Below, one piece after another: positions 1 to 64,000 of a stretch of DNA of 64,000 nucleotides. The DNA comes from Tubulanus polymorphus. Taxonomy: Eukaryota > Nemertea > Palaeonemertea > Tubulaniformes > Tubulanidae. Under the pieces are notes generated by a model that was not told the origin of the DNA, did not search any database, and saw only the letters and a program-made list of their open reading frames with translations. Within the stretch, counting starts at the first letter, position 1; each line of letters begins with the position of its first letter. Location: the NCBI RefSeq assembly GCF_964204645.1, contig NC_134030.1, forward strand, positions 7,066,278 through 7,130,277, read 5' to 3'. The position numbers and the translations under genes are program-made.

Positions 1-3000
1 GCACCATTCCATTTTCATATTTAAATTTGATATCACTGAGAAAAAGATTTATTTCATCCATAAATTGAGTTCTATGAAAAATCCCTGACTTGCATACCGC
101 ACTATAACAAGCTCTATTCAACATATTACATGATTCAAATTTCTTCCAGACTTAAACGTAGTCCATTTTACATTATATCGACGAGAATATGATCAGGTGT
201 GAATTTCTATGTAGTCAAGCCCCTTCAAAGGGGATGCGATATAAACTACAAATGGACATAAACCACATGTGGGCCTAAACCAAATCAGCATTTCTAGCCT
301 ACGGTGCGGCCCCTAGATTTAATTTCGACTTTTTTTGTAACAAGAAATACATACATTATCTAGATGTGAATTAGACACTTTTGAATAAAACATATCTTAA
401 CAGAAATTTCTTTCATTGGCAAATTGCGGACCTTTTCTTTCATCGGGCGAGGGGATGCGTTCCCACCCCTCCCTGGCAACGGGCTAGGTAATGAAAGAAG
501 GAATATGTCGAAGAAATTTGCCTAATTCACACATTATATCAAATATCCAAAGCATAGGAATGTTAGTATGTTTATATTTTTATGTAGTAAAAATGTAATC
601 TCAGTGAAGCTGTCGAAAGTAGCACTTCAATTTCAGAATTATCCTGAAAAGGCACAGCTCGACTGTTTACTTGTTACGAGTTTGACGAGAAGCACTAAGA
701 TCGTATGTCTTTCTAATCGTTTCGTAAACGTTGCCAATGTCAATATAATTTCTCTTAAACTGAGAAATATAAAGCACTTGTCTGTGATCCAATATGTTCG
801 TTAAATTTCAAAAACATATCATGTAACATCCATGGGCCAGTTGCTCAAAAGTTGGTTAAGAGTTAACTAGTGGAAAAATGACAATCAAAGGTGCATTGTT
901 AAAGTGGTATTTATCCGCCGGTTATGTTTGACCAATTTTTTTCAGCATCTGGCCCTATATTTCCAAAATGGCGTTCTTTATCCTCTAAAAGAAGTTTTGC
1001 ATATATATATATGTGTGGTATGTATACTCATGTTTTTGAAATGAGGGAAAACGTCTTCCGTTCAATCTTATAATGACCGTATAACACACACACACAAGAA
1101 GAAGAGCTCAATTTCATGTTGAGAAACATATTAACACCAAATCTGCGCAACTGCACTAGGTAATGTGTAGAATTTCATCACCAGTAGTGTGGTACTTACT
1201 CACCGACGAAAGTGAATATCAGCCGCGTTAAATCAGTACTGAGAGAGACAGATGCGACGACACTCGCGCGAGTCGCAATACACACATGATAGACCTCTGG
1301 CTAATCGTGACGGTGAATTCGATGGCGTGGATTTAAATGCGTTCCGTGCGCTCATAAGGTTCCAGTTTCTCGGAAAGCCGAGGCCTGTTGGCGCTACAAT
1401 TATCATTGGGAATCTGCCCGTGCTGTCTCTATAACAGAGTGGAATATGTGAAGTGTATTGACGTGCAAACGTTCAACAGCATCTCGTAAGTACTTGTAAG
1501 AAAATCTCAGTACGCAATACAATACAATATACATGAACTATCGCATTATGGATTCTATACGATTCCCACTTTCTGGCATGTGAAGTCGCTTGTTCAGCTA
1601 CCTATTCCTACTCTATGCCATCTCAAAGATGTTGTTCATAAGTGGAATAATGAAATACTTCCTCGATTCATATACGTAACTGTTCTTATCGAAAGAGGAA
1701 TCCCTCTTATTTATTTGATTGATCAATCAATTTCTATTTGAATTCTTTGTGCCTTACAAACCCAACACACTTGTCGGAAACGAAAGAAGGGGGTTTGATT
1801 TTGAAATGTGAAATCGAAATACAGATAGGCATACGTAACTGTTTTAGCCAGGGGATTCATTTTCATGTAGCTTACTCAAAAATAATTCGTTTCCAATCGT
1901 TAAACTGGCAGTTACTGTTTTACGATTGGAAAACGAAATAATTTTGATGACTGGCTATGTTAGGAATCTATAGTGGCGTTTTGAAACAAGGAATTGATTA
2001 CGTTTTCACGTTGAAAATGTCCCAGGCGATTATTGCTGATACACTGCGAGCATTGACTCTCGTGATTCACTTTCACTTCACCGGAGTTTCTCCATATTTA
2101 TGCTCGACGTTACAAAATTACCAATAAATTCACCAATAATATGTAGGCCTATATACGACATACTAATACACGTCTATTACATAGCGACCGTGGCAAGCGG
2201 ACTGTAACATCTGTATCTTTGTCTCGCGCTACTATCATTAATGAAAAGAGATGAAAAACTGATAACCACTGCGGTGATTTCCTTTTAGCGCATTCAACTA
2301 TATTCACGATCGAAGTTGATATTTGCCGTGTATATCTGTGGATTTAATATCGCGTGCGTGCGCAGTAGTTGTCATCTCTTTTTCAGTAAAACGTGATGAA
2401 ATTAGCAATACACGATTAATTTAGCGCGATGACAATTCCGGCACGAGTAGATAGATCGAAGATACGTTAAATCTGTAAATCTTTAAAATGGGTTATATCT
2501 ATGGTTGGATAATGGTTGATTATCAAGATTTCATTTCGGAAAGGTCGACTGATGGAACGCGATGCGAGCCTTGGGTCAGTATAATAAACTGTGTTTAGTT
2601 GCACAGTGTGGTGACTGGTAGTTATGAATTCAAATAAAGCTGGGCTTAGAATTAGACGGAACATCTGGTTTCTGGATATTGATTTTGGAATAGTTGAATT
2701 TGTTCATATTTCAACCACGTCAAATATTATTTTAACCGTGGAATTACCATGCGATGTGACAACGCGAAATATCTGAACCCTCTACTCAGACAATATGTCA
2801 TTATTACAGTTTTAAATCGCTTCTTTGTATATGCAGAATATTTGAGGCGTTGGTTAACTGATTGTCACTTAATCGATGGTCGCAACCTGCAGACCGCCTT
2901 CGAGTTTCCATTTTAATTACTTATTTTCTGGGAATCAATTTTTCAATTCAGTAGCGAAGAAGCTCTGTTGCTGCTCGCGTAAAATGTAACAATCTTCAAG

Positions 3001-6000
3001 AAGACGTTGCCCTCACGTTCCTGAAGGCAAAATATTAAAATTCATCGCAGTAAGCGTGGATAAACAAACTAACGACGAAAATCCATCAAATTAGTTTTAT
3101 TCTACGTGTCCCTTTGAGATAGAGATGAAAAGAATCGACATATATTCGAAAACGAAATAATTTCCCATTTGACTCTCACATTTGATAAATAATGTTAGTT
3201 TCGCAGCCGTGATATGATCAGGGAACCCCTTATGACCGATCTAATATTGCAAAAAAAAATTAGTTGTCAATATCGATATATTCTCTGCGGATGTATGAGA
3301 TGATGTGATGTAAAACCGTATAAGAGATCTCGCATAGTTTGTTGGGAACACGGTAATCAATCCATCAGTCAATCAATCGATCGATCATGCTGTAGGAGCA
3401 GATGCTGACGACACCTTTCTACGTTTACCCACCTTCGTTTTCGAGTGATTGCCCATATATTTATATGTAATCTGCCCAAAGCCCCAAGAGAGCGCACTTA
3501 GCTGTACCACGGAGGAGTCTTCTCCCACCGCCAGCAGATCCTGAGCAGGTGAAATTCGCTAGAAGTATTAGCTACCACATTTATTAAAGGGCATTCTTTT
3601 TTCATGTGCCAATTCGTCGTCGTCTATTTGGAGTAGCAGACCTTAGGCACACTAGGAAGTCGAATAATTATCAACTATGAACGTCGAACTAATACGCGAT
3701 TAAAATCATATATTCTGAAGCTGACAAGCCGACAAGAATCGTACACACAAATACATACGAGATTAATTGGTAGCCGCATAAATAGATTAGATATGCGACA
3801 TATGAGCGTATCGGGTAAAACGGTCGGTATTAGGTTCAAAAGACGCGTCGCATCATAAATTCAAACAGAGCGTTCAGTTCGGTAGCTGATGAGATCTAAT
3901 TTTGTCAGTTGGTAATCTGCCAAACGAAGGAAGACCAAATATTTATCTATGAAAGATATTGCTGCGTTTGCAGTTTATGACATCGTATAGAATCTTCCCA
4001 AACACCCGAACGAAACGAAAAACTGGATCGTTGTGCGGCGGCGTCAACTGTGCGCGAGATCAGATCAGCATGGTTCTTTCGCTCGACTCATACTACTGAT
4101 GTTTTGGTGTATGATGAGGACTTTCCATCACTACTTCATCCTGACGTTATTCATTTTTCGACGCCGTATGAAATCCATTAAAAAAATGTATTTATACATT
4201 GCAAACTTTTGCGTAGAGTGTGGTGATTCGATGAGCACAACGATGTCATTAATTTCCGTTTCAAAATATCAATTATATGCAACTATATGTATTTCGGCGT
4301 TTATTTTGTACTTGATTAAATCTAATGACTCTTATTTTCTAGTTCGTGAATTTTCATGTATTTTCTAGGATGAATTTTAGTAGCATTTTGGCGATTGTGC
4401 GGGTTGATGCGCAGCACGTCATCAACATCGGGTTAGACTGGTTGCCGGTCATTTCCATTGTCGATATATTCAAAATTCAAATATGACTTTACTGAACCTT
4501 AATGGTATCATTGTCGACAATATCAAGCAGTATGTGCGCATCTTATCTTTCGAGGCGTCAATAAAGTTCCAAGCTAGTTTTCTTGTTTTCACTTGTGCCG
4601 TTGCTTCTGCGTGCACCAACAGGTAAACAAACATACCTTGAACACATTTAATAATTTCTTCTTATGCCTCGAAGCATTGACCTCTTTCATCGAATTTCTC
4701 GCATCGCAGCGCAGAATATTTGCGCATCTCGACCAAACAAAATGAGTTGATAATTATTTATCTTCGGTAATCAGCAATTTCTCTATTCATCGCCCAGAGA
4801 CTACGAATCCACGAAGTTGTGCCTCCAAAATGATATGACCAGTATTTCCTTCCGTTCAGTAGCGAGCGCTGAAGGATATCTGAATTAATTTGCATTTACA
4901 TGCACCAGATGACGAAACAATCATCGCTCGATTGAGTTTGATTGTATGTATTTTCAATCGCTCAACGCAGGCGATGTTTTCTTCGTTTAACGGAGAATCT
5001 TTGTAAAAACTTGCTCAATTCTTCAAGTTAATTTCTTTGCGCTTCGTTGGTGATACGTGCATTTTCGGATTCCCCGTACACCCGCAGAATCTGCGCGGAC
5101 TACTACATTGAAATCCGTCGATTTTGCGCTGTTAAACAAATAATACCGTATTTGAAGGGACAATTTAATCATTAATCTAATGCAACAGATGGTAGCTAAA
5201 TATTGTAGAATTCATTCCAAGTTGTTACGTCCTGCAGGATGTTTAATCAAACGACTATACATCGAACGGTTACACGATCTACCCTTGACTTCAGCACTTC
5301 AGTTACTTCAATTAGTTAATTGAGTTAAAACCTCAAAGTTACAGTCAGTCGTTCCTTGAAAGTGGCCGCAGATAAGTGGCCGTATCTATAAAAGTCTATA
5401 AAACTGCGTGTTACAGTCTGTAGACGCCTATTGCAAATTCCGCGCAGAAATTCAATCTTATCGCAATTTCAAATGTTGCTACAGCGAATTTACATTTTGC
5501 TGCTTGCAATATGTCATCATATTTACAGGAAAACTTTGTTTAGCGCGAGTTGGAATGGTAATAGAACGCTAGTGATTATCTCCGTTTTCGTTTGCGTTCG
5601 GAGTTGTTTATTTATTTGGTCGATCAAGCGTAAAAACGCACCTGTCACCTGGTGGATTCGTTTTTAGAAGAAGTCATTTTTTAAAGATGATGCTAATATA
5701 CCCATATCTATATATGTAAATATCTAGATTTAACCGTCATTTTTGCTTTTTAAACATCGATTTACGCCTCAATGCATTATGTCGCTTAGCAAATCTAACA
5801 ATAGATTTGTTAAGGCGGAGAAACCTGATGCCAAGCTGATTTAATATGGCTGACAGGCAGCTATTTAACCGAAACTAAGCCGAAAGCTTACAGCAAATGA
5901 ATCGGAGCATCATCAAAATGCGGGTGCTTGGTTTACGGCCGACAGAAATGATTGGCTTTTATCGCGGGTAATCCACGCTTGATTTAACAGTGGGGGTTGT

Positions 6001-8590
6001 TTATTGACACCCATAACTGTATACGCCTCGGCGCAGGTAGCTGGTTCAGAGACCATCGATCACTATCGGACAGCAGCGGTCATTTCGCCTTCGATAAGCT
6101 GGCATTATATTGATCTAGAACTCGGCTCCGTCGATAACCTCGCACGGTGCCATTAGCTAGTTGGCTCTTTGACCAGCGCGTAATCCAATTCGCATGTATC
6201 GGGACAGCTGTAGCTGCGTTATGTCGACCGTGATTCAATTTAGTCCCCTGTACCATTAGGTCTATGATACGAACATATATTTCGGGAAAAAATTACGAAA
6301 TGGATTTTCCTTAATTGCTTGGGCTACGCATGTAAACTGGATTTATGGTTGTATCAAGTATCCGTAATTCAGCATGTCACCGTTTCCATTCTACGTATCA
6401 TAAGATCAACGCATATGGAAATAGTACGCCGCCATAAACTCCCATTGCGAATATTCGATGGAAAGAATAATCAAAATCGAGTAATGCAACTAATTCTGAA
6501 TTGATAACGTCAAAATATCCCAGATCCTCTAATGCGAACGTTCATATCGATAGTTAACACTCGCTTATCTCTAGTAATGAGCGTCCATCGATTTGGACAA
6601 CTATATGTATATGCTTGCTTTTGGGGTCAAATCGAAAACTAGATGCCTAAAGCGAAGATATCTTTTACATCACACTGGATGTTCCGTTCAATAATCGCGT
6701 TACATCGATATGAAGTATTTACCGGATAGGATGAAATCGCCATTGGAACGATGTTGTTTTTCGATACCCTGTAGCGGATGATTTTACCACAGTCAATCAC
6801 TGGAGATGTATATACGATCCTGTTTCGTATATAGGGCGGTTTGTTTTTGTACGCGCGCAGTCGACCGGTGGTAAACGATCGGCAACCCATCGGTTTGGAT
6901 CGTGCGATTGCATAAACCTTTCGGATATAAAGCTGGCATCAATCTTGATTAATTTACCTGCTAGCACACGATATAAGTGCAGCGGAGGAACGGTCGAAAT
7001 AAAAACCTTCAACTATCTATTATTGACTCTGCCGGCACTAGTCGCGCAAAAACCATTCATTTTGAAAAACACGTTATGTGCGACCTTGTTATACTCGATG
7101 GCGCGGAGCTTGGAATTTTTTCCGGCAGCAGTCGGAGGTCTGGGAGACTTACCCGGATAAACCAAAATTCAAGAAGCCCGTAAGCCTGAGGGCGTGAAAC
7201 AGCGGATTAAAATCACATCTCGTGCGTAAAAGATTTAGAGCCATTTCAATGATTACAGCACATTTTCTGTTGATGTTTACCACATCCCCCTAAACCCCCT
7301 GTCTCGCTCCCGGCAGATGTGGTGGGTTCGTAAGGGACATCAAATCAAAAAGTCAAACGAAATATACCAATCAAATGAATAACAGGATCAATCCCTATTC
7401 TAAGATCAATACCTTGTTAAATTGGTTCTAATCTTAATGAAGATGAAGTTATCTCATGTATTAATCTTGAGCAGATATTTTTTGTGTGTGTGAAGCGCCG
7501 TCGTTAATTTCATTATCATGAGTGAGTAATTCTCCTCTCACAGCTTCTTCGTTTAGGGGACATTTTCATATTCATCGCAGAAATTGCAGGGGAGCCAAGA
7601 GATGCTGTCATTTCCAGTCGATCAGTTTTCCCCTCGTGATTTTCACTGCTTGAAGGCATCTTTCATGTTTTGACGAAACGTTTAGTCCACGATCCGCCGC
7701 TGTGGCGATTATCACAGACCGTACTATGAATGCATTATCCAGATCTGTTTTTGTGGCTTATTTTTTTAGATAAAAATGCGACTTGTAAAGCAAAGATTAA
7801 CTTACTTCAACTCGTAAATAGTCTTCCAATATTTAGAATTAAACACAAATACTCAAATCAAATAAATAGTAATGGCAGATATAGATTGAGATCAAATTGA
7901 TATTAACTGCATCAGTATTTACACATTTCCCCCCGTCGTTTACCAGTATGATTGCTTCATATCTGAGAGTCAAGAACCATGCTTATTAACGCAGACGGAA
8001 TATTCTCCCGATCATTAGATAGGAGACTCTGCAAAGTTAAGTACTCTAACGCCTCTTCGACTGGAGACCAGACAATTGGGCACCTTCTCTATTGACCGTC
8101 GCTGTTGATGGAATGCTGAACAACACATCATTATAAGAAATTACGCATTTAGCGGACCGTCCTCCGCAATGCGTTGTTGATGGGTTCGAGCTATCTAATC
8201 ATATCGTTACTCATAATGCGCAACAGAAATTCATATGAAAACAGTCTAAAATGCGAATAAATATCAAAGGTCTAACTACGAGAGAATATTTTGTATTCCG
8301 AAGTTTTTTATTCACGGTTTTCAGCATAAAACGGAGAATATGCTTTCGTCATACGAGTTATTACGAAAATTACGTTGACCGATGCGGCTGACCGTCAAGT
8401 GACCTCTGCAATCGGTGAAATTAATTATTAGCGCCGATGATACACACGCATACCGCTATATGCTGTGGGTTACACGACAGAACCGATGCCTCCATTTAGC
8501 GAGACATCCCCTCCACAGTTCTAATGGCATTTTACCGTTCTTCGCGCTTCCTTTAATTAATTCCCGAAAGCCAATACTTGTATTTTTCAG
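1..8590. other. Intergenic region, no recognisable gene
   Basis: I find no open frame with family similarity or a coherent exon chain on either strand. The stretch is AT-rich with short simple repeats, such as an AC run near 1085 and an AT run near 1000. Short open frames (for example 1252-1434 and 4033-4368) show no recognisable domain and no consistent splice partners. The last part probably holds the promoter and a 5' untranslated exon of the nicotinic receptor gene, because a splice acceptor (TTTTTCAG) sits immediately before that gene's ATG. One segment, 4377-4455, is a copy of a repeat also present near 61.2-61.4 kb. Confidence 0.6.
4377..4455. repeat. Dispersed repeat, related to 61.2-61.4 kb
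   Basis: The segment ends in the motif TAGACTGGTTGCCGGTCA, which recurs at 61410-61426 in the same orientation. Both are preceded by a 'gcagcacgtcatcaacatcg'-like stretch (around 4411 and 61387). A second related piece lies at 61206-61255. The relationship is visible by eye only and its full extent is not defined. It is likely a fragment of an interspersed repeat family, class unknown. Confidence 0.5.
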
Positions 8591-8591
8591 A

Positions 8592-11500
8592 ATGGCAGGA
8601 TATCGGCATTGGCTGGTTCTGTTTTTTGTCGTGTTGAGCGCCGCGTGCGTGACAGCCCTAATTTATCAAGGTAAACAGAAAAGTCATCAAAAAAGTTCAT
8701 CAATAGGTAAACAGAACTATTGGCGTATATTGCATGGATCCATCCCGAGTTCTGTTACATCTGTTACATGTGAATCACTACTCCAAAAATACTAGATTTC
8801 GTTGTTTTTATAAGTTATCTTGTATGTTTTCTAGATTATGAGCAACACTATTATATTACGTGCTATCATAATTCATTGCCTTTACCGTTTACCTACGTTT
8901 AAAACATTTTAAACTTTTTACGGGATATTTTTTATCCTGTTATGTTGTAATGTTACGTATTATATATTATATTTTTGTAAAAATATGAAGCATCTTTTAT
9001 TTCAATTCATTAATAGATAAGCGTATGCGAATTACCTCAAATTATGACTTATCATAGCTCTAAGTGATAAGTGTTAGCACGGGTATACGCGTAGCTTATT
9101 TCAGATTGTTTTTCCTCCTTTCGTTCGTGAAACTCCCGTGTTGCATATATATATGTAAAATTTGCTTGCAGGGCAGCGTCGTGCAAACAGAAACAGGAAT
9201 AAAGGTCTGTACTACGACGAAGACGAAGAAGATGACGACGATTATCAAGGAATAACAGGTGCGACATTATAATCGACTGTTGCCATTCGATGTGACTCTA
9301 TGAATGAGAAATTTCCGATTTGAATAAACCCAATGTATATTACTGATTCTATCTTATGCTGCCGAAAGGTTGTTAAAACGAATGAAAGAAACGTCTGAAA
9401 TTCGAAATATATTCACAACCGATTGGTTGCATATATAAGAAAATGAATTTGCGTGACTTTTACCACGAATTTCTGTGAAAGATCATATTATCATTGGTGG
9501 CAATTTATCAGAATCAGGACAGTTTTATGGGACAATTATCGAAACGAATTCGTCATATTCGTCGAAATCAGTACATGCTTGTCTTCTGCGTGTGTTCAAA
9601 GCGACCTAGTCGACGGCGCAGTAATCGATGTCTTTATATTTCCAATTTGCAGCCTGTCGCATGAGATGATTGGCACCGTTAATTTGCACTATTTTTCCAA
9701 AGCATTCCTAGACCGAGATATTCTTCCACCTTGAACGAACAGTTTCCATGACAACGTACATGTCACGGCGCGGTTTCTGAGCTTGCCGCTCGTGCTCGTC
9801 GACGATAACCTGCCGTTGCTCTCGGAAACTCTCCGTTAGACCGCGATCTCATCGTCGTCGCAGATATTCTTTCATATAGGTGTTTTAGAAAATCCCCCGT
9901 TCGTTTCCGTCGGTTGGATCTCGTCTGTCAGAAATCCGCGCGTTATCTACGCTTATCCCGACACGTTTCGGACAATACGATCAATGACAAGATGAAACCC
10001 TTCAGTGGAGAGAGCCATTTGGTATTTTCAGCCGATAAGCGCGGCGACATTGAGCGCTCGAGAGATTGGCTTGATTAATGGATGGAAATATAACGAAGAG
10101 CGGCGAGCGAGTTAGACGCTGCGACGCTGTTCGCATCATTCCCCCTAGTTGTCTGAAATGCATATTACATTGTTATAGAAAAGAGAATCTGGCGGATATT
10201 TTTTCATTACTTAAAAACCATTATGTATATTTCATTGCACGATTTATTATTTGTCTTTTTAGGTAATAAAGGCTACACCGGTATCGTTCCCGATGAGCAG
10301 CGACTATATCACGACCTAATGGAAGGATATGAGAATTCCGTCCGTCCAGTAATGAACGCTTCGGAAACGCTGGTAATAAGATTCAGCCTGAGGCTTAATC
10401 AGATCATCGGGCTGGTAAGGAGCACATAGACCATCCAACTTCCAAAGCGTAACGTAGCTAAAAGATGAGGACATTTTCAATAAAGATTATCAAATAATGA
10501 AGTAGAATATTTCATTTACAAAAGTATTCAGAGATCGATACATTATATAACGTTCAGGACCAGTAAAACATGGAAGACAGATATTACTTTGAAGGTTGGC
10601 TGGATTTATTTAGAGTGAGGGCTTTCGCTACTTTAGTGCCTTCATCATTTGCCTGATGAAGCTACTATGCACTGATAGCGAAAGCTTGTACTCCAAATAA
10701 ATCTAGTTAACCTTCAAAGTATCATTCATCTCTGTGCGTTTTACCGATTCGAAATCGGGTTGTTATCGCGGCTCATCTGCAACTTTCAGGACGAGAGACA
10801 CCAGGTTTTAACCACCAACGTATTCATAGATCAAGACTGGGTAGACGAAAATCTGAAATGGAATTCAACCGAGTACAACGGCATTAAACATTTACGTATT
10901 CCCGCTCATCGAGTATGGCTTCCAGATACATTCGTCTTCAACAAGTACGTATTCTCGCGGTGTTATTTTAGTAGCGGAATGCGCGGTGATATCGCGTGAT
11001 GTCATATGGCGCGCGATCGAGACGAAATTATGAAAACAATTCCATCGCAGGGGGAATCAAATCGATTTAATACCAATATTATTTTGATAGATCGCGGATG
11101 CAATCGAATATTGATTCGCTCAAAAGATGATTGCTCGAAAATGGCGAGAAACGGATTTAGAATTCTGCAGCTAATGATAGTAGCAATGATTACACTAGGC
11201 GCAGTTTTAATAAGGAAAAAGAAAATTTGATTAAATATCTATATAGATATCTCAGTTAAAAGTTTTACATAAATAAGATGATCAAGTACATTCAATGCCC
11301 TGAGATTACGATTTCGATTAAAAGTATTTTAGCATATTCCACAAACTAAAACAGCTGTAGATGCGCATTCATAAAAACGACTAGCATGGTTATCGGTATT
11401 TTGCGTACGATATCTTTACATCGGACAAGATGCTGGATGAACCCGCGCGCTTAGGGTTTATAAACCGGAAGGTTTCCACGCGATTGATCAAACGTATATC

Positions 11501-14261
11501 GAATATCGTATATCGACAGCGAATGATAGAAATATGATGTATTATCTACGGGATTTCATTACGCACCGAGCAATTTGATACCCGGAGAAGCAAATGATTT
11601 ATTGGACATACAGGTTATTAACACCGATCGATTCGTGTCAATATATACCCCCGATAAAACGCGATGCAGGGTATACTACCAAAATCATATATGTGACGTC
11701 ATGTGTTTATGGGTCCCTCGGTGGTGATCCGTTTTCGTTTAATTGCAAATATTAGCTTCTGCCGAGGTGAGATGGCGGGCTAATAGGTGCCTGAGGTGTG
11801 ATAACTACTCTTGAGGTAGTCGACCATTACTGTTCCTATTATTATCGCTAATTTCTTCGTCAAAACGATCCTATACCATTCGTGAGAATGAAGTCCCAAT
11901 TGCATCATTCAGTCATACCGACTCACGGAGAACTTTCACAGAAAACCAGCTGATCTCTACATCTTTTCTATGTAGTGAATTGTGTAGATATGAACAAGAA
12001 ATCTTCACCCGATAGTGGTACTACTACGCTGTCGGGTAAACTTTATAAAAGCACAATCGATTTTAAAGTTAATTCTTTTAAAAAAACAACCGATTCAGCC
12101 CTTCACTTTGATACCGGTGGGTGATTGGCACCAATGGAGCTTGCTAATGAGTATCTAATTTGAGTGTCCAATAATAAAATAAAGATGAAAAAATATCACT
12201 TAGGGCTTTTACGGGTAATCATGAACGAAATTTCGATCTAATGCTTACCGATATATCTTTTACTTTCATGATTCAAGCGCTGACGACGGTTCGACTGGAT
12301 TTATGGCGGGAATTCACGTGCTGGTGAATGAAAACGGATCCGTGCTGTGGCCGGTGCCCGTCAAATTGAAAAGCTCGTGCAAGGTGGACATCACGTACTT
12401 TCCGTTCGACGATCAAACGTGTATATTGAGGTTCGGGTCGTGGATCTACAGCATCAATTGGATGGATTTCGTCAGCACGCATCAGAACGTCGACCTTGAA
12501 AACTACGTCGATAACAGCGAATGGGATCTCATATCAGTCACGTTCGAAAAACGCGTCGAACGCGCAGGCGCATCGAACGAACGGCGTAGCGATTTGACTT
12601 ACACTTTACACATTCGCAGACGAACTTTTTATTACATATTCAACATAATCGTTCCGTGCATTATGTTATCCGTATTGACATTGCTGACGTTTTGGTTGCC
12701 GACGACGAGCGGGGAAAAAGTGACGCTCGGTTTATCGGTATTTTTAGCCTTCTCCATGTTCATGTTGCTTATCGCTGAAGAGGTACCTGCTACGTCGGAG
12801 TCAGTTCCCTTAATAGGTAATCAATCACCGACTGCAATTTGGATCCGTCACGCCCTGTAAAATATCATATTTCATACCACACGAAATTCTAATAATATCC
12901 ACGTTAGATTTCAATACGGATAAAGCTGCTTTTCCTTCTGTATTCGATTATCGACTATATTCGACTGTTTTTCCTTGGTGACATTTCGTGACCAAATTGT
13001 TAAGGGTATCATATTCCATCAGTTATGGCATGCGTGTAGAGGACAACATCGAATATTGGTTCACGCAACGTTGTCTCCGAACATTAAATGTCATCGGCAT
13101 GTTGGCGCCGATTGTAAAAAGTTTGCTAACCAGTATAACGACGATTATAGAGAGATTTAGCCCGCAACTAAAACCGTGTATTTTCTCTTTGCAGGCATTT
13201 ACCTAACGACAGTAATGACTATGACATCGGTTTCTGTCATATTAGCCGTGCTCGTCATTAACGTGTATAACAAAGGTTATAAATTCAGAGAGGTGCCTCC
13301 GTGGCTACGTACAATCATACTGAAATATCTGTCAGCTATAATGTGTATGAAACATGACATACCGCGGCTGGCTCATCTAATCAGATTGGTAAGTTGATAG
13401 AATGAGACCTAATCCATCATTCGCAAAGGTGGTGAAGGTCAATAATGGAGTTGTCCCAAAAATCTTGATGGTGTAACTTTAATTTGACATGAATGATCGA
13501 TTGGCCTTAGCGTCAAGTACCGATTTAGCATATCGCTCTTGAGATACGATCCAAGCATATCCATTTTATTTACAGTCAAGTAATTGTCAATGCCGTGTCA
13601 CTTTTAAATCTCAACACATTTTTGTACTAAATCATTGTAGCCAGAAGAAGATGGCGATGGATTACGATGTGACATACATTCCAACCCGGACGAGTGGCCG
13701 TTGCAGAAAATCTTGAAACGCGGCGATCACGTGCATCCGTCGGGCGAAAATGATTCGCGCACCGTCGTCATGGATCATGTCGATGTCAATCTGAACGGCC
13801 GCGAACAGTTGTTGACGCGTCGCAAAGCGAATTCCGTCTACGACAACTTATCGGATTCACCGAATTTGGGCGCCTACGAACAGGAAACCTCGCTGATTGA
13901 AGATTGCGACTCGCAGCGAAGTTCAATATCGGACGAACTGACGAATAACACGGCGTACTTGCAGGATCCGGACAGGCGGGTGCATTTCTCCTGCGAATGC
14001 GACAAAATGTCCATCAACGAAAACTCGGAAGAGATGTGCCAAAGACAAAACGAACTGATGAAACAGAAGGTTGTAATAGCCGAATGGCAACGAATCGCTG
14101 CCGTAATCGATAGACTTTTATTTTGGGCATATTTCGTGGGTACGATCGTGTCGTATGTGGTGATTTTGTTCATAATTCCTGGTTCGAAACCCGGTCTTAA
14201 CGACCAAAACCCCAACAATCAGCGCAGAGCTATGAATGTACCCGTTCACCATTACCAATGA
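8592..14261 (+). CDS. Nicotinic acetylcholine receptor-like subunit (non-alpha)
   Basis: Cys-loop ligand-gated cation channel subunit of the plasma membrane. Coding exons: 8592-8670, 9172-9258, 10263-10414, 10790-10944, 12278-12816, 13195-13388, 13641-14261. Phases close exactly and give 608 residues. In order: signal peptide (about 1-24); a basic then very acidic spacer (about 28-50); the ligand-binding domain with DEQRLYHDLM and WLPDTFVFN; the Cys-loop (C192 to C206, 13 residues between, FPFDDQTC); M1 about 272-294; M2 about 303-325 with GEKVTLG and a conserved 9' Leu, as in cation-selective members; M3 about 338-362; a long cytoplasmic loop rich in Ser and acidic residues; and M4 about 560-583. 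Loop C lacks the adjacent Cys pair of alpha subunits, so it probably forms heteromers with an alpha partner. A splice acceptor directly before the ATG implies a 5'UTR intron. The exact ortholog is not assigned. Confidence 0.93.
10585..10721. repeat. Palindromic hairpin element (MITE-like) in nAChR intron 3
   Basis: The ends TACTTTGAAGGTT (10585) and AACCTTCAAAGTA (10709-10721) are exact reverse complements. The arms stay largely complementary inward (GGATTTATTT against AAATAAATCT, CTTTCGCTA against TAGCGAAAG) to a centre near TGATGAAG. The total is about 137 bp with no coding capacity, typical of a non-autonomous foldback or MITE insertion. No clear target duplication was identified. Confidence 0.7.
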
Positions 14262-14993
14262 CACCCATAGCACGAAAGAGGCCAGGACTCAGGAACTGTA
14301 TACTGTTAACTGTAATCACCCCCATTCGAATATCATCATATAAGCTAGATTTGGAAGTTAAGTCGAATCATATTTGAAAAATCCGGTTGCACGGTTCTAG
14401 ATTTTCACGTTTTAAGTTCGATCCGAAGGCCTAAATTCAACTCTACGCGAAAAGCCTGTTTTGTGGGTACCTTAAATATTAGACCGTCGAACCGGAAAAT
14501 TAAACTGCCCTATAAGAGTGAAGGATGGTCTCCCTGTTTCGTGTTGTATTATTTGATTTTGTTGGTAGAGATGTTCACGATTGCTCGTAATTATTAAGAC
14601 GGTCGGTTAACATGGAATGTTTCTAGATATATCATATCATGGTCAAGAGCACCCCGCGAACACGAGATGCATTCTATTGTCCGCAATTGAAGTTTCTCTC
14701 GCGTTATAAGTAGCTACCAGGTTAGTACGTCGTTCTCCTATAGTCTCTACATGGATCCTCGCAGCTATCTTGTCCTCGTCACATATCTACAAAGCTTTGT
14801 CTCTAGTACACATCCTTATTTGACCTTTCTAAGACAGAAGTGCAATATGAAATCTTGGAGGACAAGAAATCTGAGTTTCAATTCACTTAAAAGCTCACGA
14901 ACAACACGCTACTAACATATTTGTAAAATATTTAATAGTGTTCTGACCAAATGATACCGGTACAATCTATTTAGATAGGCAAAGGTAAAAAGA

Positions 14994-14999
14994 AATAAA
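14994..14999 (+). terminator. Polyadenylation signal AATAAA, nAChR gene
   Basis: A canonical AATAAA about 730 bases after the receptor stop codon, in an AT-rich stretch. If used, the transcript ends about 100 bases before the presumed end of the convergent Rh gene transcript. Confidence 0.45.
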
Positions 15000-15149
15000 G
15001 TAATTCAAAATCTATATCGTCGTTATTTTTCGTCATGGTAGCTAAAAGATGGCTTGTTGAATTGGTTTTGTTCCTATATATATGTATATAACATGGCTCT
15101 AAAGAATTCAGAGGATATAAAACGTATCTTAGTTAAAAACAAATAAGAT

Positions 15150-15155
15150 TTTATT
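15150..15155 (-). terminator. Polyadenylation signal AATAAA (minus strand), Rh gene
   Basis: TTTATT on the plus strand reads AATAAA on the minus strand, about 455 bases downstream of the Rh stop codon. It makes a plausible 3' end for the minus-strand gene, placed tail to tail with the nAChR gene. Confidence 0.4.
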
Positions 15156-15608
15156 ATCATATATAGTGTTATGATACCTCTTAAAACATAAATATTACCG
15201 ACTATATATAGACTGGTATCTTGGTATCTCTGTCATATAAAGTTAATTTCTCTCAAAGCTGCCTTCTCCACCCCATCCACATAGTTAAGAAATTATTCGT
15301 TTCAACCCCTCTATCACTGATCGTTAGTAATATTTATCCGATAATCACAAACTATTCATGAATATCACAGTGTAGCAAAACATTAATAGCACAATAAATA
15401 ACAAGTTTCATTAGGATAATCGTTTCCATATTAAACAAGTTAAAAAATACAAAATGAACAAAAAGTTATAAGGCAGCAATCGAATATACGTGTAGTGAAA
15501 AATTGAAAAAAAACTATTGCATCGACAAAATACACTCACAAATATCAGTAAAACACGCGTAATACTGTGACCGTGTTGCGTCGTTCAAAGGAAATTCCCG
15601 ATACAACT

Positions 15609-18600
15609 TTAAGAAGTGAATGATGTTGTGCTCGTATCTGCCATTGCCATGTTGACAATACCAACAGATTGGTCAAGGTTGTTGCTATCTGCCAAGTTGG
15701 ATTTCTTTGCGTACAGGTTTTCGATGACGGTTTGCGCTGACTCGTCTTTATCCTCGACGATGTAAGGTAAGGCTTCCTCTTCGGGAACTTCCCAGTAGTT
15801 ATCATCGTCAAACAGATCGTGCGACTTCGGTGCGTCCCAGATTGATATCTTCAAAATGAATCCTGAAAGAAAAACACGGTTCAACGTTACATCTCTAGTA
15901 ACACTACTGCACGTAGTGGTTGAGTTCTTGTTTTTAATAGAACACGCATGAAGGAATCGTGATTAATCGCTGTTATGAATATTTCGAGCATCGATTCCCA
16001 AACAGCTGGACGACTACGCCAGGCAGAACAGTGTATCTTTCCAGTTATTTCTTACATTCTTTCAATAACTGACCTTGCTGTTAACCTATTCCCTGGGCCC
16101 GGTTTTATAGACTGGTATTACCTTTTACCCGGGGGCTAACTCAATTGATAATGTTAGCCCCGGGTTAAATATAATACCGGCCTATAAAACCAGTCCCTGG
16201 GCCTCAAGTTATCACCAGTCTTTAAGATAAGGATTCTACGTGTTCCAAATATTTACCTGTAATTGCCCCTCCAACCAGCGCCATGCCCAATGTCATGCCC
16301 AGAGTAGCCAGCTGGAATAAAGCCTGCTGGGCGGCAGTTCGACCAAGTCCTGGATCAACTGATAATGTTTTCTGTAGCTCAGCCAATTCGGTGGAATTTT
16401 TAACGGGTGCCATTGCCGGGAATATTTGATATAAACTGGAATATCAAAAGTTAATACTGCCTTTGAGATTGATGCGAACGAAATGAATTTTGATAAATAT
16501 TCTTAATTTCGAGTATTGCAATAAAAACTGTAAGACAAGAGTACTAAACGCCTGCCCTGGGATAAAATCGCAATACCTCTTTCCATATTGTGTTTCAGTA
16601 GCCTGTGAAGTCACGATGATGCCGACAATTCCAGCTAGAATACCCGGCATTCCATGTAAATTGTTCACTCCACATGTGTCGTGTACTTTGATCTTTTTGG
16701 TCATACAAGGCTAAAAATAGTTTTTCAAAATCCATGTTATCGGATATATTTATTTATGCATATTGTATAAACAGAAAAATATTTGATAACCTCGTTTTCT
16801 TCTTTTAATTCCAAATTCTTACCGTTAAAAATCTATAGCCAAGGACGGACAGGACTGCGGCCCCGGAACCGACAATAAGAGCTCCGAACGGAGTGATCAT
16901 GAGATCGGCACTAGTACCAATAGCGACGCCACCGGCCAACGTGGCATTCTGTATATGTACCTAGGATTCAGTGTCAAAGTATTAGTTCATCTGTCATTCT
17001 AGCTGAATTATATATCATTTACAAATTATACAATCCATTATGATAGATACAAAATTGATTTAGAAAAATCGTAACGGCCAACAACGGCGCATCAAGGAAA
17101 ATGTGTTGCTTTCTTAAGAAAAAAAGAGAAAAAACGAAATAGAGATAAAGTGAATACGTCGCTCCATTGCAAGCATTCAACCGATGAAGACATCAAGATA
17201 CGAATCCCCGCAAAGAAGAGTGGAAAGTCGACGCTCACCATATCAAATTTTTCTTTATTTGACGCGTTGGAGACAGCAAATGTGACCACGCAACAAGCCG
17301 CCAGTGATATGTACGTGTTGATGATAGCACGCGTTCTTTCGTCGCCAGTAGCCAAGGCTGCGTTGAAACTGGGCCAGAACATCCACAGGAAGATCGATCC
17401 TAAAACAGTTTGAAATTCATATTTGCTTTTCGAATCCGTGTAAAAGTGCAGGATTGAATAATGCCCGTTAATTTCTGTTCATCTTAACATAGATTTATAA
17501 TATATAATACTAGTCAACTTAAATGTGGTTAATCTGGTTAAATGCTGATTATGTCCAAGCAGGACCTCAGTATTGTACATCATATTTGTATATTGTACCA
17601 TCATACAAAAGATAAACCTTTTGCATAAGAACAAAATGTGGTTGATCAGTCTTACCTATCATTGCAAAAAGATCGGAGTGGTAAACCGATCCTTCCTTTC
17701 TAGATGATACAATGTCATCTGTATACAACACTCTGGCAACTGCCAAACCAAAGTATGCTCCGAACGTGTGGACAATCATTGAACCTCCGATATCTACTGG
17801 CTGTAAAGCAATTAGATAGATTATTCATATTTCTCACACTAGAGACCGCTTAACGAGATTTTTATCATGAAATGTGTATTAAGTAAGAGTTTATATGCAT
17901 ATTCTATTTCTAAAAGTTTTCAACATTATCCTGAGCCAATAATATTGTCAACAAGGTGACTCAACGACGCCAACGATTAACTATGAAATATTGCTCTTGA
18001 AAGATGAAACTACTTACCATCAGATAATTTACAGCTACCCACTCATTGACAGCAAATATCGGTATTTCAAGCATGCACATAATTACCAGTTGTAGCGGGC
18101 TTGTTTTACCTAAAACAGCTCCAAACGATATCAAAACGGCTGCTGCTGAGAAATCTGCCGTAATCAACCTAAAAACGACACGTAAAAACTCAATGGTATC
18201 TTGATCCCTTTTTCCATAAACATCATAACGTATGATTATTTAGAATTTCTACATTCAGTGTATTAGTATTTGATACGTATTAACCTCGGAACACGTTTCA
18301 ACTTGCCGGTCGTCTCTAGAGAAGACTCCAGAACCTAGTTGGTCTTAAGAAACGAATTTTTGTTCAATGGAATCTAAAATATTCTTATGTGTTTAGTGCA
18401 AAATACCATATGTTGGAGCAAGAAGTATAGCATTGTTTTTTGTATTCTTATTTGTTTATCTATATATCTATATTTTCAAAAGATTTGCAGAGCAAGCTGA
18501 GTAAAACCATATACACTTAGAGAAGTCTGGCAAAACGTACGATGTTTGACCGATAAGAATCTTCCCGTCGTGTAAATGAAAGAAACCATGGATAAGCATA

Positions 18601-20521
18601 AACCACTGAATACAGATGGCGCTGATGAGGAAATTATAACCCATACTGCTGAAACCGTATTTCTTCAAAAACGTCATCAGAAATCCGAAACCGACAAAGA
18701 TCATGACGTGTACGTCTTGGAACACTGAAAATAAGAAATGTTACACACTTTCAATGCGTACAAAATCCATAACTTAATGAAAAGATTCTATTTAAAACCT
18801 GTCTTATGAGGGCATCAGGATTTATTTCTCAAACACACGTCATATTCAACAATACTCATTCGATAAAGCTTTGTACGAGTTCTTTAATCCGTCAGTCTTT
18901 TATTCTACTTTGATTTACTAGTCCTTCGAAGATGACACTAATGTCAAGGGAAATCTCTTGTATTCGTAGTCGGTTCTTCCACGAAATGCAATGTTGTCTT
19001 TCACAAATTGTACTATGTAATTTATCATTGCAGAAAAATTTGAAATTTGAATGTTTGAAGTGGAACAAATACAACTGTAACTCATATACTAGTTACTTTT
19101 CAATTCAATGTTGGCACTCGTGTGTGCATTAAGAAGTTATTTGATGTGAGACCAAGTGGTGAATATTCCGAGACAATAATTCTGATAAAGTAAAATAAAG
19201 CACTTTTTCGGGCCAATTCCCTGTCAACGTGCGACTTAGCTTATCAAGATTGACGGACATTGTTCGTATAAAGTTATAAAGCCGAAAATTTTTACGGATC
19301 TTCTCACGCATGACTTATCTCTTAATTCAATTTTCTCTTGGGTGAAGCATTAAGCACCTTGTCGCACAATGACCGTGGAAGAAATGAAGGAATTAATGTC
19401 AATCAGTATATTAATGATATAGTAATATTTGTTTGCAACGTTAATCTAGAAAAAAGAACGATCGTATTCTAATTGCGATGTAGTGACATAGTATTAATTG
19501 GGAAACTCTGAAGTACTTTACTTGTCAAATTTCATATCATATTTCTCAAGAATGATTTTTGATTCAGGGACTTTATTCATAATGTAATTTTCACATCTTA
19601 AAGCTATTTTTCTTAAAGTTTCGGCCACGTTATAAAACTGCACACAGGCATAGAGAAATTCTGTCGGGCAATACGAGGACATTTTTGAATCGCAGCAAAA
19701 TCATAAATTAAACATTGGTCGTCAAGGGAGGGAACCGCTGGAAGGAAGAATGGATTGTTTGGGTCAAATTGAACTCTGACATCATCTACGTGTTATCGAT
19801 TCGAATTATCGACTGCTTTGTATTTGTTTATTCAGTTATACAGTCGGCAGACGGATATTCTATTTGACCACGAATTGATTATCATCAACGTCCATGTATC
19901 GCATATGTACGTAATTAACTTATGTTGCGTCTATATAGGATGTCGTTAAAAATCATTATCCGGACAACATATATCGTTCATCGAACGTGGATACCATTCA
20001 TCGATTAGCTAAGCTTATGTAAAATAACTGCCGTAGCAATATCAATGATGATTATTAACATGTGCTTCTAATCATGTTTTTGCTACAGGTTTGTAGACGA
20101 ATTTAACATGTGTCGCCACCCATTACATATACAATCGGCGCACCAATGATTTCTGTCTGGATTGGTAACGAACGGTGACATGTATACAAAAAACGTAATT
20201 TTCTTTCCTTAGAAAAATATTTGTTTGATAAAGTTCGAAACGAAGAATATCTTTCATCTAAATAAAAAATCTCTATGTGAATTTTCTCGTTTAGGAAACC
20301 TGTTTATAGTAATATTCATTGAACTGTTTTGATAAAAATCATTGCTATTGCTTACTTGGATAATACTGCACTTTTTCAGTCGGTGTTCCAGTATCATTGT
20401 TGTTCGACGGATCCTTGGCATTTGCTTCTTTATCGTAGTCGACAAAAATGGCAAACAACACGATGAATAAAATCTCGATGGCGATCAAAATCAGCGACAA
20501 TTTTCCTCGTCTCCAAGCCAT
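15609..20521 (-). CDS. Rh glycoprotein-type ammonium/ammonia channel
   Basis: Integral membrane ammonia channel of the Amt/Rh family, as used in epithelial nitrogen excretion. Nine minus-strand exons: 20356-20521, 18541-18724, 18018-18168, 17656-17800, 17239-17399, 16823-16960, 16577-16710, 16257-16435, 15609-15862. They sum to 1512 bases, 503 residues, with every phase closing, and match the length of vertebrate RhBG/RhCG. Visible landmarks: N-terminal first helix then an N-glycosylation site (NNDT) in the first outer loop; [27 protein letters not shown]; the first pore histidine in [14 protein letters not shown] (H178); FLWMFWPSF; and the second pore histidine in [11 protein letters not shown] (H334). 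The C-terminal tail has NYWEVPEEE, like the YWE(V/M)PE of Rh tails. Nothing is missing. The subtype (RhA/B/C or an invertebrate Rh) is not resolved. Confidence 0.96.
16091..16203. repeat. Palindromic inverted-repeat element in Rh intron 8
   Basis: Arms 16091-16140 and 16153-16203 are near-complete reverse complements: CCCTGGGCC with GGCCCAGGG, TATAGACTGG with CCGGCCTATA, and ACCCGGGGGCTAAC with GTTAGCCCCGGGT. They flank a 12-base AT-rich loop. The element is about 113 bp, non-coding, with MITE/foldback character. A short related motif (GGTTTTATAGACC) occurs near 38246, which suggests a dispersed family. Confidence 0.7.
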
Positions 20522-20626
20522 GATGTAAGAGGAGTAACAGTACTGTTAGTTCTGACTGTGGTGGATCGAATTGTGCACTGTGCGCGCTCACATGAGGTGG
20601 TCTCAGATCGACACCCTACTGTGAAT

Positions 20627-20636
20627 CAAATATATG
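20627..20636 (-). promoter_or_regulatory. TATA-like element upstream of the Rh gene
   Basis: The minus strand reads CATATATTTG about 105-115 bases before the Rh ATG, the right distance for a core promoter with a short 5' leader. It rests on motif and position only; no other promoter signal is distinctive. Confidence 0.28.
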
Positions 20637-21889
20637 GGGTCGTGTTCCGAGCGCGCCTTTCAATGAACGTGAACCACGACGGGTGTTTATACCTACGTTA
20701 CCCCGGTTATTATTCATTATAAGATGTTTTTTTCTCGCCTTTGTAAGAGAATTTAAAGAATTTTAAGTACAACACTTTACAGTACCCGAAATATGTCAAA
20801 AATGTACAAATTACGAGGCAGAATTCCTTAGTCAAATTCCATTATTCCCAGAAAATATTTATGAGGTAGACGTCTATCAAAACAAAAAAGGGTTTAGCTT
20901 GAATTTCCACGTTGTTTCTTTGATCAGGGTTCAAATTCACGAGTCAAGCCGCTACTTATCTACTTCTTAATTCAAATGATTATGGAACTGTTTTAAAATG
21001 GTTATCCTTTTTTGCAGTACTTATTCCAGCCGGTCCCCACCTTTTAAAATTTTTGATTTTATGGCTCTGGAATATCTTAAATTGGCCAAACCTAGTCATT
21101 GAATATAAGATATTGCATTAAGAAAGTGGAATCAGATAGAATTGCCATGCTAAAAAATATTTCCAGGGGTCTAGAAGCTTCGTTAGCATGAACGGCCGCG
21201 ATGCAACTATCTCTACTAGGAAACGTAACGGTGCGCGTAATATGAATGGAATTGTTTTGTGCGATAAACAGCACGCCAGGTAGGCGGTGCTCCAGTATGT
21301 TCTGGAATATGTACGAAATCCGAAATCTCAATATTTTAGTTTTAGAGATTTAGAGTTAAACATTAAGCAGTGCTCAATGCGAAATACAAATACCAATAAA
21401 GGTTTTTGTAGATTTCTAGAAAATCCCCCAGACCAGTATTCTTGTTTTTTACTTGTGGCCATGTGGGCCGTGATGAATGAAGGTTAAAAATTCTTTGGGG
21501 GGGGGGGGGGGTGACGACGGGCAAGGTCTAGTTAGGCTACTTACTAACTGAAGTTAAACTTCAAGTAGATGAGTAGATAGATCGATCACAGTGTCCAAAC
21601 AAAAGGTACCACCCAAAGAAGAAGTGTTGCGTCACTGCTCTGTGTACTGTACTGTATGTAGGCCTGTGAGGAAGGCCCTCCGCTCCAGCGCCTATCCGTG
21701 ACAAGCTCTGTGGGTTGTGGCTAGGATCTATTATCGGATAAGTCCCTGTTTGACAACCGACATAATATGAAAAGTGATTAAATTTTGAGGGAAATCATAC
21801 ATATTTCCACTTTCAACCGAATTGTTCTTGTAGCCGAAGTTGTGAAGCCTGAAGGTCAATAGAAAGACTAAGAGCAGAAACAAAGCGCG
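20637..21889. other. Intergenic region between divergent Rh and HINFP genes
   Basis: The region lies between the 5' ends of two divergent genes, so it should hold both promoters. No gene is seen. It contains an uninterrupted run of 15 G at 21497-21511, a natural site for polymerase slippage or assembly error. No clear TATA or initiator was found for HINFP, as expected for a housekeeping promoter. Confidence 0.5.
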
Positions 21890-24800
21890 ATGTCCCGAAA
21901 GTATTGCTTGAATAAGAAGAACTGCGAAGAATATCTGATGTTGCCTTGTGAGTGGGATGACTGCGGCGAAATATATTATAAAATGTCCGAATTTTTACAA
22001 CACATGAAAATTCACATCGGGGAAGTTGTAACTAGACGACATCTCGGAGAAGAAGGTAGGGCTACCGCTATGAATAGAGGAAAGATCATGTGAGGTTTTG
22101 ATTGCTGTACCGGTAAGGTCTTCTTGGATGATCCAGGGACCTGTTCTTATAGTCTAGCACCTAGCCATTATTTCTCGATTGGTAGGAATCCATCTTTGTT
22201 TTTGTTTTTTGGCTTTACGTCGCTTGGATCTTGGTTTCCCAAGACTAACCCTATTAGATTATTCTTTAACCTCATGATGGGAACAGCCCTTGAAGTGTTG
22301 CCCGCACGCTGTAAGTAGCCAGCAGGACTCGAACCCACTTGTCACTCAGCACTGATAGTAGATGCAACGGCATCACGCCTTATCTCACTGAGCTACTGAG
22401 GCCGCTTAGATCTGGTATTCAGACCGAGGCTTCTTACAAAATCTGAAATCCTGATCATATCCTTGACCCTTCAGCAAAAACTACCTGATTAAATTGAGAT
22501 ATCCTCAGTGGAGGCTCTTTCCTCTCAAGAAGTTCCTTGCGCCACTAATCACCAGTTTCAAGAAAACAGTAAGAATTTCCTGATTTTCCCTGTGAGGAAA
22601 AATTATTTGGTAAAATCCTGATCCGAAAAACTCTGTTTAAACTGTTCATTTCACGACTGACATTTCAGAAACGTCGAAGTGTTTATGGAGAGAATGTGAG
22701 TACCACTCGGTGAGGACAGTCGATGACATCATTCGGCATATATCGTTCCACGCGTTTCACGTGAAAATCAAATGTCGAGGCGCGAATATGATTCTGAAAG
22801 CTCAGGTGCAGCCGTGTAAAATGGACAATCAATGTCGTAGTTTGATTCCGGAATTACCTGAGCAACTGATATGCGGTTGGACATACTGCGGTGTAAGTTG
22901 TGAATTCAGGGTGGCCACTTTTATTCGACTTTTTCCCTGACTATTCCTTGGCATGTTCGTTGTTTTTCTTGACTCGATCTGAGACATAGAAGATGGAAAC
23001 TGTCCGATTTCATGTCGCATGATCTAGCAATCTCATCAAATTTCCTTGAGTTTTCCCTTATTTTTAGCTTTTTTTTACAAAATTTCTCTGACTATTCCCA
23101 CAAGAGAAATTTCCCTGGCTTTTCCCTGATTTCTAGGTCCACCTTGGCCACCTTGGATTTCGCGATCAATTTGTGTCATTCGTAACAGAGATAAAAAACC
23201 TTCATGACCTTCATTCATCTCGTTTTTTAAGATAACGGAGAACTGTCCAGAAACGTTTTATCGACACGTTGAACTTCATGCCGTTAACTTCACATATGTC
23301 AAGGGTGAACCAGTTAAATGTGAATGGGAAGGTAGGTTGGTCATTACTTGTTATGATATAATGATTTATCAGTTATTACAAACCAAGAGTAGTTCCTCTG
23401 TACTTAACAATTTTTAGTAGAGCACTCTTTTTTAGAAAAAGTATAAAAAATATTTTTTTCCGCTTTTGGGAAAATGTATATCATACAAGGTTTCGAACAT
23501 ATGGATATTTAAGGAAATTCGCGGCTGTTCCTCTTTAATGAAGACAGTGATTTTTGAAGTCTTAGAAAATGAGACTTCTTTTCATTTTGGCATTTATCAA
23601 AATTGTTGTCTGCATGTCGTCACCTAGAACAGTTTATAGAGCAGTTAAGTGTTGTCTGGAGGCTCTACTACACCAAGTATATTCGTCAATTGCCAAAGTT
23701 GAGTTCTTTAAGGTGCATTTGTGAGGAAGACGGCCGAATATGTTTTGTTTACATATTTTCAAGGTTGCGAAGCCATACTGCCGACCAAGTTCAAACTAAA
23801 AGACCATTTAAGGACGCATACGCAGGAGAAGCTAGTCGCTTGTCCAACTTGTGGCGCTTTGTTTTCGAACAAAACGAAATTGTTGGATCATTTCACCAGA
23901 CAGTTAGACAATCTCAGTTAGTATAATGTAACAAACATCATTTTATTGGTTGGAAAGAAACATGTAGATTGTCGGTTTTACTGAATAGAAATTGCAGGCT
24001 CAGTAGTTCATGACAGATGTTTCTCTTTTTGCATGATTTCAGCTGAATGTTTTCAGTGCTCGTACTGCGATAAAAAGTTCCCGGCTTATCGGTTATTACG
24101 AGATCATCTTCGCCATCACGGTGAGTTAATGTCAGTCATCGTAGCTGCCATGGCAGACGTTTTTAGATAAATTGTATCACTTCTAAAAATTGTTCCGATG
24201 AATATGCTGGCCCCTACAACCGGTGTTAAAATCATATTATGTTATATCATTATTTAACATCAAAAAAGGCTTTAGGCCTATATACAGACTTTGTAATTTT
24301 GATTTTACGAGTAATGACGTAACCAGCGCGAATTTTAGATTAACTTCTTTATGCTGCAACATACCTCTGTAGGTCATCAAAGGAAAATTGAACAAATTGT
24401 TGAAAAAATATCAATGATGTAACATTATGTTTATATTTCAGTTAATCAGTTCAAATGTCCCTACTGCGACATGACATGTCCAAATCAGTCGACTGTTCAA
24501 CATCACATTCAATATCGCCATAGTAACAATCGGCCGTATATTTGTGAAACTTGCCAAAAAACGTGAGTATTTGATATTCTATTCTCTAGCTTCACCAATC
24601 TGAAAACCAGCTAAACTTGCGCAGATTGGGATTATTTAGGAATGTTTAATTCATCCTGTTTATGATGAATTCTAATCAAACGGCATAATTTTCCACACAT
24701 CTTAATATTCAGGGGTCTAATGTACTGCTATCTATCCAGGTTCAAAGCTGTAGGCGACTTGAAAAGACATTGCGAAACACACAATAAAGATCCGGCCTTC

Positions 24801-26628
24801 GAGTGCCACGTAGAAGGCTGCGAGTTCGTCGCTAAGACATACAGTGCAATGGCAAAACATTTCGTAAAACATCAGGTACAGCATTGAGGGTTCGTTTCGA
24901 AGATGTATGGGAGAGACCTGAACTTTACGATACCATTACTCAGAAAATTGTATTTCAGACTTCTGAAAACGCGCGTTATTTGTGTCATGTTTGCGACATG
25001 GTTTTTAAAGAAGGACACATGTTGACGAAACACCTGAAAGCGAAACACAATTTCAAATGGCCGTCTGGACATAAACGATTCAGGTAGCTAGGAAATCACT
25101 ATAATAAACAAGCTTGATAGTACGCTGAAAATCTTGAAGACCGTTAACCATATTCCAAATTTTCTCTTGATAAACCTGCCTTAGAAGAATCACCTCTTAA
25201 AGTCTTAACTGACTCGGTAATGTGTTCATAACTGATAGATGAAGCTATATCAAAAGCTGTACTCCTGTTATTGTGAGATAATTTTTTGTGACAGGTATAA
25301 ATTACATGAAGATGGATACTCACGTCTTCAACTGGTTCGATACGAGAGTATCATTTTAACGCCGACAGCTGATAAAACAGGTCAACAACAACAGCAACAA
25401 CAACAACAACAACAACATGTATCAATGGCTAAACAGGTAAACTGTGAAAGACTAGATGTTAACATGTTTATTGCCTCAATATCTCGTACTGTATTTCTGC
25501 TACCTTTTGCCTCCTTGGTTTATCTCGTTCCTAGTTGATCCTTCTTGTTAAGTGTTCGATCATATTTCAACACTAGCAATTCGATTGGCCCGGTTCCCTT
25601 ATCCTCATTGGCTTCGATTGGCACGGTTCCCTAATCCTCATTGGCTGTCGACATAAACAAATTTAGATATATCCTCCTCAATGCTAATTGGTCAATAATG
25701 TAGAATGGCGCGTGTGTGTAATGTGTATTAGCTCCACTGTCGCTGGATGATCTGCTTCATGGATTAAAATTCTACTTCATTAAACGACGTTATGATTTTA
25801 TAGGTCGACACTGAAAAGAATGCAGCTTTACCGGACAATGAGCAGCAACTACTGCAGCAGCAGCAGCAGACAGGTGCTGGTGATCTGTCTTATAATCTCG
25901 AAATGTTAGGAGACGTTGCACTTTCATGCAATATAAAACCTCCGCAGTACACGACCACTGCCGAACAATATCAACCGATGACACTACCTATGCAAATAGT
26001 TACTCCTTTACCTGAAAACCAGTTCGACAATACGAATTGCGCGGAATATGGAAGCGAAACAATCCACCGGCAAAACGTCGATCCTTTCCCGTGCAAGAAA
26101 GTTCGAATATTCGGCAACGAAATCATATTTCCAGTTCCGCACGAACAATCGATGGGCGATGATTACTGTCGCTCAACCAGCGTTGGTGATAATTACAGTC
26201 CGATTGCCGTCGAATCGACTCAAAATCGGCCGAACGACATTCCGCAAGTTACGAGTCAGGCAGACGATGAAACGATTCATCGCGAGACCGCTGCGTCGAC
26301 GAATAAGTCTAAGAAACGCAAACGAAAATCGATACTCGATTCCAATCTAGCAATTTCGCACAAATCAGAACTGCAAACGGTCGACGATTACATCGTAAAC
26401 TCTGGAATGTTATCTACGACTGAAACTCAGTTAACGCCTCGAACGAACGCGGTGGTATTTGCTCCAAAAACTAAAGAAGGTGTCGGTTCAATCTCTATCC
26501 TCTATCGAGGCCGCTTCGCCTCGAAAATCGCGTCGGAAAGCGTTATCTCCTCAGAAATGCGTCCGCGTCACGAACAGCGCCACGTTGGCGCCGCAGTCGG
26601 ATTCAGATTCGTCGTCGGCCGTCGTTGA
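21890..26628 (+). CDS. HINFP: HINFP, histone H4 transcription factor (C2H2 zinc fingers)
   Basis: Nuclear C2H2 protein that in vertebrates activates replication-dependent histone H4 genes with NPAT. Exons: 21890-22055, 22669-22892, 23232-23331, 23764-23916, 24043-24120, 24442-24562, 24740-24875, 24959-25083, 25295-25436, 25804-26628; all phases close. Recognisable in order: CEWDDCG finger, CLWRECEYHS finger, LICGWTYCG, CEWEG with RTHTQEKLVACPTCG, CSYCDKKF, CPYCDMTC, CETCQKTF, CHVEGCEF, CHVCDMVF, then the family signature KHNFKWPSGHKRFRYKLHED and RLQLVRYES. Two polyQ tracts follow (exon 9, CAA-rich; start of exon 10, CAG-rich), then a lysine/arginine-rich nuclear-localisation-like stretch (KSKKRKRKS). 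The tail is odd: the frame used here ends at 26628, but a more protein-like frame with SDSDSSS and acidic helices runs from about 26435 to 26773 one frame over, so the true C-terminus may be at 26773. Confidence 0.95.
22140..22404 (-). mobile_element. tRNA-derived SINE in HINFP intron 1
   Basis: On the minus strand, from 22404 inward, there is an A-box-like TAGCTCAGTGAGATAAGG and then, about 55 bases on, a B-box-like GGGTTCGAGTCC. This is the internal RNA polymerase III promoter of a tRNA-type head. The head is followed by a non-tRNA body and an A-rich stretch (T-rich on the plus strand near 22197-22210). Loss of pairing in the tRNA arms argues for a SINE rather than a functional tRNA gene. 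The 3' boundary is approximate. Confidence 0.7.
22905..23155. repeat. Repetitive element with GTGGCCAC ends and TTTTCCCTGA repeats, HINFP intron 2
   Basis: The segment starts with GGTGGCCACTTTT (22909) and ends with a GGCCACCTT motif near 23147, a short inverted match. In between, variants of TTTTCCCTGA recur at least four times. The repetitive build and intronic position suggest a mobile or satellite-like element of about 250 bp. No coding sequence is present and the boundaries are approximate. Confidence 0.45.
25582..25647 (+). repeat. 33-bp tandem duplication with ATTGGC motifs, HINFP intron 9
   Basis: Two adjacent 33-base units (25582-25614 and 25615-25647) differ at only a few positions. 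Each contains CGATTGGC and TCATTGGCT, so four ATTGG motifs (CCAAT on the other strand) occur within 66 bases. This could be a simple local duplication. A CCAAT-type regulatory cluster is possible but unsupported. Confidence 0.6.
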
Positions 26629-26773
26629 AGATTTCCTGACGAAATTCAACGACGAGTTGGACTCGACGACGACGTCGCGGAAACGAGATATAGAAACGAT
26701 TCTAAATCCGCAGCATCCGTCTCCTGAGAAGGGCAAAGACTTTTTTACGATGGGCTCACTGGAGTTTTACTAA

Positions 26774-28044
26774 ACGAGTGTTCAGTTGTCGTTTAATCGG
26801 TGTTTTGAAAACATTCCTTAATTATTTCGTTCTTAGGTTTAGTTTTTCATCATTTGTTGAAAATGTTACAATAATTCAACGTTAATTGTTAATCAACTGT
26901 ATCATATGTTGATCGTGTAATTTACAAAATTATGAAGCATTTAGATGGAATCAGTAATTTCTGCTATTCTGGACTATTGTTTTACAGTATTTGCATGTGC
27001 TTTGACTTTTAATAAATTTTGTTCAGATTTTTATTGCATGTCTTTTCGGTTGCGATCTTTCCACGAAAGGACCTGTCTTGAAACCCGCCATGCATTTAAA
27101 AACCTTTTTAAAGGCTTTCACTCACTGTACCCATCTCAATTCAAAGGCTTTTACTGGACTTGTGACTCACTGACTGCTATGAACTCGACTACTACACTTG
27201 AACTCCTAAGCATCAACAAGCGCATTGAAAATTTCCTTAGTTGAAGTTGGAAGAAAAGTGAAATAATTCAACTCGAAAATTGTTATACAATTAGCAATTA
27301 CTGGTTTATTTATAATCATAATTTAATTTGTATTTATAGTACAACAAATGCTAGACCTGTGTCGAAATAAATCCCACTTTTACAGTATCTACTTGGCACA
27401 GACAAATCTGGGAAAGTATAAATTCTGAATTTTATTCAGATTCTCCCACTCCCAATGACGACAAAGATATTTTTGAGCGTATTACATACGAAACTTAAAA
27501 TATTCACTGTATACACTGCACAATCTTACAGCTTAACTCTGATTTGTTGGAGCCAGAGTTATTATATGATTTTCGTTTAGCACGAAACCGGTACAAACAA
27601 TGAGGTATATTTTTGATTGTCCAGATTTCATGTGTTCGCTGACCTGGGCACCTGATATCGTTAATTGCAGTAGTTTGCGCCAAAATTGAGAGTAATTTGA
27701 GATCAAAAATAGTAGTTTAGTTGAAAATGAACAAGAAATTACTCTTAATTTGAGTGTGTTGATATTCTTAGGAGTAGTTGAGCTCGACACGGCCCTTTAA
27801 TAGCAGTCCCACCCAGGTCTGTGTTCGCGACATTCTAATTTGAAAACGAAATAAAAGTTATTATATATCAGCCATTAGATGTCCACAAACTACACAAAGC
27901 GCATCATGCAGACGTCACACGACAATGGTGAAAGTCTGTAGGAGGTGGATCGATGTTACATATCCTATGCAGTAATAGAAATCGGAATATTGGCAGAGTT
28001 CAAAGAAAACTTGCTGTTTCTAACAACATTGAGTGTCTCGATGA
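26774..28044. other. Intergenic region between convergent HINFP and nuclear receptor genes
   Basis: It holds the two 3' untranslated regions facing each other. No gene is seen. The open frame 26945-27244 has no domain, lies in the HINFP 3'UTR across its AATAAA, and is treated as chance. A minus-strand AATAAA (TTTATT around 27303) could end the nuclear receptor transcript. Confidence 0.5.
27011..27016 (+). terminator. Polyadenylation signal AATAAA, HINFP
   Basis: AATAAA about 240 bases after the 26773 stop and 380 after the 26628 stop, followed by a T-rich stretch. It is the best 3' end candidate for HINFP. Confidence 0.5.
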
Positions 28045-31000
28045 TTAACTGATCATCTCCTGGACTAGAGCCGTCATTTTTATCGAGCCGGATAAACTCA
28101 ACGACAAAAATTTTTCCATCGCCTTCGTGCTGACCGAACGCAGCGCCGGTAATCGTAGCAGCAGTTTGCCGTAGTGCCGAGCGTCGTTCGGATACGTGAG
28201 CGCCGTGTATGCCCGTAGACTGTTCAGGAATCGATTCTGTAAATTCGTCACTTTACTTTTCTCTTTAATGCCAGACGCATCTGAAAAACGCGAGTTCGGG
28301 CATATTATATGCCTTTAAAACGCCGAAAGGATCTCGAAACAAATCTTCAACGGTCGTGGTAAAATACTGAGCGGACAATTAATAGAATGGGCTAACTTAT
28401 CTAGTAGTATTGACAAATTCTACAATATCAAATACTGCAGGGGTTTGTGACATGCTCATTTTCTCACAGCGTACAGAGTGGTTCAGACCAATTTATGAGG
28501 ATTTTTTACAGGAACAAATTGGCCTTTGGTGAATATTGGTGCAGCCAATAAGAGTAATATTTTTGTAAGAGTTTTCCTTACCCGGGTAAGTTAAGACGAG
28601 CACATTCAGTAAGTTAAACTCTGTCGTATCCATGTAGACGTCTTTCATACGACTGACGAACTCGAGTGTAGCGTTGATCAAATCTTTACCCCAACCGACA
28701 TCGACGCCGTCCCTCGGTGAGAGAATAACGTTCGTACTGAAGCGTACGCGACCTGGAGTCTCCAGCGACCTGGAAATGGAAATATCAGTGAATAAATTGT
28801 GCTTCATATACAACAGAAGATGAGACTTGTCCCCAAAGTTTTTTTTTAGAAACTGATTAATCCTAAATAAAACTTCATTAGTGTGAAGTATGAACTCTTA
28901 CCTGAACGCCAGTCGAAGCACATTTAATTCCATGAAAGAACTTTTCAATAAAGCCATTTGATCTTCTAAACTAAGGTCGAGGAATCCTGTAAAAAGCAAC
29001 TACCAGGGTGTTAAAATAAACCAAGAATTAGAAAATATGACAGAAATATTTTGCGATGCCTGATTAAGAAATGAAAATACTGTCAAAATCCCTTAATTTC
29101 GAAAAATTTTACTCGAGATTTAGTTCTAATTTGGACATTATTAACATCATATTTCATATACGTGTATATAAAATGCATGTAAAACATTCTATTTAATCTG
29201 GATTGCTCATAAAATGGATCGATTTCATTCATCCAAATTGACCTGAATTCAGAGGGTTCTAGTATATGAACAAATACATTAGTACCGAGTTAGAAAATAT
29301 ATGGATAATCCATCAACCCTACCAGGGATTTGTACCCGATGGCATTGTGACTTTGCGCTGTATGATGAAAATTGTTCATTAGTACCTGGTACTTTCTTGG
29401 CCCACATTATAATGAGCTTCAACTCGGCGTATCCGTACTGCATTAGTTCACTGAGAGTGTTCGCAGATCCATCCTCGTTCCCTTCGAAAAGCTTATCTAT
29501 AAAAACGAACCCAAATACAATACAATTTCACATTACGCAAATGATGCAAATACATGTTAGACCTGTGGGCAATGAAGAGGAAGCCAATGGGCTGCTGAAT
29601 TACAGATTAGATTAGGTTCCCTACAACATTCAGATCACGTCAAGAAGTAGAAAATCAGGAATAGATCTGAGGATCCAAATACAGAGATCTCTATCAATAT
29701 CATTTGAAAATTTAAAACAAACTTATGTAGGTTATTCGGACTGGCTACAGTACAGAAGAACCCGCTTAATTCAGGTCATCCTGGACCAGTTTAAATTCTC
29801 CGGTTTATGGAGAAATCTGAATTAAATAACATATCATATTTTGAATTCATGAACAGATGGACCATGAATGGATTATGGTAGATCAAAAACTGGGTGAAAC
29901 TGGTCTAAATTTAGTGGGTTCGACTGTAATAGTATTGTAAATCATAACACAGATATGAATTGAATATAACTTACTATCAATGGTAGGTATAGATTCGGCT
30001 TTAGCGTTGATAATGCTGTTTATAAGCGCGCTATCCAGCGGCTCTGGGTCGACAAGCAGAGACGACATATCCTCATCATAACGACTCCGCTTTACACGAT
30101 GTTTCCCACCTGGAGTTCGATCCTCACGTACAGCTGAAAATCATCTGCATATATTGAGCAGGTGTTGGTTCTGTAACTGTTCATACACATTGTTTAATAC
30201 TATGTACGAAGTACTCTTAGCTTTGAATTAATGTTATTTGATACCCAGTACTCAGAACCCAGGACTCGAGATCAATATTACAGATGTAATATCAACTTTT
30301 AGCGACTTAACGCATTCGCGAACGTTATACGCTACTCAGTTTAGGGGTGCAGCTAGTAGTGTAACTGGTCCAGAATTTGTTGAAATATCAAAAGTTGGTT
30401 AAAAAGTTATGGTAGTACATAAGTAAGATAGTACTTCCATTTATAGTAGTTTTCACCACACAAATTAAGAAGAGCAATTTGACTTCAAGAAATGGAAGTT
30501 ATTCAATTGAAAATGAAAACTGAAAATGTTTTCATTTTCAAAATAAATTAAGAAGAGCAATTTGACTTCAAGAATTATAAGTTATTTAATTGAAAATGAT
30601 ATCTGAACTTATTTTTCATTTTTAAAATATTTTGAAGTAAATGACTTCACAGTGGTAGTCATCACTATGATCCAATCGAATTCATTTATTTTCAACTTCA
30701 GACTCAAGCCAAAATCTTAGAAAAACTAAAAAAAACTTTCAATGATGGCTATACTTATCATGAAGCGTTAAGAATGACCGCCTTTTTCTTGACATACCTT
30801 CTCTTGGCTTCCTTAGACAATTGACTGTCTGATAAACGACAATATGATGAAAATACTTTGAATGAGAATTTTTTACTTCATACCTTCTCTTTTCATGCCG
30901 ACATCACAACACTTCTGGAATCGGCAATACTGACAATTGTTTCGCGTGTACTTGTCGACGATGCAGTTCTGTTTCTCCTTGCAGGCGTAGTTCAAATTCT

Positions 31001-31472
31001 TCTGCACTGTACGTTTAAAAAATCCCTTACAACCTTCGCACGAGAACACGCCGTAATGAAACCCGGAGCCACGGTCGCAACAAACGAGACAAACTCCGAC
31101 GACCCCGTCGCCGCCGCCTCCCGACGCGCCGAACAACGACTGTCGATTGCTCGGTATTTCATCGGTCGCGATCGCCGCCGCGTTGCGACCTTCCATTATT
31201 TGCAGAGGGCGCTGCTCGAGCAGATCGGAACCGTCGCTCGCGGCGCGGTGACGATGGTGATGATCGACGAGGCCGTCCGCGACGGAGGTGTAAACATCGG
31301 GATGCGCGGACGCTTCGACGACTAGTTCGACGGACGACGTGTCTAACGACGTGGTCGAGGTAACGCCCTCATCCCCGACCGCGTGGTGGTGACCGATGTC
31401 GTAATCGGGGTGTAGTAAACGATCGTCTCCTCGAGGAATGCTGTCATTAGAATCGCTCGGTTCTCTATTCAT
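28045..31472 (-). CDS. Orphan nuclear receptor, NR4/NR8-like, subfamily unresolved
   Basis: Ligand-regulated-type transcription factor. Six minus-strand coding exons: 30884-31472, 29975-30133, 29386-29496, 28902-28986, 28582-28769, 28045-28280; phases close to 455 residues. The N-terminal domain (1-127) is rich in His, Asp and Gly. The DNA-binding domain spans C128-M193: first module C128/C131/C145/C148 with P-box CEGCKG, then FFKRTVQKN; second module C164/C170/C180/C183 with [11 protein letters not shown]-terminal extension reads [13 protein letters not shown]. The ligand-binding domain begins near helix 3 ([18 protein letters not shown]) with [19 protein letters not shown] and [12 protein letters not shown], and ends with LVQEMIS, an intact AF-2 core (LVQEMI) at the extreme C-terminus. 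The LBD order recalls NR4; the AF-2 and [10 protein letters not shown] recall RXR. An acceptor (TTCTAG) nine bases before the ATG implies a 5'UTR intron. Confidence 0.92.
30462..30628 (+). repeat. Two tandem 83-bp repeats in nuclear receptor intron 1
   Basis: Units starting at 30462 and 30545 both begin AAATTAAGAAGAGCAATTTG and continue through TTCAAG...AAGTTATT.AATTGAAAATGA. The second unit has diverged by several substitutions. Non-coding. Confidence 0.7.
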
Positions 31473-33182
31473 AGTAAATACCTAGAAACGGAATGAAATA
31501 TAAATGATCGATAGCCTAGAAGTCTACTAGTATCTTGTTGTTCTCCACAACGTTAGACGATCTTTTCAATCCTAACCCTAACCCTCTGGGCCCTATAGAC
31601 CCTAAATCTGATTGAAAAAGCCGCCATTTCGCTTTTAAAGTGTGAGCATGTGCAATCGGGTACATACATAGTCAGTAACCTGTCTGTGGTTTAGTTTCAC
31701 AATCGGATATTTTCACAAACCACAGTCAGGAATGGGAAGGTCATTTTTGTATGAAATCTTCGTCAGCCAATTTGACTGACGAGTAATTTGCCTGGCATTT
31801 CATTGTCTCTTAAGATATCCGTCTATTTTTTGTTGTAATCGACGCACAACAGATTCGTAGTTTGTCTGATACCTATAACACCTCACCTGACGATCTTAAT
31901 CCATGTGCAAATTGGCCGTAAAGTGAGAGTAAATTTCCGTCGGGTCAACAGCTGCCATTTTGAAAATTACTGGAGGTGCTGGCACCTGTGGACTGAGGCG
32001 AGGACAACAGCACAAACTAACGAAGCGAAACGACGAAATTGAAAAAAATTAAGAAATCACCACTTATTCACATTTTTCTTTTACCAGAATTTATTATTTC
32101 ATTATTTATTATGGAAAACACGAAGATTTGAAATATAAGTTGGAAAACCATCAAAAATAAAAATTGTCGTTTCGTCTTGGAAGTTTTATATAAATCCTTG
32201 TAGGTCCCCTTGTCTTATCATGCCACATGTGCAATACAGAGAAATGGTGGCCAATGGCGAAATTGGTGGAGAAATTAATTAATTTCTCAAAATAATGTTG
32301 ATTAACCACTCGAAACATACATAAAATTGAATTATTTCGAAAGGTACCTGTGTTAGTTTGTGAATTAAGCCATTAATTGTGGACTGAAGTGAATAGAAAG
32401 TATATTTTTGAAGTGTTACTTTTTTCAACCGTGTTTTGGTCCTTGTCATCCCTAACGTTGGTATAAGCCCATCCGATTATAAAAAAGCTTACCACCAACG
32501 ATTAGGTAACTAACTAGTACATACATTGGTATCGCAAATTGAAAAAGATTGGATACCCACCACAACAGGTTTATGAGGGACCTTACTACCACTGTCTCTC
32601 TATAGATTCTGACCCTCTTTTGCTGCAATGCTTGTATCACTATCAGCAGGTATCGTAGGAATTACAAACCATTACATACAACAACCTGACACTGTCACAC
32701 ACTGACAGTGAAAACAGTCAACGACAACAGGCTCAGTAGCTAGGCCTATTCAAAATTATTGACTGGACTATTGGGAAACCCGACTTCCTTAAGGCCTTAA
32801 CAAAGTTGAAATAGACACACTAATGTCAGAATGATTACTTCAATGGACTACTTACCTTTCAAATCTTGACGTTTACATCAAAAAGAGAATTGTAGCTTAC
32901 TCTTTTCTAATCGATCGTAAATCAAATCAATTCAATTCAATATACTTGATTAAGGTACGGAATGCGAAACGGAATTGAACTGAATCCAGATGGTGGGTGG
33001 CTCCAATTAAGTTCAAGCCTCAAATATCTACAAGTTGGTTCAAGTTCGAAACATTGTATTAGTTACACAAATAGCTATAGTTTCTATTTCACAGCATACA
33101 TCAGTCATGCAACCAGAATCACAATATGCCATGGTACATTGTGAATGATGCATTTCTAAAGAGTTGAAGAGGCCGGAACGTC

Positions 33183-34029
33183 AAATTCAAATTCAAATAT
33201 TTATTCAGTATAAACAATTGCACTGTTTGTGACTGACATTTATACATACATACATGTTACAGAGTGAGAAATAAAAAAATAATAGAAATCATTAACATCT
33301 TATAAACAAGCACTGATATAAAAACAGATATACATGTAATACGATAGACTATATGCATGGCTCGAAAGTTTCAACAAAAAAATACTATATCGGCAGTTAT
33401 GTTTAGATGATACATATATACACATATTAATATAGATTTAACAGAAAAAGATAGCTATGGCAACTTTAAACAATGGACCTTACAGCAGGGACATACAGAC
33501 TGGTAAATTTTAGTAGTTTTTGGATGTTCGGGTTATTATTTGAATTGAAAATTTCCGTCAAAGTTTGTGTATCAAGACTTTCAAGTCAGTATGTCTTTCT
33601 ATATTCATCAAATTTAGTGCAGTTGAATAGGAAATGTTCCTCATCCTCTATAGCGTTACATACTATACACAGACGGTTTTCAGTAGTTATTGATAGGTGC
33701 CGCCCTTTTTCAATCATGAGGTTATGAGAACTAGTCCTTAACTTAGCCATTGCTGACTTTTGGTAAAAATCATTAGAGATGTAGAGATATTTTTCTAGTT
33801 TAAAGTCAGTCTTATATTTGTTATAAAATTGGTATCTACTATGTTTTGGATCTGATATTTCATTTTTCCAATAATTTCTGAAGTCAGCCTGTAAAGATAG
33901 TTTAATTGATTTGGTAGCTTTTACAATATTCTGGGACCCATTATTGTGCCATAGTTCAGAGTATCCAAAGTAATTAAGTATTGCATGAATAGCAGATATT
34001 GAGTTTATGAAATTTTTATCTTTATACAT
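33183..34029 (-). mobile_element. 5'-truncated LINE: reverse transcriptase ORF C-terminus and 3' tail
   Basis: The minus-strand frame 34029-33586 encodes about 147 residues matching the end of non-LTR retrotransposon ORF2 proteins: LRTSSHNLMIEKGRH, then the terminal Cys/His motif CIVCNAIEDEEHFLFNC. About 400 bases of 3'UTR follow, ending in a short TTTGAA repeat tail at 33183-33196 (plus strand TTCAAATTCAAATTC). The catalytic RT and endonuclease domains are absent, so it is a dead 5'-truncated copy. The clade is not assigned. Confidence 0.8.
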
Positions 34030-34776
34030 TCATAACGTCGGCGAGCGTAATCAGCGGGCTTATATTTGTTCCAAGGAATGTTGAAAACGCGCGAGCGCAC
34101 CGTTTGAAATTTCATACCTGGAAATACGCTCTAGACGTTTCCGACCTCTATTTTCAATTCAGTGAAATCAAAATCGCACCGCTAGAACAAAAAGTATTTT
34201 TATCAATACATTGCAACAACTTCACCGAATCCTGCCGCAAGCAGCGAATCTAACCGAATGTTTTGTCGCATGTTGATGACTTGGTCAATGAACATACATG
34301 TAATCGAACAATTCGCGTATTCTTATATATGATGTTCAAGTTTTTTTTGGTAATATTTTATGAAATAGAACTTAATTCGCTCTGAAATGAAAGAAGGAAT
34401 AAAAAACCAATGACCAACCTTCACTCCCTAATAGACAATTAATGAATCATTTGATATACGCAGGGTGACCCTACCCATCGTTGGACCCTGAATCATCGCA
34501 AAAGCACCTTCATGCTGCTGAATAAGAGCATTGTAAATTCTACTTCTCGATTACTTAGAAATCGACCAGAACAACAGGCCAACTACTTATTTATTCATTA
34601 CACTAGCCCGTCCTCTGTATATACACGCTCTTCGCAGACCGTCCGGTTTTGATAACGACATTAAGATATACAGATAAATCGAGCGCTGGTATGCATAATA
34701 TATATGTATATATACTTGTACATAATAACATGGCGGGGTCCCCGAAGACGTGCAGTAAACAAACGACATCGACAAC

Positions 34777-34787
34777 GTCCTAGCAAC
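34777..34787 (+). promoter_or_regulatory. RFX X-box-like motif upstream of the C17orf98-like gene
   Basis: GTCCTAGCAAC (reverse complement GTTGCTAGGAC) lies about 230 bases before the ATG. One half site, AGCAAC, fits the RFX half-site consensus RGYAAC exactly; the other is imperfect. RFX factors drive ciliary genes, so the site would fit the inferred axonemal role. The support is motif and position only. Confidence 0.28.
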
Positions 34788-35015
34788 AGCATAAACTTTA
34801 AACTAAAGACTGTGGCAGTGTTTATTATACCAACCGAGCGGTGGGATATAATTTCTGTTTAATCAAATATTGCGTGACAAATTCTCGTTCAAACCAGTCC
34901 AGGCATCTGTTGGTTCATTAGATTGATTTTCAACTAGTGGATTTTTGTAGACTGTCGCGTCGAGTGCGTTTGTCGGAGGTATTTTTGGTGCTTTTCCCAT
35001 TGACGTTAACGAAAA

Positions 35016-37987
35016 ATGAGCAAAGCAAATAGCATCGCGGGATCGGCGACTTCGCATCGATCCCCTCGAAGCAAGAGATCCAACAAAATCTACCGCACCC
35101 CACCCACTCCGCCGCCGGAGATCTTGCTGGAGAAGGAGAAAACGTTCGTCCTCGACTCAAACGCGTGCTCGTCCATCTCGACTGATTACTCTCGAACCAA
35201 CCCGAAATTGGGACCAGTCATCAAACCGTATAACTCGCAAAAGGATCGCCATGCTAATGGATATTTCGTGTTTCACGGTGTAGATGAAACTCTCTCGAAA
35301 ACAGGACAGGTGAGATTTTATTAGCACAAATATTAGATTATTCGTTTGTCTTTTTGTAAACGGGTTCAATTTAGAGATACTTCCACGGGTCCAGTTTCAC
35401 AAAACGTTATTCTAACAATTTCGATTCCGTCGTTATAAGAGCAACATGGGATGATCTGTTTTACAAAACTAGGCATCGAAAAGTCAAGAGAAATCATCAT
35501 GATGACTCAATCCAAATGATCGTAGTTTGGTTTCGTCCTAAGTAGGCTTACGGTCTCCATATGGGTTGCTGAAAATTAGGAGAAGGGATATTGATCAGAA
35601 TTTACCGCGTATAATTTCGTAATTCAGATTCAGATTCAGATTCAATTTTTATTGTTCACGAATTTTGCAATTCGCGTTGAACAAAACATACATTAAGGAT
35701 AAATAAATACAGAATGACGGTATAACAGCGCGGGGAGTTCACATCTCTATTATACATGTTTACAACTTAATTTGAGCATATTCGAATAAATCTAGAAAGA
35801 TTTATCAGAATTCTTTGATTTTTTGTACAGAAAAGGGAGTTCATATTTTCAAAATTTGGAGTTGACCAAAATCTTCTAGGGATAAGTTTTTCGCGTTGTA
35901 TCTGGAAAAAACTACATTCTAATATAGTGTGACGCTCGTCCCCCAAAACACCGAGGTTACAATTTGTACAAAGTTGATGCCTATTTCTCAATTTACGTTG
36001 AGGATATCTGTAGTTCAATTGCGCAACAAGTCGTTTGCTAATAGGAATATTGATATATCGTGCAGCGATGTAATGAATAATTCAAACTGAAAATGGCGAT
36101 TCAGCGATGTACATGTCGTTTCTATCGAAATCATCACGAGTCTACATATATCAGTTTCCGTTTCATGTCACCGTATTCCCCTTTAATGGATCAGCAATTT
36201 GCTCGCTCAAGAATTACATATTTCTAGATTGTAGCATTATTAATCGGAGATTTGAATTTCATTAGAAGTCTATTCTGTATTAGGAGCCCCGGGATCTGGT
36301 TTTATTCGAAGTCGGGGATCCGTTACAATGCACGCTTTATGGTGCAATCATAAAAAACGACAAACTATAAGAAACCGTACTCGATTCCGTTATAGCCGAC
36401 CAGAACAGTAGGAAAAACCTGATAGATAATGGCGTACGGAACAAAGAACTTTTTCAATAGAAACTATTCATTCATACACATACATTCAACATCGAAATCA
36501 TTACCCGGTACTTGAATACCGATTCTTTTGTTAATTCCTGACCTGATATTAGAACTGATATCATTAAGGTATCCCCTGAGGGTAGATATTCAAACTAGTG
36601 AATCGTAGAAGCACAAGTCATCCTGCCCCCTTTCCATTCCATTTTTTTTTCACGTTAGCTTGTATTTTATGTGTTTTGGTTTTCCAATCTTCTTAACATC
36701 GATGAGATATTCTAATGAAAGCTCACAACCTAGATAACTATGTTGCGAATTAATTTGTTTTGCCTTTGACAGTTCTTTAAATTTCTTTCGTATGTCGCTA
36801 ATGTGGTTTTAATGATAATCTTACACTAGAATGTACGTATGTGCATACACGATGTTACTTCGATGTTGTCACGACGATTAATACCGTTTTAATAGCTAAT
36901 TCAAGCAGTTCAACTGCGTTAGGTCATGTAAGACCATATTGTACTGGGCTAATAGTATTCAAGTCGCTCGTGCTTGGTCGAAGATTAATATGCTTAATTA
37001 ACAAAATGCAAGTACCGTGCAACCATGTAAAAAAGATCCGTGACTACGGAAACAATATAATTGTAATTTAAGAGTGCGGATCTTGCTAGCGGAACTAAAT
37101 TCATGCAAAATTTACACGCGAATCGAAGCGAAACCGCGGCGCAGAAACCTCTTACAGCTATAAATACCTGATAATCGTTCGGCGACTTATCGCCATGGTT
37201 GCGATCTCGTCAATATTCACTTACGGGATTAAGTTTTTCCTAAATTCTTTTCTTTTATTGTCGGTTAATGAATGTTCTAACATTTCGTTTGGTCAACTGG
37301 TATTTCATATTGGAAAATATGCAGTTGTTTCACAGATGATTTAAAGTTTCACAAATGTTACATTAGTATTGGGTTATCAGGATTAATGGCATTTTAAGTC
37401 GTTCGGTGAAACGGGCCCAGACTGGTGTCTAGCGAACCATTAGCGATACATTTATCCATAGAGATCATGCATTTCAAATTTCCCGCTGCATTTTCGCATC
37501 TAGCAAACAAAGTTTGTAAAAACAAAAATATACATTTTGAAGAAATAAACCGTATGTATTTGATGGATGAAAATGTTGAAAACAATTCTTCTTTTTTAAA
37601 AAGAAAAAGGTTTTTGGCGATCTTCGTTACGTTAATCTTCTTATATTTACAGGAGAAACCAGGTTGCTCTATTGACGGTCCTGTTTTGGATCGATTTGAA
37701 TCAGATGGAGCCGGGCATGTTTATCTGACGCTACGTAATCAAAGTGGAGCTGGTGAGTGTCGAAACTGGAGAACCTGCCGAGGGAAAATGTCCCCACTTC
37801 TTACACGTTATATATTTCACCTTTTGCAGGCCATTCCCACGAGACAATTGATGGGCATTCGCAGTTTATGAAGGGCATAAAACCAACAATAGGATATCAC
37901 GGGCCATATGGATTCCGCAGAAACACCCCCTGGTTGCGGGCTATGCCTTCACCTTTTGGCACGGCGAGCAGATCACCTACGCACTAA
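35016..37987 (+). CDS. C17orf98-like small protein (probable ciliary/sperm)
   Basis: Three exons: 35016-35309, 37653-37752, 37830-37987; phases close to 183 residues. The N-terminus is basic and proline-rich (PPTPPPE). The core carries EKTFVLD, NPKLGPVIKPYNSQKDRHA, YFVFHGV and LSKTGQ. Exon 2 gives LTLRNQSGAG, and exon 3 gives GHSHETIDGH, FMKGIKPTIGYHGPYGFRR and NTPWLR. From memory, this order of short motifs (PYN.Q.D.HA, GHS, G.RRNTP.LR) matches vertebrate C17orf98, a small protein of unclear function with testis/cilia associations. That match was not checked by a search. There is no signal peptide or membrane segment. Intron 1 holds a LINE remnant. The last exon has been copied twice downstream as fossils at 45.5 and 53.0 kb. 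Confidence 0.72.
35627..36062 (-). mobile_element. 5'-truncated LINE end in intron 1 of the C17orf98-like gene
   Basis: The minus-strand frame 36018-35767 (open a little further upstream) encodes the C-terminus of a non-LTR retrotransposon ORF2. It has the motif CTNCNLGVLGDERHTILEC, analogous to the Cys/His motif of the 33.6-kb element, then a stop, a short 3'UTR and a TCTGAA repeat tail (plus strand ATTCAGATTCAGATTCAG at 35627-35645). It belongs to a different family from the 33.2-34.0 kb element but has a similar 3' architecture. Inactive. Confidence 0.7.
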
Positions 37988-39306
37988 ATGATCTCGACTG
38001 CACTATTTGTAAAAATGAAAACTATTCCTAACTTCATCGCGATTCACTTATACTACAGTTAGTCATTCGATGTTTTTCTAGTGTGGTGATTGATGTATAG
38101 CAATAATTATTGGGTAAAATACTGGCTTTTGTAAACATCCATTGGAGTCAGTTCCTTCAGTTGACACAGAGTTTATAATTAACCTCTAAAATTTTGCTCC
38201 GCGTTGGTTCAAATATTTTGCCAGCCTACAAGCTGCCGCTGCGGCTGGTTTTATAGACCAATAGGATTATATGAGCCAGTGAAATCCTTCTGCAATTCAC
38301 ATTGCGATAGTTCACTTACCTTGTAGATAGAAATCAAATTAATTTGAGCGTGTGTTACTCGCGCGGTATATATCCGTTTCAATTGTTTCGAAAATCTCCT
38401 GGAATTAATCATTGGTCGGTGTGTCCAGATATATGACAAACTGCAATGATCAAATTTTCAAAAATAAGAGATAGACCGGGACTAGATGTAATTTCGAGGT
38501 AATATACTAATGGTGACATCTCGCGGGGCAAGTCATGATATCTGTAGCCAAATTAGCAACGCACACTTTGGTCCATTCTAAATTTAACCCGTTCCAGATA
38601 CAGACTCATTTGCCTGGATCGATTCAACTAGCGGTAGTGTGAACGCGGCTTAGGTCGGTCTAAATTGAACCGGTCTAACATGGAACGGACCAATATGGAA
38701 TGGACTTTTTGCAAGTGAAATTGAAATTTATTTTCATTACGATGTTACATTATTGAACGATATAATAAGTATGATTAGACGAAGTGTTTCAAATTGAAGC
38801 ATACTAATCAAATTAACTATTGGCCATTACCGACGTATGACTTGGATCTCAGCAATTGATTCTTCGTCACATGGTTATGTTATAGAAAATGTCTGTGATA
38901 CGTATATATGAATATATATCTTTTAAGATAAACAATAAAAAGAATTGTATGAATATCAATTCATTATTCTTTGCTATATTGCCTTGGATCTACTCTCCAG
39001 TCGATGCTAGAGTGACCACTACACAATAAAACCCATAATAAAGCTCTTGCAGTAAGTACGCGATATCGCTGTCCCGATCTAGAAATCGTTGTAGCCATGA
39101 ATTTTTTTTTCTGGAGCTCCGATAGCTTATGAAATTAATCTAAATTGTTTATATATTCAAATTGACTGGTAACCATGGCAGTAACCTCGTGGAGTAGAAA
39201 GAGGTAGAGTGTGATAGTCAATTATTTTTTTACTATTATCTGTGGCAGTGGCTCAGTGGTTCTTGTTTTGGACTGTTGTCAGAAATCGTTAACACAGATT
39301 TTTACG
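37988..39306. other. Spacer of the first DEG/ENaC duplication unit
   Basis: No gene is seen. The part just before exon 1 of DEG/ENaC copy 1 (about 38.8-39.3 kb) has counterparts before copies 2 and 3. They share TACTCTCCAGTCGATG-like sequence, a GTAACCATGGCAGTAACCTCG motif and GGACTGTTGTCAGAA, so it likely includes the channel promoter. A short GGTTTTATAGACC motif near 38246 is related to the palindromic element at 16.1 kb. Confidence 0.5.
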
Positions 39307-42300
39307 ATGACAGATTCGAAAAAAGTAAAAATCGAGGATAAACAAACATTTAAAGAAGCGCTTTCCGACTTCTCCAATGACACGGCATTTCACGGGGTTA
39401 GATACATAGGACACTCTCCAACTATCACCATCAGGTAAGCTTAGCATATCATAGTATAGGATCGTTAGGAAATACACCAATAATATTCACTTTTTGTCAT
39501 CTCAGATTGAAGTATTCATGCATTCCTGTGTATTAAAACTTGTTTCCACCAGCAGAACATATATCCAATTATTTTCCTGGTGTCCTGCATGTTGGTAGTA
39601 TTAAACATAAAATAGAAATGGTACGCTTGTCGGGCGAGTTGAATGAAAAATTTGGATAAAGAATAATGTTTTTATATAAGATATTGTACGACATCTGTTT
39701 TTACGTTAGTAAATCGCCACCAGGCTAAGTTTCCCTTGCTACAGCGGCACCAATCACCCATACTTTACTTAGAAAATGCAACAATTATGTGTAAACGCAA
39801 TTGCAAATAAGAACCAAAAGACCACAATAATTTACAACTTATCAATTTTGCGTACAAGGGGTCGGATGCATCATCAATGTAAAAAATTGTGTTCATGAAT
39901 TTAGTCTGCCTCAAGAGCGAATTTTATACATGATGATTAAAAATATTGAAAAAGACCCCCAGAGACGATGGAAATCGCAATTAGGATTTATTTCAATTGA
40001 AACAAAATTTATCCAATTGCAAATTGCAATTATTATGAATTGTTTGTTGGAATATATAATGAAATAGATATTTATTGCTCCAAGCATACGTATACAATGA
40101 GCACAGATAATCATTTCCATTACAACAGTACATGAACAAAATAGCTTTAAAATTAGTATGCTTTCATGCGATATTTGCATGTTGAATTAACAAGGAAAGT
40201 TTGGAGATGAGATCTTTATTCTAGCAGATAGTTTGTATTGCAAATACACTCGGTCATCGTATGCAAAAAATCTGGTAAATAACGGCGTCAAACTCAAATA
40301 TAAAACTTAAGTTCTCAAATATGAAATTCATCACCGCTACGATCACTGTCACATTGATAACATTTCATTCACCGTCGTGGTGTATTGATAAAACGACCTG
40401 ACTACTGGTAGTTTGCGATACTTTTTGTAGATGTATTTGGTTGATGTTGTTTTTGAGTATGACTGGGGTGTTTATCTACCAGGTGCACAACCGAGTCAAA
40501 TATTACATTTCATGGCCGGTTACCGTGGATATATCTCTCGAAAACAATCGAGGTCAGATACCATTCCCGGCAGTTACCATCTGCAACACAAACACTTTCA
40601 GGTATTTCAATGAGCTACACAAAACAAGCCGCATTGTACAATTTTTCTGATTAGCTTGTCTTTCCGATAAAAGGGCTTATTCTATTGTTAGATTATCTGA
40701 TACATATGAAGACGAGGTGTACGAGTCAATTTTTGAGTTTCACCGCCAGAATGAGAGACCAATAACGCAGATAACTGGAAATATGTCAACTACTCAAAAC
40801 ATTTCAATAACTCGAAGAAATTCGACGGCTTTCGATAATATGGATATGCGGGCATTGATATTGAAATATGGCCATCGTTTGAACGATACCGTGAAATCGT
40901 AAGTTAAAGCTAATCCGTAAATGAAAATTAATTAGTAATTTAAAATACACCCGTTTGATGTCGATAACTGTACATTCCATATTTATTTCAAAAAGCGCAA
41001 ATTTCGAATCCGAGAAATTGACAATTGCTAATCTGACGAGTGTTTTGACTGACTACGGACAATGTTTGGGGTTTAATCTTGATAAAAAAAAGCATCTCCA
41101 CAGCCAAGGGACTGGTAAGTGATGAAAGAAAATTAAATTACGCTTCTGAACGAAACTCATCTTCAATTATTCAATAAAAAGCCTTTTCTACAGGAGTAGC
41201 ATATGGATTGAACTTGTTGATCAACTTAGAACAGTACCAGAACATGGAAGGAGAACACAAATCTGCCGGACTAAAAGTTCTAGTTCATGATAAATATGAA
41301 GGAATTCTTATGAAAGATTTGTCGTTATCTGTACCACCATCGATGAGTGCATTTATCGATGTTCAAGCTAAAATGGTAAACATGTAGATCAGCATATTGC
41401 TCGATCCTAAATATCAGCGGTTAAGCACACACATTTAATCGGAAAAATTATCGAAGATAGATTCGTGAATATACTTGAAACTTCTCATTAACAGACGCTG
41501 AATCCCTTTGAATCCCTTTTTAAGAAAAACGAAAAACGAAAAATGTTCGTAATAAGTTAACCGTAAAATGTTCGTTGCAATAGTTGAGCAGAATCTTAAT
41601 TATTCATACATTCCACGTATGAATAACTTAGATTATATTTGATCAAAAAGCTACATATTTGGTCTATTTGGTATAATTTCAGACGACTGAATTGGAAGAA
41701 CCGTACGGAAAATGCAGAAAAAACGCGCAAAGACAAAGTATGTGTCTACACGACTGCTACGTACGGGTGACGTCATCAATATGTAAATGCATGCCGTTTT
41801 ATGCTGAAGATAATCCTGCAGGTCTACCATATTGTACTTTAAAACAGCACAGGGATTGCTACCATCTACAACTCGGTAATGAAAATGGAGAAGTGGTGTG
41901 CAGTGAGGTCGTTTCTAAACCCAGGGAGAGACCACTAAATAATTGGAAGGTTATATATAACAAAACAGTTAGTCTAGGGGTCAGATGAGTAATAGTGTGA
42001 TCTGTGTGCATTTTTGGCCAGCACACAGATCACAACGATCATTTGTCAGTCAATTAAAAATATTCAGCGATATTTTGCCAATGCGGCATTATTCCTGTTT
42101 ACTATATTTTGCCAATGGCCCGTTCTGATTGGCGAATTTACACAACGCATACGTGCTGAGGAGGCGCGTGACTTCAAGGTAAAATGGTACAAATACGGTG
42201 GTATTCGAACCCGGGCCAGAAATTTGCTAGCGTTGCGCCTAACCAGTAGACCACGGACACTCATAGCAAATAATTGCTCTTATGACAGAAATGAACTGCA

Positions 42301-45110
42301 GCACCTGATGGACGCACATCCATTGTGTTGTCATGTGTCGTGTGAGTACTTCGTTGAATAATGCGTAGTTTGTAATAGATGTATACAGATAGCCTTAAAT
42401 AACTTGCGTAGACATTAAAGTTTAATGATTTTATCGTTCTGCTTTTCGGTCAAGTAAATATTGAATTGAACCAGGACAACCTACCACCCCTCATTATGCT
42501 TATTAAACCAAACGTTTGCACCGACAACAAATTAGTAAAATAGACGTCTTAAAAAATTCAGAAATTGCCAGAATTTTAACTTACGTTAGATCTCATTTTT
42601 ATTTTACAATTGCGATTGGTATAACTTTTTTTAAACGGCCGTTAAGGCTTCATGTTTCGTCTGCAATTCACTGAAAATAGTTACGCAACTACGCACATTT
42701 CAGTGTTTTTGGCAGCTACACTCAATCGGCACCGTTCGTGACTAGCTTCACTGCGGAATTATCATTGATAAACATCCCCATATCACATCATCAACTTATA
42801 TTGTGCCTTAAAACCCTAACAGCCGAAATAATTGAAATGCACACACGATTTATATCATTGAAAACTGAGAATGGCCGTGTTTGTGTTCTGCTGCTTCGCA
42901 CGGTGGCGCAACCGCGCGGAGTGGGGCCGATACGTCTAGCACCTAGCATTGCGCCCCACGTGATCTGACAATATGTTATAAATAACATGTATCAATTCAG
43001 TATAATGTTTTTTTTTTGTAGCGAGAATGCGACAAAATGAAACAGTTTGCGGCACTAGTGAATGCCCACCACCATGCCAACATCTGACGTACGATTCACG
43101 AATCAGTTACGCGGCTCTGTCGAAGAGTATGGCGAGGAAAATGGCACGAAAAGAGAAACACGACCTGAACATGTTAGCAGATTACAGAAAGGCCAGAGAA
43201 ACACTGTATATTACTGACCCTCATCTGGCGGCGATGAGCTTCAATGTAGTTCAATCTTTCATTGAAACACAAAAAGAATCATTGATCGCCGTTACTAACG
43301 CCGTTAACTTTTTGGTAAATCAAAAAGAACTCTTTTCAGATTTGATCTACGTCGGGAACAGTCTCCAACACATTTCACGTTCTGTGCGCATGGCAAAAGA
43401 AATGTTTCTACGCTATACCGAGATGGAAGAAATTTCCACGATAGTTATTTCAGGTTTGAAAAGATTCAAAACGGCCATTACCGACATCCTTGAGTCAGAT
43501 TTTAAAGTTATCAACGATTTCCTAGCGAACTCGTCGGTTGTTTCACAAATGGACTTTCAAGCAGCGTCTTTAAACGTTGTTGGTGTATTTCAAAATATGC
43601 TTAATACGGCGTTATTGACTCGGTCAATTTTTCAGAATCTAATTATCAACCTGGTGCAAGATAAAACTGTAGCGAGGTATATGATCGATTTGCCCAAAAT
43701 CACACATCGCCATAGAATATTTCTCGAATCATGTGATAAAATGATTACTGCCTGCAATGATTCCAAAACAAAGTTGCGCGACATTCGCAACAGTCAACTA
43801 ACACGGGATTGGTATGGTTTTTCTAATCTAACCGGTCAGTTTTACTCCATTATCAGCGAATTCAAAAGATCGGCGATTGATCTGAAATCCGCATTAAAAG
43901 ACGTTGTTTATAGATTGGACCAACTCGAGAATTCCTTCAAAAGTCAAAAATCAGACTTAAGCTACGCATATTTGAAATATGCTCTCATCTTATACGCAAA
44001 CACTATCAGCAAACCTTTATTCTTTAAACCAGCTGGACGGTGGATTTCCCCGTCACCAATAAACGTAATAACTTTAGGTAAAGATATGGGCGAAATAAAT
44101 GCGAATGTCGCTCGACGGCTTAGATCAATGATCGCACACAAAATAATTTCCAACGCAGAACTGAATTCCCTGATGCTTGATAATAAAGACCTACTGGATA
44201 AGTTCACGCGAGACCTTCAAGTGTTCATGGACTCTTCGTTGAAAAAGATGGACATACTCGAAAAAAATCTGGTTCAACTTTGCCAACCTGCTATGGACTT
44301 CTTCTACAACTACATCAGTAATACCAATTCTACTCTCAATGTACGACAGTTGATGGAAATCAAGAAAAAACTGCAGTTTATCATCCAAGAAGATGTTAAA
44401 CTAACCAAAGTCATTGATGAATACCATAATGCACAAACTAAAATGTCAGTTGTGAACTCGATCTTAAACGATCATATGACAAAGTACCGGAATAGCATTG
44501 TTATTGATGAAGATTTTCTAAGGTTAGTATTCTGAGGAGTTTCCGCAAATTGTATTCTGGAGGAATTCTATGTATTGTGCTTAACTTAACCTCTGACATT
44601 TATTTCCAGAAATAATTACGTATACGTTTCAGTCTACTTTCGAACGCTGAGTTTGGAGACGTTGAAAAAGTCTAAAGGATATTTGTGGTTTTCGTTAATT
44701 TGTAAGTAAATAGTAGTTGATTATGCAAACAGGTTCTCATAGTGTGACGTAATAATGATATGACTTAAGATGTAAAAAAGCACTTTGATACAAAATTAAA
44801 TACTTAAAACTAAAGTTGAATTACGCAATTGATCAATTCATTGATTTTTTACAGATAGATAGGTCTATTGAATATTCAGTTAAAACGAACAGCCATCGTT
44901 TGGCTGATTCAGAAGTAGATCTTAATGTGAACAACGAATCCTACTGTTATTACATTCGATTCTCATTCTCATATTTTAGGTGATATAGGTGGTTCTGCCG
45001 GGCTTTATTTAGGCGCATCTCTATTAGCTATCGCCGAGGTCCTCTGGTTTTTCGGATCTCAACTCGTGTATCGCTTTATGCGGCTGCGACGAGTGCGCGC
45101 TGGTGAATAA
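39307..45110 (+). CDS. DEG/ENaC channel with giant extracellular insert, copy 1
   Basis: Trimeric Na+ channel family (ASIC/ENaC/degenerin), plasma membrane. Exons: 39307-39434, 40431-40601, 40692-40898, 40996-41114, 41194-41375, 41683-41875, 43022-44522, 44610-44701, 44980-45110; phases close to 907 residues. In order: cytoplasmic FSNDTAFHGVRYIGH with the HG gating pair; TM1; the family signature QIPFPAVTICNTNTFR; DYGQCLGFN; EPYGKC and the Cys-rich core CKCMPFYAED...LPYC; CPPCQHLTY and SYAALSKS, equivalent to the ASIC knuckle; then about 430 added helical residues with several N-glycosylation sequons; NNYVYVSVYFRTLSLETLKK; and TM2 with GDIGGSAGLYLGASLLAIAE (GAS filter). The short tail is basic (RLRRVRAGE). 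Exon 7 alone encodes about 500 residues. Intron 6 carries a roughly 1-kb insertion absent from the other copies. Gating ligand unknown. Confidence 0.93.
41944..42970. mobile_element. Insertion with tRNA-like (SINE) segment in intron 6 of DEG/ENaC copy 1
   Basis: The equivalent intron is only about 115 bases in copies 2 and 3. In copy 1 the homologous ends are separated by about 1 kb. On the minus strand 42262-42190 contains TGGTCTACTGGTTAGG (A box) and GGGTTCGAATACC (B box), a tRNA-derived SINE head. A perfect 13-bp stem (GTGATCTGTGTGC at 41997-42009 and its complement at 42021-42033) lies near the left edge. More than one element may be nested; the outer ends are approximate. Confidence 0.6.
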
Positions 45111-45378
45111 ATATGAAAACATGGAAATACAACGATGGCTAAGAGACTCGTCTTTGGAGATTATTCATCATTGATTCATGCTAATTGTCGACCTGGAGTA
45201 AAACTATTTTGTATACATCTTCGGAGATTGTTCTGTATTCATCATTGATTCATGATACAATTTACTGAGTCAGGTGCATCGCACCTCCCGTTTATTGAGC
45301 TACGATTTCTTGTTAGAACACAATCTCTGAAATATCTTTGTTATCGAATTTCAAAATTTTTGCTTTAGCGTTCTACGA

Positions 45379-45384
45379 AATAAA
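45379..45384 (+). terminator. Polyadenylation signal, DEG/ENaC copy 1
   Basis: AATAAA in the context CGAAATAAAAGAAAACG, about 270 bases after the stop. The same context recurs after copies 2 and 3, which supports it as the real 3' end signal. Confidence 0.6.
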
Positions 45385-45480
45385 AGAAAACGTTTCATAT
45401 GCTTGCGTTCGTTGTAAATTTTGAATACATCTGGATCGGAAAAGTTGTTTTTCTTCTAACGAACCTATCCAGAGACGTTA

Positions 45481-45591
45481 CCATATCCACGAGACAATTG
45501 ATGGAATTTCGCACTTTATGAAGGGCGTTAAACCAATAATAGGATACCACGGGCGATATGGATTTCACAGAAACATCCCTGGCTGCGGGTA
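45481..45591 (+). pseudogene. Fossil of C17orf98-like exon 3 (unit 2)
   Basis: About 110 bases closely match 37831-37943: CACGAGACAATTGATGG, TTTATGAAGGGC, then a GGATACCACGGG-type stretch. The translated fragment keeps HETIDG, HFMKG and GYHGRYGFHRN, then loses the frame and the WLR end. No exons 1 or 2 lie upstream. It marks the left edge of the second duplication unit. Confidence 0.88.
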
Positions 45592-45652
45592 CGTCTGGGT
45601 TTCATATACGTAAGCGAACTGGCCGATAGGCCTACATTTTCTATTAAATACA

Positions 45653-45739
45653 GAAATAACGTCCGTTCGCACGGATTAATCGAAATAACGTCCGTGCGCA
45701 CGGGTTGATTGAAATAACATCCGTGCGCACGGATTAATG
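45653..45739. repeat. Minisatellite, 3 x 29 bp, with palindromic core
   Basis: Three tandem 29-base units (45653-45681, 45682-45710, 45711-45739), each starting GAAATAAC and centred on CCGTGCGCACGG, a perfect 12-base palindrome (one mismatch in the first unit). Non-coding and absent after copies 1 and 3. Confidence 0.8.
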
Positions 45740-46016
45740 TAAAAGATTTTTACGTATGTCCCCTCCGGGGTTCCGTTAATATATAAGTATATCTGAATAA
45801 AAAGAAATGTCCTGTTCTTAACTTTATCATCATGGACCTACCCTCTAGTCGATGTCAAAGTGTCAAACTTGCGTTAAAAGTACGCGGTATCGCTGTCTCG
45901 ATCTAGAAACCTTGAAGCCTTGGATTTGTTTTTTGGGTGTTCAAAAGTTTATGAAATTAATTTTCATGGTTTTACATTCGAATTGTTTGGTAACCATGAC
46001 AGTAACCTCGTGAAGT

Positions 46017-46100
46017 AGAGGAAGAGAGGAGAGAGGAGAGAGGGGAGAGGGAGAGAGGGAGAGAGGGAGAGAGGGAGAGAGGGAGAGAGGGAGAGAGAAA
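46017..46100 (+). repeat. 84-base pure purine tract (GAGA/GGGA microsatellite)
   Basis: Uninterrupted A/G for 84 bases, mostly GAGAGAGG units. It lies just upstream of exon 1 of DEG/ENaC copy 2, where copies 1 and 3 have only short versions (AGAAAGAGGTAGAG, AGGGAGAGGGAG). Such tracts can bind GAGA-type factors or form triplex DNA. Here it is simply an expanded microsatellite in the presumed promoter. Confidence 0.85.
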
Positions 46101-46153
46101 CAGAGAGTGTGCAGTCAATCACTATTTTACTATAATCATAGGCAGATTCGAAA

Positions 46154-49100
46154 ATGGCATCGGTTAAAATCGAAGACAAACAAACTTTTAAAGAAGCGCT
46201 TTCCGACTTCTCCAATGACACGGCATTTCACGGGGTTAGATACATAGGACACTCTCCAACTATCACCATCAGGTAAGCTTAGCATATCGTCATAAGATCC
46301 GCTAGAAATTATGCTATTAAGATATCACTATTTGTTATCGCAAACTGAACTTTTTATCAATTATTGTGTTTTAAAACTCGATTCCACCTTCAGAAAATGT
46401 ATCAAATTATTATCTCATTCGTATAAGTGGAAATCTACGGAAGCGTCCTGGGGACATAATTGATTTTTTTTTTCTGCTGTCTGAAAAATCATAGAATTAT
46501 ATAAAGATTCGATTTTTTATTAAATGTTATGTTTTTTTGACCGGCGTCGATTTAAATCCGACTTTTTTCACAGAATTAAATCATTTTTTATTTAATTTTA
46601 TCTTTTTCGACTGGTGGCGATTTAATCCCGACTTTTTTCACGAAACTAAATCATTTTTTATTAAATGTTATGTTTTTTCGACCGGTGTTGACTTAATTCC
46701 GATCTTTTTCACGGAGTTAAATCATTTTTTATTTAATTTATCTTTTTTTCGACTGGTGGCGATTTAATTCCGACTTTTTTCACGGAATTAAATCCTTTTT
46801 TTTAATTAAATGCTATGTTTTTTTTCGACCGGCGTCGATTTAATTCCGACTTTTTTCACGGAATTAAAGCATTTTTTTATTGAATGTTATGTTTTTTCGA
46901 CATACTGTGGAATTCCTCACAAGGCCATACGACTTACGAGTTAACGTTTTACGAATTACGAGATCAGCCGTTGGGCGTTTCAGTTCAATTTATCGCGAGA
47001 GGTCAAGGAGAAGCGAATTATGAAACTCAACAGTGGCACGTTAGACTGGTCGCCTGTCCAATTCTGCGCCACCTGCGTTCGCAGTCAGACATCTTATCTA
47101 ATGTAATCAATCTGAAGGTAGAGACCGGCAACCAGTCTATTGCCACGTGAGCTTTCAAACGAGCACTGTATGTGATGGGTGTAATTTTAGCTGAATTTTT
47201 CAACTAATTTTTTGTAACGATGATGGATGGCTCTATGCAGCCCAAACGATGTGTTTCCAAAAAATAAATACATTTCTAAATTGTTGAAAACGTTTAAAAA
47301 ACCTGTTCTAGGAATCGGGATCATGGTCAAAAAGCTCTCCGCCCCGGGGTCCTCGAAAAATGTTTAAAAAATCTTTTCCAGCTAAGATAGTCTATTGAAA
47401 TAAAGATCTTTTAGAATGTATTAGAATCATCGGGCACGTAACCGGGGCAGTGTCAGTGTGTAAATTATTGTCAACATTTTAATAGATTTTGACGGTATCG
47501 CACACCGGCTGGTCACCGCGCAGGTTTCCTGCCCTGTAGTAGCCGTAGCCGGGATTGATCTCACTATGTAAAATGAATACTTTTACAATGAATACTCTTG
47601 ATTACTATTCCGTTCGGAATTACGAAGTCCGTTCTTTGAATCACGTGCCCGTCGGATACTCTGAAGCCAATAGTGAAAAACGTGTAATTCGAAGTCGTAA
47701 TTCGTAAAACGTAACTCGTAAGACGTATGGCCCTTGAGGAATTCCATAGTATGTCGGTCGAAAAAAGTTAAATTTAAAAAAAATGATTTAATTCCGTGAA
47801 AAAAGTCCGAATTAAATCAACGCAAGTCGAAAAAAGATAAAATTAAATAAAAAATGATCTAATCCCGTGAAAAAGTCGGAATTAAATCAACGCCGGTCGA
47901 AAAAAGATAAAATTAGATAAAAAATGATTTAATTCTGTGAAAAAAACGTCGGAATTAAATCGCCGCTGGTCGAAAAAAAACATAAAATTAAATAAAAAAT
48001 GATTTAATTCGGTGAAAAAAGTCGGAATTAAACCAACGCCGATCGAAAAAAAACATGAAATTTAAATAAAAAGTCGAATTTTTATCTAATTTTATGATCT
48101 TTCAATCAGCAAAAAATAGAAAAATTAATTATGTCTGCAGGACGCTTCCGTATAAATCACATCATTTTCAATAAAATTTGAACTTGATTTTAGGCTTCCA
48201 AATACGAACATTATCAAACAATTCAACGAATAGATATAAGATCGACTTTATCACTCAGTTTTATAGATTTAACTGAAAATTATTTTCTTATGAGGGAAGT
48301 CGATTCAAATTTAATTGATTGGTAACCCAGTGCCAATAGCGACCCTGGCAGCTCATCGCTGAATCCTCGCTTGCTACTGTAGCGTTGCCGGTATCCAACT
48401 GCAAAGAACCCCAAAGAACCCATGTAGATAATTTTCAAAAAAGTAGAATTTACTACAATGGTTTGGATCAAGATAACGAAAGCTATAAGTTATGTTCATA
48501 AATTTTGAGTCTGCCTCAAGAGTGAATTTTATACATTGATATATATTTCAAATAGGGTTTGTCGCATAAATCGCTGTTTAAGCATAGACGAAACTATGTA
48601 ATTTGTATGCCAACACTATCCGAATTAATGGTGATTAAAATGTTTAGAAAGGTCCCCCAGAGACGCTGGAAATTGCGATTTGAATTTATTCCAATTGAAA
48701 CGAAATTAGCCCAATTGCAATATTAATGAATTTGTTAGAGTATAAAAACCGACACAGACATCACGTATTTAACCATGGCGATATCAATTAACTATAGGGG
48801 CGTCACAGCAGAAGGATTCGAGGTCCTAAAAGAGAAATATTCGTATATATCACCCTAAACGAGTTGTAATTTCATAATTATAGAAAAATTCGTACCAGTA
48901 TCTCAATATTGAAGATAAATTGTACTTTCTTTTCTCGTACTAAACTTTATGAAGTAGAATGATAAATTGCATGAGCGGAGACGTCTTTTTGTAGATGTAT
49001 CTGGTTGTTGTTGTTTTTGGGTATGACTGGGGCGTTTATCTACCAGGTGCACGACCGAGTCAAATATTACATTTCATGGCCGGTTACAGTGGACAACTGT

Positions 49101-52100
49101 CGAAAACAATCGAGGTCAGATACCATTCCCAGCAGTAACCATTTGTAACACTAACACTTTCAGGTATTTCAGTGAACAAGCCACATTACAAATTTTTTCT
49201 GATCAGCATTTCTTTCCGTTGAAATGGCTTATTCTACTGTTTAGATTATCTGATACTTATGAAGACGGATTGTACGAGTCAATTTCTGAATTTTACCGTC
49301 AGAACGAGAGACGAACAACGCCTAAAACTTCTCAAAATGCTTCAATTACTGGAAATGTTTCGATGGGAGACGCTTTCGAAAATATTGATATGCGGACATT
49401 GATATTGAAATATGGCCATCGTTTGAACAATACCGTGAAATCGTAAGTTAAATCGATGTAGTTTGTAAGATTATCAAGATAAATCCGCTCAATATCGATG
49501 ATAAATTTCGTGTAAATTCCTTCTAATTTCATGAGAGTGAACTTCGAATCCAAGAAATTGACAATTGCTAATCTGACAACTGTTTTGACTGACTACGGAC
49601 AATGTTTGGGGTTTAATCATGATAAAACGAAGCATCTCTACAGCCAAGGGACTGGTAAGTGATGAAAGAAATTGACGCTCATGAACGTAACTTATGTTCA
49701 GTCATTTAATGAAAGCTTTTTCTTTAGGAGCAACATATGGGTTGAACTTGTTGATCAATCTAGAACAGTACCAGAATATGCAAGGAGAACACAAATCTGC
49801 CGGACTTAAAGTTTTAGTTCATGACAAGAATCAAGGAATTCGTATGACAGATTTGTCGTTATCTGTACCACCGTCGATGAGTGCGCTTATCGATGTTCAA
49901 GCTAAAATGGTAAACATGTAGATCAGCTCGATCCTAAATATCAGTAGTTAAGTAAAACATTTCTTTTCGATATATTTGTAACTTCTCATTAACGGACGCT
50001 GAGTCCATTTAAAAGTATACTTTGGTCAGATGAAAAGTGTTTGTAATCAGTTTACCGCAAACGCGTTCGTTGCTATAGTTTTACTTTGTACCAGAATCTA
50101 AATCATTTAATTATACATCGTATGAATGATTTAGATTGAATGTGATCTAAAGCAATTTGGCTATTTGGTATAATTTCAGACGACTGAATTGAAAGATCCT
50201 TACGGAAAATGCATAAAAGACGCCCAAAGACAAAGTATGTGTCAACACCACTGTTATATACGAATGACATCAGCGATTTGTAAATGCCTGCCGTTTTATT
50301 CCGAAGATAGTCCCGCAGGTCTGCCATATTGTACTTTAAAACAGCACAGGGATTGCTACCATCTACAACTCGGTAATGAAAAATTGGAGAAGTGGTGTGC
50401 GGTTGGTCGTATTTTAAAACCCCGCACACTAGAAACAATATGTTATAACTACACGTATCAATTCAGTATAATGCCTTTTTTTCGTAGCTAAAATGCATCA
50501 AAATCAAAAAGTTTGCGGTAATGATGAATGTCCACCATCATGTCAACATCTGACGTACGATTCACGAATCAGTTACGCGGCTCTGTCGAAGAGTATGGCG
50601 AGGAAAATGGCACGAAAAGAGAAACACGACCTGAACATGTTAGCAGATTACAGAAAGGCCAGAGAAGCACTATACAATACTGACCCTCAGCTGGAGGCGA
50701 CGAGCATTGTCGCAGTTCTATCTTTCGTTGAATCACTTAAAGAATCAAAATTCGCCGTAAAAAACGCGTACGAATTTCTGCTTAATCAAACGACGATCAT
50801 TTTTGATACGCTCTCCGTCAGGGACAGTCTTCAAAACATTTCACATTCTGTACGCATGGCAAAAGAAATGTTTTTACGCCATACCAACGTGGAGGAAATC
50901 TCCACGATAGTTATTCCAGGTTTAAAACGATTTAGAACTGCACTGAATGATGCCATTGATTCAGATTTCAAAGTAATCAACAATTTCTTAGCGAACTCGT
51001 CGGTTGTATCACAAATGGATTTTCAAGCAGCGTCTTTAAACGTTGGTGGCATATTTCAAAATATGCTTTATACGGCGTTATTGACTAGGTCAGTTTTTCA
51101 GAATCTAGTTACGAACCTGGTGCAAGATAAAACTGACGCCAGGTATTTGATCGATTTGACTAAAATCACAGTTCACCACAGATTATTTCTCGAATCATGT
51201 GATAAAATTATTACTGCCTGCAATGATTCCAAAACAAAGTTGCGCGACATTAGCAACAGTCAACTAACACGGGATTGGTATGGTTTTTGTAATCTAACCG
51301 GTCAGTTTTACTCCATTATCAGCGAATTCGAAAGATCGGCGATTGATCTGAAATCCGTATTAAAAGACGGTGTTTATAAATTGGACGATTTAGAAAATTC
51401 ATTCAAAACTCACGAATCAGATTTATTCAACGCAGGTTTGAAATATTTTCTAATCATATACGCAAACATGATCAGCAAACCTTCATTCTTCAAAGCAGTT
51501 GGACGTTGGATTTTCCCGTCACCAATTAACGTAATAACTTTGAACAAAGACCTTGTTGAAATGAACAGGAATGTCATTCGACGGCTTCTTCAATCAATGA
51601 TCGTACAAAAGACGATTTCAATATCAGAATTAAATTCTCTGATGCTTGATAATAAAGACCTACTGGATAAGTTCACGCGAGATCTTCAAGTGTTCATGGA
51701 CTATTCGTTGAAAAAGATGGACATACTCAATAAAGATCTAGTTCACCTTTGCCAGGCTGCTATAGACTTCATCTTCTACTACACCACTAAGACCAATTCT
51801 ACTCTTAATATAAAACCATTGATGGAAATCAAGAAACAACTGCAGTTGATCATCCAAGAAGATGTCAAACTAACCAAAGTTATTGATGAATACCACAATG
51901 CGCAAACTAAAATGTCAGTTGTGAACTCAATCTTAAAGGATCATATGACAAAGTACCGGAATAGCATTGTTATTGATGAAGACTTTCTAAGGTTAGTATT
52001 CTGAGGAGTTTCCGCAAATTGTATTCTGGGGGAATTCTAAGAATTGTGCTTAACTTAACCTCTGACGTCTATTTTCAGGAATAATTACGTATACGTTTCG

Positions 52101-52562
52101 GTCTACTTTCGAACGCTGAGTTTAGAGACGTTGAAAAAGTCTAAAGGATATTTGTGGTTTTCGTTAATTTGTAAGTAAATGTTAGTATGCGAAAAGGTCC
52201 TCATAGTTAGTTGTAATACTGATATGACCTAATATGCAAAAAGCCCCTTTGATACAAACCAAAATTTAAAATTAAATCAATTGATCCATTCGTTGTTTTT
52301 TACAGATAGATAGGTCTTGTGAATATTTTGATAAAACGAAAAGTTAACGTTTGGCAGATTCAGAAGGAGATCTTAATAAAATGAATAGCGAATCCTACAC
52401 ATTACATTCGTTTCTCATTCTCATATTTTAGGTGATATAGGTGGCTCTGCCGGGCTTTACTTAGGGGCATCTTTATTGGCTATTGCCGAGGTCTTCTGGT
52501 TTTTCGGATCTCAACTCTTGTACCGCTTGAAGCGGCTGCGACGATTGCGCGCTAGTGAATAA
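46154..52562 (+). pseudogene. DEG/ENaC channel with giant insert, copy 2 (frameshifted)
   Basis: Same nine-exon structure as its neighbours: 46154-46272, 48995-49163, 49245-49442, 49536-49654, 49728-49909, 50180-50372, 50488-51991, 52079-52170, 52432-52562. Exon 2 is 169 bases instead of 171. A 2-base deletion after TCATGGCCGGTTACAGTGGA shifts the frame and gives a stop at 49146-49148, just before the FPAVTICN signature would be read. The first ATG used in copy 3 is also changed (ATAGGCAG instead of ATGGCAG), leaving the next in-frame ATG. All other exons are open, including the 1504-base exon 7 and TM2 with GLYLGASLLAIAE. Without the deletion it would encode about 902 residues. It is either a recent pseudogene, a polymorphic allele or an assembly error. 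Intron 1 holds a 1.7-kb foldback element. Confidence 0.8.
46436..48154. mobile_element. Foldback transposable element with tandem-repeat inverted arms
   Basis: The termini TACGGAAGCGTCCTG (46436-46450) and CAGGACGCTTCCGTA (48139-48153) are exact reverse complements. Long inverted arms (about 46436-46975 and 47670-48154) are built from several diverged subrepeats of roughly 60-100 bases containing TTTAATTCCGACTTTTTTCA. They then continue into a second inverted segment (GGAATTCCTCA, CATACGACTTACGAGTTA). The direct repeat AAATC flanks the element (46431-46435 and 48155-48159). Copy 3 shows a plausible empty site (GTGAAAATCAC near 54566). The core (about 46976-47670) has no recognisable transposase, so it is non-autonomous. 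Confidence 0.85.
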
Positions 52563-52874
52563 AAATAGATACATATTGATGGAAATACAACGATGGCTAA
52601 GCGACTCGTCTGTGGAGATTATTCATCATTGATTCATGCTAATTGTCGACCTGGAGTGAATTTGTTTTTTATAAGTTAGAACCGTATCATTGCATCTCAT
52701 CTCCGTCCTAGGAGATTAGTTTGTATTAATCATTGATTCATGATACAATTTACGGAGTCAGGTGCATCGCACCTCCCGTTTAATGAGCTACGATTTCAAG
52801 TTATCATACATTTTAACTAATCTTTGAAATATCTTTGTTATCGTATTCCACAATTCTACTTTAGCGTACTGCGA

Positions 52875-52880
52875 AATAAA
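52875..52880 (+). terminator. Polyadenylation signal, DEG/ENaC copy 2
   Basis: AATAAA in the same GCGAAATAAAAGAAAACG context as after copy 1. Confidence 0.55.
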
Positions 52881-52990
52881 AGAAAACGTTGCATATGCTT
52901 GTGTTCGTTGTATATTTTGAATAAATCTGGATCGGAAAGGTTGTTTTTCCTCTAACAGACCTATCCAAAAACGTTACCATATTCTACGTA

Positions 52991-53100
52991 TCATTCCCAC
53001 GAGACAATTGATGGAATTTCGCACTTTATGAAGGGCATAAAACCAACAACAGGACTGCACTATTTTCATCAAAAAATGACAACTATTCCTAACGTCATCT
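52991..53100 (+). pseudogene. Fossil of C17orf98-like exon 3 (unit 3), internally deleted
   Basis: The match to 37834-37890 (CATTCCCACGAGACAATTG, TTTATGAAGGGCATAAAACC) then jumps to sequence matching the original gene's 3' flank (CTGCACTATTT..., AACTATTCCTAAC as at 37996-38030). The coding end and stop have been deleted. It marks the left edge of the third duplication unit. Confidence 0.85.
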
Positions 53101-53647
53101 ACGTAACTTCATCGCAATTGACTCATAATACTATGGTGGCTGATTCGGGACATGTGAAATTCTTTTTTCGTTCTCCACGAAAACTCGCAAAACAAATCTG
53201 ACCACGCAAAAACAAACCTTGTAGATAAAAATCAAATTGACTTTTGGCCAAGAGCGACGTATGACTTAGATCTTATGACTTCGTTGTGTGGTTGCGTTAT
53301 AGAAAATGTCTGTGTATCGTTTAAATATCGTTTAAGATAATCAATAAAAAGAAATGTTCGATTTTTTACTTTATCGCCATGTATCTACTCTCTAGTCGAT
53401 GTTACTCTTGCAGTAAGTACGCGGTATCGCTGTCTCGATCTAGAAACCTTTTGTAGCCTTGGGTTTGTTTTTCGGGTGTTCGAAAGCATATAAAACTAAT
53501 TTTTAAGTATTTCATTCGGTAACCATGGCAGTAACCTCGTAAAGTATAGGGAGAGGGAGTGTGTGTGCTAGTCAATCACTATTTTACCATTATCGGTGGC
53601 AGCGCCTCTTTGTCTTGGACTGTTGTCAGAATAAGACCGATTTTACG

Positions 53648-56600
53648 ATGGCAGATTCAAAAATGGCATCTGTTAAAATCGAAGATAAACAAACATTTAA
53701 AGAAGCGCTTTCCGACTTCTCCAATGACACGGCATTTCACGGGGTTAGATACATAGGACACTCTCCGACTATCACCATCAGGTAAGCTTAGCATATCGTC
53801 ATAAGATCGCTAGAAATTATGCCATTAAGATATTCACTATTTGTTAACGCAGGCTGAACTTTTTATCAATTATTGTGTTTTAAAACTTGTTTTAACCTTC
53901 AGAAAAATGTATCCAATTATTTTGTTAAGTGTGAATTGAGGGAAAAATTTGTATAATGAATACAGCCTTAACAAAAGAATAAATTCTACGATGTCGGTTT
54001 TCCGTCAGTTAATCGCCACCCGAGCTATGTTCCCCTTGCTACAGCGGCACCAATCATCCATACTATACTTAAAAACGCATGCCTACGGAGAAGAGCATTG
54101 CGGCCACGTGGGATTTTTTTAACTCGAAATTTCGACTTTATAAACGAGTTTTTAACACATGTGACATGTGCGCACGCTATGTTGTAAAATTCACACTATG
54201 ACACAACAAGATCAATTTTATCCTCTTCTCTTCAAGCTAGGTTTAAATAATGCCGAAATACGATACTGCCTTAGCAAGCACGATAACGTCATTCTAAGTG
54301 ACCGAACAATTACCTCAGTCGAAATTTCGAGATTAAAAGAAGAAATTTCGACTTTAAAGAAAATGTTCATGTGGCCGCAATGCTCTTCCGTAGATACCCG
54401 CACTCACCGGGAGGCACAACAAAACACCGGGAACCTTGTTATGTTTTTAAAACGTTTTTATTCTTCCCTTGATAAAATATGTGTAAATATTTGTAACCAA
54501 AATCATCTTTTCCCTCCACATACCACGGAAATGGTAGGAGATTGATAAATTATCTTATTCGTAGTGAAAATCACTTCATTTTCAAAGAACTTGATTTTCA
54601 GGCTTCCAAATACGAAAGTTGTCAAAGAATTCAACGAATGAATAAATGATCGACTTAATCACTCGGTGATGCAGATTTAACTGAAAATTGATTTACTTAT
54701 AAGGGAAGTCGAATCAAATTTAATTGATATGTAGAAAGAAGCGTGGTAGCCCAGTGCCACCAGCGATCTTGGCAGCTTATCGCTGAAGAATCCTCGCTTG
54801 CTATTGTAATGTTGCTCCACTCCCTGCAAAGAACCCATATACATATAATAATAACTTTATAATAACTTTAAAAAAAGTAGAATTTACTACAAAGATTTGG
54901 ATGCACCATCAATATAACGAAAGTAACAACTTATGTTTATTAATTTGGAGTCTGCTTCGAGAGCGAATTTTATACGTGAATATTTTAAGTATGATCCCAT
55001 TAATCCCTCGTATACGCTGTTGAGTTTATGCCGAACCTTATGTAATTTGTATGTCAACACAATCAGAATTGATGGTGATTAAAATGTTGAGAAAGGCCCC
55101 GGGGACGATGGAAATTTCGATTTGAATCTATTTCGATTGAAACAAAATTTACCCATTTGCAATATTAATGAATTTGTTAGAGTATAAACCAGACATCACG
55201 CGGTAAGCCGTAACGACACCAATTAACCGTTGGCAGGAGGGTAGGAGTCCCAAAGGAGAGATATTCTTATCTATCAATTGTATGAGTTGTCATTTCAAAA
55301 TTTCAAAATTATAGAAAAATGCGCCTTAATATTGAAGATGAATTGTACTTTTTTCTCGTACTAAACTTTGTGAAGTAGAATGATAGAGGAAATGAGCGGA
55401 GATATGTTTTGTAGATGTATTTGGTTGTTGTTGTTTTTGGGTATGACTGGAGCGTTTATCTACCAGGTGCACGACCGAGTCAAATATTACATTTCATGGC
55501 CGGTAACCGTGGATATATCTCTCGAAAACAATCGAGGTCAGATACCATTCCCGGCAGTTACCATTTGCAACACTAACACTTTCAGGTATTTTAAAAAGGC
55601 ACATTATACAATTTTCTGATCAGCTCGTCTATCCGATAAAATGGCTTATTCTATTGTTAGATTATCTGATACATACGAAGATGAGGTGTTCAAGTCTATA
55701 TTTGAGTTTTACCACCGGAATGTGAGACCAACAACGCCGACAACTTCTCAAAACGTTTCGATTATTGGAAATAATTCGATGGGAGACGCTTTCGAAAATA
55801 TTGATTTGCGGACACTGATATTGAAATATGGCCATCGTTTGAACGATACCGTGAAATCGTAAGTTAAATCGATGTAGTTTGTAAGATTATCAAAATAAAT
55901 CCGCTTAGTATCGATGATAAATTTCGTGTAAATTCCATGTCATTTCATGAGAGTGAACTTCGAATCCAAGAAATTGACAATTGCTAATCTGACAACTGTT
56001 TTGACTGACTACGGACAATGTTTGGGGTTTAATTATGATAAAACAAAGCATCTCCACAGCCAAGGGACTGGTAAGTGATGAAAGAAATTGACACTCATGA
56101 ACGTAACTCATGTTCAGTCATTTGATGAAAACTTTTTCTTTAGGAGCAGGATATGGATTGAACTTGTTGATCAATCTAGAACAGTACCAGAATATGCAAG
56201 GAGAACACAAATCTGCCGGACTTAAAATTCTAGTTCATGATAAATATCAAGGAATTCGTATGAAAGATTTGTCGTTATCTGTTCCACCGTCGATGAGTGC
56301 ATTTATCGATGTTCGAGCTAAAATGGTAAACATGTAGATCAGCTTATTGCTCGATCCTAAATATCAGTAGTTAAGTAAAACATATCTTTTTGATAGACTT
56401 GCAACTTCTTAATAACAGACACTGGATCGATTTGAAAGTACTTTTGTCAAAAAGATGTTCGTAATCAGTTAACCGTAAAAATGTCCGTTGCTATATTCTA
56501 TTCGGTCTTTTCGATCAAAAGCTATTTGTCTATTTGGTATAATTTCAGACGACTGAATTGGAAGAACCGTACGGAAAATGCATTAAAAACGCCCAAAGAC

Positions 56601-59036
56601 AAAGTATGTGTCAACACTACTGCTACATACGGGTGACGTCATCAATATGTAAATGCATGCCGTTTTATGCCGAAGAAAGTCTTGCAGGTCTGCCATATTG
56701 TACTTTAAAACAGCACAGGGATTGCTACCAAGTACAACTCGGTAATGAAAATGTAGAAGTGATGTGCGGTAGTGTCGTACTTTTAAAACCCCGCACACTA
56801 GCTACAATATGTTATAACTACATGTATCAATTCAGTATAATGCCTTCTTTTCGTAGCGAAAATGCGTCAAAACCAAAATGTTTGCGGTATTGATGAATGT
56901 CCACCACCATGTCAACAACTGACGTACGATTCACGAATCAGTTACGCGGCTCTGTCGAAGAGTATGGCGAGGAAAATGGCACGAAAAGAGAAACACGACC
57001 TGAACATGTTAGCAGATTACAGAAAGGCCAGAGAAGCACTATATATTATCGACCCGCATCTGGCAGCGATGGGCTTTGCTGCAGTTCTATCTTTCATTAA
57101 ATCGCAAGAGGAATCAAAATCCGCCGTATTAAACACGCACAAAATTATGGTTGATCAAGAAAGAATAATTTCAGATTTGATCTACGTCCAGGGCAGTCTT
57201 CAAAACATTTCGAATTCAGTACGCATTGCGAAAGAAATGTTTTTACGCCATACTAACAGCGAAGCAATCTCCACGACAGTTATTCCAGGTTTGAACACAT
57301 TTAAAACGGCCCTTACTGATACTCTTGATTTAGATTTCGAAGTTATTAACGATTTCCTAGCGAACTCGTCGGTTGCATCACAAATGGATTTTCAAGCATC
57401 GTCTTTAAAAGTTGGTGTGGTATTTCAAAATATGCTTACTACAGCGATATTGACTAGGTCAGTTTTTCAGAATCTAGTCATCAACCTGGTGCAAGATAAA
57501 ACTGTAGCGAGGTATATGATCGATTTGCCCAAAATCACACATCGCCACAGATTATTTCTCGAATCATGTGATACAATGATTACTGCCTGCCATGATTCCG
57601 AAACTAAATTACGCGTCATTCGCAACAGTCAACTAAAACGGGATTGGGACCATTTCTACAATCGAACCGGTCAGTTCTACTCCATTATCAGCGAATTCCA
57701 TAAATCAGCGATTGATCTGAAATCCGTATTAAAAGACGTTGTTTATGGATTAGACCAACTCGAGAATTCCTTTAAAACTCACAAATTAGAGATAACAAAC
57801 GCATATTTGAAGTATTTTCTAATCACATACGCAAACATCATCAGCAAACCTTCATTCTTCAAACCAGTTGGACGCTGGATTTCCCCGACACCAATTAACG
57901 TTATAACTTTGGCCGAAGACATTATCCAAATGAATGAAAATTTCACTGGATGGCTCAAAACAATGATCGCACAGAAACAGATTTCTATAGCAGAATTGAA
58001 TTCTCTGATGCTGAAAAATAAAGACCTACTGGAAAAGTTCGCGGAAGATCTTCGAGTGTTCATGGAATATTCGTTGAAAAAGATGGATGCAGTCGTTAAA
58101 GATCTAGTTCAACTTTGCCAGCCTGCTATAGACTTCTTCTACAACTACATCAGTAAGACCAATTCTACTCTCAATGTACAAGCGTTGGCGGGAATAAAGA
58201 AAAGACTGCAGTTTGCTACCCAAGACGAGGCTAAACTAAGCAAAGTCATGAATGAATTCCACAATGCGCAAAATAGAATGAGAGTTACTAACTCAGTCTT
58301 AGACGATCATATTACGAAGTACAGGAATAGCATTGTCATTAACGAAGACTTTGTAGTGTTAGTATTCATATGAGTTTCTGCAAGTTGTTCCGCGGTTATA
58401 TGTTTTACATTTAACCTCTGACATTTATTACAGGAATAATTACGTATACGTTTCTGTCTACTTTCGAACGCTGAGTTTGGAGACGTTGAAAAAGTCTAAA
58501 GGATATTTGTGGTTTTCGTTAATTTGTAAGTAAATAGTAGTTGATTATGCAAACAGGTTATCATAGTTAGATGTAATACTGATATAACTTAGAATTTATA
58601 TAGGTACCTTGATACACAAATTTTAATTCCAAAAATAAAATTGAATGAATTGATCAATACATTGGTTTTTACAGACCAATAGGCCAAGTGAATTTTGTGT
58701 TAACATGAATTGCCTATGCTAGGTGGCTTAAGCCAGATTCCAAGCAATGACTTAGATAAACTATTATTAGTGGATTGTTGAGTCCCTTGAGTATTGTAAC
58801 CGTGGACGATAAAATGAACATTTTAGTAGATTCAGAAAGAGAGTTTGAAATAAAATATATAATGAATCCGACATGTTACATTCGTTTCTCATTCTCATAT
58901 TTTAGGTGATATAGGTGGCTCTGCCGGGCTTTACTTAGGCGCATCTTTATTGGCTATTGCCGAGGTCTTCTGGTTTTTCGGATCTCAACTCGTGTACCGT
59001 TTGAGGCGGCTGCGACGAGTACACGCTGGTGAATAA
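53648..59036 (+). CDS. DEG/ENaC channel with giant extracellular insert, copy 3
   Basis: Intact family member. Exons: 53648-53781, 55415-55585, 55661-55858, 55952-56070, 56144-56325, 56549-56741, 56857-58357, 58434-58525, 58906-59036; 2721 bases, 906 residues. Rough positions: HG gate near 34; TM1 about 47-67; FPAVTICN after TM1; EPYGKC and Cys-rich core about 270-332; C342/C347/C351 of CGIDECPPPC; SYAALSKSMARKMARKEKH about 362-380; added helical region about 385-815 with NSS, NST and NIS glycosylation sequons and a few cysteines; NNYVYVSVYFRTLSLETLKK; TM2 about 863-885 with GAS filter; basic tail. The exon 7 donor is GT|GTTAGT rather than the AG|GTTAGT of copies 1 and 2. This weakens the site but keeps phase (Val replaces Arg). 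Most similar to copy 1 in sequence and most likely functional. Confidence 0.93.
54084..54392. mobile_element. Short inverted-repeat element in intron 1 of DEG/ENaC copy 3
   Basis: The ends TACGGAGAAGAGCATTGCGG (54084) and CCGCAATGCTCTTCCGTA (to 54392) are inverted repeats with one 2-base indel; GCCACGTG/CATGTGGC extends the match. About 309 bp, absent at the same place in copy 1. The internal open frame has no known domain. The outermost bases, TACGG, are shared with the foldback element of copy 2, suggesting the same transposase family mobilised both. Confidence 0.75.
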
Positions 59037-59761
59037 TCAACAATAAATATTGATGGAAATGTAATTATATGACGTCACCGTGGCAAAGTGTCGACCTGGA
59101 GTGAAACTATTTCGTACAAATCAGAACCATATCAATGCCATCTCATCTCTGTCATCATTTACCACTGATTCATGCTTTTAATGTTCAGATTAAGCACATC
59201 GTCATCTCCCGTTTAATATGTTACGAGTTCAAGTTAGGATAGCTTTTGATTTATCTTTGAAATATCCTTGTTACTGAATTCCGCAGTATCTTGTTTTATT
59301 GTACTACGAAATAAAGAAAACGTCACTTATTCACTGCAAGTTTCAAATAAATCAAGATAAGAAAGATTTTGTTTCCTCTGTGTGTACTGGAATCCATTTT
59401 AGCGGACTAAGAATAATCAAGCAGTTCAATCGCGCTTGGAAAGTATACGTACTGCGATAGCAGTCAAAAAGATCTGTGATTACGGGGACAATAATTCTTT
59501 CGATGAGCGGTTCTTACTTTTCGATTGATCAATGGATTTTCGTTTGACTGGAAAAAACAGATCCTCTATATAAGTTTGTCTGACGATTCGGTAGATTAAA
59601 CTTAAAAGTAGCTGAAGTCTTTACTGCTATTGCCATCTGTACACAATCAAATAGACCCGCATTAATAACATATAGCTGCTCTAAATCGAATAACGATGCA
59701 GTAACGACTAACGATATGTTTAAGTGTAACCATTTAAGGTCTGTATTTGATTTTTCTTACT
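59037..59761. other. Spacer after DEG/ENaC copy 3, with a copy of 36.9-37.1 kb sequence
   Basis: It contains the copy 3 3'UTR and then, instead of an exon 3 fossil, a stretch (about 59415-59500) resembling 36899-37060. The shared pieces are TCAAGCAGTTCAA, a GTAC.G.GC..CC/AG..GT motif and AAAAAGATC.GTGA.TACGG. An internal gap of about 90 bases separates them. It may mark the right edge of the duplicated block. No gene is seen. Confidence 0.5.
59310..59315 (+). terminator. Polyadenylation signal, DEG/ENaC copy 3
   Basis: AATAAA in the context TACGAAATAAAGAAAACG, conserved with copies 1 and 2, about 275 bases after the stop. Confidence 0.6.
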
Positions 59762-60733
59762 TCATTTTGAGCAATTTCGATACATCGAATCGACGACAGG
59801 ATTTGATTTTAGTCTTATATCGTACACCCATTCGTGCAGTAAACGTTCGCCAACCATCAAACGTTCGTTCATCATTCCCGCATCGCAGCGCCTCTCAACG
59901 AACGGTAAATACGGCCGAAGATTCGCGCAGTCAGTTTTATCCGGGGTTGTTCCCGACTCCCTCCTGTGATTCCAGTAACCGGCTTTACATTCGCGGTCAA
60001 CATCACCGTACATCGTCGTGACCACTTTCTCGGTATGTCTGGGCGCCGGTAGCCACATACCGTTAAACGGTACGTTCACCAATGGGTGAACGTCAGCGGA
60101 AGATATAATAAGCTTATCGTTCCGAGAGTCGTAAACGCTACCGTTAGATTCATACGACGGCCACATATCAACGAACGGCCATCTCCACGGGTACTTGTGA
60201 AACGCGCTCGATTTGCCGATTCGAAATAATTTCCACTGACCTTTGAAGTCCTTTCTCGAATGAATTTTTAAATTAATCGGTGGTTTATTACCCTTGGCGA
60301 ATACATCGTCCCTGAGTTTGGCTAAATCTGACTGCGGTATCAAAACATCGTAATCGTCGTCCCACGGTACGAGGCCATGGTGCCTATAGGCGCCTATCAG
60401 CGAACCTCCGTGCAGCATGTAAGTGAGATTATTTTGTTTCATTAGTACGTCGAAATCCCTGATTAGCTCCAGGAATTCTCGTTTATCCTGCGGATTTTGA
60501 CCGAGTTTGAACCTGGTTAGTTTCATGATCGCCGGAAAGTGGGGATACTCATGAACGTGTTTCTTTAAACCGAGCTTCACCGTTCTTAATCGTTCGTCGA
60601 TGGAATACGCCGAATAGGCAGCGGCAAAAATCTCAAACTGATGTAAAACGTACATCACAATTATCATAAACGATAAAAAACAAAGACAGAAGAACTTGCG
60701 GTGTTGTAAAGCCGTTGACCACATAGCCGCCAT
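59762..60733 (-). CDS. LicD/fukutin-type family type II membrane protein
   Basis: Probable Golgi-lumenal nucleotidyltransferase-fold enzyme of the LicD family, whose members transfer phosphocholine or other phospho-groups onto glycans. Single coding exon, 323 residues. A short basic N-terminus is followed by one membrane anchor (about 14-37), so the catalytic part would face the lumen. The LicD core is clear: LHGGSLIGAYRHHGLVPWDD with DDYDV (about 107-130), the metal-binding acidic motif. It is followed by KFFRIGK-like sequence (WKLFRIGKSS), WPFVDMWPSY and several cysteines toward the end. N-glycosylation sequons NLT and NGS are present. A splice acceptor (TTTGCAG) lies just upstream of the ATG, so a 5'UTR intron is likely. 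A downstream Met at residue 4 could also start it. The substrate is unknown. It is convergent with the DEG/ENaC array and follows the minus-strand 7TM gene. Confidence 0.9.
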   Translation of the reverse strand: MAAMWSTALQHRKFFCLCFLSFMIIVMYVLHQFEIFAAAYSAYSIDERLRTVKLGLKKHVHEYPHFPAIMKLTRFKLGQNPQDKREFLELIRDFDVLMKQNNLTYMLHGGSLIGAYRHHGLVPWDDDYDVLIPQSDLAKLRDDVFAKGNKPPINLKIHSRKDFKGQWKLFRIGKSSAFHKYPWRWPFVDMWPSYESNGSVYDSRNDKLIISSADVHPLVNVPFNGMWLPAPRHTEKVVTTMYGDVDRECKAGYWNHRRESGTTPDKTDCANLRPYLPFVERRCDAGMMNERLMVGERLLHEWVYDIRLKSNPVVDSMYRNCSK

Positions 60734-61888
60734 GTTTCTCTCGTGTCCTGCAAAATTCGATCGCTAATTATCTAAACGCCTCCGAAAACGAAAATAGCAC
60801 TTTCTAGATATTTTCAACACAACCTATCGGAACGTGGCTATCAACGTTACTGGATGGATTCTGAATCGATAATTATTGAATTAATGGACATTATCTTGTT
60901 TACCCCATATGTTGTGCGATGGCTGTTTGAGTAGCTGCGAGTTCCAATGAGAATAGATAATCTGCGAATCGGTAAACAAAATGGTGCAAACGTCAATGTA
61001 CCAGGTGTAAGTGAACATTGTTCGAATATTTTCTGACGACACATCTTTGGATCGGGATCGTGCTACGCCGTAGATTTGTGAAAATAAAATGTTAATCTTA
61101 TGTGGCATTTTGTCCAAACATTTCATTTTAATGATAAAGTGAAATAATGCGTAACATATCTATCTATCTATGAAGCAGTGGCTTCGACATAATTTAGATT
61201 TTTTTAACGCCGTAAAAACCGTTGTGCGAGTCGATGTGCACTACGTTATCAATATTGGCGTTTCAAAATAACAAATAACAATTGCAATCGTGTATTTTGG
61301 GGTTTGTTTTATTGAAATTAGAAATATTTCATTACTCTTATTTCATATTTTATGAATTCTAGGATTATTTTCGACAGGATATGCAATACGTCATCGCCGT
61401 ATCGGGGCTAGACTGGTTGCCGGTCAATTCTATTTATCTTTATTTCAATAAATACTTCATCAGTTATTTTGATTATTGCAAAGTCAATAAAAGTCAATTG
61501 CAAAGTCAATTCAATAAAATATTAAACATAACTTAATTGGACCCTTAACATTATACAACTTAACCATGTTCAGCATAGTAGCTTTAAGTTATATTATGTA
61601 CCGTATATATGTTTTATTCGCGATTTGAATTACAATTTGAAGTAGCAAGAATAGATACAAAATAATGTTATATAAGACGCTGGACGACAGGTGAAGTTAA
61701 AATAAACTTATTACCTGAAGTCGCCCAAAGTTAATTAGACAAATCGTTTAGATGAACTAGAAAATTGATCTTTGTGTGTTATTTTTATACGTGTAGTTTG
61801 TGATCATTTTAAAGGCTCCTCACACACCTGGTGGATTCTTGATTTCCACGGGCGGTGTTCCATTGTTATGATGAAATAAAAAGTCATA
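60734..61888. other. Intergenic region between LicD-like and 7TM receptor genes
   Basis: It holds the LicD 5' leader and promoter side and the 3'UTR of the 7TM gene. Repeat fragments at 61206-61255 and 61365-61426 match the repeat at 4.4 kb (CAATACGTCATCG, then TAGACTGGTTGCCGGTCA). No gene is seen. Confidence 0.5.
61613..61618 (-). terminator. Polyadenylation signal AATAAA (minus strand), 7TM receptor gene
   Basis: TTTATT on the plus strand, about 270 bases past the 7TM stop codon on the minus strand. Confidence 0.4.
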
Positions 61889-64000
61889 TCAGTGTCTGGT
61901 GAAATAACTTTTGTACAATTTGAATATTCGAGTCCTCAGAATAAAGCAAGCAAAAATCAAAAATCCTTGCGAACCGTTGAAAACGGTATAAATCAATTTG
62001 AATGTGTAATTACCGCGACTCGCGATCAGCCCAAAATACCAATTCAAACCCATAATCAAAGACAACTTTGTTACGAGGATAAAATTACGATCGGGTCGTC
62101 TTGTATTTCTTGTCATTTCCGACTCCTTTCTCGCGCGACAGATCGATTGAATGGTCAGAACGAAGAAAGTTAAATTAGCCGCGCATATGACGGCGATAGG
62201 AACGAGAAATGTGTACAGAAGCTGCGTATAGTTAGAAATCCAACATACGTGAGCGTTAGCGTACATGAAACCGATATGCGGAAGCGTGTACGCGATCGCG
62301 ATGCAGCTACCGACGAGAACAGCTGGCATGAACCACGCATACGCGCAGTAACCCCGTAGACGTGTCATCTGGTCGGCGCGGGTCCCTGTCTCGATCCCGG
62401 CCGGTGTAGCGAACGTGCGGTATGTGTCGTAACCAATTACGTTCGACCAAAAGAACACGACGAGCCACAGATAGTGAACTAACATACCGATTACTGCGCA
62501 GAGCACTGGGCGGGATAGTACCGATGACTGAAATACGACGGTGTTAAATAAAAGCATGACCAAAAATAACGATGCTGACATGTGCATGAGATTTATACCC
62601 GGTAAAGATCGGAGCGATCGAAATACCGTGTAGGTTAAGAGCAGAACTGCAAGTCCGATCAGCGATAACGCACTTGTTACAACAGTGATCATCTCTTCAA
62701 CGTCTGTATCGAGATCCTTCGTCAAATTGATCGTATCGAAACAAACGATGGCGGAGTTTCCTGCTAAATGAAACTGGAAAGGACTCAACAGTACGTCTAA
62801 ACCATCAGCGGTCACCAGTCGGTGTTTCTGCCCGGTAGAAAGAAGGAATTCTCGACTGAAAATAACCTCCGAATCGCATCGATTGTCACAAATAGTCAAG
62901 TATCGTTGCGGAACTTCCCCACGTCGAACGACGTATTCCAGAAATACGCCCGATGTTTTACGTAGGGGTAGCCACTGGGTACGCCGCTTGGTGGCGTTAG
63001 TAGCTGAAACGAATGACACGTATTCGATGCCTTGTTGATCTAAGATCGTGTAACTAGTATCATCAACGAGCTCGATTATTTTCTCTGGTAGACATTCTTT
63101 CAGGTCCGCGTAACGATGATTCCTAACTCGTAGTTCAAACTTTGAATCGTCAAATTTACAGCGAGCGTTCGATGCATTGACGGCACCGGTCATTCTGTCG
63201 AGCAGATTTTTCTCAGTCGTTTCGGTATAAAAGGCCGATGACAGGTCAATCGAAAATGAACAGCAATTATCATCGATCCGAAATGATATCGACAGGTTTT
63301 TTAAATTCGCTTTAAACGACTCGAAAAAGAAATCCTTCATCTTGTCCGTCAAGGAAATGATTGCAGTGACATCAGATGCGCAATTAAACGAAACGGATGA
63401 TTCGACATGAATCAGGCGTCTAGGCTCCACCGAGGGAAATTGCTCTTTATATTCTTCAACGTCCGAACACTGGCCATTCAGTGCATTAAAGAGTGTTCCC
63501 GGCGTTTGGCAATTCGGTAACTTTTGAACGAGACGATTGGTGTTCGAATCAATCAGTTGAGTCTCTATCAACATCGGTCGGGATAAATCGAATAGAACGG
63601 ATAAAACAGGCCTTTCATAATTTTTCATAACATCCGTCGGGAAGGCGCATTCGAAATCACTTCGTTCGTAGCCGTTACAGATAGCGCAGTGTATGTTTCT
63701 AAAGACCAGATTATTTTTGTTTTTAATGTAAATGGGCTCCACGTAGCTTTGACACGTCGTGTACCAAGGGTTCTTCGAATCGAGGCATTCTACGATCTGT
63801 TTCTTATTCTTAGAATCAAAACATTGCATTTCGTGGTTCGGAGAGTATTTCCACTCAATCTGTGGCACGTAGTAACCAGCGCGTAACCTCTCGAAAAGGC
63901 GACCATCGTCGCGAAAAGACACCGACTTAGCTTTAGGGCCCGGAGAATGAAAGCGTATATGGACCGGTGTCAAGGCGCTAGAGTCGATGTCTTCCACGTG
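61889..64000 (-). CDS. Secretin/methuselah-like 7TM receptor, partial (N-terminus outside window)
   Basis: Class B2-like G-protein-coupled receptor. The frame is open to the right edge with no convincing start, so the N-terminus lies beyond the window. About 704 residues are visible in one uninterrupted exon. The extracellular part (to about residue 430 of the visible frame) is Cys-rich, with FRNIHCAICNGYERSDFEC, a pattern seen in large mollusc/annelid receptors of this class. Seven helices follow: TM1 MITVVTSALSLIGLAVLLL, TM2 INLMHMSASLFLVMLLF, TM3 VLCAVIGMLVHYLWLVVFFW, TM4 from YAWFMPAVLVG, TM5 LLYTFLVPIAVICAANL, TM6 KLSLIMGLNWYFGLIA, TM7 VFNGSQGFLIFACF. The C.W linker before TM5 (HVCWIS) and the conserved Cys before TM3 fit class B. 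No GPS autoproteolysis motif precedes TM1, so it is closer to methuselah-like than to true adhesion receptors. Ligand unknown; short tail. Confidence 0.87.
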   Translation of the reverse strand, partial: HVEDIDSSALTPVHIRFHSPGPKAKSVSFRDDGRLFERLRAGYYVPQIEWKYSPNHEMQCFDSKNKKQIVECLDSKNPWYTTCQSYVEPIYIKNKNNLVFRNIHCAICNGYERSDFECAFPTDVMKNYERPVLSVLFDLSRPMLIETQLIDSNTNRLVQKLPNCQTPGTLFNALNGQCSDVEEYKEQFPSVEPRRLIHVESSVSFNCASDVTAIISLTDKMKDFFFESFKANLKNLSISFRIDDNCCSFSIDLSSAFYTETTEKNLLDRMTGAVNASNARCKFDDSKFELRVRNHRYADLKECLPEKIIELVDDTSYTILDQQGIEYVSFVSATNATKRRTQWLPLRKTSGVFLEYVVRRGEVPQRYLTICDNRCDSEVIFSREFLLSTGQKHRLVTADGLDVLLSPFQFHLAGNSAIVCFDTINLTKDLDTDVEEMITVVTSALSLIGLAVLLLTYTVFRSLRSLPGINLMHMSASLFLVMLLFNTVVFQSSVLSRPVLCAVIGMLVHYLWLVVFFWSNVIGYDTYRTFATPAGIETGTRADQMTRLRGYCAYAWFMPAVLVGSCIAIAYTLPHIGFMYANAHVCWISNYTQLLYTFLVPIAVICAANLTFFVLTIQSICRARKESEMTRNTRRPDRNFILVTKLSLIMGLNWYFGLIASRGNYTFKLIYTVFNGSQGFLIFACFILRTRIFKLYKSYFTRH

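Follow-up and report, generated by a model that had tools for sequence, protein, structure and literature searches.

The window, a stretch of 64,000 nucleotides of Tubulanus polymorphus DNA (C6:7066278-7130277), contains three tandem genes, each with nine coding exons that all have GT-AG ends, which are identified by their sequence as DEG/ENaC channel subunits. Full gene models were built only for these three window copies, by joining exons through splice sites and reading frame, and the genome that was searched comprised 268 Mb in 77 contigs. Exon 7 (1501-1504 bp) is open in all three copies and has exactly the coordinates, with GT-AG ends, that had been proposed by an earlier reading of the letters (the sequence-only reading). 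In copy 2, a 2-bp deletion in exon 2 (48995-49163; 169 bp against 171 bp in copies 1 and 3) shifts the frame, and this copy is either a pseudogene or the product of an assembly or sequence error. The features, in window coordinates, are as follows.

39307-45110, + strand: copy 1, intact DEG/ENaC gene of 908 codons including the stop; splice ends, frame, HG motif, CRD cysteines and GLYLGAS filter
39307-39434, 40431-40601, 40692-40898, 40996-41114 and 41194-41375, + strand: coding exons 1-5 of copy 1
41683-41875, 43022-44522, 44610-44701 and 44980-45110, + strand: coding exons 6-9 of copy 1
43022-44522, + strand: exon 7 of copy 1, with the end of the CRD, the knuckle helix and the insert; Pfam ASC matches the start of the exon only
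43162-44522, + strand: insert of copy 1, residues 381-834
46154-52562, + strand: copy 2, frameshifted DEG/ENaC gene with exon 7 open
50488-51991, + strand: exon 7 of copy 2, carrying the insert at 50628-51991
53648-59036, + strand: copy 3, intact DEG/ENaC gene of 907 codons including the stop; matches ASIC2 at E 3.6e-44 without the insert
53648-53781, 55415-55585, 55661-55858, 55952-56070 and 56144-56325, + strand: coding exons 1-5 of copy 3
56549-56741, 56857-58357, 58434-58525 and 58906-59036, + strand: coding exons 6-9 of copy 3
56857-58357, + strand: exon 7 of copy 3, carrying the insert at 56997-58357

Synonymous divergence between copies 1 and 3 (window 39307-59036) is uneven along the gene, ranging from 0.08 to 0.58 with some stretches near-identical, a pattern suggestive of gene conversion among the tandem genes. 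Intron 1 of copy 2 contains similar short repeats (ATTTAATTCCGACTTTTTTCACGG and its reverse complement) at 46460-46910 and 47740-48100 that, by eye, face one another and are perhaps the ends of a mobile element.

Relation to known DEG/ENaC channels

Membership of the DEG/ENaC family, as assigned by the sequence-only reading, is borne out by an HG motif before TM1 (FSNDTAFHGVRY), a G-x-S filter within TM2 (GGSAGLYLGAS), a cysteine-rich ectodomain and a Pfam ASC match in copy 3 (at C6:7121687-7122388) of 80.7 bits against a curated cut-off of 23.6. When copy 3 without its insert was compared with solved structures, ASIC2 (E 3.6e-44) and ASIC1 (E 1.3e-40) matched nearly end to end. The FMRFamide-gated channel 7yvb and ENaC alpha (each E about 4e-21) matched with partial coverage, Aplysia FaNaC reached E about 3.7e-21, and Malacoceros FaNaC1 (E 1.3e-13) matched over its N-terminal part only; FaNaC is not the closest of the solved channels to copy 3, the ASICs matching far better. 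Outside the insert, the order of TM1, finger, thumb, knuckle, last strand and TM2 with a GAS filter is that of ASIC1 and ASIC2, but between the knuckle helix and the last strand the ASICs have about a dozen residues where the window channels have 454. H73 and K211 of ASIC1 are the residues used for proton gating, and since their places hold V and G in the alignment with ASIC1, ASIC-type proton gating is unlikely in these channels.

ENaC also has an extra element in its ectodomain, the protease-sensitive GRIP region, through which gating is tuned, but this element sits in the finger instead of following the knuckle and is no helical domain of 450 residues. The EGAS channels of nematodes are likewise DEG/ENaC channels with an added extracellular domain, although one that is EGF-like, cysteine-rich and of known fold. 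FaNaC, gated by FMRFamide in molluscs and annelids, is likewise a spiralian member of the DEG/ENaC trimer family, and its peptide pocket adjoins the knuckle helix (PMC11026163); it differs in its GIS filter (PMC11026163), where the window channels have GAS, in its weaker match and in having no such insert.

The insert and the exon that carries it

Counted from where the knuckle helix ends (KEKH) up to NNYVYV, the insert spans 454 codons, which in copy 1 are residues 381-834, and alignment to ASIC2 and ASIC1 places the insertion point after the knuckle helix and ahead of the final ectodomain strand that precedes TM2. The sequence-only reading had correctly put a large insert at this site but had estimated it at about 430 residues, and its description of the insert as next to the pore was misleading, the insert being near TM2 in sequence whereas the knuckle occupies the outer top part of the ectodomain, away from the pore.

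In insert-free paralogues, the homologous knuckle exon is 151 bp (C6:5.90M) or 145 bp (C6:4.61M) long, as counted by hand, flanked by a phase-1 intron upstream and a phase-2 intron that immediately precedes the last strand. Exon 7 of the window genes lies between introns of the same phases, 1 and 2, and the lengths of 145, 151 and 1501-1504 bp all leave a remainder of 1 on division by 3. Because intron phases and length remainder are shared with the insert-free paralogues, comparison of these exons shows the insert to be an in-frame enlargement, by about 450 codons, of one old exon encoding the last ectodomain cysteines and the knuckle helix. The growth, of about 1350 bp, took place at the 3' end of this exon, just before an old intron. 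At least one further paralogue without the insert, at C3:7.37 Mb, encodes knuckle to TM2 in a single exon, and at C3:5.63 Mb the whole ASC profile is matched within one exon.

At the base composition of exon 7, an open frame of 500 codons would arise by chance with a probability of about 2e-15. Pairwise omega for the insert is 0.33-0.69 among nine members of the gene array described below, with synonymous divergence up to 0.7, and between copies 1 and 3 omega is 0.49 for the insert, 0.42 for the N-terminal core and 0.13 for the part after the insert. These ratios show the insert to be under relaxed purifying selection, conserved as protein and evolving faster than the channel core. In the C6:2.304M group, C8:15.195M, C2:1.508M and C6:4.094M the insert is split by introns at differing points, and the split inserts still continue in homologous or length-matched sequence. 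Skipping of exon 7 would break the frame, because 1501 mod 3 = 1, and would remove conserved knuckle cysteines. Given the omega values, the improbable open frame and the introns at unrelated points elsewhere, the insert is strongly supported as coding sequence. The concern of the sequence-only reading over cryptic introns is weakened by those unrelated intron points, by the evolution of the exon as protein and by the frame lost on skipping.

The insert is low in glycine, proline and cysteine; that of copy 1 contains four N-glycosylation sequons and three cysteines, much as the sequence-only reading had described, and sequons number from two to nine per member insert. Its length is near-constant at ~420-470 residues, its ends are conserved, and in 17 members W242, F245 and L270 (numbering from TYDSR) do not vary. 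Hydrophobicity of the family profile is periodic with a peak at 102 degrees (3.53 residues per turn; z about 14 against shuffled columns), and the periodicity of the copy 1 insert gave a z of 6-7 compared with 1.3-1.5 for its own core ectodomain, the sequence pattern of amphipathic helices. Two AlphaFold runs with the three window sequences returned 12-13 helices and no strand, at a pLDDT of about 45 and a pTM of 0.27-0.34, and with so low a pLDDT the models were too weak for fold searches. The helical character foreseen earlier thus recurs in periodicity and models alike, from which we infer an extracellular all-alpha domain; its arrangement as a helical bundle in three dimensions is predicted with the low confidence of those scores. 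As the sequence-only reading had suggested, the insert resembles no known domain, with no above-cut-off match in Pfam or NCBIfam and no convincing homologue in the PDB. Weak PDB matches to designed bundles, nucleoporins and the heptad regions of viral fusion proteins were dismissed as coiled-coil resemblances because each covers a different short part of the insert profile.

Insert-bearing genes across the genome

The three tandem copies recognized at the outset all lie in the window, one of them frameshifted, but the insert is not confined to them: genome searches with the insert, and then with distant members as queries, located it in at least 25 genes on seven contigs, 21 of the 25 inserts being homologous by profile comparison and four alike in place and length only. 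The window insert as query found an array at C6:7.109-7.175 Mb with nine insert genes, six of them downstream of the window, together with C2:26.139M. Distant-member queries added C10:9.997M, C6:2.304M, C6:2.334M, C4:8.830M, C6:9.867M, C8:15.195M, C4:5.439M and C4:5.446M, as well as three genes on C11 and C2:1.508M, and a second subfamily comprises C6:0.543M, C6:4.094M and C1:0.963M.

With the knuckle left out, profile comparison unites 18 members, all but two of the group pairs reaching 95-99.9% probability, mostly over full length, against at most 2.4% for reversed-sequence controls. The C11 trio matches the 18-member profile over its last ~125 residues (95.6%, E 1e-8). C2:1.508M and the second subfamily gave no sequence match to the main family inserts in this comparison, and have place, length (~440-470) and helical pattern in common with them. 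The groups are strongly supported in a tree of the inserts. Taken within this genome, these relationships show the insert to be old, predating the spread of the family over several contigs, with tandem multiplication afterwards. Relatives of the insert were absent from the prokaryote and viral collections searched. Roughly 20 other DEG/ENaC loci were counted by eye in the genome, most of them unchecked for the insert, and by this count the insert is carried by about half of the animal's DEG/ENaC repertoire.

LicD-type genes occur close to insert-bearing DEG/ENaC genes, no more than about 7 kb away, in two unrelated regions, namely beside copy 3 (window 59765-60763, - strand) and beside all three C11 copies (C11:7540047, 8178366 and 8653477). 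The whole genome has 36 LicD-type matches and the proximity was noticed post hoc; the C11 LicD and channel copies may be one duplicated block.

Proposed role of the insert

The knuckle helix of FaNaC1 and the finger helices of the adjacent subunit together make up the peptide pocket; the knuckle is described there as relatively static, and the outer knuckle-finger corner as a site that matters for gating in the family at large (PMC11026163). The insert begins where the knuckle helix ends and, because its two ends neighbour each other in ASIC1, would on geometric grounds leave and return as antiparallel helices. It would then rise over the knuckle, alongside the adjacent subunit's finger helices, where an outside partner (a peptide, the matrix or a neighbouring subunit) would bind the helical domain and move the knuckle-finger contact, so opening or closing the cation pore. 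We assign a probability of about 0.5 to the insert being an extracellular helical sensor or assembly module on this gating corner. A sensor or assembly module is favoured because the insert has changed more quickly than the core and the genes form a large, tandemly arranged set; both features would suit recognition of varied partners.

The main rival, with a distinctly smaller chance, is a mechanical tether, in which a long helical rod would reach the matrix or cuticle and its displacement would pull the knuckle and open the pore. The DEG/ENaC family includes mechanosensors, each member insert has two to nine sequons, ENaC N-glycans have been proposed as matrix tethers (PMC7958617), and a paper that PMC10148893 cites has a title placing such glycans in palm and knuckle. 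The insert nevertheless contains no adhesion domain and no matrix-protein repeats, and fast evolution with tandem expansion fits variable recognition better than a fixed mechanical link. About as unlikely is a dedicated assembly domain, whereby helices of the three subunits pack together and choose which paralogues form a trimer. The heptad-like periodicity of 3.53 residues, the weak profile matches to coiled-coil and designed helical bundles, and the many co-resident paralogues are consistent with such packing, but both ends of the insert are at the outer knuckle, off the threefold axis, and known channels of the family assemble without it.

The moderately high omega, up to 0.69, could instead reflect a loosely constrained spacer without specific function, kept since it is harmless to folding, and the second subfamily has no detectable likeness in sequence to the main family. 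This is made improbable by a length that hardly varies (~420-470 residues), by the conservation of both ends, by the invariance of W242 and F245, and by a helical pattern clear in all groups. Scarcely credible is the absence of the insert from the protein, an intron having been misread as exon, for which the status of copy 2 as pseudogene or sequence error might speak. Against it, the reading frame is under purifying selection, long open frames at this position number more than 20, introns interrupt the insert elsewhere in other genes, and skipping exon 7 would break the frame.

The DEG/ENaC ectodomain is commonly seen as a fixed 'hand and ball' with variation mainly in the finger; here the knuckle has gained a domain as large as all the remaining protein, and this design has spread through about half of the animal's family members. 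Such an architecture would provide a natural way to test how the pore is opened by force or ligands acting on the knuckle. No description of a DEG/ENaC channel with such an insert was found in a literature search limited to open-licence papers, and similar channels may sit unnamed in protein databases. One family survey dropped poorly aligning segments and sequences over 1000 residues (PMC9234716) and another removed doubtful sites and gap-rich sequences (PMC9822975), so published family trees could have missed the insert. We tentatively suggest, at somewhat less than even odds, that these genes form an undescribed DEG/ENaC class, about half of this spiralian's repertoire, with the helical domain as a dedicated sensor at the gating corner and a possible function as spiralian sensory receptors.

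The window also contains an exon of a Cys-loop receptor with the ligand-binding and membrane part (12225-12857, + strand) and an exon of a secretin-family GPCR (61892-63997, - strand). The same contig carries, 1.5 Mb from the channel array, a compact Hox cluster (C6:5318231-5634756) whose roughly ten homeoboxes share one strand and follow an apparent order. COX1 did not turn up in the assembly, and the animal was placed in Spiralia by Lox5 instead: one gene of the Hox cluster reads as Lox5, with KLNGP after the homeodomain, a spiralian mark.
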